Shown here: positions 1 through 64,000 of the stretch, piece by piece
Position numbering within the stretch: position 1 is the stretch's first letter
Layout of the letters: each line of letters begins with the position of its first letter
Origin: Anastatus disparis
Taxonomy: Eukaryota > Arthropoda > Insecta > Hymenoptera > Eupelmidae
Direction: 5' to 3'
Assembly: GCA_017163975.1 (NCBI GenBank)
Contig: JAFFSR010000353.1
Coordinates: 898,001 to 962,000 of the forward strand
DNA length: 64,000 nt
Position numbers and translations under genes: made by a program
The notes under the pieces: model-generated
Databases searched by the model: none
Told to the model about the DNA's origin: nothing
What the model saw: only the letters and a program-made list of their open reading frames with translations

Positions 1-520
1 CATTTTAATGCATATCTGCTGAAATTTAATTGCGACTGAAACGTGCGTCAGATTTGTAACAAATTGCCAATCGAAACGTGCGATTCTAAAATAAGAATAA
101 ACACGCAAACTTGTAGCAGAATCGAAGCAGTCTTTCGTAAGAATCTTACAGCAGCACTTTACTACAGAATAACATAAGAATGACATAAGTTAAGTGCAAT
201 CATATGACGAAAATAAACACGCAATTTCGCAGCAGAATCGAAGCAGTCTTCCGTAAGAATCTTGCAGCAGCACTTTACCCCAGAATTCCATAAGAATGAC
301 ATAAGTTGAGCGCAATTATATGACGAGAATAAACACGCAAACTTGCAGCAGAATCGAAGCAGTTTTCCGTAAGAATCTTGCAGCAGCATTTTACTCCAGA
401 ATTACATAAGAATGACATAAGTTGAGCGCAATAATATGACGAGAATAAACACGTAAACTTGTAGCAGAATCGAAGCAGACTTCAGTAAGAATCTTGCAGC
501 AGCACAGTTTATAGAATTTC
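1..520 (+). repeat. ~116-bp minisatellite, left arm of the large foldback element
   Basis: The word gaatcgaagcag recurs near 120, 235, 352 and 468, giving a period of about 116 bp, with further partial copies before 120. Each unit also holds aagaatcttgcagcagcac and gacataagttgagc. The short reading frame at 162-389 is only an open frame through the repeat. The inverted counterpart lies at about 21440-21960. Confidence 0.85.
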
Positions 521-986
521 AAAGTTAATTAATAGTTCAAAAATTGAAGTCACTTTATAGAATAAAGATAATGCATTGTATTTCAATAAAAAAATTTCAT
601 TGTGAATATTATTAACATTCAACTAACGAGAACATGTTTATAAGAGTTGTTGACAGATTTTAAGAAAGCAAATGTTGAATTTAAAAATTATAATTTATAA
701 TTTAATGAAAATATAATAATTTATAATTGCGATACATTTAATGCATTTCTTTAAACTTTACGTGTTCTTACTACCAATGTCTACACCTATAGGCACATAT
801 TGGCTAAAAGAAAAAAGAAGGAACGCAAAAAACAATCAACATATATACACAAAGGGGTGGGCGCTGATGTTATAGTATAAAATTATATACATGTAGACAT
901 TGGGGAGAAGAGAGGAGACCATTGCAGCCAACTGTCAAATATAAAAAACGTAGATAAAAAATTTTTATAATATCTAAGAAAAGTTT
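521..986. other. Left-arm-specific AT-rich insert, possible 133-bp TIR element at 773-905
   Basis: This segment has no counterpart in the right arm, so it was either inserted on the left or deleted on the right. Inside it CCAATGTCTACA (about 776-787) is repeated inverted as TGTAGACATTGG (about 892-903), which could bound a small MITE. No target duplication is clear and no gene is seen. Confidence 0.35.
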
Positions 987-1367
987 TAAGGGTATGGTTT
1001 CACGCTACTTTACCGATCGAAAATTATAATTTTATAAAATTACAATTTTTGAAAAAACTATACATCGGAATGAGTTTTTCTTTTATAGATCACTACATTT
1101 AATTTCGATGAAGGGTGGAAACTCTAAAAATTAGCGGAAAAAAGCGTTAATCGAAGATAATTAGAAAAACAAATTTCTCAGTTCGAAAAAATCAAATTTC
1201 TCAAAAACCGTGTTTCGTAAGGAAATTTCCTATTCAAGATCATTTTATTTTTGAAAAATGAAGGGCGGAAACTTGGTTTGATAAATCATATCGCAAAAAA
1301 GCAAAATTACATTTTTCTAAAAAGATGTGATCAGCTGTAAGAATACAATGGCCGTGCAAGAAGCCAT
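987..1367. repeat. Inner part of the left terminal inverted repeat
   Basis: It matches 20934-21314 in inverted orientation with scattered substitutions. It stops at the word aagccat, exactly where the Gypsy LTR begins; the right arm continues past this word, so the break is the Gypsy insertion point. Confidence 0.85.
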
Positions 1368-1662
1368 TGTAGTTCCCTGAACTACGGAGAAGCTTGATTG
1401 GATGAGGAGATGAAATAAGGTGAAAGACTAAAAGTAGAATTTACAAAGTCTTTATTGCACCAAGTCGTTGCTACAAAATACCTGGGAAGCGAAGAGAGAA
1501 TACTTATCTATTCCGGAGTTGAGAACGCTCTGACTCACTTCGTATCTCTCGTGTAAAACATAGGTTACGTTTCTAGTCGCTTACTTGCGCACCGCAGGTT
1601 GCGCGTGACGCTTACATGTATATCTCATTCATACATACATACTCTATGTCTGTGTGCCCACA
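1368..1662 (-). mobile_element. 3' LTR of the Gypsy element
   Basis: Read on the minus strand it starts TGTGGGCACACAG and ends GGGAACTACA, so it has TG...CA ends. A polyadenylation signal AATAAA (in gcaataaagact) lies near its end. A purine run, the polypurine tract, lies directly upstream at 1664-1676. The far edge abuts the foldback arm at 1367/1368, which defines the integration site. No matching 5' LTR was found above 7281, so the element is incomplete or chimeric. Confidence 0.7.
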
Positions 1663-1663
1663 G

Positions 1664-1676
1664 TACTCCCCCCTAA
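1664..1676 (-). other. Polypurine tract of the Gypsy element
   Basis: On the minus strand this reads TTTAGGGGGGAGT immediately before the LTR start. A tract at this place primes plus-strand DNA synthesis in LTR retrotransposons. Confidence 0.6.
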
Positions 1677-2349
1677 ATAACCACCTATGGTTATTTACAT
1701 ATATGCATATTTTTACATAATCAGTGGGTACTTATTTACATATAATCTCTTTTCACATAATTGCGACTTTTGATATTTTAATAGTGTTACATGTTACATA
1801 ATTACTCAAGCAATTACTCTTTACATGCATTTATTCTTATGCGATTACTCTCGCACATGCTTATACTCAATAACCCAATAACCTAAATTATTTACATTTT
1901 TACACTTTTATTACATATTTTCTTGAGTTTTATATTACATTATTATGTATGTAAGCAACTTCCTTTTTTTTTTACTGGCTCTCCGGTACGCACTGGCATA
2001 CATTCACTTGTAATCATCTCCTTGAATCCATGCTTATTTGACATATTGCATTTTCATTTTCCTTAATAATATATACTAAATAACAATTTTTATATTTTAT
2101 AAATAATAGTTTCGTGAATCAAATTTAACATTTAACAATTCATGTGTACCATATTACACAAACGTCAGTTACAACAATAAAAAAATCTTATACAATGGGC
2201 CTCTGGCCAATTCTTCCAGGAAAAACATCTTGGTTAGGCTGACGGAACTCTTTAGCGATACAAATATCAGAGGAGAGACCAATCAGCTTCACCTATATAT
2301 AACAAAAGAAATACATTATTAATACAATTTCGCTACAAAAAGCTTACAA
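1677..2349 (-). other. Gypsy 3' untranslated stretch with a possible short terminal exon
   Basis: Mostly AT-rich without a long reading frame. One 34-codon open stretch (2188-2292, minus) follows an AG acceptor-like site at 2293-2294, and a GTAAGC donor-like site lies about 50 bases upstream, just after the pol stop. It could be a small spliced 3' exon of the element, but this rests only on splice-like signals and an open frame. Confidence 0.25.
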
Positions 2350-3414
2350 CTAATTACATTTTATTTTATAGTGAGAAACTGGTGTACAAAATCTAACTTT
2401 TTTTACATCTACATTACGCTTCTTATTACTCCTACTTACATTTTCTCGCATTAAAATACTATTTATATTTCTTCGCCTTAAGATATTTGGAACGAATTTC
2501 TCTCTCTTTCTATTTTTTTCTGTATCATCATTATTTTGTACTACGTTTGAACTTAATTTATTGTTTTTTAACACCTTTTCCCTACTATTCGTCATATTGG
2601 ACGGATTGCTAACGCTACCCGTGTTGTCATAATACCTTTCGTTAGGTACGTCATACTCGTTATTATCTAACTCGTCGTTCGTATGCACCTCCTCATTAAC
2701 TATCTCTTGTGCATGATTTTTTTCCTCTAGTGCGTCATAATTTTCTGCTATTGCGGGTGGAGCCTCCTCATGGATCTGTGCTTCAACTACTACAGTATTT
2801 TCTTCGCTTACTGTGTAAGTATCGTCAGTCTGTTGATCGTTATTTTCATTATTTGCTCCATTATTACCACTACTACTTGGTTCCATACTGACATTTTGGG
2901 TTCGATTCTCCTCTGTTGCACTATCTTCTATCTCGCTTGCTAAAAGGTATGCTGGTTTAAGCCTTTCGACGTTCACCGTAACATCTTTATCTCCCTTTCT
3001 TATCACATAATTTCGACCATTCTCGTGTCTCGATATTACCTTAAATAGCCCTGTGTACGGTTGAACGAGAGGTGGTTTCACTGCCTTTATTCTCTCTAAC
3101 ACATGAGTGCAGTTCTGTAAGTCTTTATAGACGAATGCTTTCAGTGCATGATTATGCCTTACCAGCACCGGCTTAACCTCTCTCATATATTCTTTAAATT
3201 CCGATAGGAACATCGCATCATCTCGCACATCTGTGTCTCTGAACTCACACATATCTCCCGGTATGGCCAATGTCGTTCCGTATAAGAACTCTGCTGGGCT
3301 GGCCTTCGTGTCTTTTCTTAGGCACGTTCTCAATCCTAATAAAACTGTGGAAAGGACTCTAGTCCATTCGCGTCCTTCCATATGACACATAAGTGCTGCC
3401 TTAAGGTCACGGTG
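2350..3414 (-). pseudogene. pol: Gypsy integrase C-terminal part and variable tail
   Basis: This frame continues the integrase after a single in-frame TAG at about 3412 that separates it from the catalytic core. It carries the end of the core fold, then a GPY/F-type module (PYTGLFKVISR followed by VERLKPAYL) that contacts target DNA in Gypsy integrases, and then a low-complexity Asn/Glu-rich tail ending in a basic stretch. The only break with the upstream frame is the stop, in a place where related integrases usually have Trp, so a TGG to TAG change is the simplest explanation. It is a piece of one original pol gene, not an independent gene. Confidence 0.8.
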
Positions 3415-4074
3415 CTATCGCTCCACCATACCGTTTGCAGCAGGATGATACGCTGTTGTGCGCACCCTTTTACAACCTATAAGTTGCAGCAATTCTAAGA
3501 ACATGCTGGACTCAAACTGCCTGCCTTGATCCGTTGTTATGATGACAGGTGCACCGAAGCGTGACACCCACGTATCATAAAAAGCGCGTGCGACAGTGGG
3601 AGCCGATGCGTCGTAAACGGGCACCGCCTCCGGCCACCTAGTATACCTATCTATCATGGTCACAAGATATTTGTAACCATCGCGAAATGGCAACGGACCT
3701 ACCAAGTCAACATGAACGTGAGCGAACCTCGCATCAGGCTCGTTAAACTTCATAGGTAAAAACTTGTTTTCCCTAATAACCTTGGATCTTTGGCATTCCA
3801 TGCATGCTCTGCACCAAGATGTTATTTGCCTGTTCATGTTCGGCCAAACATATTGCTTTCTAATCATCTTACTCGTTGATCGAGCAGATGGATGTGCTTT
3901 ATTGTGAAAGAGTTCAAAGATGACTGCTCTCAGTGTCTCTGGCACATACGGCCTGAGCACATCTTGCGCGATTTCGCAATAAAATGGCGTTTTCTCTACA
4001 CCATATTGCAACTTAACCAGTTTTAATTGATGTTGCGGGTTATTTATGATCTCCTGCAGCTGTTGATCTTTCAC
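3415..4074 (-). pseudogene. pol: Gypsy integrase: zinc-binding and catalytic core
   Basis: About 220 residues. An HHCC zinc module (H at FHNKAH, C at RACMEC) is followed by the DDE core: the first Asp in VDLVGP, the second in TTDQGR, and the Glu in NGMVER at the very end. All catalytic residues are present, so decay came from frame breaks rather than loss of the active site. The upstream boundary with the RNase H piece is a frameshift near 4075-4095 beside an eight-T run. The product would have inserted the element's cDNA into chromosomes. Confidence 0.88.
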
Positions 4075-4091
4075 CTATTTTTTTTGCTATC

Positions 4092-4403
4092 TCATCTAAT
4101 GAGAATATTGTCGGAAACCTGAAATCGTCGACTCTTGATAGCGCGTTCTGCTACTACGTTATTTTCGCCTGGTAAGTAACAGATTTTTACATTAAATTCC
4201 GCGATGTATGCTAATTTTCTTGCTTGTAACGCGGTGCAGCTATCTAAACCTTTATTTAACGCATGAGTCAACGGTTCATGGTCAGTATATACTTTGAATG
4301 TTCTACCCTCCAAGTAGTAGTTAAAATATCTGATGACTTCATAAATGGCCATTAATTCGCGATCGTACGTAGAGTATCTCGATTGTGCGGGCATGAATTT
4401 TTT
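4092..4403 (-). pseudogene. pol: Gypsy RNase H, C-terminal part
   Basis: Contains YSTYDRELMAIYEV and TDHEPLTHAL, standard parts of the Gypsy RNase H domain, which removes RNA from the RNA-DNA hybrid. It is separated from the upstream reverse transcriptase by one in-frame TGA (about 4401-4403) where relatives usually have Ser before Lys-Lys. The reading frame is otherwise the same, so this is a nonsense substitution. Confidence 0.85.
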
Positions 4404-5678
4404 TCAAAAAAATGCTAGTGGTTTCCACGAGTTATCTACTTTCTGCTCTAACGTTGCGCCCATCGCAAAATTTGACGCGTCTGTAACTAACCTAACTTCT
4501 GCATTTTTAGACGGAAACGCGAGGTATGCTATATTCGCTAATTCTTCTTTAATAGTCTTGAAAGCTCGTTCTGCATCTGCGGTCCATTCCACAGGACGTT
4601 TATCTTTCTTCTTTATATCCTTAATCATAGCAACTAGATGTCTCTGCACTTCGGCGGCTTTTGGCAAGCTTTTCCTGTAAAAGTTTACCATTCCCAAGAA
4701 TCGACGCATCTCGTCTTTAGTCTTGGGCTTCTTGAAGGTTCTTATAGCTTCGACCTTAGACGGATCTGGTTTGAATCCGTTTCTGTCGATCAAATGGCCT
4801 AAGAAGATGAGTTCATTAACTCCAAACTGACACTTTTCGATGTTCAATTTGAGGTGGAACTTCTCCAACCTCTCTAGGACGATCTTAAGATGTTCTTGAT
4901 GCTCCTCGTCTGATGAAGATGCAACCAAGATATCATCTACGAATGCGAACACAAAGTCCAGGTCGCCCACGGCCTGGTTTATGTAACGCTGGAATGTTTG
5001 GGCAGCATTCCTAAATCCGAACGCCATCACTAGGAACTCGTAAAGTCCGAATGGAGTTGTTACAGCCGTCTTTGGTACATCATCCGGGTATATTGGTATT
5101 TGTAGAAATGCTTTTTCTAAATCGAGTGCGGAAAAAATAGTTTTATCTTCTAGATTCGACGCGAAGTCGTGAAGGTTAGGGATTGGGTATTTATCCGGTA
5201 CTGTGACCGTATTCAACCTCCTATAATCACCACATATCCTCCACTCACCATTCTTTTTGGGAACCATATGGATAGGTGTAGCCCAAGGGCTTTTCGAAGG
5301 TTGGCAAACGCCTTCCTTACACCATCTCTCAAACTCCCTTTTGGCTGCTTGTAGCCTATCAGGCGCCAGACGCCGTGGTTTCTGTGCGACTGGTGGTCCT
5401 ATTGTTTTAATATGGTGATACACATCTATATTTCTTTTTGTTTTATGCTTTTCAAGCCCTATGACGGATGGGAATTTTTTTATTACATCGGCGTATCTAT
5501 TCTCCGGGTCAATTAACGACACCTGAACGTATGCTACTTTCTTAGTGGTGCCTGCGACCGACTCACCAGTCTCTGCATCTACCAGCTCCGTCGGTTTAGA
5601 TCTGGAAGCAAATGATAGTGCTTGATGACGTCGCCGCCTAAGATTGCATATGGTACATCTGCAACGATGAATGTCCAT
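4404..5678 (-). pseudogene. pol: Gypsy reverse transcriptase and start of RNase H
   Basis: About 424 residues. The reverse transcriptase motifs appear in order: [21 protein letters not shown] (first catalytic Asp), [12 protein letters not shown], and FVDDILVAS (the YVDD box, here FVDD), then [10 protein letters not shown]. The tail, [16 protein letters not shown], begins RNase H. Catalytic residues are intact. Upstream it runs on from the aspartic protease in the same minus-strand element. The opposite-strand ORF at 5169-5354 is a shadow. Confidence 0.93.
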
Positions 5679-5930
5679 TTGATCTTGTTCTTAAACCCGA
5701 AGTCTAATTCCCTATAAACTATTCCGTACGTATCTATTTGTGTATTGTTTGCTGCGTATAATTTTACATGCGTTGCTTTTTTTTTTTACTATTTTTTCTT
5801 TTCGGAACTAATGATACTTCCGCACCCATATCCACTAAAAATGCTTCTTCCGCTGCTTTGTCAATAACGTGGAGGTGTATGCTCTCTGTGTCCGACGAGG
5901 TTGCCCCCTCCACCCGCCGGATTGGGAGTT
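5645..5930 (-). pseudogene. pol: Gypsy aspartic protease remnant
   Basis: The minus strand encodes AFLVDMGAEVSLVP, where the usual D-T/S-G is D-M-G, then a flap region and ILGGDVI, the second conserved box (normally ILGxDxL). The frame is broken at T-rich homopolymers near 5780 and 5942. The altered active-site triplet and the frameshifts make a working protease unlikely. Retroviral-type proteases cut the Gag-Pol precursor. Confidence 0.7.
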
Positions 5931-6153
5931 TAAATGCGTTTTTTTTTTACTAAGGTTTCTACCGTTAGACGTCCGTCGTTTATCATTTCTAACGCTATTT
6001 CTCCTTTCTATGCCTCGAGCAGGCGATTTCGATCTATGCTTAGGCGGAACAGACTCATGCCTTCTATCAAAGTCAGTCCAATCGCATGGTTGTTCACACC
6101 TATATGCTTTTATTCCATACTGAGCGTGATATCTACAATAGCGTTTCGTTCTA
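5931..6153 (-). pseudogene. gag: Gypsy Gag C-terminal zinc-binding remnant
   Basis: A Cys/His cluster of the form C-x2-H ... C-x3-C (CRYHAQYG, then RCEQPC) is encoded around 6075-6140, followed by Arg/Ser-rich sequence. This is the expected position for the nucleic-acid-binding part of Gag between capsid and protease. It is out of frame with the upstream gag, which ends at 6154 near a duplicated ctattatt word, so a small insertion may have caused the shift. Confidence 0.5.
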
Positions 6154-7281
6154 TTATTCTATTATTCTGCTATATCGCGATCTTCTATCGTTTCTAGATC
6201 CGTTTCCTACTTTATCGAGCGTCTTCTTGATAATAGCCTCGATATGTGCGTCGATCTCTACGTTACCTACGCGTGGTTCATTGCATTCATTTTTATTTAC
6301 CGTATCCTGGTTTACCGCGTTAATGCTCACTGTCTTACCGACCTCTTCTTCGCACTTGTTTTTATATAATTCGTCCGAATTCTTTACCACGGTTTCTTTG
6401 TTCGATAAATTTATTTCTCCCACAAGATGCGATTTAATACTTGGCGGTAGGTTATATTTCCACGCTTTTAAAATATTTTCTCTTTTTATATTTTCACCGG
6501 CCACGTCAATCATTTCTCTTAAGAAATCGGACGGTTTTTCTTCCTGCGCCCGGCATTTCCTGAATAACTTATTAAATCTCTCCTCCTGGGACTCACCGTA
6601 CGTATCTATAAGATATTTTCTTAAGCCGTTATATCTGTTACCCGGTTTCAATGTTTTTATTAAACTTGATGTTTCGCGACTTATGTCTCTATCCAAATTG
6701 TTTACGAGTAACACCAACGCCACGCACTCGTCCGTGACATTTTGCAGCTTAGCTTGCGTTTCGAACAAGTCGAACCATGTTTCCGGGTAATGCTTCCAGA
6801 AGAGAAAATTAATTTGTCGGATCTGCATAAAGTTATTCGGTACTAAAACGTTACCCTGTTGTTCGTTCCGGTTCTGCCATTGCGCGTTATTGAAATTATT
6901 CTGCTCAACGCGTGCCGGTATTTGCTCGTGATTGCGCGCACCTTGCGCTCCTATTCTATCATCTTGTCTATCTCGGTTAACCTCTAATGATTCTATTCTT
7001 TTAATTAAAACTCCTAATTCCGTCTCGTAATTTTTTTTCATTTCCAACATCTGATTTTTGTAAAAATCCTCTATTCTTTGAGCCTCGCTAGCTCTTAACG
7101 CATTGCTATAATTGCTAATTTCCTGACTGCCGAGCATTCTATTATTATCAATTTGATTTCTATACGCGTCGCGTTCGTTTCTTTTTTCACTATCTTTCGG
7201 CGTACTGCTCGGTGCAGTAAATAAAATCTTTTCTATTTCGTTATCCATCATACTATTCGTGGGCATACCGCCGGTTGCCAT
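6154..7281 (-). CDS. gag: Gypsy Gag (capsid part)
   Basis: 375 residues from an ATG at 7281. The N-terminal third is Asn/Gln-rich with a coiled-coil-like section (about residues 60-105). The middle contains FWKHYPETWFDLFE and a following helical segment typical of insect Gypsy capsids, then ERFNKLFRKCRAQEEKPSDFLREM. It would form the particle shell. The reading frame ends just before the zinc cluster, so the C-terminus is lost by frameshift. It is the first ORF of the minus-strand element. Confidence 0.8.
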   Translation of the reverse strand: MATGGMPTNSMMDNEIEKILFTAPSSTPKDSEKRNERDAYRNQIDNNRMLGSQEISNYSNALRASEAQRIEDFYKNQMLEMKKNYETELGVLIKRIESLEVNRDRQDDRIGAQGARNHEQIPARVEQNNFNNAQWQNRNEQQGNVLVPNNFMQIRQINFLFWKHYPETWFDLFETQAKLQNVTDECVALVLLVNNLDRDISRETSSLIKTLKPGNRYNGLRKYLIDTYGESQEERFNKLFRKCRAQEEKPSDFLREMIDVAGENIKRENILKAWKYNLPPSIKSHLVGEINLSNKETVVKNSDELYKNKCEEEVGKTVSINAVNQDTVNKNECNEPRVGNVEIDAHIEAIIKKTLDKVGNGSRNDRRSRYSRIIE

Positions 7282-8556
7282 TTTGTGATCAGAGGTTATG
7301 TACTATTAATCAATGGTAAGTCTACGCCATATATATTAACCGACCCTGATGATATCAATCAGTCCTATATTGACTAGAGTGTATAAACAATTAAATACAC
7401 GAAATAAATAAATTAATACGACACTATAATAAATAAATAAATAAATAAATTACGTTACACTAACAATCAAATTAAACACGAAAATACGCACATAAATAAA
7501 CAGTTATTGTTTAAAATTACCGTTCAGGGTCACTCGCAATAGGTGTATAGAGCCTACGCGAAACAAAAACATGCACAAAATTACGCCGATAACTATTTAC
7601 AATTCATGCCCTTATATCGTCCGAACTTTAAAATATTTTGTATTGTGTGCGCAATATACGAACAAAATTAACTTTATTTTATTTCGCGATTCACTAGCAT
7701 GCGTGACCTCCGCATACCCCTTCGAGAACAATCTAGGAGATACACAAATGTAATGAGTAGATGTGTTCTCTCAGAGGTTATACCTCGGCCCAAACATGCC
7801 AGCAAAATTCATTTGTTTTTCTCTTCGACCTTACTAAAACCTTTTATCCGTTCGCGATTTATAAATTACTTACACGATTTGTTATTTTTCACGCCCACAC
7901 AACACTCAACCTCTAATCACTTTGAATTTAACCGTCGCGTCGGTTTACTTTTCTAACGGTTTCGCGAATTTTCTACGCGTTTCTGTGATTTTTCTCGCGA
8001 TTTCCCGCACAATCGAGTACTATTTTTCGTTTTTCTTCTTTTCTGTTTTGCCTTTTTCTATGTATATGTATGTGTTTTTCTTTTTGCGCACAGTTTTTAC
8101 CTTTATTCTTTTTTAGGTTAATTTTTAAACTGTTTTAAAGAAACATTTTTTTTTTCTTTTTGAGAGAGATAATTCACCTATACTCCCCCCAGTCTACACG
8201 TGCATTTCAATACATTAAACCAAAACATTCAATGCTACAAGGCATACAACTACAGGTAATTGGCAAGGCCTCGATTTGTGCCCAAGTAGATGAACAAATT
8301 CAATGAGTTGGTTACACATTTCTAAACCTCGCCAAACCCATAATTGCCCTATCACAAAGCAACAACAAAAATATTTTATTCGCACGCGTAGCTGGAAGAA
8401 GCCAGCTTCTCACTAACTGTGCGTCTTAAATATTATTTATAATGTTTGTTAGTATTAAATATGTATATATACGCTATTTTTGGCGAATTTACTTAATATA
8501 TATAATGTTAGTAACTACTCTTCCGCACAGAGTATCTCACTAGAAAGAAGAAAAGG
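7282..8556 (-). other. Gypsy leader / possible 5' LTR region, no gene
   Basis: AT-rich and without credible coding. A (TAAA)n microsatellite lies at about 7430-7452. A purine run, CTGGGGGGAGTATAGG on the minus strand at 8171-8186, resembles the polypurine tract and LTR junction seen at 1664, but what follows does not match the 1368-1662 LTR. Either a second Gypsy fragment is joined here or the 5' LTR has diverged or been replaced. The small plus-strand ORFs at 7571-8116 are not supported. Confidence 0.4.
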
Positions 8557-8897
8557 TGTTGGGAATAGAGGTTTTGTGTTCCGGGATCGGGAAGAAAACA
8601 CTTTTATTTAATAATATTAAACTGGTTGATATGTATTCTAAATTATATTTAAGTACAGTAATTATTAATCTAGTGCGTTATAAATGGCTGAGCTTTACTT
8701 TACATATGCTATTGTAAAGAGCTTGTCTTTATCGCTACATGGCGCTCGCTAGACTCTGTTCAACAGACTGCTTGAGCTCGACTAGAGCCTCTCTTTCTCA
8801 GCTGATTTGCTGATTCATATGTATGGTCGAGTACGCATTTACCGACAGAAGGTGATACGCTTACAAATATAAAACGCAACATTTACATATTACAACA
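8557..8897 (-). mobile_element. Copia-type LTR, candidate 3' LTR of the Copia element
   Basis: On the minus strand it begins TGTTGTAATATG and ends ATTCCCAACA, the TGTTG...CAACA ends typical of Ty1/Copia LTRs. AATAAAAG lies near its end. On the internal side a purine-rich tract (AATTTAAGGAGGCG, 8898-8911) adjoins it, as expected for a 3' LTR. Bases 8898-8938 plus 13279-13303 would connect it to the Copia pol stop once the element at 8939-13278 is subtracted. The candidate flanking duplication is aaagg at 8552-8556; the partner was not found. Confidence 0.65.
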
Positions 8898-9179
8898 CGC
8901 CTCCTTAAATTTGCGGCTTTTATTTCTTTTATTTTATAAGGTAAAACACCCAAAAGTAAGACATTGCAAAAAATGATACTAATAGTAGGACATGAAAGAA
9001 AAGTAGTAATTTTTAACAGTAAAATAATACCAAAAAATATTCATTTAAATATTTATAGATTCTACGTACTCTCATTAAAACGAATGTTTGAGTCATTTTT
9101 AAACACCGTTTTACTGAAAAATAAAAAAAAATGATTATGCAAAGCGCCCCAGTGAAAATGGTAAATGTATCCAAATCAT

Positions 9180-9815
9180 ACGAAAGTGTATCAAAGTGTA
9201 TCAAAGTGTATCTAAGAGCGATATTTCGGACCAAATGTTAATACACTTTGGTACACTTTGATACACTTTCATACATTTTTATACACTTCCAAAAAAAAGT
9301 TTCTTGGTATCAATTTTTTATATTCGTTAATGATATACACTTTGATACACTTTAATACACTTTTGCACATTTTCATATATTTTTTGGACACTTTCATACA
9401 CTTTGATACACTTTCATACATTTTTCTAATAAAGGAAAAATGTTGATTTTCTTGGATACACTTTTGCATACATTGATACACTTTTGCACACTTTGATACA
9501 CTTTGATACACTTTTCGAAAATGTTGACTAAAATTAATTTCTACATTTGCTATGTGTTACACTTTGATACACTTTTGCACACTTTGATACACTTTGATAT
9601 ACTTTTGCACACTTTAATACACTTTCATACATTTTTCCAATAAAGGAAAAATGTCGTTTTTATTGGATACACTTTTGCATACTTTGATACACTTTGATAT
9701 ACTTTTGCACACTTTAATACACTTTCATACATTTTTCCAATAAAGGAAAAATGTCGTTTTTATTGGATACACTTTTGCATACTTTGATACACTTTTGCAC
9801 ACTTTGATACATTTT
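9180..9815 (+). repeat. Minisatellite of tacactttga words, left arm
   Basis: Words of 10-12 bases (gatacactttgatacacttt, acttttgcacac) recur throughout, with a larger ~96-bp repeat that includes ttccaataaaggaaaaatg near 9645 and 9740. The orientation is opposite to the block at 10493-11530, and the spacer tctaagagcgatatttcgg at 9209 is inverted near 11440, so the two blocks form a foldback. ORFs here are open only because the repeat lacks stops. Confidence 0.85.
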
Positions 9816-10492
9816 AAAAATTTTAACTAAAATAAATTTCCATTAAATGAAGCCTCTTCCTTAAATAATCAACAAGATCCCTGTAACATATTGACTGTGC
9901 AAAATGGAAACAGCAATAATACTAATAATAATGAAGATGCGACTGCAAAGACTACAAAAAATAACTTAGTCTCAATAGACAATACAAATGAAAATTTATA
10001 AAAAAAAACTATCTTAGAAACAACAATGTTTAAATATTTATATTTAATAATGTTATTAAATTAAAAATGTGTTTATTAGTATAAATTATTTATCTTATCT
10101 CATTACTTGATATGTATTACAAAAAAATAATTATTTTTTTGAAGTTGTCTCTATTAAACTTTTATTATTTATAAATTTCTAATAATATTAATGTTTAAAT
10201 ATTTAATGCTAATATAGAATGTAAGTTTTTCATTACAAATTATATTTCAAATATATATTGCTAATTCTTATGTTTTAAATTACTTTTTATATTTTACTTT
10301 TATAATTTATAAAAATATTTTTCAATTTTTTCAATATTGTCGTTTTATTAACCTTAAATTTATCCCAAGGGGCATTAATACATTAAAATTTATGAAAATA
10401 TCTAAAATGAAAACGGCTTATTTTAATACACCGTTTCATGCCTAAAAAGTGTATTAAACACTATTAAAATGTATAAAAAATGTACGCATGTG
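9816..10492. other. AT-rich centre of the pogo-like element, no gene
   Basis: Between the two minisatellite arms. Low-complexity AT-rich DNA with no reading frame of note and no recognised element. Confidence 0.5.
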
Positions 10493-10587
10493 TATCAAAG
10501 TGTGCATGGTAAAACCATTTTTTAATTTCTTACTTAGAAATGTATCGAAGTGTATCGTGTTTTATTAAAATGTATTATATTACATAA

Positions 10588-10925
10588 AGAGAGCGCGGTG
10601 GCGTAACGGATAGAGCTCTTGCCTTCAACGCGGAGGGCATGGGTTCGAATCCTGGCCAGGTACCTCTAAACTTTTTTTTCGAAAGAAAATTAGTGTACGT
10701 GCCATTTTATATCGCGACTCTCAAAAATCCGATCTCATTGGGTATCGGTTGATTGTTGGTCACCAAAAGTGGCTGACCATCCATCGGTAGTCAAAGTTTT
10801 CGGTATGGTGGGTCTGACAGTCTAGCCTGATGTAATGTGATAAACAGATACCGGGCGGGGACTCCCTCGACCTCACCATAGAAAAAAGATTAATCATATA
10901 GAGGACAATATCCTTTATATATTAA

Positions 10926-10957
<32 letters not shown>
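10588..10957 (+). mobile_element. tRNA-derived SINE
   Basis: About 370 bp: a tRNA-like head, a unique body, and a pure A run (about 10931-10957). The head has a good A box (TGGCGTAACGG, near 10601) and a perfect B box (GGTTCGAATCC, near 10643), the internal RNA polymerase III promoter. The body contains gcgggcggggactccctcgac before the tail. It is inserted in the minisatellite. No clear target duplication could be read because the flanks are repetitive. Confidence 0.8.
10594..10667 (+). ncRNA. tRNA-like head of the SINE (not a functional tRNA gene)
   Basis: The A and B boxes are spaced as in a tRNA and an anticodon-arm-like segment (cttgccttcaacgcgg) lies between them. The continuing SINE body and poly(A) tail directly downstream argue that this is the SINE promoter rather than a tRNA gene. 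Confidence 0.65.
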
Positions 10958-10958
<1 letters not shown>

Positions 10959-12352
10959 TATCAAAGTGTACAAACGTGTGCAAAATAAAACAGGAAAAGG
11001 ATAATACTCAGAAGTGTATCAAGATGTACCATAGTATATTAAAGTGTGTCAAAGTGTGTAAAAGTGTATCAACGTGTACAAACGTGTGCAAAATAAAACA
11101 GGAAAAGGTTAATACTCAGAAGTGTATCAAGATGTACCATAGTATATTAAAGTGTATCAAAGTGTGTAAAAGTGTATCAAAGTGTACAAACGTGTGCAAA
11201 ATAAAACAGGAAAAACAATTTAGGCTAATACTCAGAAGTGTATCAACATGTACCATAGTATATTAAAGTGTGTAAAAGTGTATCAAAATGTGTCAAAGTG
11301 TATCAAAATGTGTCAAAGTGTATAACATCAAAAAAATTGAGGAAATTTAATTTCAGCTCACTTTTTAAGAAATGTACCAAAGTGTACCAAAGTGTATCTA
11401 AGTGTATCAGAGTGTATCAAAATGGATCGAGAATAAGGTCTGAAAAATCGCTCTTAGATACATTTTCATACACTTTGATACATTTTTGTATGCTTCAATA
11501 CACTTTCATACACTTTTATACATTTTGATACACCGAAAAATTTCCATTCGGGCGTGTATTCCGGTTGTAAATTACTTCTTAAATTTTCTAATTTTTATGT
11601 AAAATTGCAATGTCGTTTTTGCTTAATTATAGATATAACTCATATGTAACCTACATAAAATAACTAGTTGTATCGAATCTGATTACATTTATGAGTATTA
11701 TTTTATATTTTATTATGGTTTAAATAATTCATTTTTTTATTATTTCATTCGTCTTAGTATACCTTCAAATTTTTATTAGAGTTCCCGAAAGTAAGACAGA
11801 GCGCAATATCTGTCCAACAACAGCTGACTAAGTGACCGAGAAGTAGGATGTAGTTTATTTAATCATTTATTATTGAAAATAAAAGCCATTATTGACAAAA
11901 GTTTATATCGTTTAAGTGCCAACAGAGATAAAATGTTTCTCTGTGTGTAAATCGATATCGATTGTGACTTTAAACATTCAAGAAATACGATTTTCGGAGG
12001 TAACCTTAAAACTAAATATTTAACTGTCTCGTATTGTTATTAACCTAAGGCAACTTTTTATATGTTACTAAAATTTATAAAATATTATTAAAAATGTGTA
12101 TATTACAATTTTTGAAGAAAAAATTAATGCTTTACAAATAAAGAAAAAAATTAAACAAGAAAAATTATAATCAGTAATAAATTTTAGAGCATGCAATTGA
12201 ACTTACATTCATTTTTATTGACTTTGCTTTCTTATATTAATTATAAAAAATTTTGATATTGTTAGAATGTTTAGAACTTTGTAACTGTCCAATAAATTAT
12301 ATTGTTTAAGGTTATGTGTAAACGAATTTATATAGTCCTACTTTTGGTCTAA

Positions 12353-13026
12353 CAAGGAGAGTGCATTGCATTTGGGTCTTGGATTTTCTTCTAGCTTTGG
12401 GATCTTTTTTCTCACATAAAATCATGAAAAAAGCCGCGTCCATTCGGTCCAACGCTCGATTTTTTTCGAGTTATGAGCAGTTTTGTCTGTTTTGTTAAAA
12501 AATTGCATCTGCTTTATAATTTTACAGTTTCCGAACTACTTATTCTAGAAGGTTTTTACTGATTGCATATTAAAGTTGAGATTAAAACCTTTCGATTAAA
12601 AAAAAACGTGTCCAAAAAGCTCAAGTTGTTAAAAAGTTATGGGCGAATAAAAATAGTGCAAATATTTAGCTCAAAAAATGCATAGAAAATAAATGCAACA
12701 TTTTAGTCAGAAATTCATTTCAATTTTCCTCTCTTCATAACTTTTTAACAACTTGAGCGTTTTGGACACGTTTTTTTTTTAATCGAAAGGTTTTAATCTC
12801 AACTTTAATATGCATTCAGTAAAAGCCCTCTAGAATAAGTAGTTCAAAAACTGTAAAATTATAAAGCAGATGCAATTTTTTCAACAAAACAGACAAAACT
12901 GCTCATAACTCGGAAAAAATCGAGCGTTGGACCGAATGGACGCGGCTTTTTTCATGATTTTATGTAAGAAAAAAGATCCCAAAGCTAGAAGAAAATCCAA
13001 GACCCAAATGCAATGCACTCTCCTTG
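12353..13026. mobile_element. Foldback element, CAAGGAGAGTG family copy 1, TAA duplication
   Basis: 674 bp, nearly a perfect palindrome with arms of about 300 bp around a short centre near 12690. The ends are CAAGGAGAGTG and CACTCTCCTTG, flanked by TAA on both sides (12350-12352, 13027-13029). Two more family members lie at 53027-53690 and 60718-61399. A three-base TNA duplication is typical of PIF/Harbinger-type transposition; no transposase is encoded. The ORF at 12927-13109 is incidental. Confidence 0.8.
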
Positions 13027-13303
13027 TAAGTGCTGTCTTAGTTTTGGGTTTAGTAAAATTTGCTGTCCTACAATTAGGGATTCTTACTCATGTGAAAATA
13101 AGACGATAATTTAAAATTTTTTAATGTAAATCGGTTCATTTTTCTTTTTACATACTTTAAAATATCTAATTATCCAATTGAGATAATTTTATTTTGCAAA
13201 CAACCCATGGCATATCAATAAAAATCAAATATATATACTTATACTGCCGTAACTGTCCTACAATTGGGTGTTTTACCTTATTCAATTTCGCTTTTACATG
13301 CTT

Positions 13304-14176
13304 TTAAATTAATCTTAATTCTTTTCTGTTTTTAATAAATTTTTCTTTACATAGACCTTTGGTTAATATATCAGCTATATTTTTATCAGTTTCAATTTTT
13401 AAAATATCTATTACACCATTTTCATAATTTTCATTAATATAGTGATATTGCACTTCAATGTGCTTCGAATTTTTTGTAAGATTACCAAATTTACTTATAG
13501 CTATCGCACCAGAATTATCTTCATAAATTTTAATTGGTCTATCTATATTAAATTTAAATGCATCATTCAACAAATCTTTTATAAATAATATTTCTGTCAC
13601 CGCTTCTGACATAGCAATGTATTCAGCGAAAGTTGAATTTTTTGTTACAGTTTTCTGTTTATGTGTTTTCCAATAAACTACATTACCATATACTCTAATT
13701 ACGAATCCTGTTGTGGATTTCCTATCAATATGATCACCTGCGTAATCTGAATCGACCATACAATCTAATTTTTCTTTGTTTATGTTATTATAGTAAGTTA
13801 ATTTTAAATCTTTAGTTTTGTATAAATATTTTAACACTCTCAAAGCATACTTAAAATGTGTTTCGTTGTAACAACTTTGGTATCTACTTAAATAATTAAC
13901 ACTATATGATATATCAGGTCTTGTCCCTGTACTAATGTATAAAAGTTCGCCTATTAAATTTCTATAACTAATTCTTTCATCTATTTCAGTTGCTTGTTCA
14001 AGTTTTAAACTTGTCTCTATCGGAGTTTCATAGAGCTTTGCATTTTCTAAATGATATTTCACAGCCAATGATTCAATATATTTTTGTTGACTTAAAGTCA
14101 TTACACCTTTTTCTTTATCATGATTAATATCAATTCCAATATATCCTGTTATTTTACCTAAATCTTTCAGTTGCAA
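13304..14176 (-). pseudogene. pol: Copia reverse transcriptase end and RNase H
   Basis: 290 residues beginning in the RT connection (KDLGKITGYIGIDI), then SYRNLIGELLYISTGTRPDI, and RNase H with VDSDYAGDHIDRKSTTGFV, FAEYIAMSEAV and ADILTKGLCKEKF near the end. This is the C-terminal half of the Copia polyprotein, separated from the upstream part by one frameshift near 14160-14175. The domain order integrase, RT, RNase H identifies Ty1/Copia rather than Gypsy. Confidence 0.9.
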
Positions 14177-16258
14177 ATCTGTGCATTAATTTTGTCTTTA
14201 TATCCTTGATCTTATTTTTATCTTTACAGCAAATTAAAATATCATCTACAAATACTAACATATATATAGGATCATTGCTTGTGCTATTTACATATAAACA
14301 ATAGTCATGATTGCTTCTAACAAAATTTAATTTTTTAACATAGTTATTAAATGTTTCATACCATGCTCGTGGACTTTCTCTAAGACCATAGAGTGCCTTT
14401 TGAAGTCTACATACTTTATTTTCTCCAGTTTCATAACCTTTTGGTTCATAAATATAAACTTCTGATTTTACTGTACCATTGAGAAATGCTGTCTCAACGT
14501 CCATTTGTTCTATATCTAAATTATTTACACAACAATAGCTTAACAAAATTTTTAAAGTTTGCATTTTTCCTACTGGAGAGTATACATTTTCTAAATATTC
14601 TTTTTGTTGAAAGCCTTTTACTACTAATCTAGCTTTATAAGAATTATCTCCTTTCTTTTTAAATATCCATTTAACATCAATTATTTTCTTATCTTTAGGT
14701 TTATCTACAATAGTCCATGTTTTATTTTTATTTAAACTATTGATTTCAGAATTCATAGCTTTTTGCCATTTTTTACTTTCTGTGGAGTTTATCGCCTCCT
14801 CGAATGTATTCGGTACATTAGCGTTTACATAATTTACATATATATAATGTGTTATTGGGTTACCATATCTTTCTATAGGACTTTTCTTTCTTGTTGAAGT
14901 TCTTTCAACTTCTAAATTATCTTTTCGTTTTTTAAATCTTTTATTTACATTACCAGAATCATTATTTATTTTACTATTAGAATTTTCACTATCATAATTT
15001 TCATTATCAATAATTTCATTTTCATTTTCATTTTCAGAATCGATTTTACTTTGACTATTCTTATTTTTTAAATTTAATTCAATGTAATTTTCATCATTTT
15101 GTTCAGTACAAATTAATTCTGCATCTTCTTCAACTACTTTAACATGTCTGGCATTTATGACTTTATTATCAATTAAAACTCTATAACCATTATGTGTATA
15201 ACCTACAAGTATACCTAATTTAGCTTTATCGTCCCATTTACTTTTTCTTAGTACTTCTGGTACCCTTACAAAAACTTTGCTTCCATATATTTTCAAATGT
15301 TTTACATCAGGTTTTGATTTTAAAAGTATTTTGTATGGAGTTTTATTTTCATTTGTGTTGGCTATTGTACGGTTTTTTAAATAAGAAACTGTTTTCATTA
15401 CTTCTGGCCAATACCTTATAGGTATCTTGGCTTCTCTTACTAAACATCTGCCTATATCCATAGCTGATCTATTAAATCTTTCCGCTACTCCATTTAATTC
15501 ATGGACGTAGGGTGGACAAGGTAATAATTCAATTCCTTTGTATTTAATAAATTTATAAATTTCTTGATTTAAATACTCTTTACCATTATCACATTGCAAC
15601 TTTCTTACTCTTTTATTAAATTGATTTTCAACTAAATTTATATATTCTATAAAACATCCTGCTGTTTCAGATTTACTTTTAATACAATAAACTCTACTAC
15701 ATTTACTATAATCGTCTATAAACGTTAAAAAATATCTTTCTCCACCATAACCAGCTGTGCTGTGTGGACCATTTAAATCTGTATGAATTAATTCTAAAGT
15801 CTCAGTAGATCTAGTTTTCTTATTTTCAAACGGTACATTAGACATTTTACTTTGAATACAGTTTGCACATTTCATATTATTATTTTCTAATTTATCTGGT
15901 AAACCATTCAATAATTTTTCATTAACTAATTTATTTAAATATTGAAAATTTACATGACCTAATGCTCTGTGCCATTTTTCTTTTTCTGTTAATTTTACCG
16001 TATTTGCATAAATATTTTTACCTTTATAGTCATCAATAAAACTTTTCATTAAATACAAATTATTTATTTTTTCTGCTACAGCTACTAATTCTCTATTTTT
16101 ATTATAAATATTTGCTGTTTGATTTCTCGGTACAATTGTGTTATTTACAGTTATTTTAGAAAGACTTAACAAATTTCTACTGAATTCTTTTACATAATAA
16201 ACGTTCTTAAGATCGACTTTCTTTTCATAGTAATAAGTTTTAAAATACGTTATAATGT
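14154..16258 (-). pseudogene. pol: Copia integrase and reverse transcriptase
   Basis: About 700 residues. The integrase has the zinc module (WHRALGH, then CANCIQSK) and the catalytic triad in HTDLNGP, QCDNGKEY and NGVAERFN. The linker is Asn/Glu-rich. The RT has KWIFKKKGDN, DVETAFLNGTV, ALYGLRESPRAW and VFVDDILICC. All catalytic residues are present. The apparent start at 16325 lies inside an inserted foldback; the Copia sequence proper begins at 16258 and continues the protease frame beyond 17617. The frame ends by a frameshift before RNase H. Confidence 0.9.
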
Positions 16259-17616
16259 CCCTACTAAAAAATGTCAGGTGAAAAATCACCTGATTTTTCA
16301 CTTGATTTCTCACCTGATTTCTCATGCCAAAATCTCATGTGACTATTAGCGTAAAAAAACTAAGTTCCAAACCTATCGAAAAATTCTAAGTTTTTATCAC
16401 GGAAAACAACATTGAGAAGTATGATTCTTTTTTCATTTTTCATAATTTGAAATTGATTTTTTATACGTAGAATTTCAATTTTTTAATTTCATTTTTCTGG
16501 TCATAGAAATAAATTTCAAACCACTCTAAAAATTATAAGTCCCGATCTTATAATTTTTAACACAAGCCTCTTTTATTTATGTGAGAGAGAGAGAAAGAGA
16601 GAGAAAAACATCAAAAACACATGCACAAGAAGCCTCTTTTATTCTTTTATACACTATGAGTTGAATTAAAATGGAAAAAAAGTGTGTACATACTTTTGAT
16701 AAAACTACACTATTTATAAGTTAAGATTTTAAAGTTTTTACTATCGTAACCACGTGCGTCCGTTGTTCCTTTACACTAGAAAAAGCAACACATTTAGTAA
16801 AATGTTCCTGAGCATTGTCTCAATATAATACATCTCTCATCGTACTTTTTAAAATACAATTCGCTCAAATTTATATAAACGTAACGTGCACAGTATCGCT
16901 TGTCTTTTCTTTCTTGTTATGAGAGAAACATAGACAGAATACAATAGTTCATAAATACGAGCGTATATTTCTTTTAGCAATAGTTTGCGTTAGGCCAAGT
17001 CTGTTGTCGAGAGATATTTTCGCTTGAGGCACGAGAGGTGCCGACAGGAGGCGCATGAGTCGTTTCAGCTATAGCTAGATGTGTTGCTTTTTCTAGTGTA
17101 AAGGAACAACGGACGCACGTGGTTACGATAGTAAAAACTTTAAAATCTTAACTTATAAATAGTGTAGTTTTATCAATAGTATGTACACACTTTTTTTTCC
17201 ATTTTAATTCAACTCATAAATAGTGTATAAAAGAATAAAAGAGGCTTCTTGTGCATGTGTTTTTGATGTTTTTCTCTCTTTTCTCTCTCTCTCACGTAAA
17301 TAAAAGAGCTTGTGTTAAAAATTATAAGATCGGGACTTATAATTTTTAGAGTGGTTTGAAATTTATTTCTATGACCAGAAAAATGAAATTAAAAAATTGA
17401 AATTCTACGTATAAAAAATCAATTTCAAATTATGGAAAATGAAAAAAGAATCATACTTCTCAATGTTGTTTTCCGTGATAAAAACTTAGAATTTTTCGAT
17501 AGGTTTGGAACTTAGTTTTTTTACGCTAATAGTCACATGAGATTTTGGCATGAGAAATCAGGTGAGAAATCAAGTGAAAAATCAGGTGATTTTTCACCTG
17601 ACATTTTTTAGTAGGG
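16259..17616. mobile_element. 1.36-kb foldback inserted in Copia pol
   Basis: Arms of about 530 bp (16259-16791 and 17085-17616) are near-perfect inverted repeats, ending CCCTACTAAAAAATGTC on both sides. GT flanks both ends (16257-16258 and 17617-17618). With the element and one GT left out, the Copia protease and integrase frames are continuous, so this is the precise insertion boundary. The centre of about 290 bp is unique with no reading frame. The superfamily is not assignable; a two-base duplication and CCC ends are shared with other foldbacks here. Confidence 0.85.
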
Positions 17617-17811
17617 GTTACCTATTTTAGTAGCTTTTAATATTTTTCCATCTGGCAATTTTACATTAACTGGTTCTTTTAATACAATAAATTTTTCAAA
17701 ATAACTATCATTATTAACTATATGGTCAGTACAACCACTATCTAAAAACCAGTTTATTTCATTTTTACTTTCATTAATTTCTGTTTCTTTTACCTCATTA
17801 TGGTTTACCAT
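17617..17811 (-). pseudogene. pol: Copia aspartic protease
   Basis: Encodes NWFLDSGCTDHIVNN, the intact Copia protease active site (DSG), and continues to KIGN at the foldback junction. The enzyme processes the Gag-Pol precursor. It lies downstream of gag and, after removal of the foldback, in frame with integrase. Confidence 0.85.
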
Positions 17812-17813
17812 CG

Positions 17814-18068
17814 TTACCCATGATTCTGCATTGCGGTTGTCGTTACGTTGACTAGACGATTCTTCTCTTGGCTGACTTGTTCTGTTCTGTCCATAGCCTT
17901 GTTGTGAATACCCCCTTTAATTTGATCGTGGAAATCCTCGTTGAAATCCTCGTTGACCATGACCTCTGTTGTAATAGGCTCTTCTACCTTGATTGGTATA
18001 CGTTCCTCTACCTTGGCTGAATTGCGGTGCTCTCCTACAATCTTTCTTGTTGTGGCCTTCTTTCCCAC
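17814..18068 (-). pseudogene. Copia gag-protease linker in a shifted frame
   Basis: This frame overlaps the end of gag and carries short Arg/Gln-rich sequence followed by a stop just before the protease. It is the original linker read after a frameshift near 17915; it has no separate identity. Confidence 0.4.
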
Positions 18069-18843
18069 AATTAAAATATTGTCCTTTTGTTTTTATGCTG
18101 AAAGTGCTGACATTTCTTTTACTTTCACTTTCAGATCTTGTCATATTTTTCTCTTGAATTTTGGACTTTACATATTCTACTGTCCTTTGCTCTTCTGGTA
18201 TGACATCTATAAAGTCACCAATAAAGCTGTAACTGGGTGGCAGTGCTTTTATTATATATCTTATCTTTTCTTGCTCATTCAAAGTTCCACCAGCTGCTTT
18301 AAACTTATTATAGGCTTGTTCAAAATCTACAAAAAAATCTTCAACTTTGTCATAATTCTTCAATTTTACATCTTCTAATTTACTTCTACATATTATCTGT
18401 AGAGCTGTAGATTTTGTTGAGTACATGCTGTCTAGCTTTCTCATCATTTCATATGTTGTTTTACATTCTGTAATGTACTCTAACTGCTTATCTGATATTG
18501 AGCTTATCAGTATATTTTTAGCTTTTAAATCTGCTTTCTTCCAAACATCTTGGTTATCTGCTTCAGTTAATACTCTTATTGCTTGCTCTTTACATTCTTT
18601 ATATTCTAAAATATTCAGTAATCTGAATCCCCAGCTTGAATAATTGCATCCATCAAAAATGGGAATATAAACATCATCAATTTTTACTTGCTTAGCCATT
18701 TCTCTTTCTTTTTCTAATTTTATATTTTTATCAATTTCTTTTACTGCACTTAACACTTTTTTCAATTCTTTGAGGAAAACTTTTCTTAAACGATTTCTTT
18801 CTTCTTTAATGAGCACTATATTTTCAGCTTTTGTCTGTTTCAT
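17917..18843 (-). CDS. gag: Copia Gag
   Basis: 308 residues. The central region (FDGCNYSSWGFRLL, then KAKNILISSISDKQLEYI, and a later KIRYIIKALPPSY) is the Copia UBN2-type Gag fold. The C-terminus has a CCHC knuckle (FNCGKEGHNKKDC) whose first Cys is replaced by Tyr, fitting a TGT to TAT change, so RNA binding is probably damaged. A later in-frame Met near 18700 may be the true start, since the first 48 residues are a charged helix. The ORF then runs into Arg/Gly/Gln repeats. Confidence 0.88.
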   Translation of the reverse strand: MKQTKAENIVLIKEERNRLRKVFLKELKKVLSAVKEIDKNIKLEKEREMAKQVKIDDVYIPIFDGCNYSSWGFRLLNILEYKECKEQAIRVLTEADNQDVWKKADLKAKNILISSISDKQLEYITECKTTYEMMRKLDSMYSTKSTALQIICRSKLEDVKLKNYDKVEDFFVDFEQAYNKFKAAGGTLNEQEKIRYIIKALPPSYSFIGDFIDVIPEEQRTVEYVKSKIQEKNMTRSESESKRNVSTFSIKTKGQYFNCGKEGHNKKDCRRAPQFSQGRGTYTNQGRRAYYNRGHGQRGFQRGFPRSN

Positions 18844-19315
18844 TAAACTTTCTTTTAATTATCTTATTAAATTCACTTATTAATTTCCTTAGTGAATTCA
18901 CGTTTTTAATCTTTTTTATTTTGTCACCTTTTTTAATTTTCTCGTACAGTCTATTTTTTCGAAATTATTATTCACTTTCTGCTTCTTATTATTTATTATT
19001 TTTTACCTTTTATTCACTTGTTTTCTTTTTCTTTCCTTTTATCTTTCAGACACGTGCTCTGTTTTAACCTCAAAATAATTTTCTTCTAACCTGACTTTTT
19101 GCGACCACGTGGCTTTAATTTTTAATCCGTTAGCATAGAACGTATTTTCTGCTTAATTTTCTTCTTTTTTCTTTTTATTGATTAACACTAATTTTTCCTT
19201 TTCACTTTTCTATATATTTTTCACTTTACTTTTGCCTTTTAGTTATCTTTTTGACTTAAATAGTCTACCACGTTTTTGCTTCAATAACCACGTTTCTTCT
19301 ATTTTATCAACCACT
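18844..19315 (-). other. Copia 5' leader, no gene
   Basis: T-rich on the plus strand, without credible coding. A matching 5' LTR to 8557-8897 was expected near here but is not visible before the foldback at 19320 or after it, so it has been lost or has diverged. Confidence 0.4.
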
Positions 19316-19319
19316 ATAA

Positions 19320-20756
19320 GAGAGAACAATATAGTTTACACCATTAGCGAACTCATTATTTTTTTTTTAATTTTCATTATAGCAAAATAAGTAATCTATT
19401 CGTTTCTTTGTTTGAAACAAAATATTTTTTGAATAACTTTATTGAATTAGCGAAACTTTGGCATATCTTAACCTATTCAAATTGAAAATATGTTTTGAAA
19501 AGCGAATGATAAGGATTACTTAATTTTATTGCTAATATAATTTTATTATATGATATAATCTCATCAAATATTATTTTATATTATCGTTCTTTAAAAATAA
19601 ACAGTTGTAAATAATTTTATTAAGATAAGCCCATATGGAAAAAATTTCTGGAAATAATTGTAAATAAGTGTTACTAACTGTAAATAACTGTAAATAACTA
19701 TAAATATATAGTTGTTTATATTTATTTACAGTTATTTACATTTATTTATTTTTTTTACAATTATTCACATTTATTTACGATTATTAATATTTTTTCATAG
19801 TTTTTTTACAGTTTTTGAAAAAATAACATTTAGTTAAAATGATAAGTATTATAATGTATAAATAAAATTTAAGTTTTAAGGTTCAACATGTACATTTATT
19901 TATGATTTAGTTTATTTACAAAATTCAAAAATTAATCATTCATTTCTACCAAATTGAATTCTTTGTCAAATAAAAGAAAGTTTTTTTTTGCAGTTTGTAT
20001 TTTACGGAGAGTCTTGTTCATTTATCTTTTAAAAAATTTTGTCAAAAAAAATATATTTCAAAACCATTTCTATTCTTTTTATATTTATGTTTGATTGATA
20101 AATCTATATATAACATGAATGTAAAATTTAAATTCCGAATAAAAAGATAAATATTAGGAAAATAATGAATTTGAAAAATAGATTTCTACAAATTTAAAAA
20201 AAATAATATTATGAATTTTATTTTATACTCATTACATTAAGATTAAAAAAATTAAGTGATTTTTCTCACATTTTTTCAAAGTCATCTTAAGGGGATGTAA
20301 AATACCGACATTAGTGTTTTGCAAGTTATTGGTTCTTAATCAAAGATTTTTAAAAATATCTCTATATTACAGTCTTTCATTTCTACTAATAAAGAGCCTA
20401 ATATAGAGATATTTCTGAAAATTTTTGAATAAAGATAAAAAATTTGGAAAACTGTAATGTCAGTAACTACGTAGAAATCATATACCCTATTACATCCCCT
20501 TAATAAAATTACTTATGACTGTTTATTTTTCAAAAACCATAATTATCAATAAAATTAAGTAATCCTTATTATTCGCTTTTGAAAACATTTTCATTCTAAA
20601 AAGATTAGGATATGCCAAAGTTTCGCTAATTCAATAAAGTCATTCAAAAAATATTTTGTTTTAAACAAAGAAACGAATAGATTACTTATTTTGCTATAAT
20701 GAAAATTAAAAAAAAAATAATGAGTTTGCAAATGATGTAAACTATATTGTTCTCTC
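19320..20756. mobile_element. 1.44-kb foldback, ATAA duplication
   Basis: Ends GAGAGAACAATATAGTTTAC (19320) and its complement (ending 20756) with ATAA on both sides (19316-19319, 20757-20760). The arms are about 240 bp (to about 19560, and from about 20530), with substitutions. The centre contains (TAAATAACTG)n-like words near 19670-19790 and a nested TTAA element. No transposase. Confidence 0.75.
20291..20499. mobile_element. 209-bp TTAA element nested in the foldback
   Basis: The terminal inverted repeats start GGGGATGTAA and are flanked by TTAA at 20287-20290 and 20500-20503. TTAA targeting is the signature of piggyBac- or Kolobok-type transposases. It encodes nothing. Confidence 0.7.
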
Positions 20757-20933
20757 ATAATATTAAATTTTTTACATATTTATGTTTTAAATAAAATAAA
20801 ACAGTTTTATGTTGAAAAAGTGTTTATTTGTAGAAATTTTACATATAAAACAAATTCAGTTTACATTTAAAATTCGAATTTGAAGTTGGCGCGTACCAAA
20901 CTATACATTAGCATTAATGCCAACTATGAAACA

Positions 20934-22242
20934 TGGCTTCTTGCACGGCCATTGTATTCTTATAGCTGATAACATCTTTTTAGAAAAATATTATTTCGCT
21001 TTTTTGCGATATAATTTATCAAACCAAGTTTCCGCCCTTCATTTTTTAAAAATAAAATGATCCTGAATAGGAAATTTCCTTACGAAACACGGTTTTTGAG
21101 AAATTTGATTTTTTCGAACTGAGAAATTTGTTTTTCTAATTATCTTCGATTAACGCTTTTTTTTGGCTAATTTTTAGAGTTTCCGCCCTTCATCGAAATT
21201 AAATGAAGTGATCTATAAAAGGAAAACTCATTCCAATGTATGGTTTTTTCAAAAATTGTAATTTTATAAAATTATAATTTTCGATCGGTAAAGTAGCGTG
21301 AAACCATACCCTTAAATAAATTTCTATCAGTAAAAGATGATAAATATTTTGGTTCTACATTCATACGTAATTCTGTAATAAAGTTTTGTCGCAAGATTCT
21401 TATGCGAGATAGCTTCAAGTATGATGCATGCTCGCGTGATTATTCTTATGATAAGATTGCATTTAACTTTTGTCCTTCTGATGTAATTTTAACGCAAATC
21501 TGCTGCATGATTCTCACATAAAACTGCTTCAATTCTGCTGTACGTTTGCGTGTTTATTCTCATCATTAAATTACACTTAACTTTTGTCATATTTATGTGA
21601 TTCGGGGGTAAAGTGCTGCTGCAAGATTCTTATGGAAGACTGCTTCGATTCTGCTGCAAAATTACGTGTTTATTTTCGTAACATAATTGTACTTAACTGG
21701 TGTCATTCTTATGTAATTATGGGGTAAAGTGCTGCTGCAAGATTCTTACGGAAGACTACTTTGATTCTGCAGCAAGTTTGCATGTTTATTCTCGTCATAT
21801 AATTGCACTTAACTTTTGTCATTCTTATGTAAATCTGAGGTAAAGTGCTGCTGCAAGTTTGTGATGCAAGACTGTTTCGATTCTGTTATATGCTTGTGTA
21901 CTTATTACGATTCGCAGAACTGCACTTGACAATTTGCAATTCTTACGTAATTGTGTTGCAAAACTTTGTCGGGAATTATTTACTTAATTTTGTTGCTAGT
22001 GTCTGTAATAAGGTTTTTCCGCAAGTTTTCTGCAAAATATCCTCAAGATTCTGCGCATTCTTTCCGTTCCGTAGATTGCACTTTCTCTCTGCCAGAGACG
22101 TGCAATTCTGTTGCACTTATCTGCTGTGATTTCTTTTCATAAAAAACCCTATGGGATGCGGAAACAGACAGCACATGTTCTGCTGCAAGTTTTTGATTTT
22201 CAAGAAAATTGCAGCAAAATTGCGTTGACCATGTTACCAGGG
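20934..22242. repeat. Right terminal inverted repeat of the large foldback element
   Basis: Inner part 20934-21314 mirrors 987-1367. The outer part has ~116-bp tandem repeats at about 21440-21960 (attctgctgcaa words near 21526, 21641, 21757 and 21874), then a terminal segment of gcagcaa words ending CCAGGG at 22242. The small ORFs at 21845-22279 are through repeats. Confidence 0.85.
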
Positions 22243-22243
22243 T

Positions 22244-24835
22244 ATGCTTAATATATTCAATGAAATTCTTGACCAACAAACCTTTCCCGATGACTGGAGG
22301 GAGTCACTTATGATTCTAATACCTAAAAACGAAAAACACAAATTCCGCCCAATCTCTTTAATATCTTGCTTATTAAAAACGATGGAAAAAATGCTACAAA
22401 TAAGAATAACTCACTACATAGAAAGCAACCAAATAATTCCAATCTTTCAAAACGGATTCAGGCGTAATAAGTCATACACACATTGCCTTGCTGAACTGAT
22501 TACCTTAATACACAACTCAAACAATGATAACAAAGTACTCTCTGCGCTATTCATAGATTTAAGGCAAGCTTTCGACTCAGTCAACCCTGACCTCATCCAA
22601 AAAGACCTGGAATCTCTCATTATTCTAACAAAAATTAGATCATTCATATACAATCTAACTTCCCACAGAAAACTATTCTTCAAAATAAACAATGAATTAC
22701 TAGGTCCATGCAATAGATATAAAGGAGTCCCAGAAGGGGACGTACTCAGCCCACTAATATATAACCTTTACAACATAGGCATAAATTCAGAAATAAATCA
22801 AAACAACATAATCTTGCTGTTTGCTGATGATACTCTAATAGCTAACATTAATAACAATATTGAGGATTCAATTATTGCACTATAAAATAACATAAATACA
22901 ATTAATAATTTTCTAGAAGGAAAATCTTTAGAACTAAACCCCAACAAAACTAAATTAGTAATCTTTACCAAAAAAAACTTCATAAAAGAAGATTATCCCA
23001 TTATGATTAACAACCGACAAATCCTTCCTTCACCTTTAATCAAGTACCTGGGACTAATAATGGATCAAAAACTAACATGGAACCTCCACACTGAATACAT
23101 AATCAGAAAAACAAGGAAACTTATTAACGTAATCAAAATACTTGCTGGTACATGGTGGGGAGGCCACCCTCAAACCCTGCTACAATTACACAAATCCATT
23201 ATAAGAAGTAACCTCGAATACAACACCTTCCTTACTCACACTAAAGATACTCAAATTCAAATTAAATTAAACAGAGTTCAATATAAATCCATAAGAATAG
23301 CCCTGGGCTACAGAACATCCACCCCAATTAACATTCTGCATACTGAATCATGCGAAAGCCCTCTCTCAATGAAAACCCGGTACTTAGCTGAAAGATTTAT
23401 TATAAAACTGATTTCCTTGGAGGATCATCCGTTGATAAATGAATTATATGCACTACAGCTAAATTTAAATCACAAAGATAAATATAACTTAAAATTCAAC
23501 TTCATCCTACTAAAAGCCTTTAATCAATACTGCTATATGAGACAGAAAATAAACAAGCAACCATTCCCAATCCCATACAACTATAAATATGAAGCAGTTA
23601 ACTTTGATATATCAAACCAAATAAACCTTCAAATAGGAAAAAAACTCCAATTTATAAATAATCCTAACAATATGATTCAAAAATACATAAACGACTAAGG
23701 CCCAAATCATATTTCATTTTACACAGATGGTTCAAAAAATCCAACAGACAATTCTACATATGTAGGATTCGCTATTTTCTCACCAAACTTAAATATAGAG
23801 AAAATGTACAAACTCCCCTCAATCTCTTCCATTTACACTGCAGAACTCTATGCGATTAAAACAACCATAGAGTTAATCAACAACAAAAACATAAGTAACT
23901 CAACCATTTTTACAGATTCTAAGAGCTCACTAATGGCTCTCACAAATTTCTCCTCCTTTACAAAAGATGCTTCTTTCCTCATACCAGAAATCAAAGATCT
24001 CATATACACAATCAACAACAAAAATCTAAACTTAGACTTAGTTTCGGTACCCTCCCACATTGGCATTGATGGCAATGAAAGAGTCGACTCCATGGCCAAA
24101 AATGCCCCAAAAGTTGGCCTCCTAAATGAACTCAAAATACCTTATTCAGATATTTTTTACAAAACTAAAAAAACACTTAACAACTCCTTTTCAAAATTTA
24201 TTAAAAACCAAATACATATCAAAGGCACAAACTACTTTAAGAACTATTTCACAAAAATCCAAGACAAACCTTGGTTCCATAATTTCAATAGGCAAAGAAA
24301 GCATATTACCACTATCCATTTTTCTCTCAACTATAGACTCTTTAGAAAAAACATAATAAAAGATCCAACTTGCCAATGTGAAAGAGACATCCAAATAATG
24401 GACTACATAGTATGGTCATGTAACTTATACGAAACAGAGAAAAACCTTAATTAAAAAACTAAAAAAAGCTAAAAGTTACCCTATTACCGTCATAGACATC
24501 TTAAAAAAGCCTAAATCTAAAATAGCTAGCTGCCTCATAGAATTTATAAATCAAAGCTCATTATTCATTTAAAAAACCCGCCATTAAACCAAACAAAATT
24601 AAAAATCTAACCTCCAAAGCAACTAAACGGACGCTAAAAAACATTAATCGGGAATTTAAATCAAACACAAGAAAATAGAAACCAACATAAACGAGTTAAA
24701 AAAAAAAATAAATAAAAGGAAGAAAAAACAACTCTGCAAAATTTGGACAGAGCCACCTGGTAATGGCCTAAGACTAGTACTTCACTAATCAAAAGGCCAA
24801 TCAAACTAGAAGAAGAAGAAGAAAAAAAATAAACT
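22244..24835 (+). pseudogene. LINE with reverse transcriptase and RNase H, 5' part cut off
   Basis: Three open stretches in one line: 22244-22885 and 23003-23698 (RT) and 23702-24454 (RNase H and zinc-like tail). RT boxes are FRPISLIS, FIDLRQAFDSV, GVPEGDVLSPLIYN and FADDTLI; a thumb region has YLGLIMDQKLTW. RNase H has YTDGSK, ELYAI, TDSKSS and SHIGIDGNERVD. Stops at 22885 and 23698 break the frame. RNase H after RT points to the I/R1/LOA-like clades. A (GAA)n tail lies at about 24811-24828. The sequence begins abruptly at the TA next to the large foldback, so the endonuclease half should lie beyond that element, outside this window. Confidence 0.85.
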
Positions 24836-24921
24836 TAACCTAAAAGAAGAGTAACTTTATTTCGTTGTACCAGTGTCACTAAAATTATTAAAATTATTTA
24901 TTTAAAGTTAAATATTTACAA

Positions 24922-25524
24922 ATGGGCTGGAAGTGTCTTGTGCCCTATTGTAAAAGTAGCCAGTGCACTAAACAAGTGTCAAGTTTCAAAGTGCCTAATG
25001 AACAAAATTTACGTGAAAAATGGATTAAAGCAATTACTCCTAAAGTTGGTTGTTTAAGAAAAAATGATAGGATTTGTGAAAAGCACTTTGAAGATTCTTT
25101 AATTATAAAAACTTATATGAAGTTTGACAAATGTGGAAAAGTGATAGCTAAGGTAAATATAAAGTTGTAAAGTTTGATATAACATCCACATAACAATAAC
25201 TTTTGATGTTTCTTCTGTTTTTGAAAACATCATGTATACTTGTTAAATCAATAAAATTCAAGATTTCACTATGATTGTAAATTGAATTTTTCATATTTTG
25301 TTTAAAAATTTTAATAGTATATACTTATTAATATATATAACATATATAATAATTCAAATTAGAAATTCCATAAATATTTAACATCTTTTCTAAGATATTG
25401 ACCCATTGCTTATTTTACCAGCAAAACATGAATGTAATCAATTACAACCTTGGGCTGTGCCAACTATTTTCAATGATGGTTCATCTTGCAGGAATCCTCA
25501 AAGAGTTTCAGAAGGAAGTATAAT
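24922..25524 (+). pseudogene. THAP-domain gene, 5' exons
   Basis: Exon 1 from ATG 24922 to about 25152 encodes a THAP zinc finger: C5-x4-C10, W34, C52-x2-H55-F56 (ICEKHF), a DNA-binding C2CH fold. A GTAAAT donor-like site follows. A second exon from about 25395 has PWAVPTIF, the AVPTIF box that ends THAP domains. The frame then runs into the 10-kb inverted duplication at 25525 and resumes at 35570. THAP domains occur in P-element-type transposases and in host regulators; no transposase core is visible, so either is possible. Confidence 0.7.
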
Positions 25525-26451
25525 CAGAGACGGATTTGCCACGACGCCAAAAACTCCATGGCGTAGGGCGGCAAATTCAAAGGGGGCGGCACACACAAAA
25601 TAAATTGTTTAAGCAGTAACCCTACAGTATGAGTCAATGTGCATATGGCCTATTTAAAAATCACACACTTTCCTCAAACTTAAAATATGTTTCATTAACA
25701 TATTAATATTTTTTCCCATACTTTTCCTAAATATTATATAGAATTAATTGTCTTAAACTTTTCATACTAAATACATTTACGAAAATTTTTTCTGTTACTC
25801 ATTATTCAATTATCGACACCCACACAGCATGAAACTTTGCTGCAAGATTGCTGGCAAGGCTGGTAAGGTTGTTGCAAGGTTTCACTGCAAGGTTGTAGTA
25901 ACCTTCTTATGTCCCTTGCACAAACCTTTCTACAAAGTTTTATGAAATCTTGCTACAAAGTTAACATGTAAAATTGGAGCAATCTTTCGATGAAAGATTT
26001 CTGCAAGGTTACTATGAAAGGTTCTTGCAAGATTATAATAAAATATTTCTGCAAGATTCTGTTGGCAGCTCACTGCAAGGTTTCATTGCAAGGTCGCGGT
26101 AACCTTTTTATGTCCCTTGCACAAACCTTTCTGCAAAGTTTTATGAAATCTTGCTACAAAATTAACATGTAACATTGGAGCAATCTTTCGATGAAAGATT
26201 CCTGCAAGGTTGCAATAAAAGGTTTCTACAAGATTTCATTGGGAGCGTATGCTCTGGGAAAATGAACTGAAAAAATATTATAAAAATTAAATTTAAAGAA
26301 CAATATACATTATGAAAAAAATAATTTTTCAAATGTGCTTACTAAACCCGAAACTATACATTTATGTACATGCTTAAGTTCATCAGCATAGAGGACGTCA
26401 GTTCAAAGGATGGATGATACAAAAATGAAAATTAGTACAACAAATGAATAG

Positions 26452-27002
26452 CCCTAGTGGAAATCGAATCTGTGAATAACTGGGAATAACTGGAAATAAC
26501 TGTTATAAACTGTTCAGTTTGAAACAGGAATAACAGTTATTCCTAGTTATTCCCAGTTATTCTCAGTTATTTCCAGATATTTACAGTTTAGCTTAAAAAT
26601 AATTTGAAAAACCAGAGGTACGAATAACAGTTATTCCCAGTTATTCCCAGTTGAACTAAGGAAAGAGAAATAGAAAAAATAACAATAAAATAAAATTATT
26701 ATTCAACTAAATTGAGAATAACTGAAAATAAATGGAATAGCTGAAATTAACTAGGAATAAGTCTTATAGTGCCTCTAATTTCTAAAATTATTTCTAGACT
26801 AAACGTGAAATAACTGGGAATAACTGTTATTCGTACCTCTAATTTTTTAAATTATTTCTTAGCTAAACTGGAAGTAACTGGGAATAACTAGGAATAACTG
26901 TTATTCCTGTCTCAAACTGAACAGTTTATAACAGTTATTCCCAGTTATTCACAGTTATTCCCAGTTATTCCCAGTTATTCACAGATTCGATTTCCACTAG
27001 GG
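26452..27002. mobile_element. Element made of gggaataactg words, CCCTAGTGG ends, left-arm copy
   Basis: The ends CCCTAGTGGAAATCGAATC are inverted at 26452 and 27002, and ag flanks both sides. The inside is largely copies of near-palindromic AGGAATAACAGTTATTCCT-type words. The same element is present in the other arm at 32739-33349, so it predates the inverted duplication. Confidence 0.8.
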
Positions 27003-27641
27003 AGATATTTGAATAAATTCTGAAATAATAAATGATAACAAATATAAAAATAGAAATAATAACAATGCCCATGAATATTCTTTCTTCAATGTATTTTTTT
27101 AAAGACGAAAATGAAATCCTTTTTCTTTACGTATCAATCATTATTTTATTTTTTTATTTTTATACAAAGTTGAGTTTTCAATAATTTTGGTACGATTTCA
27201 TAGAAAAAGTTGAATGTTTAGGATACTGAAATGTTGAAATTATTTTAAAATAAAGCTTAAGTTGTAAAATATAATTTATTTTTATTTTAAAATAATAAGC
27301 CTCTTCTTTTAATATATATACATATAAAAAATAAAATTTTTAAAAGTTTTACAAAAATATTTTATAGAAAATTATGTACCAAAATTATCACATAGTTCTT
27401 GAAGTCTTTTAAATATTATATTTCTCTTTTGAATATTATTATAATCTTTCTTTAAACTTATTATTTAATATTTGAAATGCTGCAGCAAGGTTGTACTGAA
27501 ACCTTGCAGCAAAATTTTATTGTAACCTTGCAGCAACTATACGTGAAATGTTTTTGTGAAACATTATTGCAAGGTTGCAGCAAAATTTATTCGTAATGTT
27601 TCAGTGAAGAAGTACTACAGTATTGCAGCAAAGTTTCAGTG
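27003..27641. other. Arm sequence between elements, no gene
   Basis: AT-rich DNA, then gcaaggttnca minisatellite words from about 27480. The same sequence occurs inverted at about 32100-32738. Confidence 0.6.
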
Positions 27642-27645
27642 TTAA

Positions 27646-29958
27646 GAGGAGGTCAAGTATATCTGTCTTTTTCTAATCAAAGAATTGATTTTTTCACAAA
27701 AATTAATAATTGTAGCAAAAAATAAGAACAAAGCCCCATCTCGTATAATAAAAAGGAAGATTTTCTTTTATGAGGAAAAATTATTTTTATCGCTTCGTTT
27801 TTAAGAAAACCTTGAAAATCTGAATCGTCCATCCTAACCTTTATTTTTTAAGTTTTTCAAGGTTTTCTTCAAAACGAATCGATAAAAATAATTTTTTCTC
27901 ATCAAAGAAAATCTTCCTTTTTATTATGAGTCAAACTTTCTGAAGTGGGCCACTAAAAATCGAGTAGTTGAATTTAATATAATTTTTCACAGATAATTGA
28001 AGGTTTATATGTCAAAATCAATGTCTTAAAATATTTTTGGAAAATTTCAATTTTTGAAATATTTATAAACAAATGAATTTTTTTTCGCTATTTTGATAAA
28101 ATAGTGATTTCTCAGCAACTATTCGATAAAAATTAATAAAATTTGGTTTACATATGTATTAATACTAATAGAATAATATACTAAAAACTTTTTTTATAAA
28201 AACCGAAAATTATTTTTAAAAAAACCATTTTGCAATAAGCTATTGAAAATTTATTCAACTTTTCCTAAGGCTAGGAAATTTTTTCAGGGGGGATTTAATT
28301 TTTAAAGCATAAAACTAAAAATACGTGGAAGAAAATTTTAGTGCACTTAATTAGAAAAATAATTATGCATTTTTAAATATTGGAGTATGAGCGCAGGCTG
28401 ACTGGTTTTTGGCTTGTAAAATGAAAACTACTAAGAGAATTACTATGGTGTCAATAGAAAATTTGTAGAAAATTAAATTATCAAGAAAATGAGAGGTCAA
28501 GCGATCTGATCGGTTTATTAGAACCGAAAAAATTTGGAAAAACGGGAAATTTTTCGTTTTTTTCAAAAATTTATAACTTTGTTATTTATGAAGATTAAGA
28601 GCTGAAATTTGGCATCGAAGTAAATAATTATATCTTTTTTTAACGGTCCGAAGGCAGATACTATCGGATTATTAGTTTCTGCGCATTTGCAATTTTAATT
28701 TTTTTTACGCTTTTTTTTGTCAGGTTGTTATTAATTTTTTAAAATCGTTGTACATACTTTTCCAAAACGGTTTTGAAAACTAGAAATAAAATACTATTGA
28801 ACATAATTTTAAGTTTTTATTAAAATAGTGTAAAAAATTAAAAAAATTAAACGCTTTACGGCACGCGCCTGTATATTTATATTGCTTCCCCGTACATCCC
28901 CACTTTTTACTGTCCGTCGCATGCTCGGCCGTTTACATTGATGTTATATAGTGCATATTTCATAATAAAAACTTGGAATAATGTTTAATGGTATTTTATT
29001 TCTAGTTTTCAAAACCGTTTTGGAAAAGTATGTACAACGATTTTAAAAATTAATAACAACCTGACAAAAAAAGCGTAAAAAAATTAAAATTGCAAATGCG
29101 CAGAAACTAATAATCCGATAGTATCTGCCTTCGGACCGTTAAAAGAAGATATAATTATTTACTTCGATGCCAAATTTCAGCTCTTAATCTTCATAAATAA
29201 CAAAGTTATGAATTTTTGAAAAAAACGAAAAATTCTCCCGTTTTTCCAAATTTTTTTTGGTTCTAATAAACCGATCAGATCGCTTGACCTCTCATTTTTT
29301 TGATAATTTAATTTTCTACAAATTTTCTATTGACACCATAGTAATTCTCTTAGTAGTTTTCATTTTACAAGCCAAAAACCAGTCAGTCTGCGCTCATACT
29401 CCAATATTTAAAAATGCATAATTATTTTTCTAATTAAGTGCACTAAAATTTTCTTCTACGTATTTTTAGTTTTATGCTTTAAAAATCAAATCCCCCCTGA
29501 AAAAATTTCCTAGCCTTAGGAGAAGTTGAATAAATTTTCAATAGCTTATTGCAAAATGGTTTTTTTAAAAATAATTTTCGGTTTTTATAAAAAAAGTTTT
29601 TAGTATATTATTCTATTAGTATTAATACATATGTAAACCAAATTTCGTTAATTTTTATCGAATAGTTGCTGAGAAATCACTATTTTATCAAAATAGCGAA
29701 AAAAAATTCATTTGTTTATAAATATTTCAAAAATTGAAATTTTCCAAAAATATTTTAAGACATTGATTTTGACATATAAACCTTCAATTATCTGTGAAAA
29801 ATTATATTAAATTCAACTACTCGATTTTTAGTGGCCCACTTCAGAAAGTTTGACTCTATACGAGATGGGGCTATCTCCTTATTTTTTGTTACAATTATTA
29901 GTTTTTGCAAAAAAATAAATTCTTTGATTAGAAAAGGATAGAGATATACGACCTGCTC
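27646..29958. mobile_element. 2.3-kb TTAA foldback, present only in the left arm
   Basis: A near-perfect palindrome with arms of about 1.1 kb and a centre near 28860-28980. Ends GAGGAGGTCAAG and its imperfect complement, with TTAA at 27642-27645 and 29959-29962. The right arm at about 32093-32098 shows the uninterrupted site with a single TTAA, which proves both insertion and target. It encodes no protein; the ORF at 28363-28566 is incidental. Confidence 0.88.
27748..27924. mobile_element. 177-bp palindromic MITE inside the TTAA foldback
   Basis: Ends ATAAAAAGGAAGATTTTC inverted. The other arm of the foldback (near 29852) has the empty site, where the word cgtata runs straight into gagtc. 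The target was TA, allowing one extra base on the right side. Confidence 0.75.
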
Positions 29959-30613
29959 TTAATATTATTTGAAATGCTGCTGCAAGGTTGTAGTGAAAAC
30001 TTGCAGCAAAATTTTATTGTAACCTTGTAGCAACCTTTCGTGAAATGTTTTCTCGAAACATTATTGCAAGTTTACAGCAAAGTTTCTTTGTAATGTTTCA
30101 ATGCAAGATTGCTGCAATATTGTACCGAGGTTTTAGTGTTAATATTATTTGAAATGCTGCTGCAAGGTGGCAGTGAAACCTTGCAGCAATATTTAATTGT
30201 AACCTTGCATTGCATCTTTCACTGTAACGTTACATGCTGTGTGGGCATCGAATGCTTTTCTTGAACTAGATACTTTGTCGTGTCTTGAACTTCTTTCAAT
30301 TAAATAAATTCTAATGACCATTTAGCAAATATCTCTTTGAAATTAAAAATTTCTTGAAAGAAAAATCTCTTTAAACAAAGATAGATCTGTATTAAAATTA
30401 CATATAAAACGTACCTATACGGAATTGAAAAATAAAGTGTGTTTTGAGCATGAGGCTGCCTATTTGCCTATCGTCAATAAGATTTAAGCGACTCCATCTT
30501 AGAGACATCAAAATTTTTTTTTACATTACATATGCGAAACGGCACAAAGTTGCAGTGGGTTATGAATGTTAGAATGACAATGATTGCTTGTATGATGTTG
30601 AACTCCCTCTAGC

Positions 30614-30736
30614 AACAAGACAATAATCTAAAGGCATATATTTAATCCAATACTGAATTTTTAAATGAAATTTCCTTACAAGGGGGCGGCACCAATTTTT
30701 TAGCGTAGGGGCGGCTTATTTTGAAATCCGTCTCTG
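30614..30736. other. Spacer at the centre of the 10-kb inverted duplication
   Basis: 123 bp between the mirrored words ctctagc and gctagag. Its right edge, GAAATCCGTCTCTG, is the same terminal motif (CAGAGACGGATTT) as the outer ends of the 10-kb unit, followed inward by aagccgcccc. This suggests a second end of the same element family at the axis. Confidence 0.6.
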
Positions 30737-30838
30737 GCTAGAGGAAGTTCAACATCATACAAGCAATAATTGTCATTCTAACATTCATAACCCATTGCAA
30801 CTTTGTGCCGTTTCGCATATGTAATGTAAAAAAAAATT

Positions 30839-31548
30839 TTTTCTCATGCGTGCTGGGTAAGTGGCCTATTGCGCATGCGTTTTCGGGGTGGTAAGTAGCT
30901 AATAGCGCGCGCCGCGTGTGTTGTTTTTGAGGGCGTGTGTTTCACAGCTATGTATAATATTGTTTTATATTAAATCACGTAAATACGTTACGTTCATGTA
31001 AAGTGTCACGCAAAAGCGTTAATTAATGTAAAACCGCAAAGGTTTATAGAAGCGCAGCGCCCACATACTGTATTTGAAGAAACATCGACCATATGATGAA
31101 TTTTCTACTATATCTCGCTTTAACCTCTGACAAAGTAAATCGTATCTATTATCGTATTATTTTTACATTAACGAAATCGTGATTATTCGGGATATACGTG
31201 AAATTGGTGAACTGAAAATATAAATTTATTAAATTTGTTAATTTAATTTAATGAATAAAAATGTTTTTTTCTAATAAAAATTAATATTTTTGTATAAATA
31301 TCTTTTTTGATTTATCAACAAATATTTTTTTAATGGGGGCGCCCCCAACCCCCCCTTTCCGCGCCCTAACATGCCACTCTCTCTCTCTTACACCCAGCAC
31401 TTATGAGAAAAAATAGTATGTGAATCTCGTTCGGTTTAGTTGACTATTGCGCCGCTCGGGCAATGGCGCTACTCGCTACGCTCGTGCGCCACCTTGCCCT
31501 CGTGCGCAATAGTCAACTAAACCTTACTCGTTACACAATATACTATTT
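30839..31548. mobile_element. Composite insertion private to the right arm
   Basis: The left arm (near 30513) lacks this block. The first part (about 30839-31410) has ends TTCTCATGCGTGCTGGGT and its near-complement, with GC-rich blocks (gggggcgcccccaacccccc near 31336). The second (about 31411-31548) is a palindrome with ends AAATAGTAT and an inner ggtttagttgactattgcgc. No gene; the ORF at 31463-31660 overlaps it by chance. Confidence 0.6.
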
Positions 31549-32738
31549 GATATCTCTAAGATGGAGTCGCTTAAATCTTATTGACGATAGGCAAATAAGC
31601 AGCCTCATGCTCAAAACACACTTTATTTTTCAATTCCGTATAGGTACGTTTTATATGTAATTTTAATACAGATCTATCTTTGTTTAAAGAGATTTTTCTT
31701 TCAAGAAATTTTTAATTTCAAAGAGATATTTGCTAAATGGTCATTAGAATTTATTTAATTGAAAGAAGTTCAAGACACGACAAAGTATCTAGTTCAAGAA
31801 AAGCATTCGATGCCCACACAGCATGTAACGTTACAGTGAAAGATGCAATGCAAGGTTACAATTAAATATTGCTGCAAGGTTTCACTGCCACCTTGCAGCA
31901 GCATTTCAAATAATATTAACACTAAAACCTCGGTACAATATTGCAGCAATCTTGCATTGAAACATTACAAAGAAACTTTGCTGTAAACTTGCAATAATGT
32001 TTCGAGAAAACATTTCACGAAAGGTTGCTACAAGGTTACAATAAAATTTTGCTGCAAGTTTTCACTACAACCTTGCAGCAGCATTTCAAATAATATTAAC
32101 ACTGAAACTTTGCTGCAATACTGTAGTACTTCTTCACTGAAACATTACGAATAAATTTTGCTGCAACCTTGCAATAATGTTTCACAAAAACATTTCACGT
32201 ATAGTTGCTGCAAGGTTACAATAAAATTTTGCTGCAAGGTTTCAGTACAACCTTGCTGCAGCATTTCAAATATTAAATAATAAGTTTAAAGAAAGATTAT
32301 AATAATATTCAAAAGAGAAATATAATATTTAAAAGACTTCAAGAACTATGTGATAATTTTGGTACATAATTTTCTATAAAATATTTTTGTAAAACTTTTA
32401 AAAATTTTATTTTTTATATGTATATATATTAAAAGAAGAGGCTTATTATTTTAAAATAAAAATAAATTATATTTTACAACTTAAGCTTTATTTTAAAATA
32501 ATTTCAACATTTCAGTATCCTAAACATTCAACTTTTTCTATGAAATCGTACCAAAATTATTGAAAACTCAACTTTGTATAAAAATAAAAAAATAAAATAA
32601 TGATTGATACGTAAAGAAAAAGGATTTCATTTTCGTCTTTAAAAAAATACATTGAAGAAAGAATATTCATGGGCATTGTTATTATTTCTATTTTTATATT
32701 TGTTATCATTTATTATTTCAGAATTTATTCAAATATCT

Positions 32739-33349
32739 CCCTAGTGGAAATCGAATCTGTGAATAACTGGGAATAACTGTGAATAACTGGGAATAACTGT
32801 GAATAACTGGGAATAACTGTGAATAACTGGGAATAACTGTGAATAACTGGGAATAACTGTTATAAACTGTTCAGTTTGAGACAGGAATAACAGTTATTCC
32901 TAGTTATTCCCAGTTACTTCCAGTTTAGCTAAGAAATAATTTAAAAAATTAGAGGTACGAATAACAGTTATTCCCAGTTATTTCACGTTTAGTCTAGAAA
33001 TAATTTTAGAAATTAGAGGCACTATAAGACTTATTCCTAGTTAATTTCAGCTATTCCATTTATTTTCAGTTATTCTCAATTTAGTTGAATAATAATTTTA
33101 TTTTATTGTTATTTTTTCTATTTCTCTTTCCTTAGTTCAACTGGGAATAACTGGGAATAACTGGGAATAACTATTATTCGTACCTCTGGTTTTTCAAATT
33201 ATTTTTAAGCTAAACTGTAAATATCTGGAAATAACTGAGAATAACTGGGAATAACTAGGAATAACTGTTATTCCTGTTTCAAACTGAACAGTTTATAACA
33301 GTTATTTCCAGTTATTCCCAGTTATTCACAGATTCGATTTCCACTAGGG
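32739..33349. mobile_element. Element made of gggaataactg words, right-arm copy
   Basis: Mirror of 26452-27002, flanked by ct on both sides. A short run of gtgaataactgggaataact units near 32758-32860 is longer than in the left copy, so the repeat number has changed since duplication. Confidence 0.8.
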
Positions 33350-33446
33350 CTATTCATTTGTTGTACTAATTTTCATTTTTGTATCATCCATCCTTTGAAC
33401 TGACGTCCTTTATGCTGATAAACTTAAGCATGTACATAAATGTATA

Positions 33447-34001
33447 CCCTAACAACATAGAAACGTTTCAAAAACGTTTTTGAAACGTTTTCTGGTAAAG
33501 TTATATACGTTTGTAAATTTCATAAAAAATACGTATTGAAAACGTTTTTAAAACGTAAAATATGTCCGCATATTTGAGATTCTCAAGAGTAATATAACGT
33601 TTATGGAACGTTTAAGAAACGTTTAGAAAATGTTTTCTCGATGAAAATTTACGCAAGCTCAAATATTCAAACGTTTCCTTAATGTTTAAAAAACGTTTTA
33701 TTTAGTATAATTTTTTTCTCTATATAATAATTTTTTAGAATGATAAAATAAAACGTTTAAAAAACGTTTTAGAAACGTTTGGAAATTTAAGCCAACGTAT
33801 TTTTTCAACGAGAAAACGTTTTCTAAACGTTTCTTAAACGTTCCATAAACGTTACATTACTCTTGAGAATGTAAAATATGCGGACATATTTAACGTTTTA
33901 AAAACGTTTTAAATACGTATTTTTGTCGAAATTTATAAACCTATATAAGTTTACCAGAAAACGTTTTTAAAACGTTTTTGAAACGTTTTGTGCTGTTAGG
34001 G
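33447..34001. mobile_element. 555-bp foldback of AAACGTTT words, TA duplication
   Basis: Ends CCCTAACAACATAGAAACG and CGTTTTGTGCTGTTAGGG, with TA at 33445-33446 and 34002-34003. The left arm near 26356 shows the empty site with a single TA. The inside is dominated by AAACGTTTTT words, themselves self-complementary, in a larger palindrome. Confidence 0.88.
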
Positions 34002-34052
34002 TAGTTTCGGGTTTAGTAAGCACATTTGAAAAATTATTTTTTTCATAATGTA

Positions 34053-34786
34053 CACGGTGGGTCATTTAAATCTATGCACCTGAAAAACTCAGTAAGTTTG
34101 CATCTTATCAAAAAATGACCTCTATTAAAGTTGTAGGATACAAAGGGGGTCAAACAATAGTGACCTTGAATTTGACCTTCAAGCTGACCTTTAAGGTCAA
34201 ATCAAGGTCAACTTGAGTTTTTTAAATGGAAACCCCTATTTTTTACACCGGAATCGGAAAGGGCAGGAAATTTTACGTCCGAATATGCTCTCAGGTCATC
34301 TGACCTCGATGACCTCAAAGGTCAGTTGAAGGTCATAAATACGAAATAATTGGGTAGCTGTCAACATTCTTATGTAAGGTGTTGTCGAAAAAATGAAGAT
34401 CATAATTTGAGTAATTTTTAACGAGAAATTCAGTGTTGACCTTTACTTTTTCGGCAATACCCTACCTAAGATTTTTCATAGCCATCCGATTATTTCGTAT
34501 TTATGACCTTCACCTGACCTTTGAGGTCATCGAGGTCAGATGACCTGAGAGCATATTCGGACGTAAAATTTCCCGTCCTTTCCGATTCCGGTGTAAAAAA
34601 TAGGGGTTTCCATTTAAAAAACTCAAGTTGACCTTGATTTGACCTTGAAGGTCAGCTTAAAAATCAAATTCAAGGTCACTATTGTTTGACCCCTTTTGCA
34701 TTCTACAACTTTTATAAAGGTCATTTTTTGATAGGATGCGAACTTACTGAGTTTTTCAGGTGCATAGATTAAAATGGCCCACCGTG
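34053..34786. mobile_element. 734-bp palindromic mariner-like element, TA duplication
   Basis: Ends CACGGTGGGTCATTTAAA and near-complement CCACCGTG, with TA on both sides (34051-34052, 34787-34788). The left arm near 26311 has the empty TA site. The arms are about 340 bp, rich in aaggtca words (for example aaggtcaaatcaaggtcaac). No transposase. Confidence 0.88.
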
Positions 34787-35569
34787 TATATTGTTCTTTA
34801 AATTTAATTTTTATAATATTTTTTCAGTTCATTTTCCCAGAGCATACGCTCCCAATGAAATCTTGTAGAAACCTTTTATTGCAACCTTGCAGGAATCTTT
34901 CATCGAAAGATTGCTCCAATGTTACATGTTAATTTTGTAGTAAGATTTCATAAAACTTTGCAGAAAAGTTTGTGCAAGGGACATAAAAAGGTTACTGCGA
35001 CCTTGCAATGAAACCTTGCAGTGAGCTGCCAACGGAATCTTGCAGAAATATTTTATTATAATCTTGCAAGAACCTTTCATAGTAACCTTGCAGAAATCTT
35101 TCATCGAAAGATTGCTCCAATTTTACATGTTAACTTTGTGGCAAGATTTCATAAAACTTTGCAGAAAGGTTTGTGCAAGGGACATAAGAAGGTTACTACA
35201 ACCTTGCAGTGAAACCTTGCAACAACCTTACCAGCCTTGCCAGCAATCTTGCAGCAAAGTTTCATGCTGTGTGGGTGTCGATAATTGAATAATGAGTAAC
35301 AGAAAAAATTTTCGTGAATGTATTTAGTATGAAAAGTTTAAGACAATTAATTCTATATAATATTTAGGGAAAGTATGGGAAAAAATATTAATATGTTAAT
35401 GAAACATATTTTAAGTTTGAGGAAAGTGTGTGATTTTTAAATAGGCCATATGCACATTGACTCATACTGTAGGGTTACTGCTTAAACAATTCATTTTGTG
35501 TGTGCCGCCCCCTTTGAATTTGCCGCCCTACGTTATGGCGTTTTTGGCGTCGTGGCAAATCCATCTCTG

Positions 35570-35919
35570 ATCACAGTACTTCGTGAAATTTTAAAAAAAT
35601 TCAAAGATATGCGTATTTGTAGTGGTGTAATAATGAAAAATAAAAGTGATGGTTTTGCAGATTTAGCTATAGAATATGACTCAAATTGGCGTCATAAACA
35701 GTGCTCATTATTATCGATTAACAAAGAAAGATGTGACATTTGCAAAAAATACAATAAAAACTTAAATCAGAAAGTTAAGAGAATGAAAAATAAGAAAAAT
35801 GTTCAAAGGGTATCAAAAATCGCAAATCCTCTTGATCGCATAAAATTAATTGCTATGCGAAAAAAACTTAAATTTCGTACTAGACGGAATTCATGTTTAA
35901 ACAAGAAACTTTCTTTTTG
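35570..35919 (+). pseudogene. THAP-domain gene, 3' part after the 10-kb insertion
   Basis: The frame from 35572 continues the exon cut at 25524 and encodes a basic, Lys-rich stretch with NKERCDICKKYN and a possible coiled-coil, ending at TGA 35919. The length and content do not identify a transposase core. The apparent start at 35498 lies inside the inserted element. Confidence 0.6.
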
Positions 35920-36426
35920 AATATTTTATTATGTAAGTTTGAGAATGAGACAATTCACATATCAAGAAAATCAAAAAATAAAGAAAAAATCTGTTATTCA
36001 AAGGAAATTATCTAAATTAACTAATGTTTAAATTATTTATACAGTCTTTTATTGTTTTAGTTTAATACTTATACATAATATTATATATATATTACTACTG
36101 TATTATATCGATTACTGATAATAATTAGTCGATAATTTCGGAATAAGTAATATCGCAAATAAATATAAATTTTGAGATAAAAAAGCATATTGGTTTTATT
36201 GATCTATCCAATTATATTTAAATTTATAATTAGTCATTTTATTTAAAGGTTAATAAAATACAATATTTTAATAACATTATTATTTTAATATTTTAAAGAC
36301 TTTTTTCCAGGTATAAATTAATGTTTTTCAAAATATTGAAGAATTTTTTAAACTTTTGATTTTTATGAACAACAAACTATAGTAAACTATAGCTAGCATG
36401 AGACTCCTTAAAAGAAAATTCCTCAC
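35920..36426. other. AT-rich spacer, no gene
   Basis: Between the THAP remnant and the Helitron remnant. No feature seen beyond AT-rich low-complexity sequence. Confidence 0.5.
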
Positions 36427-37157
36427 TCGATTATATTATAAAAAGTAAAATTTTTGGAGATGTAGCAGCAGATTTTTATGTGATTCGATTTGAAAAGCAT
36501 AGTTTACTTGATTGTCATATTAATAACATGGGGCTAATGCAATGAGAAAGGCTACAATTTTTATGATTCCTAAACAGCTTCGAAATTTATTTGTACGAAT
36601 TTTAATATATTATAGTTTATTAGAGCTAAACAAACTTTGGGAAGATTTTAAAGATTGTATGTCAAAAGATTTTACGCGATATCATTCTAGAGAAGATGGT
36701 TATTTAAGAGCAATGATTGATATTCAATTTATACACGACCGTAAAAGTAAATCGTTAGCTGACTTTCCACTTCAGTATTTAATGTAAATAATAAGAGAAA
36801 ATATTTTAGGAAATCATACTGATGATATTAGTATTGAAGATTATTTAACTATCGGATATCAACGAATGATTAGACTGAATGAAAGATAAAAAATAATAGC
36901 TGATAAAGTTTTAAATGCAGTACTTAATGGTAACGATGAATCTTGCTTTTTTATTGATGGTTCGGGAAAGACATTATTATATAAAACCTTTTGGTATATT
37001 CTGAAAGGTAACTATACAAATATTTATATGATGGCTTTTACAGGTATTGCTGCTACATTACTACCTAAAGGGAAAACTGTACACAAAATATTTCAGTTAC
37101 CTGAACTATTGTTCTCAGACTCATCTTCGAATATTAAATTAGAATCATAAGAAGCTG
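36427..37157 (+). pseudogene. Helitron Rep/helicase fragment
   Basis: Reading in two or three frames: a stretch FYVIRFEKHSLLDCHI aligns with the Helitron Rep active-site neighbourhood (normally EFQKRGLPHxH), then MIPKQLRNLFVRIL and LWEDFKDCMSKDF, then FFIDGSGKTLLYKTF and FTGIAATLLPKGKTVHKIFQLPE of the PIF1-like helicase. The Walker A loop is shortened to DGSGKT. Frameshifts at about 36541 and 36787 and stops at about 36886 and 37148 show decay. It is cut at 37158 by the next element. Confidence 0.75.
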
Positions 37158-37169
37158 CCCACACAGCAT

Positions 37170-40100
37170 GAAAAAATTTTGAAATAATTTCATGAAATAT
37201 TACAAGTAATAATACGTTGAAAGCATTTAAAAAGAACTTAAAAAGATAGCTATATTCTTTTGAAAAGAATTTACGAAATAATACACAGGAAGATTACAAG
37301 ATCTTTACAAAAATAATACCAAAAAGGAAACGAAAGTTAAGACATGAAATATTACACGAATCCTTACTAAAAGGACTTTGAAAGGACTTCTTGAAAGGAA
37401 ACAAAAAAGAACTCAGAAATCTTCCAACGATTCAAGTCATAAAATAATTTAGAAAGATTTTCGGAATGATCTAAGGTATTCTTTCACCAAATCATTTCAA
37501 GATTCATTCAAAAAGCTTTCATGAAATAATTCATGCAATATTTTGGTAAAGTCTTAAGATATCATACATGAAATAATTTTTAAATCTTTTTGAAATATTT
37601 CATGAAATAACTTATGATGAGAACAAAAGTTATTACATGAATCCTTACTAAAAGGAATTTGAAAAGACTTCTTGAAAGGAAATAAGAAAGAACTCAGAAC
37701 TCTTTCAAAGGTTCCAGTCGTAAAATAATTCAGAAAGATTTTCGAAATAATCTAAGTCATTCTTTCACCGAATAATTTTAATATTCTTCCAAAAAGCTTT
37801 AAAGTAATAATTTCATGTAAGATTCTCGTTAAATCTCACGAATCCTTACATGAAATAATTTAATAATCTTTTTGAAATAATTCATGAAAGAACTTATCAT
37901 GACGAAAAAGTTATTACATGAATCCTTACTAAAAGGAATTTGAAAAGACTTCTTGAAAGAAAACAAGAAAGAACTCAGAAATCTTACGAAGGTTCTAATC
38001 ATAAAATAATTCAGAAAGATTTTCGAAATAATCACCGAATAATTTCAATATTCTTCCAAAAAGCTTTAACGTAATAATTTCATGTAAGATTCTCGTTAAA
38101 TCTCACGAATCCTTACATGTAATAACTTAAAAATCTTTTTGAAATAATTCATGAAAGAACTTATCATGACGATAAAAGTTATTACATGAATCCTTACTGA
38201 AAGTACTTTAAAGAACTTCTTGAAAGGAGACAAGAAAGAACTCAGAAATCTTACGAAGGTTCTAATCATAGAATAATTCAGAAAGATTTTCGGAATGATC
38301 CAAGGTATTCTTTTACCGAATCATTTCAAGATTCATTTAAAAAGCATTCATGTAATAATTCATGCAATATTTTAGTAAAGTCTTAAGAAATCATATATGA
38401 AATAATTTTGAAATCTTTTTGAAATAATTCATGAAAGAACTTATCATGACGATAAAAGTTATTACATGAATCCTTGCTGAAAGTACTTTAAAGAACTTCT
38501 TGAAAGGAGACAAGAAAAAACTCAGAAATCTTACGAAGGTTCTAATCATAGAATAATTTAGAAAGATTTTCGGAATGATCCAAGGTATTCTTTCACCGAA
38601 TCATTTCAAGATTCATTCAAAAAGCTTTCATGAAATAATTCATGCAATATTTTGGTAAAGTCTTAAGAAATCATACATGAAATAATTTTGAAATCTTTTT
38701 GAAATATTTCATAAAATAACTTATGATGAGAATAAAAGTTATTACATAAATCCTTACTGAAAGGACTTTGAAAGGACTTCTTGAAAGGAAACAAGAAAGA
38801 ACTCAGAAATCTTTCGAAAGTTCTAGTTGTAAAATAATTCAGAAAGATTTTCGAATTAATCTAAGTTATTCTTTCACCGAATAATTTCAAGATTCCTCCA
38901 AAAAGCTTTAACATAATAATTCCATGTGAGATTTTCGTAAAATCTCACGAATCTTTACATGAAATAATTTTAAAATTTTTTGAAATAATTCATGAAAGAA
39001 CTTATCATGACGAAAAAGTTATTACATGAATGCTTACTGAAAGTACTTTGAAAGGACTTCTTGAAAGGAAACAAGAAAGAACTCAGAAATCTTTTGAAAG
39101 TTCTAGTTGTAAAATAATTCAGAAAGATTTTCGAATTAATCTAAGTTATTCTTTCACCGAATAATTTCAAGATTCCTCCAAAAAGCTTTAACATAATAAT
39201 TTCATGTGAGATTTTCGTAAAATCTCACGAATCCTTACATGAAATAATATTAAAATCTTTTTGAAATAATTCATGAAAGAACTTATCATGACGAAAAAGT
39301 TATTACATGAATGCTTACTGAAAGTACTTTGAAAGGACTTCTTGAAAGGAAACAAGAAAGAACTCAGAAATCTTTCGAAAGTTCTAGTTGTAAAATAATT
39401 CAGAAAGATTTTCGAATTAATCTAAGTTATTCTTTCACCGAATAATTTCAAGATTCCTCTAAAAAGCTTTAACATAATAATTCCATGTGAGATTTTCGTA
39501 AAATCTCACGAATCCTTACATGAAATAATTTTGAAATCTTTTTGAAATATTTCATAAAATAACTTATGATGAGAATAAAAGTTATTACATAAATCCTTAC
39601 TGAAAGGACTTTGAAAGGACTTCCTGAAAGGAAACAAGAAAGAACTCAGAAATCTTTTGAAAGTTCTAGTTGTAAAATAATTCAGAAAGATTTTCGAATT
39701 AATCTAAGTTATTCTTTCACCGAATAATTTCAAGATTCCTCCAAAAAGCTTTAACATAATAATTCCATGTGAGATTTTCGTAAAATCTTACGAATCCTTA
39801 CATGAAATAATTTTAAAATCTTTTTGAAATAATTCATGAAAGAACTTATCATGACGAAAAAGTTATTACATGAATGCTTACTGAAAGTACTTTGAAAAGA
39901 CTTCTTGAAAGAAAACAAGAAAGAACTCAGAAATCTTTCGAAGGATCCAGTCGTAAAATAATTTAGAAAGAGTTTTGAAATGATCCAAGGTATTTTTTCA
40001 CCGGATTATTTCAAGATTGATTCAAAAAGCTTTCATGAAATAATTTATGCAATATTTTGGTAAAGTCTCAAGAAATCATACATGAAATAATTTTGAAATC

Positions 40101-41345
40101 TTTTTGAAATATTTCATGAAATAACTTATAATGAAAATAAAAATTATTACATGCATCCTTACTGAAAGGACTTTGAAAAGACTACTTGAAAGGAAACAAG
40201 AAACACCTCTGAAATCTTCCAACGATTAAATTCAGAAAATAATTTATAAAGGTTTTTTGGATGATCTAATGTATACTTTAACCAAATCATTTCAAGATTC
40301 TTTTAAAAAGCATTCATGTAATAATTCATGCAATGTTTTGATAAAGTCGCACGAAATCTTCCATGAAAAATTTTGAAATCTTTTTGAAATATTTCATGAT
40401 ATAACTAATGATGAGGATAAAAATTATTACATGCATCCTTACTGAAAGGACTTTGAAAAGACTACTTGAAAGGAAACAAGAAATACCTCTGAAATCTTCC
40501 AACGATTAAATTCAGAAAATAATTTAGAAAGGTTTTTGGGATGATCTAAGGTATTCTTTCACCAAATCATTTCAAGATTCTTTCAAAAAGCATTCATGTA
40601 ATAATTTATGCAAGGTTTTGGTAATGTCACACGAAATCTTACATGAAATAATTTTGAAATCTTTTTGAAACATTTCATGAAATAACTTATGATGAGAACA
40701 AAAGTTATTACATGAATCCTTACTAAAAGGAATTTGAAAAGACTTCTTGAAAGGAAACAAGAAAGAACTCAGATCTCTTTCAAAGGTTCCAGTCGTAAAA
40801 TAATTCAGAAAGATTTTCGAAATAATCTAAGTCATTCTTTCACCGAATAATTTCAATATTCTTTCAAAACGCTTTAACGTAATAATTTCATGTAAGATTT
40901 TCGTAAAATCTCACGAATCCTTACATGAAATAATTTAAAAATCTTTTTGAAATAATTCAAGAAAGAACTTATCATGACGAAAAAGTTATTACATGAATCT
41001 TTACTGAAAAAACTTTGAAAAGACTTCTTGAAAGAAAACAAGAAAGAACTCAGAAATCTTACGAAGGTTCTAATCATAAAATAATTAAGAAAGATTTTAG
41101 GAATGATCTAAGGTATTCTTTTACCGAATCATTTCAAGATTCATTCAAAAAGCATTCATGTAATAATTCATACAATATGTTGGTAAAGTCTTAAGAAATC
41201 ATACATGAAATAATTTTGAAATCTTTTTGAAATAATTCATGAAAGAACTTATCATGACGAGAATTAAAGTTATTACATGAATCCTTACTGAATGGACTTT
41301 GAAAGGACTTTTTGAAAGAAAACGTGAAATATAACAGAATTATTT
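37170..41345 (+). repeat. ~280-bp tandem array, about 14 monomers
   Basis: The word agaactcagaa recurs about every 280 bp from 37405 to 41050. Two monomer types alternate irregularly: one with tcatttcaagattcattcaaaaagc, another with ttcaagattcctccaaaaagctttaacat. Sub-words are tcatgaaataatt and ggactttgaaaggacttct. ORFs at 37829-41077 are repeat frames. Confidence 0.9.
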
Positions 41346-41504
41346 AGAAATATTTTCGGGATTAGTTTATAATTTATCCGCTTGATGGCGGTATCTCTTA
41401 CTCTCGCAAGCGGTAAGAGTGCTTCCCGTTTCATATAGAAGGAAAATTAGAATCTAAAATGGAAACTATAAATTGTTATGCGTGCGATGTCTGTGTTATG
41501 ATAA

Positions 41505-43787
41505 TCCACACAGCATGAAAGATATCATTGGAATATTCCGAAATATTCTAATGGAATATTTCATTGAAATATGTATGGAAGCTTTATGGAAGAAAACAGA
41601 AATATTTCTGGAATATTGCGAAGAAAACTTTCTGCGAAGAACCCCTGGAAGCCTCCGTAAACCTTCCAAGGAAGATTCCGTTGAAAGATTGATGAATCAT
41701 TGCACCGAAAGTTTTCATGGAAGCTTTATAGAAGACTCTGTTTTCCTTTTAGGGAAATGTTGGAAATTTTCGCTGGAACATTCCGACATAAGTTTCCTGA
41801 AAGCTTCCGTAAACCTTCCAAGGAAGATTCCGTTGGAAGATTGATGAATCATAGCACCGGAAGATTTCATGAAAGCTTGAATGGAAGACTTCGTTTACCT
41901 TTCAGCGAAATATTAGAAATTGTCATTGAAACATTCCAGTGAAAAGGCTCCTGAAAGCTTCCGTAAACCTTCCAAAGAAAATTCCGTTGGAAGATTGATG
42001 AATCATTGCACCGGAAGATTTCATGGAAGCTTGAATGGAAGACTCCGTTTTCCTTTCGGGGAAGCGTTGGGAATTTTCACTGGAATATTCCGACTTAAGT
42101 CTCCTGGAAGATTCCGTAAACCTTCCAAGGAAGATTCCGTTTGAAGATTGATGAATCATCGCACCGTAAGATTTCATGGAAGTTTAAATGGAAGAGTTTG
42201 TTTACCTATCAGTGAAATATTGGAAATTGTCATTAAAACATTCCAGTGGAAGGCTCCTGAAAGCTTCCGTAAACTTCCAAGAAAGATTTCGTTAAAAGAT
42301 TGATGAATTATTGCACCGAAAGATTTCATGGAAGCTTTATAAAAGACTCCGTTTTCCTTTCGGGGAAATGTTGGGAATTTTTAGAGGAATATTCCGACTT
42401 AAGTCTCCTGGAAGATTCCGTAAACCTTCCAAGGAAGATTCCGTAGGAAGATTAATGAATCATTGCACCGAAAGATTTCATGGAAGCTTGAATAAAAGAC
42501 TCCGTTTACCTTTCAGCGAAATATTAGAAATTGTCATTGAAACATTCCAGTGGAAGGCTCCTGAAAGCTTCCGTAAACCTTCTAAGGAAAATTCCGTTGG
42601 AAGATTGATGAATCATTGCACCGGAAGATTTCATGGAAGCTTGAATGGAAGACTTCGATTACCTTTCAGCGAAATATTGGAAATTGTCATTAAAACATTG
42701 CGAGAGTTTGTCAACCGCATTTACAATCACATGAAAATATAATCAAGTAGCCAGCTGCTGGCAAGATGAAAGAATGGCTGCGCACGCAAGATAACTACAA
42801 ATATTTAAACAATATTTCTCCAATATTTTACTGTTATATTTATAAATTTTTTGAAATACTTCATGAAATATTTCTGGAATATTACAGAAATGTTTTATGT
42901 AATATTTCTTGAAAAATTTGCGCATTATTGATTTAAAATATTTTAAGAAATGGTGCAGTAATATTTCTTCAATATTTCAGGGTTATGTTCAAACATTTTT
43001 TCAAATACTTTATGAAATATTTTTTAAATATAACAGGAATATTTCATGACATGTTTCTTGAAAGATTTGAGAAATATTAATTTGGAACATTTCAAGAAAT
43101 AATGTAACAACTTACTTGACTATTTCAGTGTCAGATTCAAAAATTTTTTAAAATAAAACATGAAATGTTCCAGCAATATTATAGAAATATTTCAATAAAT
43201 TATTTAATATTCATAAACTGAAATATTTCAAAGAAATATTAGTTCATCACTTATTTAATATTTCATGAATAATTTAAGGAAGCTTTCAGTAAGTTCCCAA
43301 TGAAGTATTTTATGAAAAATTTACAGAAGCTTCCAGTAAGCTTTCACTGAAATATTTCATGAATAATTTACGGAAGCTTCCAGTACGTTTTCACTGGAAT
43401 ATTTCATGAAAAATTTACGGAAGCTTCGGTAACCTTACAATGAAGTATTTCATGAAAAACCTACGGAGGCTTCCAGTAAGCTTCCACTCAAATATTTCAT
43501 TAATAATTTACGGAGGCTTCCAGTAAGCTTCCACTGAAATATTTCATTAATAATTTACAGAGGCTTCCAGTAAGCTTCCACTGAAATATTCCATAAAAAG
43601 ATTACGGAAGCTTCCGGTAAACTTCCGCTGAAATATTTCATGAACGACTTGCGGAAGACTCCTTATCGAGGACATATCCATCTTCCGGGAAGTTTCCACT
43701 GAAAACTTCCCGAAAATTTCCAACCTTTCTTCTACATCTTCCGGGAAGCTTTCAGGAAGCTTCCAGGAAGCTTACATGCTGTGTGGG
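41505..43787. mobile_element. 2.3-kb minisatellite element, CCACACAGCATG ends, nested
   Basis: Left end TCCACACAGCATGAAAG and right end ACATGCTGTGTGGG. The inside has two blocks of ggaagcttccgtaaaccttcc words (41640-42690 and 43240-43780), with a ggaatattcc/gaaatatttc region between and a unique GC-richer segment at 42690-42800. The long ORFs at 41473-42742 run through the array and are not genes. Confidence 0.7.
41640..42690 (+). repeat. Minisatellite, unit about 150 bp, of GGAAGCTTCC-type words
   Basis: A unit containing cgtaaaccttccaaggaagattccgttggaagattgatgaatcattgcaccg recurs about every 150-165 bp (six or seven copies). Confidence 0.85.
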
Positions 43788-43865
43788 AACTTTGATTTTA
43801 ACCACTGTGAAACTATTCGTAATCCTATAAATAATTATATCATCTTATCCGTTATATATATATAT

Positions 43866-43867
<2 letters not shown>

Positions 43868-43921
<54 letters not shown>
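43868..43921 (+). repeat. (GT)n microsatellite
   Basis: About 53 bases of uninterrupted GT dinucleotides. Confidence 0.97.
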
Positions 43922-43923
<2 letters not shown>

Positions 43924-43984
43924 ATTCTAAATTGATTCTTAAATAATACAGGAAAGAATAAAGTTTCTACAACTTTACACGTCT

Positions 43985-44530
43985 CTTAACTAAAGATATA
44001 TGAAAAGATTAATGCATTATTACTAAAAGAATTCATGGATCCTTACAGAATTCTTTCATTGAAAGGATTCTGTAATGATTCTATGTCCGGGGTATATTCC
44101 TTTTAGAAATAATACAATGAAATATTTTTAAAATATTTCATATCATTTTTACAGAATCCTTTCAATGGAAGATGTATGAAAAGATTTACGAATTATTACC
44201 AAAAGAATTCATGGATCCTTACAGAATTCTTTCATTGAAAGAATTCTGTAATAATTCTATGTCCGGGGTATATTCCTTTTAGAAATAATACAATGAAATA
44301 TTTTAAAAATATTTCTTATCATTCTTACAGAATCCTTTCAATGAAAGATTTATGAAAAGATTTACGAATTATTACCAAACGAATTCATGGATCCTTACAG
44401 AATTCTTTCATTGAAAGGATTTTGAAATGTCTTGTGAATTCTTTATGAAATATTTCAGAATCCTTTCAGTGATATATTTCTGAAAGATTGTTGTCCTTTC
44501 ATAAATCCTTTCAGAATCCTTTCAAAGTCC
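43985..44530 (+). repeat. ~178-bp tandem array, three copies
   Basis: The word gaattcatggatccttacag recurs near 44030, 44208 and 44384 in units that include atgtccggggtatattcc. It is the right-hand array of the 7.4-kb element. Confidence 0.85.
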
Positions 44531-44688
44531 TTTCATGCTGTATGGGATATATTTCTTATGCTTCTACGTTTTATTATTTTCTAGAATATTCCACCCGTAA
44601 CAGTATCAACAAAAAAAAAGATTTCTTTTATAATCTATTAAAATCTAAAAGAAAAGAAATTATAACTTAACCAAACAAGTTAATATTA

Positions 44689-45623
44689 CGGTCACTTCAC
44701 GAGAGACTATAATATTCCTTGTCGGTTAGTACTTAATTTCTATGCCAAAAAGGGCAAATTAGTTAATAAACTTGAACTTTTTCTAAATAGTAATTTACAT
44801 CTTTTAATAAAATTTTTATTTACTTGTTTTCATATATATATTTTTTTCTTTTGGGTTTCTTGTAAAAGAGGAATTACAGAGTTTAAAAATATTTTCGGTC
44901 ACTTCACGAGAGACCGAATATTTTCTAACTTTATAGGAAACTTTATATCAGCTGAAAATTGGTCACTTCGGGAGGGACTTGTTTGGTCGCTATAAATTTT
45001 TCTCTTCTTTATTATAGAAATAAAAAAAGGAGACGTAGTTTTTCCATTTATTTAAAATAAATTTGAAGAACAGTCGTTTAGTCAAAGGAAAATCTACTTT
45101 TAAAAGAAATTATACATTGATTTGTTGAATAAGAATTTCATGAAAAAGAAAATAAAACAAAAATAAAAGTAAAGGACTAACTAGCACCAACGTACATTTC
45201 GACGCATTTAAAATTCCTTTTGGGACAGACATACCCAAAGGAAAAATACTAAAATTAAAAGAAGTTTTATAATTTCGATTTATTCTGGTCACTTAAGGAG
45301 AGACCTTTATGAATTTAAATTATAACGCGTAGGGTAGCTACAAATAAAAACGAATAGGCGAGTCATTCAAAAATATCTCGGTCACTTCAGGAGAGACTAA
45401 GCTATTATTGACTCAATAGTTTCGACAAAAATTATTTTATTTAATTCTACTTATTAAAATTTTTATACCACATTTTCATAATCTTGTTACACTTTTGTTT
45501 GCTCTGGTCACTTAAGGAGAGACCTTTGCGAATAAAATTTATAACGCGCGATAGGTAGCAACAACAAAAAAAATCTAATTAGGAAAGCCATTCTAAAATA
45601 GCCCGGTCACTTTACGAGAGACT
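44689..45623 (+). repeat. Seven copies of a GGTCACTTnAnGAGAGACC hairpin motif
   Basis: Copies start at 44689, 44896, 44961, 45287, 45379, 45506 and 45604. Each has GGTC, a conserved 11-base loop (ACTTCACGAGA or close) and GACC/GACT. In several copies the outer flanks also pair: AATATTA/TAATATT at 44689, AATATT on both sides at 44896, AATA/TATT at 45604. The segments 45287-45400 and 45506-45625 are a diverged ~220-bp tandem duplication. No coding frame. It may be a structured RNA part of an unknown element. Confidence 0.7.
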
Positions 45624-46249
45624 CGGTTATTAATGCCTTTTAGAACGGAAAGTAAATATATCTAATAAATAAGAAAGTTAAGGAACTAACATATCATTCA
45701 TAAAATAAATTCGCGAATTTTAAATCACAAAATATTAAAATTATTTTTCTTTTACGTTCTTTTTTTATATATTAACCTTTAATAACTAAATAATAAAACA
45801 AAAATAATTACAATAGAAGTATCATAATAAAATTTGATTAATTTTCTTAAAATAAAAACGGAATTAATATCTGCGTCACAAATAATTAAATACAGAATAC
45901 GTTGACTGACGGGCACTTAATACCCGAGTTTTACTGCTAGGCAGTGACTCAAAAACAAGGATAACATTACGCCAATTATCCACCCTAAAAATAACATCGT
46001 TTTATAGTTTACGAAAGTTGCTATAAATTAGATGTTCCAATATCGAATTTAAAACCTTCGATTGCGGTTATCACATAAGCCCATTTTCTGTAATGTGTCG
46101 TATACGACACATAAGGGATTAACGATTTATTTTGTTAAGAATTTTATTATCTATAACGAATAATAAATAGTTAATAACAAATAATTAATTTCATGTCATT
46201 GTCTACGCATGTATCGCGTACAACACATACTTACTCTCTAAATGCCCCA
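45624..46249. other. AT-rich stretch with a 20-bp perfect palindrome, no gene
   Basis: ATGTGTCGTATACGACACAT at 46093-46112 is its own reverse complement. Similar words ending in acacata occur near 46230 and 51896. Nothing else recognised. Confidence 0.5.
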
Positions 46250-46253
46250 TTAA

Positions 46254-46943
46254 GGGGACCAGGTACTATTAAAACTTGAAAAATTTGAATATGAATGATT
46301 AAAAATTTATTGCTTTTATCCAAAGGAATAAATTTTTTGAAAAAATACTTATGTTTCAGAAGACTTTTTATTTCTGAAACTTTTATCTATCTTAAAAATT
46401 CAACTTATGGTTCCCGTTAACATTCTGGTACTAAAAACAGATTGGTTGCAAGGTTTTTTTAAGATTTTTCATCGGATCTTTATGAAATTTGGTGGAGATT
46501 TTTAAAATTATATTAGAATTAATGAGCATAGCAAATTATAAATATATATATATATGCTAATTTTTGTATTAACTTATTATTTATAAAAATAAATTAACAA
46601 ATTTTAAAAAAAATTGATTTCTTTTAGAAAATTTTTTTATTATTTGAATTTTTTAGGAATGTCTCTTGCTCATGTGGATTCTAAGATGATTTTGGAAATC
46701 TCCACCAAATTTCATCAAGATCAGATAAAAACTCTTTAAAAAACCTTGCGACTAATCTGTTTTTAGTACCAGAATGTTAACGGGAACCATAAGTTGAATT
46801 TTTAAGATAGATAAAAGTTTCAAAAATAAAAAGTCTTCTGAAACATAAGTATTTTTTCAAAAAATTCATTCCTTTGGATAAAAGCAATAAGTTTTTAATC
46901 ATTCATATTTGAATTTCTCAAGTTTTAATAGTACCTGGTCCCC
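46254..46943. mobile_element. 690-bp TTAA foldback
   Basis: A palindrome with arms of about 240 bp or more, ends GGGGACCAGGTACTATT, and TTAA at 46250-46253 and 46944-46947. The arms differ by few bases, so it is fairly young. Its ends resemble those of 20291-20499 (both start GGGGA). Confidence 0.85.
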
Positions 46944-46958
46944 TTAATCAGATAATTA

Positions 46959-49900
46959 AGGTAAATGTCCCAGTGACTGTACATGTCCCTGTAACTGAAC
47001 ACTAATATAAGATTTATTAACTATTTAAGTAGTAGATAAAATAATATAATACTTTAAATGATTTTAATTTCTTTGGATATTAGGCTATAAATATAATATT
47101 AATAATAATATAAAATTATTTATTTAATAATAGAAAACTTTGTTCAAAGTATAGCGAGACGGTTCCAAGTCTTATACATATGACCTCTTAACCATATTGC
47201 TAAGAATAACGCTGGAACTCGTAAGCACATAATTTAATCAATTTTAATTTTTCATTGGTGATGTAAGGGTTTATATAATCAATGGAATATTTAGAATCAA
47301 TTATAAAAATTAAATTAGTTTAAAAAATGTTTAATTTATCGTAAATTTGATTGTTTATGTAATGGTGCAATAATTTGAATGATTGGCGGGTAATTGAACG
47401 AGCGTGCAGCTGTCGATACAGTTACCGACTGAAGGGCTTAGTAACTAGACGCACGTGTAAAATTTTTCTCCAAAATAAAGTGCGACGAAATTAAGTGCGA
47501 CGTAATTAAATGCAATGCGTAAGTATTTTATTTATTATATTATTTATTTAATGTCAAATAATTTTTTTTATTTTTTATTAACTTTTCTTCATATAAAAAA
47601 AAACTTTTCATTCATAATTTAAACTTTTTTTAATTCTAACCTCAAAGTAATGTAAAAAATCTTAAATTTTTTTTGTAGTGCTATTATACCATTCAGTTTT
47701 GTTTTATTATTTTTATTAATTATTTACAGCCAAAAAATTAGTAGATAAAATTAAAAAAAGATACTCTCAAGAAGATGTATATAAAGCTTTAAATGACATT
47801 GATAATGGCATGTCTCTAGGAAAAGCATCTACAACTTATAGCATTCCTAAGAGTACTTTGCATGCAAAAAAAAACTTTACTATTCCGGTAGAAGCAGCAA
47901 GAGGTCCAAGTCCATATTTAACGTGGGATGAAGAAGATTTACCTGTTAAATGGATTCAATACTCTAGTGAGCCAGGCTTCCCAATAACAAAAACAATTAT
48001 TTTACAATGTGTGCAGAAGCTTGTGCGAGAATTGGAGAGAAATACTCCTTTTAAGGATGACAAACCTGGAAGGCATTGGTACGAAAACTTCTTGCGTCGA
48101 CATCCACAAATTTCTCTAAGAACTTGTCAAAATTTAAGTGTATCTCGAGTTGCAGCTGGAGAAAGTGCTTTACGAAAATGGTTTCAACAAGTCAAAGCTC
48201 ATTTAGAAAAGTTGAATCTACTTAATATTGATCCATCAAGAGTTTTTAACATGGATGAAAGTGCATTTTTTTTAGTGCCAAAAGGAGAAAAAGTGCTCGC
48301 AAGGAAAGGCAGCAAATCTGTTTATAAAGTTACACATGGAGACGAGAAAGAAAGCATAACAGTATTATTTACTGTTAATGCTGCTGGATTGATGTTACCT
48401 CCGTTAATATTATTTTGGTATAAAAGGATGCCTGCATCTATAACTAGTAAGTTACCTCCTTCTTGGATTGCTGGAAGCAATGAGAGAGGCTGGATGACCG
48501 CTGAATCTTTTTATTCGTACATCAGCACACAATTTCATCCTTGGCTTAAAAAAAATAATATCCAGCTTCCAGTTGTATTATATGTTGATGGGCATGCATC
48601 ACATATGACATTACAACTCTCAAAATTTTGTTCAGAGAATGGCATAGAATTGGTTGCATTGTTTCCTAATTCAACACATATAACGCAACCTCTAGACGTA
48701 TCTGTATTTCACCCTATGAAAAGTGAATGGAAGAAAGCTGTCGATAACTGGAGGATTAATGAACAGACACAAAAATTAAAAAAAGAAGATTTTGCTCCGG
48801 TACTGAAAAGTGCTATAGATTCAATGAAGAATTTGAATTTAACAATTATAAATGGGTTTAGAAAATGTGGTCTATCACCTTTTTCTGATATCGCAGTGGA
48901 TTACAATGTTCTCAATAAAAAGAGAAACATGATGTCTGAAAAATCAACAAAATCAAATGGATGTGTCATTGAAAAGAAAATTCCTCAAACCTTAAATGAA
49001 GAGTGTGAAAATCAGAAGTTTTTAACACTTTTTGAAAGTAGACTGCCTACTACTGTACTTGAAGATTTCCAAAAAGCTCTTTTGACGGGAAGTCAGATCT
49101 CAGATTTAGCTGACGAGAATCTGTATAAATATTGGATAGACCTAAAGAGTTAATATTATAAAATCACTTTGAATATTATCAAATATTATTGAACTTATAA
49201 TTAAATATTATTTATATAATTTGTATTTAAATTTGATAATAAAAATAAAATATTTGATTTAGGTAATGTGAGTGATACAAATAAGTGTGATAATGGAACT
49301 GAAACCTCCCCTAAAATAGATATAGATATTAATAATCTAGATGTAATTATAGTTTGTGAAAATAATGAAAATTATTTAGGGATTAATTCAACAGATGTTC
49401 GCCAAGATATTTCTAAAAGTTTGTATCTATTTTAATTTTATGTATATAAAAATATCTTCTTGAAATCATATTTTAATAATAAACTTGTAATTATATTTTC
49501 AGATGATTTGCAAACCACAAGTTCACCTGTCTTTGGCTCAAGTAAACCAATTCCATATGAAATGATACAAGTGGAAGATGGTAATAATTTAGATAAACAT
49601 GTTAGTTCAGATGTTTTCAACACGAATAAGCCTATTCCATATGAAATGGTAGAGGTCGAAGGTGTTTATAATATAAATACAATTATAACAGATCCAGAAG
49701 AGGATGAAACAAATCAAAATATTTCTGAAATATTTGAAGTTTTCGACAAAGGTTACAAAGTTTGAAAAGAATTAAATCTCACAATATTGTTAATTACAGA
49801 GTTGTAAAACTAATTTTTTTTTCTTTAGGTTCAAGCAGCTTTGATTTTCTTTTAAATGAATCAAATAAAATGCATTCACGTGAAAAAAGTAATTCTCTTC

Positions 49901-51559
49901 ATTTTATAAAAGCTGCATCCAACGAATCCAAAATATTGAAGGAAGAAGTGCCAGTGCGTGAGTTAAATAATACTATTGTGTGTACGTATCTACATATCTT
50001 AAAATATTTTATTTGAATGTTGTGAAACTAGCCCATTTGTTTTTTTCTTAATTTATTTTCAGATGAGTCAGTGAAAATACAAGCAAGTAAAGATGATTCT
50101 TTTGCTCCTACCAAAGCTGCTTTATCTCCAACGAAGCCTTTAGTTTTAACCAAACAAGTGTCCCTTCGTGAGTCAAAGAATACTTATGTAGGTATGTATG
50201 GAAATAATATTAATAATAATAAAAATTATATAATGATAATATAAATATCTTATTCAAGTATTGCGGTATAACTAATTTTTTTATTTTTCTTTTCTTAGGT
50301 ACAGAATCAAGTAAAGATTGTGATTTATTTGCAAATAATAGACAATCCTGCTCAAATTTAATGGTTTCAATAGATGCACAATTAGAAGCTTCTACTTGTT
50401 CAGAAGCTGTTGTTTCTGAAAAGTCCATGAAGCTTGTGGAAAAAAATGAGCAAATAAATAATAATATAGCTGAGAAACCACCCGAAGAAGTTTTGGATTT
50501 ATCTTTAAAAATTGAAGAAAAAATTTCTGCTGAAGAGTTGGAAAAAAATGCCTTTCCTCTTATTCAAAGAGCACCTTTAAAAGAGATTCAAAATCAAGGT
50601 AATCTTGGTGATAAAGTTAAATTTTATTGTTAAAAACATTTTTTACATTTCGGAAAATTTTTTTTAGATTCAGGACAAAATAACATTTATGAATTGCAGC
50701 AGACAGTTCCTGAACCATTTAAAAAAGCTCTTGTATGGCCTAAACAGTTTACTACAAAGAAGACAAAAAATAAAAAAGAAGTACCTGCGTTATGTTCAGA
50801 GGAATGGCAGGAGCATCATATAAATAAATTGAATGAAAAATTAAAAAAGGAAGAAGATATACAGAATAGAAAAAGGGCAAGAGAAGAAAATAAGCTTAAA
50901 AAAGCATCAGAAAAAAAGGAAAAACAAGAGAAAAGGAGAAAGATTAATAAAGAAATAAAAAAATTACAAGCTGAAAAAAAATTTTTTGCTCCATAAAAAA
51001 AGAAAAAATTTAAAATTTTAATGAAAACAGTTTAATTCAATTATTTATTAAATATTATCAAATGCTTTAAAATATTAAATGTATAAAATGTAAAAAAATT
51101 TTAAAAGTTCCTTCATAAATTATTAAATTTAAGTATTATTTGTGATATTAAAGTTAATTTAAATTAATATTGTAATTATATTTTAAATATAAAATATTGT
51201 TTTAATCAATAAAAATCGTTTTTTACAAATTTAATAAGTTTTTTTAAATTTATTAATGAGACATGTATCCATTTCTTGTCCTCCTCAAAGCACGTCTATG
51301 TATAGGGACATACGGAATTGGACGCTGGTGCAAACAAATTTTACCCGTTCACTTATTGGTACGTGATCTCGTTTAAGAATATGGATTATTTATATTAATT
51401 AACAAATTGTAATTTGAAATTCTATTTGTATTCTGCTAAATTGATGATATTATTAAAATATGGAACTATTTATTCTATAAAAAAATTAATATTAACATGT
51501 TTGACACTAGTTTTTTATGTATTAGACGCTTAAGCGTGCCGTCATTGGGACATTTACCT
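46959..51559 (+). mobile_element. Complete pogo-like transposon, 4.6 kb, TA duplication
   Basis: Terminal inverted repeats AGGTAAATGTCCCAGTGAC (left) and AGGTAAATGTCCCAATGAC (right, read inward), flanked by TA at 46957-46958 and 51560-51561. Further GTCCC-type words lie just inside both ends (near 46983 and 51300), as subterminal transposase sites often do. It contains one multi-exon gene with an undamaged frame. It is the only structurally complete autonomous DNA transposon in the window. Confidence 0.85.
47515..50996 (+). CDS. Pogo-like DDE transposase, eight exons, 912 residues predicted
   Basis: Predicted exons: 47515-47518 (ATGC), 47730-49148, 49263-49418, 49503-49751, 49829-49981, 50063-50191, 50299-50598, 50668-50996. 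All seven introns are phase 1 and the internal exons from the third on are multiples of three. The four-base first exon has a GTAAGT donor and gives MPKKLVDKIKK, the psq-type helix-turn-helix start. Exon 2 carries the CENP-B-like domain (about residues 70-150) and the DDE core: NMDESAFF, YVDGHASH and QPLDVSVF (Asp as third residue). Exon 4 has two PIPYEM repeats; the last exon has FKKALVWP and a Lys/Glu coiled coil. Donors GTTAAT (exon 2), GTTTGT (exon 3) and GTTACA (exon 4) are weak, so exon 2 may also end at TAA 49153 (short form). Confidence 0.8.
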
Positions 51560-51561
51560 TA

Positions 51562-53023
51562 TATTAAAAAATAAGAGGCATGTTTTATTAATAGTATTTT
51601 GATCTTTCTATGAAAATCTTTTATTAAGATGACACAAAAATGACATATAATTTTTGACGTTATGAAAATAACAACCATAGCTGCAAAATTAGATTATTCT
51701 AAGAATTAAATTTTTTTTCATTTTCGTACTTATAAAAATATCGGTGAAAATTGGAAAAAAAAATTAATTTCAAAAATTAAAAAATGTGAATGTATTTTTC
51801 TATGTCTACTTGATCATACTAACTAGTTTCATTTGTGCAAAATATAAATTTAAATTTTATTAGATAATTTTGAACTACGTGTTCTTTATATAACACATAC
51901 ATAGGTGACGGGTTAATTATAAATCTTTTTTGTCGGTCTGACGTAAAGATACAATATTTTTGTCGGTCATTGCCCTTTTAATACTTAAAATAATATTATG
52001 TAACACGTCATACCCTTGTCCGACATATGGTAATTACAAAACCATACCTCGTAACAATGACATGTTCCGATTGTCGGACTGAAAAAAATCTGCAGAAAAT
52101 TTGTCGGACATTATGATCTTATGGTTTCATAATTAATTATCAAGCAATCCCATAAAAATTGGCTATGTGGTCATCGCATAACATAACCCCGTTCAATCGA
52201 CATAATTCAAATGGTAGACTCATCTAACGCAGAATTATTTTTGTCGGTCATACAATATTTAATTTTTGTTATAAAAATATCTTTTAGTTCCATGTAAAAA
52301 AAAGTATGTGGTCATTGCATAACAATACATCGTCGAATCGACATGTTTAATAATTAATTATTAAAAAATCGGTTTCGAGAGTTTTCGTAGATGAAAAGTT
52401 TGGTAGACTTGACAAAATGAAGCCGCTTACAAAGTTCTAAGTATATGGTAATCATTTTTTAAAAAGGGTTCTGTACTGCGGACTATTAGGAATTGCTTTT
52501 GAAATATAGAACTTTACGGGCAGTATAAACTTGTTATCAATAAGAAACCCGGGGTAATGTCCGAATATTATTTGTTTCATTTGGCTTTTATACTCATATT
52601 TGTTTATAAGATTTATTATCTTTTACATCAATTTTTATTTGTAAATTTTCTTAAATTTTAATAATATGTTTCATAAAGATTTTAGAATTCGCTTGGTAAT
52701 TTCGAAATACTCGTTGTCGATTTGAACTACTTAATTTTATAATTCTGCTAACTAAAGAGTTTTATTGACCAATATTAAACTTTGAGTTTCTTTACTGTTA
52801 CGCTTTTTCTGTTTAGCTTGACAAATCCCTTTATTGTCCAATAACTGTTTTAATTAGTTCATGACGTGAAAAGATACTTAAAAATTATAAATGAAAGAAA
52901 TAAAATATACGTCGTGACGTCGCACCTTGGGGCTCAAGATGTTGTTTCTCGGCACGAAAAACAACAATGAAAACAATAGTCATGTCATTGAACAATTTAC
53001 AAAAATAAAAATTTCTTATAAAC
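51562..53023. other. Non-coding stretch with six TTGTCGG motifs
   Basis: TTGTCGGTC or TTGTCGGAC occurs near 51930, 51959, 52071, 52101 and 52240, and inverted near 52017. A second word set (atgtggtcat.gcataac, then atcgacat) occurs near 52165 and 52310. No reading frame of note. This DNA and 44547-46249 were adjacent before the TTAA and pogo insertions. Confidence 0.45.
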
Positions 53024-53026
53024 TAA

Positions 53027-53690
53027 CAAGGAGAGTGTTTCACCTTCGGGTCACCAATTTTGCTCAAATTTTGGGAATATTTTCTGGATGCAGAAACATG
53101 AAGAAAGTAAAAATTTTAGAGGCCAACGCTCAATATTTCTCTAGTTTCAGGCCATTGAAAAAAATCACTAAAAAAGTCACTAGATTTTTAAACGCTTATA
53201 GTATCTCATCATTGTTAGCTAGAAGCTTATACCTTTTTTTAAATGAAATCCGAGCTCAAATCCTTTCGAAATAGCACATATAGCATCTTAAAATATTATT
53301 TTTTTCCTAAGTTAGAGCGTAATAAAGATTGGACCTGAATTTTTTGTTTTAAACATTAATTAATAATAAAAGCTAAAATTGGGTTCAATCTTTGTTACAC
53401 TATAACTTTGGAAAAAAATAATATTTTGATATGCTATAACTACTATTTCGAAAGGATTTTAGCCTAGCTTTCATTTAAAAGAAGGTATAAGCTTCTAGCT
53501 AATAATGCTGAGGGACTATAAGCGTTTGAAAATCTAGTGACTTTTTTAGTGATTTTCTTCAATGGCCTGTAACTAGGGAAATATTGAGCGTTGGCCTCTA
53601 AAATTTTGGCTTTCTTCATATTTCTGCATCCAGAAAACATTCACAAAATTTGAGCAAAAACGGTGACCCGCAGGTGAAACACTCTCCTTG
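53027..53690. mobile_element. Foldback element, CAAGGAGAGTG family copy 2, TAA duplication
   Basis: 664 bp. Ends CAAGGAGAGTGTTTCACC and complement, TAA at 53024-53026 and 53691-53693. A palindrome with arms of about 300 bp. The subterminal region (cgggtcaccaattttgctcaaa) is shared with copy 3, less so with copy 1. The ORF at 52927-53274 is incidental. Confidence 0.85.
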
Positions 53691-53883
53691 TAAGTAAAGT
53701 TTTTTTTTTCTTATGAGTAAAAAGATATTTGTAAATTTTTAGTGGGTGACATGATTTCGTAGAGTTATTTGCAATTTGACAAAAAGAAATTATGAAGTAT
53801 AACGCTGACTAAAATCAATTGTTGTAATATGATTGGTCGTAAATGTATTCAGTTTTGTTTGAAAAGGTTCGATTTTACTTTAC

Positions 53884-54226
53884 ATGAGTATAGTCGAAAA
53901 CATGACTTACTACTACTCTCGTCGGCGTCATCAGACCATATGTGTAAGTATTTTATTTATATATTTTTTTTTTATATACTTATATATTATATATATTATT
54001 ATTTCTTTTTTTTTCTTTTTTTTTAATTGAGTTATATATAAAATAGTTTATTATTATTATTATCATTTTTTTCCTTTTTGTTTCTTTTCAGTTTGACGAT
54101 TGGTCCTATACTCGTCTTGAACGACGAGTTAGGAGACTATCTCTAAATATGTGGCTATCTGGGGACAATGTAGTCAATGGATTTGATGTCTGGGACCTAT
54201 GTTCCCTTTTCCGCTCGGAACAGTGA
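53884..54226 (+). CDS. Candidate two-exon small gene, 64 residues, unrecognised
   Basis: Exon 1 53884-53943 ends at a strong GTAAGT donor. The intron has a long T-rich tract and TTTTCAG acceptor at 54090-54091. Exon 2 54092-54226 encodes a 44-residue segment with FDDWSYTRLERRVRR and WLSGDNVVNGFDVWDL. The phase is 0/0. The Trp- and Arg-rich composition is unlike the surrounding AT-rich DNA, which is why I list it. No family recognised; it could be a fragment of a larger broken gene. Confidence 0.3.
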
Positions 54227-54926
54227 GTGGTGATTGTCAAAGGGGTTTATATGAGGATGGGACTAGTACAGAATGAGTACTTTCTATACATTGGGCACAA
54301 CTTAAAACTAAAATCTTATGAAAAAAAATATATATATTTTTTTATAATTATTTAAGTTTAAAAATGTATAAATATTTAAAATAATAAAAGACTAATTTAA
54401 AAATAAATATAGATGAATGACGCCATATGATTGGTGTCATTCAACTTCCTACACGCCAAAAAGAATGAATCAAACCTGATTCAGCAAAATAAAACGCTTG
54501 TGACATGCAAACAATAAATTCAATTTTTTTACATAAGTAAAGCAATTATATATACATTACTAAAGTTATTTGAATAAGTACAATTTTAATTATAACAATT
54601 ATTTTTTCCCCTTTTTTTATGTCAAAAGAAAAATTTAATATAAACAGACTTTAAATATTTTTTAATATTAATGATATTTACTTTCTCCCATATACCATAA
54701 CTGACTAATCAGTATTATAGGGAAAGAAAATTGTTTCACAATTTGTATAAGCATAATCGTTTGATAAAATCATGTAATTCGTTAATTGCTAATATGAGCA
54801 ACTGTTTTGTGTTTTATTTTTTTCTATTTTTACTATAATTATTGCTTATTTTATATATATCTATAACTATATTGAATGACATTTATGGGCTAATCTTAGG
54901 CTTTTTTTTTTAAATTTAGTATTCGC
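54227..54926. other. AT-rich stretch downstream of env, no gene
   Basis: The 3' LTR of the env-bearing element would be expected here, but no polypurine tract and LTR start could be placed with confidence. Confidence 0.4.
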
Positions 54927-55523
54927 TTAATAACAATTAATATTAAATATTTTAATCTCTCTGGGCTTTTGATGTATTGATTCAGAAGGAGTGGATTTAC
55001 TTTTGGAAGGTAATGTTATATATGGTGATTTATCTGGTAATGGTGGTGGTGTTGGACGTGTTGGAGGAGATTGCAAAACCATGGGTTTCGATATGACTGG
55101 TCTCTCAATTTTCACTTCCTTCAGTTCTACTTCTTCATATTTAGGTGTGTTTATTATTTGATTGTTGTTTAATGTAATCATTAAATGTGTAATGGAGCTA
55201 AAAATGGCTCCTAATAACTGTATGGACCAGCCATATATCGTGTGAAGAGCATATTCTTCACTTTGAATTCCTCTTGCTATAGCGTTTAATAAAGCCGCTT
55301 TTTCAAAAGGAAACATTATATGTTGTTGTGATTCCTGTAAATCTTCTTGTGAATAAATACCACTTGTTGCCAATGTTGTTATTTTCTTTGGCGTCCAAGA
55401 TGTTTGTGTATTTGGTTTCAAAGTTTTTACAATATTCTTTGTTGGCCTTGGTTTTGGCAGAAGGTTTATCCAATCTTCTTCAATTTTATAATATTGTGGT
55501 ATAATCGAATTACAATTTATTTA
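54927..55523 (-). pseudogene. env: LTR-element env, C-terminal part
   Basis: An open frame (from about 55510 to the stop at 54927) continues the env glycoprotein beyond the inserted TA element. It includes a hydrophobic segment around 55180-55260, the likely membrane anchor, and a Pro-rich tail (55000-55100), presumably cytoplasmic. The frame differs by one from the upstream piece at the insertion point and a stop lies close to the junction, so the gene is inactive. Confidence 0.6.
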
Positions 55524-56038
55524 TACCCTGGTAGAAAATAGACCATTCAAAAATGGCCATTAGTCATTTATTAGTAATTTTTTAATCACAAAATGACCAA
55601 AATATGGTGAAATTGCTGATATATATAGATATATACTTTATGCAAATAAATTTATAGATATATTTCTTTTCTTCAACGGAGAGAATTTCTTTACAAAAAT
55701 TAACTTGCTAATACGGTAAAGTTAAAATGGATCACAAAAAGCCGAAAAATTATGTTACAGCATGGTAAAAATGGCAGAGCCTTTAAATAAATATTTTAGA
55801 GATGTAAGGTTAGTTCTCAGGCTGCCATGACTCTGTTTTAACCTTACCTTACAAGTACGCTAAAAGATAGATAGATAGATATTTAAATTTATTAACTGTA
55901 CATTATGTTGTACAACAAAAATAATACAAATTCGTAAGTATATATATATATAAAATGAGATACTAAGTAAAAATATAATTAAAATAAAGATACAGTAATT
56001 AAAATAATTAAAGCATAGCTCGGAGCAGAGGCTCATTC

Positions 56039-58560
56039 TCAAGGGAAAGGTAGTGCGAATATGTTGATGCCTTGAATAATGCCAACGATGAAGAGTCTCT
56101 TAATGATGATGGTAGACCGTTCCATAGTTGCGATGACACAACCAGGAACGATCTTTGCAATGGTGGTACTTTTTCGAAAGAAATTTAATCTATAGAGCAA
56201 TGAGTGACTTCTGTTACACACATGCGCAATTTGGTCCTTCCAGTTCAACTTACTATCAAGCCATACACCAAGACTACGAACAGAAGATTCAAACTTAATA
56301 AGATCACCGTTTATTGGAACACCAGTGATGTGTAATGAGGGCAGCATATTGACATAGAAATAAGATCCAATAATAATAGCCTTTGTTTTGCTCACATTTA
56401 ATTTCAGATGATTTTTTGTCGCCCAGTTAACAATACTGACAGCTTGATCACTCATGAGAGCAGTAACAGAAGCCAACTTAGCAATTGGGAAGTGAATGTA
56501 CACCTGAAGATCATCAGCATAGATAAGATGCTGCACATTGGCATGGAAGTCAGCAGCCACATCATTGATGTATATAGAAAACAACAGTGGACCAAGGACA
56601 GAGCCCTGGGGAACACCAGTATTTAATGTTACATAGTCAGATGCATTACCATCTGCATCAATAACAGCCTGCTGTCTCTCAGAGAGATAAGACGCAAACC
56701 ACCGCACAACTGAATGCGAGATGTCAAGAGAAGACATTTTTCTGAGCAGAGAGACATGGCATACCGTATCAAATGCCTTGCTGAAATCAAATAGCAACAG
56801 CAACGTCACGTAGCGTCTGTCCATATTGCGTCTAATGTCCTCAGTTAGTTTCAGTAGTGCGGTCTGAGTACTATGTCCAGTTCGAAATCCAGTCTGATAA
56901 GGGTCCAGTAGCTGTCGCATAGTCAGGTAATTGTAGAGTTGATCATGGACTAGACGTTCAAGAACCTTGGACATAAAAGATAATAAAGAAATAGGCCTAA
57001 TGTCACCAAAAGCTTGAGGAGAGGAGATTTTGTTTATTGTAGTGACCAGTGAGATCTTCCAGCATGAAGGAAATAAGGATTCACGCAATGAGTCGTTATA
57101 AATGCGACATAACAAAGGCCCAATGACCGGAAATGCTGCACGGACAAAAGATTGAGGAACAGCATCAAACCCTCTGGCCTGTGAAGCTGAATGACAAACA
57201 GCCATCCATACCTCCTCCAAAGTAACTGGATTAAACTTAAACATGGGTTTAAGTGGTTCATCTAGAGCAAGTGTATTCATGTAATCAGAAATGGAGGGGA
57301 CCAGAGGATCAAACGCAACACCACCAAAATACCGATTCAAATCATTAATTGAAAAAGAATGTCGAGAGTCACTACTGCTGGAACATACGCCCAGGTTCTT
57401 GAGTTCTTTCCAGATCTGTCTTGCATCAGTAATCTTAGATGGTCTGTCGTGGTAATACAGTAATTTAGCTGATTCGATGCATGAATGGGCCCGATCTCGA
57501 GCATCTCTATAACATATAAGATCAGCACGCAGCCTAGTACGTTTGAAGCGTCTGTAATGCCTATCTCTCTCAGAGATTAAGCGGTGATGCTCAGAGGTAA
57601 ACCACGGACGATGACTCTTGCTCTGTCGAACACGCCTAACAGGCACAAACCGTGAGATAGCTTCATTAAGATGAGTGTAAAGACATTCAAGGCGAGCCAA
57701 AAGAGAAGAGTTACCGTTACACACAGCACAATTCAGTGATCGAAAATAATCAAGAAGAGCAGCTTCATCAACCGCTTTATAATCATGATAAGTAAAATTA
57801 TTAAGTGTAGGCCTAGAGAGAGACGACTTCACAGTCGCAGCAATAAAATCATGTCCGTCAATAAATGGTACATCAGTCTTCCAATAGTCAAGCAGTAAGT
57901 CATTGGCATCGACAAGGCACAAGTCGAGCCACGTATCAGAGGAATAAGTATGATGCGTAGGTCCATAAGGCACTGAAAAAAGTGCATTTTCCTTAATAAG
58001 GCTCTTCAGGAACATAGAATCATCAGATTCAGAACACAAATTAGTGTTGAAATCTCCTAAAACTACCTTAGTACTATAATTGTGCATATGAGTGGTCAAA
58101 TCAGGAATAAAGTCTGTGTTGGCCAAAAATGTAGCGTGAGGTGGCCTATAAACAACACCAACGAAAATGGGTGAAGCCAAGTCAGATGAGTTGACCTCAC
58201 AGAAGAGATACTCAGGTAAACCAGGCTTACCACTCCAGCTTCCAGAGGATGAACAGAGTCGCACAGAAGTGAGAGAGCAGTGTACAAATAAAGCAACACC
58301 ACCTCCCCTGGTGTTACGATCCTGTCTATAAAGCACATACCCATCAAGAGCAATCAAAGAATCACAAACTATCTGGCCCAGTTTGGTCTCAGTAACAGCT
58401 ATTACGTGGAAATAAGGGCGAGAAGCCAAAAAGAGTCTAATCATCTCAATGTGCGCTCTAATAGAGTTGGCATTGAAATGACAAACTCTGAGACCATCCT
58501 TAGTAGTGAAATGATCATGAATGACCGATGAAATAGTATTGTTAGAAGGAAGAAGTGTGT
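56039..58560 (-). pseudogene. LINE ORF2: AP-endonuclease and reverse transcriptase
   Basis: The first in-frame ATG (58444) lies inside the endonuclease; the frame is open further upstream and includes CHFNANSIR, the conserved start of the endonuclease fold, and it overlaps the end of ORF1. Endonuclease motifs: AVTETKL, GGGVALFV, VGVVYRPP, VVLGDFN, SDTWLDL. RT motifs: IRPISLLSFMSKVLER, YQTGFRTGHSTQTALL, LLFDFSKAFDTV, GVPQGSVLGPLLFSIYIND and YADDLQVY. After SKLNWKDQI the expected C-terminal part is missing and the frame closes early, fitting an internal deletion near 56170. Confidence 0.88.
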
Positions 58561-58605
58561 TAGAGTGAGAAGGAAGAGAGAATGAGCTTACCCCAGTGTC
58601 AGATG

Positions 58606-59286
58606 TTAAGTGGCTACATCGTCGTTGGCTGATATCAATGAGAGCTTTGCTAAAAAAGCATCCAAGTCGTCATCCGATGCAACACGAATGGCTGCATCCT
58701 CCTTCTTCCTTCTGACGAAGATCTTACCATCACGCACAAATGTAAGGAAGTTGTACCTCTTATCTTTGGCCTTCCTGAGCACTCTCAACTTCAGTTGGTG
58801 CAATGAGTGTGGCAGATATTCATTGATGTTGATCAAGGACGGAATAAGTGTTTCTACTGATAAAGTTCCCTGCAAAAGGTCACTCCTGATCTTTGAGGTA
58901 TGAAGGCTACCCATCCTGATCTTTGCTCCGATGACAGATCGCGCCAACGAGGCACTCTTCATAGTGACGAGCAATGGCGTCGTAAGCAGCGGAGGACCAC
59001 CTTGAGATGTTGTTGCAGAAGGAGCAGTACTATCATCAGTACTACGAGCTGTAGCAGGTCGCGACAAAGGTCGAACCGAAACAATGTCACTGAGAGCAAA
59101 ACCAGAATTAAGAGAAGCCAATACAGCAAAGACACCGTTCTTCAGATCGTTAAATTCATTAGGAACCAGGCCTCCAAACACCAAGTCTGATGCACGCTCA
59201 AGACGCTGCTGGCCAGCCGCCAAAACATCACACTGTTGCCGTAAAGATTTATTGAGCTTGTCCAATTCCTGTAGTTTAGCAGCCAT
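58606..59286 (-). CDS. LINE ORF1 protein
   Basis: 226 residues: an N-terminal coiled coil (LQELDKLNKSLRQQCDVL), a Ser/Thr-rich linker, and a C-terminal domain with ININEYLPHSLHQLKLRVLRKAK and GKIFVRRKKEDAAIRV, as in ORF1 RNA-binding proteins of several insect LINEs. The frame is intact. It ends four bases into the ORF2 frame overlap, so ORF2 is probably made by reinitiation or frameshifting. Confidence 0.8.
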   Translation of the reverse strand: MAAKLQELDKLNKSLRQQCDVLAAGQQRLERASDLVFGGLVPNEFNDLKNGVFAVLASLNSGFALSDIVSVRPLSRPATARSTDDSTAPSATTSQGGPPLLTTPLLVTMKSASLARSVIGAKIRMGSLHTSKIRSDLLQGTLSVETLIPSLININEYLPHSLHQLKLRVLRKAKDKRYNFLTFVRDGKIFVRRKKEDAAIRVASDDDLDAFLAKLSLISANDDVAT

Positions 59287-59969
59287 AGGGTCAGATAGTA
59301 AAAGAGAGTGAGAGAGAAAAAAAGCGTTAGAGTTTCCAAAACTTGAGAGAACTGCAAAACAGACACAAAATAATAAAGTAATACATTTTTTGAAAAATAC
59401 TGAGTCTTGAAATAAGAAAAGAAAATTTAAAAAAAGGAAGAAAATTGACTAATGTATTAAGTCAATAAGTTTAACAAGTCTATTGGAGAAGAGTAGGAAA
59501 GTGAAAAATTTTAGGTTAGTAAAAACAGTGTAAACAATGATTGCAGTGGAAATGAATTAATTGTTGAAGAAAGCTGTGATATAGTTCTCAAAACTGTGAG
59601 TTAAAAAAAATCTGTCAACCACACTAATTGATGTAATATCGTGAATGGGATACATAAATTTTTTCATCGAACTCGTTTCTTATTAAGAATAATTGATAAA
59701 AGTTATATTTGTGGTTACAAATTTTATTTAATATTAATATTGTTTCATAATTTAGTATAATATTTATTTATGAAAATAAATTAATGTATTATTTATTATA
59801 ATAAAACAATAAAATGATTGATCATATTTATAACAGTTTTTGACTACTAACCGTCCTCAATAAGCGGAAAAATTAGTCATTTTCTGATTAATATTGGTTA
59901 TTTCTTGGTCATTTTTTCTAAAACTGGTCAAAATATGACCAAATAATAGTGAAATTTTCTACCAGGGTA

Positions 59970-60714
59970 ATCCAGATTTTAATAAAATGTGTTTTTGATG
60001 TTAAAAACCATGTTTGATTTTTCGTTGTTACTGGTAGTTGTACATAACAATTATCTGTGTCTAGTAATTGTACCTCTACTGGTGTACACTTTATTACATG
60101 TACTACTTCTCCAGCAAGTTTCGCTATATACCCTGGTTTCTGCATAATATTATAAGCAAATTCATCGGGAGCTATGGATGCAAGGGAAAGAGATTCGCGT
60201 ATAACTTTTTTTTCAATCTCGCATTTTTCTTTTAAAATATTAAAATATAAATCTTCCCTATAATGTTTTTCTATATACACAAATTTAAAATTTACATAGG
60301 TAAATATATCTAAGTTCGTTACTTCTTTCTTCATTCATCATTATTACAAATATGAATATTGTTTAACGCTGATAATGAAAATGTTGTTTCTGTAGAATTT
60401 ACAGTATAAATAGGGTTTCGATTGGCTGAATTTAGTATTGTTGCAGGGCCTCTATATAAAGTTTCATATTGTGTTTTAAACCCTTCTTTTGTAAGAAAAT
60501 TTTCCCAAAAAGTATACCCTGCTTGCGAATCAATGCAATGTTGATCCGAAAATTTACATACAGTCCCTAAATTTAATCTTAATTTATCATTTTTTAGACT
60601 TACTTGAACGTATTCTTCTAATAAAGTTATTCTTATAAGACCCTGTACTAAAACGTTGTCCCATGATCCATAATTGTCTATGTATGAAGCTCCTGTGCAA
60701 GTTTTATCCTTTAC
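59970..60714 (-). pseudogene. env: LTR-element env, middle part
   Basis: Two frames: 60714-60342 and then 60334-59970, separated by one stop/frameshift near 60335-60345. The Cys spacing and the conserved Gly/Trp-rich segment resemble the chuvirus-like glycoproteins captured by insect LTR elements (recalled from family knowledge, not a search). It would be the ectodomain of a class of membrane-fusion protein. The gene is inactive because of the breaks listed. Confidence 0.6.
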
Positions 60715-60717
60715 TGA

Positions 60718-61399
60718 CTAGGAGAGTGTCACACCTCCGGATCACGGATTTTGCTCAAACTTCGGGATAAGTTTTCAAATGATAAAATATGGAAAAAGCT
60801 AAAGTTATAGTCATAATTACTCAATATTTCCCTGGTTACAGGCAATTAAAGAAAATCACTAAAAAAGTTACTAGATTTTTAAACGCATATAGTTCTTTAG
60901 CGTCGATAGTTACAAGCTTGAAACTTCTTTTAAGCTTGAGTTAAGCTTAACTTCTTTTGAGCTCAAATCCTTTCGAAACAGTAGTTACAGCATATCACAA
61001 TATTATTTTTTTCCAAAGTTAGAGCGTAATAAGGATTGGACCTAATTTCAGCTTTTATTATTAATTAATGTTTTTAAAAGAAAAATCAGGTCCAATGTTT
61101 ATCACGCTCTAACTTTGGGAAAAAATAATATTTTTACATGCTATAACTACTAATTCGAAAGGATTTGAGCTCAGCTTTAATTTAAAAAAAAAGTTTCAAG
61201 CTTGTAGCTATCGACGCTAAAGAACTATATGCGTTTAAAAATCTAGTAACTTTTTTAGTAATTTTCTTTAATTGCCTGTAACTAGGGAAATATTGAGTAT
61301 TTATGACTATAACTCTAGCTTTTTCCATATTTTATCATCTGAAAACTTAACCCGAAGTTTGAGCAAAATCCGTGATCCGGAGGTGTGACACTCTCCTAG
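60718..61399. mobile_element. Foldback element, AGGAGAGTG family copy 3, TGA duplication
   Basis: 682 bp. Ends CTAGGAGAGTGTCACACC and complement, with TGA at 60715-60717 and 61400-61402. A near-perfect palindrome. It is inserted in env and, with copies 1 and 2, fixes a TNA three-base target. Confidence 0.88.
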
Positions 61400-61402
61400 T
61401 GA

Positions 61403-61504
61403 GTCTGCAAGGACTATTCCAACTGCTTTTGTTAAATTTATTTTCAGGTCGGCTATAGTATGTATATTATCATATTTAAATATTCCTGTGTCGTAAAGGA
61501 ATAT
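61403..61504 (-). pseudogene. env: LTR-element env, short piece between two foldbacks
   Basis: About 100 bases of open minus-strand frame between the TGA-flanked and TTAA-flanked foldbacks. A 24-base word (attatcatatttaaatattc plus four bases) is repeated here and on the other side of the TTAA element. Confidence 0.5.
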
Positions 61505-61508
61505 TTAA

Positions 61509-61878
61509 GAGGCGGCCGTATAGCTCTCTCCTTGTCTAATTTAAATTTTCGTTATTATTAATAAATTAGATATTTTTATACTAAAGTAAGGGCATAGCCC
61601 AATAGATTTAAGGACGAGCAAACGATCCTATTCTATGAAAAAATATAAAATTTTCATTATTTTTCGAGTGAGGTCTGAAACGGAAAAATAATTAACTGTT
61701 TTTCCGTTTCAGACCTCACTCAAAAAATAATGAAAATTTTATATTTTTTCATAGAATAGGATCGTTTGCTCGTCCTTAAATCTATTGGGCTATGCCCTTA
61801 CTTTTGTATAAAAATATCTAATTTACTAATAATAATAAAAATTTAAATTAGACAAGGACAGAGCTATACGGCCTCCTC
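61509..61878. mobile_element. 370-bp TTAA foldback in env
   Basis: A near-perfect palindrome with ends GAGGCGGCCGTATAGC and GAGGAGGCCGTATAGC (read inward), TTAA at 61505-61508 and 61879-61882. The ends resemble the 27646-29958 element (GAGGAGG), suggesting one family. Confidence 0.8.
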
Positions 61879-61882
61879 TTAA

Positions 61883-62150
61883 ATATTATCATATTTAAAT
61901 ATTCCTGTAATGGAAAACCGTTTTTTGAATTTCTACTTTGCATTGTATAACTTTAATTTTTTTAAATTCTGCAACTTGTAATAGTTCTATTGTAGAATTA
62001 GTTAGTAATATTTTCCTGTTGAAAGTCACACTCTCCCGAGTCTAATAATGAATAAGTAGTGATTGTAGGATCTGTAGATTCGCAATTAAAACCAATGATT
62101 GCCGCATTTGTTTTAATAGTTAATAATAAAATAAATATAATAGACAGCAT
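61883..62150 (-). pseudogene. env: LTR-element env, N-terminal part with signal peptide
   Basis: Starts with an ATG at 62150, 40 bases after the pol stop, the usual place of env. The first ~17 codons form a hydrophobic signal peptide (62150-62100), followed by a Cys-containing N-terminus of the mature ectodomain. The frame is interrupted before the TTAA foldback. Further pieces lie at 61403-61504, 59970-60714 and 54927-55523. Confidence 0.65.
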
Positions 62151-62189
62151 TTTTTTTTATAGAAATGAGGAATTCTGAAAGAGAAAATA

Positions 62190-62561
62190 TTAGACTTTTC
62201 GTTTATGCAGTATTAACTTATTAGCATGAACCACTTTTGGACTACCCTTGAAATTTATAGTAATATTGCTATTTTCCTGAATTTTTAACATTTCAAAGGG
62301 TCCCAAATTTTGATCTTTTTCTAATTTTCCTGGTTTTGGTTCTTTTACAAAACATACTTCATCACCAATATTAAAATTTATGGGATTTATAAATTGGTCA
62401 TAGTAAAATTTTGATTTTTCCTTTGATAATATTAAATTTTCACGGGCTATTTTCGCAATATTTTTCATATTTGTTAATAATTTTTGTATATAATCATGAA
62501 AAGCAGAGATTAGTAGAGATCGCCGATGAGCATAGGCGAGAGCGTGCCCGTTAAAATTCAA
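62190..62561 (-). pseudogene. pol: Gypsy/errantivirus-like integrase C-terminus
   Basis: 123 residues at most. The recognisable part starts near 62500 and has IAKIARENLILSKEKSKFYYD, GDEVCFVKEP and LGPFEML...VHANKLIL, the GPY/F-type end of Gypsy integrases. The first ~20 codons are not integrase-like, so the element is broken at about 62510. Reverse transcriptase and gag are absent from the window. It lies just upstream of env in the same orientation. Confidence 0.75.
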
Positions 62562-64000
62562 TGTAAACTACTGCCGCCACATGGACAAATGCCCGAACTA
62601 TACGCGCAAAGCCCCTCCACGTCTACACGCGCGTAGAGAAGCAAGCGAGAGGGGAGGAGACAAACACACGAAACACGCGGCTTCCAGTGGCGTAGGTAAA
62701 TTTACGGCAAACCCGCTTTAGCTTGTTTTCGCCGCGATACTTTATAGCTTTATTTCAATGCGATTAACCGTCCCGAAAATTTGTTGATTTATTTTTATTT
62801 AAAACAGATACATATTTTATAATAAAAATCATTAAAGTAATCAAACAAATAAATAATAATAAATAAAATCTTTTGGGGGGCGATGAACATATGTAACTTT
62901 TTACTCTTTTGAACTAATGTATGCGGTGGCTGTGGTCACTAAGTTTTTACGCACCTTGCCGGTATTCTAATTTTGCCAAGTTCAAACCCGATGTTCCTCC
63001 TATTTTTTTTTTTTTTTATGTTTTATTTTTGAATATTATATATTTTTATAATCAATTTTTATAGCGGAAAAAATAAAATTTAAAATTTATTTAAGACCTT
63101 AAATTCTATTTTATTTCAAAAATATAAAAAAATATATTTACAGATAGGGATAGAAAAAAAATTTTATTGTCAATATTACATGGATATATAACTTATATCA
63201 ATATGAAATAAAAACGTAGCTAGTTCTGTAATTTTTTCCTGCTAAATAAAAAATATTAAAGATTGAAAAAAATTATTATAAATTATAGTTGTTTTTTATT
63301 CTCACTCAATTGCGAATAATAAAACCTTTTTTGTTCTTTAAAAAAAAGGTTAAAAAAAAGACATTTTTAACTCATTTAATAAAAATAGAAAATAAATATG
63401 AATAAATCTAATTTCATTTGAGAAAAGTAAAATAATAAATGAATCTGAAAAAAATAAATAATTTCACGAATGTAAACTTTATTAAAGCGCATTTTAAATA
63501 AAAATTACATTGAATATCATTAATATTTTAAAAATTGGACTTTTTCTTCTTTCTTTTATTAAATATCATATTTTTATAATATCATTGATTTTTATTTCCA
63601 AAACAAAAAAATTGTTTTAACAAATATAATAATTTATGTTCTCACAAGACAGATTAAATAAAATTTTCATTACATTTTAAATAGCTTAATTCTTTTAGTC
63701 TCTTAAAAACTGGCATTTTCTAAACTTATATAGGAGCTTGATAACATTATTTTCAATTTATTTAATAAAAATTCGACATAAAATGTTGATAAACATCATT
63801 TTATTTTAGACACATAAAAAAATGAAGAAATGCTTTTATTAAAAGTACATTAATATCAGTATATCTTTTTTAATATCATTTCTTAGTATAACAGGAAATA
63901 TCTTAATATCAGGTTTTAAATGTCTTTTTTATTGAATTAACTGAATATAAATTTATAATGTCGATAATTTGATTTGGGAAAAATGAAACTTTACGAAACC
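62562..64000. other. GC-richer patch with a hAT-like end, then AT-rich DNA, no gene
   Basis: 62570-62720 is unusually GC-rich for this window. CAGTGGCGTAGGTAAATTT at 62685 looks like a hAT terminal repeat pointing right; no partner is seen before 64000. From 62800 to the end the sequence is AT-rich without a usable reading frame. Confidence 0.4.

Follow-up and report, generated by a model that had tools for sequence, protein, structure and literature searches.

An eight-exon pogo-superfamily transposon of Anastatus disparis probably joins a conserved catalytic exon to a conserved C-terminal module through drifting phase-1 linker exons

The usual picture of a DNA transposon is a compact unit with one reading frame. 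The locus described here, located in a 64,000-nucleotide stretch of Anastatus disparis contig JAFFSR010000353.1 (the window), raises the question of whether such an element can carry a single transposase gene split by seven introns, and what the exons downstream of the catalytic part contribute. Taken as a full account, we consider it probable that positions 46959-51559 hold a cut-and-paste DNA transposon of the pogo superfamily that is structurally intact, was mobile recently and has one eight-exon gene.

The boundaries of the element were defined by its terminal inverted repeats (TIRs). The sequence AGGTAAATGTCCC was found exactly at 46959-46971 and 51547-51559, the sole two matches in the window when up to 2 mismatches were allowed, and the arms (26 nt including the TA) were 88% complementary. 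The TIR-flanked span of about 4.6 kb is bordered on both sides by a duplicated TA (Table 1), as the first-pass annotation had claimed. A further repeat with ATGTCCC was seen by eye at 46983-47000, next to the left TIR.

Table 1. Features of the element, in window coordinates.
Feature	Position	Strand	Evidence
TA target duplication, left	46957..46958	.	sequence
Left TIR	46959..46982	+	inverted-repeat search, TIR match
Exon 1, ATGC (start codon and one base)	47515..47518	+	ATGC/GTAAGTA unchanged in 9/9 aligned rows
Exon 2, HTH_psq, HTH_Tnp_Tc5 and DDE_1 catalytic core, DD35D	47730..49148	+	Pfam, dN/dS 0.13-0.16
Intron 2, weak donor GTTAAT, in-frame stop 49151-49153	49149..49262	+	sequence, donor score
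Exon 3, linker	49263..49418	+	open frame, counterparts in copies, gene model
Exon 4, linker, two PIPYEM units 84 nt apart	49503..49751	+	open frame, repeat search
Exon 5, linker cassette, second in-frame donor after 49957	49829..49981	+	open frame, gene model
Exon 6, linker cassette similar to exon 5	50063..50191	+	open frame, self-comparison
Exon 7, linker, with EVLDLSLK	50299..50598	+	open frame, genome matches
Exon 8, C-terminal module PFKKALVWP...SEEWQEHH, Lys/Glu-rich end and stop	50668..50996	+	homologues, dN/dS
Right TIR	51536..51559	-	inverted-repeat search, TIR match
TA target duplication, right	51560..51561	.	sequence

Exon 2 matched HTH_psq, HTH_Tnp_Tc5 and DDE_1 above the Pfam cut-offs, with D177, D288 and D324 as the catalytic triad (DD35D). 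Thus, a DDE_1 domain with a DDxD triad, N-terminal DNA-binding domains of the HTH_psq/HTH_Tnp_Tc5 type and, in both the window copy and a second copy (L021), short TIRs with a TA duplication place the element in the pogo superfamily. The domain set and DD35D spacing, which together with the TA duplication are shared with the Fot-like elements in the available text of PMC7386202, would fit Fot-like members of this superfamily; CENP-B_N, which marks Tigger/pogoR, was absent from the Pfam matches of exon 2 up to E 1. At about 24 bp, the TIR falls short of the 40-60 bp that this text gives for most Fot and Fot-like elements, a length that the word "most" leaves not strictly defining, whereas 4.6 kb and 912 aa lie within the superfamily ranges given there (1.20-5.20 kb, 300-977 aa). 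The words intron, exon and splic do not occur in the available text of PMC7386202, and a seven-intron gene is not treated in it.

All seven introns of the proposed gene are GT-AG and phase 1, and the eight exons give 912 codons free of stops, 438 of the residues being encoded downstream of exon 2. The proposals of the first-pass annotation on these points (a chain from an ATGC first exon with a GTAAGT donor to the stop at 50996, phase 1 at every junction, 438 residues past the catalytic part and two PIPYEM copies in exon 4) were all borne out. Two donors, at 49957 and 49981, would end exon 5 in frame and in phase 1, and subfamily B (described below) has a counterpart only for 49981. Exons 5 and 6 were similar to each other with a score of 45, reached in 0 of 2000 shuffles, and look like old tandem duplicates.

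The chain was compared to chance by use of a dynamic-programming gene model that was blind to the proposed exons, with 200 dinucleotide shuffles of the linker as the control. By this approach, introns 2-7 were recovered in the same chain from exon 2 onward, with two differences: the exon 5 donor was placed at 49957 and the exon 8 acceptor 6 nt downstream. The four-base exon 1 was outside the reach of the model and is supported by its conserved alignment rows. The real sequence scored 140.4, compared to a mean of 46.1 for the shuffles (sd 1.9, maximum 61.7), none of which gave six or more introns all in phase 1. Phase 1 was also in excess among the shuffle introns (237/258), as it is imposed by the reading frames of exons 2 and 8.

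A search of the assembly for copies with the same exon set detected both a near-identical element and a more distant subfamily. The former, copy C300 (L021), is 98.7% and 99.1% identical to the window element over two long stretches, is located at another site with TA on both sides, and holds exons 3-8 within its TIRs, minus a stretch spanning the exon 5/6 border. Subfamily B (L024, L025 and L026) is 70-78% identical over long stretches with most splice sites kept, and matches to exons 3, 7 and 8 were found downstream of exon 2 in all three copies. In addition, each of the five genome matches to exon 7 proved to be a copy of the window element. These layouts agree with the claim that exons 3-8 are parts of the transposon. 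The L024 gene model had seven introns, all in phase 1; the models of decayed copies were unclean, with non-phase-1 introns in L025 and L026 and poor models for L028 and L019, and phase-0 introns occurred in the models of L027 (1/5) and L031 (1/3).

Exon 2 was disrupted in every other close copy examined (L021-L026). A run of T in this exon was one base shorter in L021, L022, L023 and L025, had other lesions or lengths in L024, L026, L027 and L031, and was read through in L028, L029 and L030. A programmed frameshift at this run was rejected, as the lesions vary and three loci read through; a slippage hot spot is simpler.

Introns had been regarded as unusual for pogo/Tigger transposases. While the seven-intron gene was confirmed, this view did not hold for the intron after the catalytic exon: of 9 distant loci listed, 8 had a phase-1 donor at this position, so that this predicted intron recurs in distant families of the same genome, and its presence in ant and bee transposases is also suggested.

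Selection differed markedly along the gene. The dN/dS was 0.13 and 0.16 for exon 2 and 0.12 for exon 8, compared to 0.74 for exons 3, 4, 5 and 7 pooled against L024 (range 0.50-0.96 for exons 3-7). Whole-region pairwise values were replaced, since they could not be trusted for exon 8 of L023 or, owing to misalignment of a duplicated cassette, for exons 4-7 against subfamily B. Indel counts from those alignments share this fault (87 and 6 for exon 4, but 8+16, 2+23 and 8+17 for exon 5, some of which are not divisible by three), and exon lengths were therefore compared between gene models. Homologues of exon 8 were found in 8 of 14 proteins and in 25 of 51 protein tails, and 26 of the 137 proteins retrieved carried a PFKxxLFWP...W module resembling exon 8; exons 3-7 had no convincing homologues outside the A/B subfamilies among the 51 tails. 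Thus, exon 8, which had been counted among six accessory exons, is an integral conserved C-terminal module, as constrained as the catalytic exon and present in many insect transposases, and exons 3-7 are a fast-drifting linker under weak residue-level selection. Synonymous sites differed more in exons 2 and 8 (0.53-0.61) than in the linker (0.33), and introns were also less diverged; this is left unexplained by our preferred account and counts against it.

Insect proteins annotated as 'tigger-like', 'jerky-like' or unnamed transposases (P0024 of Temnothorax, P0105 of Wasmannia, P0071 of Parnassius, P0050 of Coccinella and others) were 44-61% identical in the catalytic part in those examples. 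Their linkers, compared as proteins only, gave no convincing alignment with that of the window element, and several carry additional C-terminal parts that the window element does not have. A protein search with residues 470-912 scored 7997 candidates, none of which reached E 0.01, but it was uninformative, probably because simple words flooded it. PDB sequences gave two matches (both E 0.26), and none of the 8 and 79 pattern matches to viral contigs, obtained with exon 2 and alignment A1, respectively, was confirmed.

That the transposase simply stops at 49153, with exons 3-8 being non-coding or an unrelated neighbour gene, is suggested by the stop of the exon 2 frame and by the weak intron 2 donor (-5.3 bits by simple weights). 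This is very unlikely, however, given the constraint on exon 8 and its homologues at the C-termini of insect transposases, and a gene-model score far over the shuffles; a neighbour gene was rejected on the basis of the location of exons 3-8 within the TIRs of other copies, the exon 8 constraint and the exon 7 matches. Direct joining of exon 2 to exon 8, both phase 1, with exons 3-7 seldom used and hence drifting, would preserve the frame and is consistent with the high dN/dS and lack of outside homologues of the linker. We consider it improbable, since exons 3, 4 and 5 keep open frames and splice sites in L024, with lengths that differ by 0, 93 and 36 nt, all divisible by three, compared to 37, 1, 4, 7 and 0 for introns, and since exon 7 is partly conserved (61% identical over 72 codons). 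Homology of exons 5 and 6 to the B cassettes is partial (32% over 38 codons for exon 6). The suggestion that the element is becoming a host gene draws on the many introns and on a window copy that is open where the examined near copies are broken. A domesticated gene would have lost its TIRs and mobile copies and be under purifying selection along the whole protein; by contrast, this element retains TIRs and TA, has a near-identical copy at another site alongside decayed ones, is weakly constrained in its linker and has introns common to other mobile families. Domestication was thus rejected as highly unlikely.

An addition to the preferred account, rather than a replacement for it, is that the cassettes and the weak intron 2 donor form a regulatory device through which several isoforms are made, one of them a core protein that lacks exon 8 and could hold transposition in check. 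The first 18 bases of intron 2 are identical in the window element and L024-L026, while the intron overall differs at 23-28% of aligned sites, every inner exon is symmetric and exon 5 offers two donors, and retention of intron 2 is plausible from this conserved weak donor. Duplication alone accounts for the symmetry, however, and AT-rich introns often have a stop shortly past the donor, such that we regard this device as possible but doubtful. In the Drosophila P element, intron retention gives a short repressor. Its transposase is also spliced and its superfamily is unrelated to pogo; a stop in a poorly spliced intron would likewise shorten the protein. We know of no cassette duplication in the P element or BuT2. 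The latter, in the available account a hAT element of five exons, likewise has a spliced transposase gene but belongs to an unrelated superfamily.

Cassette multiplication, which had been anticipated from the exon symmetry, was detected directly. A tandem duplication of cassettes bounded by introns, with 415-bp spacing, is present in L024 and L026, the L024 copies differing at 2/117, 2/81 and 2/88 positions, and the 84-nt PIPYEM unit of exon 4 occurs one, two or three times across copies.

The predicted transposase has two constrained blocks, of which exon 2 serves DNA binding and DDD catalysis and exon 8 is the C-terminal module; fast-evolving small phase-1 exons join them. All exons would normally be spliced to give a 912-aa protein, which would bind the TIRs and carry out insertion of the element at TA. 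A role of exon 8 in assembly or partner binding is proposed, and the linker may be mainly a flexible spacer, its rearrangement tolerated because the linker introns share one phase. Where the weak donor leaves intron 2 unspliced in part of the transcripts, a core protein of 474 residues that lacks exon 8 may be made.

The large and last pieces of this gene are strongly conserved, and the small middle ones drift and are duplicated with the protein frame unbroken. Since the conserved C-terminal module sits behind several introns, it would escape a survey confined to the catalytic frame, and constructs made from that frame alone might miss a needed part of the transposase. Copies within one genome display duplicated cassettes, fused exons and altered repeats within an exon, all in a mobile gene, and are a small natural system for studying intron gain and exon duplication. 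More tentatively still than for the isoforms, there may be a pogo clade in insects whose transposase evolves by modular exon duplication, its cassettes being multiplied, fused or lost at little cost to the frame, and in which the stop that comes with a conserved weak donor also yields a self-controlling core protein that lacks the C-terminal module. If so, the catalytic exon and the conserved C-terminal module would bracket phase-1 linker cassettes.

The pogo-superfamily transposon was found to carry AGGTAAATGTCCC exactly at both termini, with inverted-repeat arms of 26 nt (including TA) that are 88% complementary, and a TA dinucleotide borders it on the left and right. The eight exons placed by the first-pass annotation held: GT-AG borders are present, all introns are of phase 1 and the spliced frame has 912 codons. 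The DDE_1, HTH_Tnp_Tc5 and HTH_psq domains all lie in exon 2, the catalytic exon, where 35 residues separate the second and third catalytic aspartates.

Transposon in the window and exon layout of related loci in the same genome
Feature	Locus	Position or length	Remarks
Transposon	window	46959-51559	ends are inverted repeats with flanking TA
Phase-1 xG/GT near YWxxxK end	L009, L011, L013, L016, L017, L027, L028, L029		
Linker exons before Lys-rich last exon	L013	309 nt	gene model
Linker exons before Lys-rich last exon	L011	600 nt	gene model
Linker exons before Lys-rich last exon	L009	240+330 nt	gene model
Linker exons before Lys-rich last exon	L016	204+162 nt	gene model
Linker exons before Lys-rich last exon	L017	306+261 nt	gene model

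Introns 2 to 7 were examined by use of a gene finder written for this analysis, which combined codon log-odds with hand-set generic splice weights and was not supplied with exon positions. Started within exon 2, it recovered introns 2 to 7, all in phase 1, and differed only in preferring donor 49957 over 49981 at exon 5 and in placing the exon 8 acceptor 6 nt downstream. With a coding training set of the catalytic exons of four other loci and of the window element itself (its exon 2 included), and with introns and flanks of the same element as noncoding set, the window model scored 140.4, compared to a mean of 46.1 (sd 1.9, maximum 61.7) for 200 dinucleotide shuffles of the linker, none of which gave six or more introns all of phase 1. 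The subfamily B copy L024 scored 127.1 compared to a shuffle mean of 42.8 and maximum of 58.5 (0 of 200). Phase counts alone weigh little: 237 of 258 introns in the shuffles were also of phase 1, a result imposed by the frames of exons 2 and 8.

A six-frame search of the 939-Mb assembly (window at C346:898001-962000) with exon 2 gave at least 104 matches, from 90 scored candidates; loci L021-L031 were studied closely and L009-L020 and L032 more lightly. The 5' end of the element was found at nine places with 88-100% identity, and at weaker places with 76-84%. One copy, L021 (C300), is identical to the window element at 98.7% over positions 1-3011 and 99.1% over 3112-4601 and is flanked by a TA duplication of its own; its exon 2 has a one-base shift within a T run, and an in-frame deletion joins its exons 5 and 6. 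With such a near-identical copy elsewhere, the earlier suggestion that the element is becoming a host gene was not supported; the element has the anatomy of a transposon and has moved in the past. The copies L022 (C38) and L023 (C61) have about 94-98% identity in long pieces and are both broken. For the subfamily B copies L024 (C275), L025 (C1) and L026 (C117), identity to the window is 70-78% over long stretches and 66-69% within the cassette region. Among the window and L021-L026, only the window has an intact exon-2 reading frame. The T run of exon 2 after GAAAGTGCA (~48260-48275) is a hot spot of one-base lesions across L021-L027 and L031, being one base shorter in four copies, while four further copies have different lesions or run lengths there or close by. 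A further locus (L043, C225:9056000-9061400, reverse complement 172-1150) is an internally deleted, MITE-like derivative that retains only the 5' 660 bp and 3' 286 bp of a B-type element. The window also holds large frames at 2350-7302 (-), 13304-18858 (-), 22229-24454 (+) and 56039-59448 (-), the translations of which look, by eye, like Gypsy-type, Copia-type and non-LTR retroelement proteins.

Constraint was compared exon by exon between the window and L024 by dN/dS, as single-pair counts on few codons. Exon 8, previously counted among the accessory exons, gave 0.12, as low as catalytic exon 2 (0.13 and 0.16 in two stretches off the frameshift), and has homologues in insect transposases; it therefore belongs to the working protein. 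By contrast, the linker (exons 3 to 7) gave 0.96, 0.50, 0.94 and 0.74 for exons 3, 4, 5 and 7 (pooled, 0.74). The accessory exons are thus two different things, a constrained exon 8 and a drifting linker. When compared to C-terminal parts of insect transposases, the exon 8 start beat all 300 shuffles in 8 of 14 proteins (P0002-P0007, P0009, P0011), and in 25 of 51 tails, two of them from L027 and L031 of the same genome, none of 200 shuffles reached its score. For exons 3, 4, 5, 6 and 7, the score was reached in no more than 1 of 200 shuffles with 3, 3, 0, 0 and 2 of the 51 tails, which is not convincing. An FKxxLxWP-like motif was found downstream of the core in 26 of 137 retrieved proteins, and a Pfam scan of the post-core region with this motif gave no match above cut-off in eight long relatives. 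Behind the exon-8 module, residues 638-699 of P0009 have a weak PHD-like match (E 0.029, below cut-off), and P0002-P0007 have a common unnamed C-terminal end of ~100 residues.

Exon 8 gave 17 genome matches at 14 places, ten with an exon-2 match nearby. Two of the other four were inspected: at C56:1523774 only the 3' part of a B-like copy is left, and the exon 8 at C275:1072974 is family-D-like, with no exon 2 in the 7 kb read (C135:3385285 and C56:1534371 are the remaining two). All five genome matches of exon 7 are copies of the window element, so no host-gene source for this exon is visible among them.

The linker exons look to be kept as coding, because introns 2-5 and 7 keep their splice positions in subfamily B and because of the pattern of exon lengths, modest evidence from three exons and five introns: window and L024 differ by 0, 93 and 36 nt in exons 3, 4 and 5, and by 37, 1, 4, 7 and 0 nt in introns 2, 3, 4, 5 and 7. 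Synonymous divergence for this pair is higher in exons 2 and 8 (0.53-0.61) than in the linker (0.33), and it also exceeds the divergence of introns 2-5 and 7 (0.18-0.30). When the window is compared to the B copies L025 and L026, divergence is just 5-8% in the first 360 bp (46959-47319) but 12-35% in later stretches upstream of exon 2 and ~0.55 at exon-2 synonymous sites; candidate causes are gene conversion, constraint on a promoter or binding site, and recombination.

Multiplication of the symmetric cassettes, proposed in the first-pass annotation, was supported by a tandem duplication of 415-bp spacing in L024 and L026 and by variable numbers of the PIPYEM unit of exon 4 (two in the window and L021, three in L023, one each in L024, L025 and L026; none in L022, where exon 4 is mostly deleted). 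The alignment of L025 has the tandem duplication plus an additional insertion; by eye, the L025 linker contains an inserted foldback element whose inverted ends match (reverse complement, roughly 4545-4800). The L024 gene model has eight segments, the end of exon 2 followed by 156, 156, 117, 129, 117, 246 and 350 nt, with all seven introns in phase 1. Only 2 of 117 sites distinguish its paired 117-nt exons, the adjoining introns show 2 differences in 81 and 2 in 88 sites, and its 129-nt exon, which resembles exons 6/7 at the start and exon 4 at the end, would be the product expected of unequal exchange. Models of decayed copies are less clean, with two (L025) and one (L026) introns not of phase 1, and that of L023 ends upstream of exon 8. 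Exons 5 and 6 of the window element are mutually similar (0 of 2000 shuffles), and introns 4/5 (0 of 300) and 4/6 (2 of 300) stand out among 15 pairs compared. As judged from these sequences, cassettes have been duplicated.

The exon 1/intron 1 border, ATGC/GTAAGTA, is the same in all nine aligned rows. Family D (L028, L031) reads ATGCCTAAA, without an intron at this position, which suggests that intron 1 was gained in the A/B lineage. A phase-1 xG/GT lies within 5 codons of the YWxxxK end in eight of the nine non-A/B loci with the exon-2 end examined (L015 was not scorable). With the modules of relatives as tblastn queries, best E values were 1e-8 to 4e-12 for L009, L011, L013, L016, L017 and L032, which suggests that the last exon of distant loci is homologous to exon 8; the window's exon-8 start did not pass the shuffle test against model tails of L009, L011, L013 and L017. 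In L032 a single exon covers catalytic part and linker, and the models of L027 (1 of 5) and L031 (1 of 3) include phase-0 introns; the poor models of L028 and L019 were set aside, and L021 and L030 offered no starting point for a model. Among 67 public proteins reaching residue 470, 27 stop within 30 residues, and 17 of these, including P0024 (Temnothorax) and P0028 (Andrena), have a terminal G after S, T, C or TF plus a few residues, a loose pattern that would be expected from a frame running into the same post-catalytic donor. The predicted protein P0105 (Wasmannia) extends beyond RLSG into a linker, part of which resembles exon 3 (1 of 200 shuffles). A simple reading is that the older layout consisted of a catalytic exon, a linker and a last exon, its introns being of phase 1, and that it was elaborated in A/B. 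In the portions available of PMC7386202 and PMC8472432 the words intron, exon and splic are all absent; in that of PMC7325037, intron and exon are absent and splic occurs once, concerning SETMAR. Among open-licence papers surveyed by title and abstract start, none was seen to describe a pogo transposase with multiple introns, and an earlier description may exist.

By simple weights, the intron-2 donor is weak, at -5.3 bits in the window and -4.4 in subfamily B, compared to -3.0 to 1.4 for the others. The first 18 bases of intron 2 are identical across the window, L021-L023 and L024-L026; aligned intron sites of window and B differ at 23-28%. Retention of intron 2 would give a protein ending at 49153, with the core kept and exon 8 absent, and regulated isoforms of this kind seem rather doubtful. 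The EVLDLSLK of exon 7, which may resemble CtBP-binding motifs, has counterparts in subfamily B (EVLDLSVK), L027 (VLDLSLK), L031 (VLDLTVM) and the public protein P0012 (ILDLSNN). The gene has two constrained blocks and a drifting linker. All exons would be spliced into a transposase that binds the TIRs and inserts at TA, the standard transposition mode of the pogo superfamily; exon 8 may act in assembly or partner binding, and the linker may serve as a spacer.
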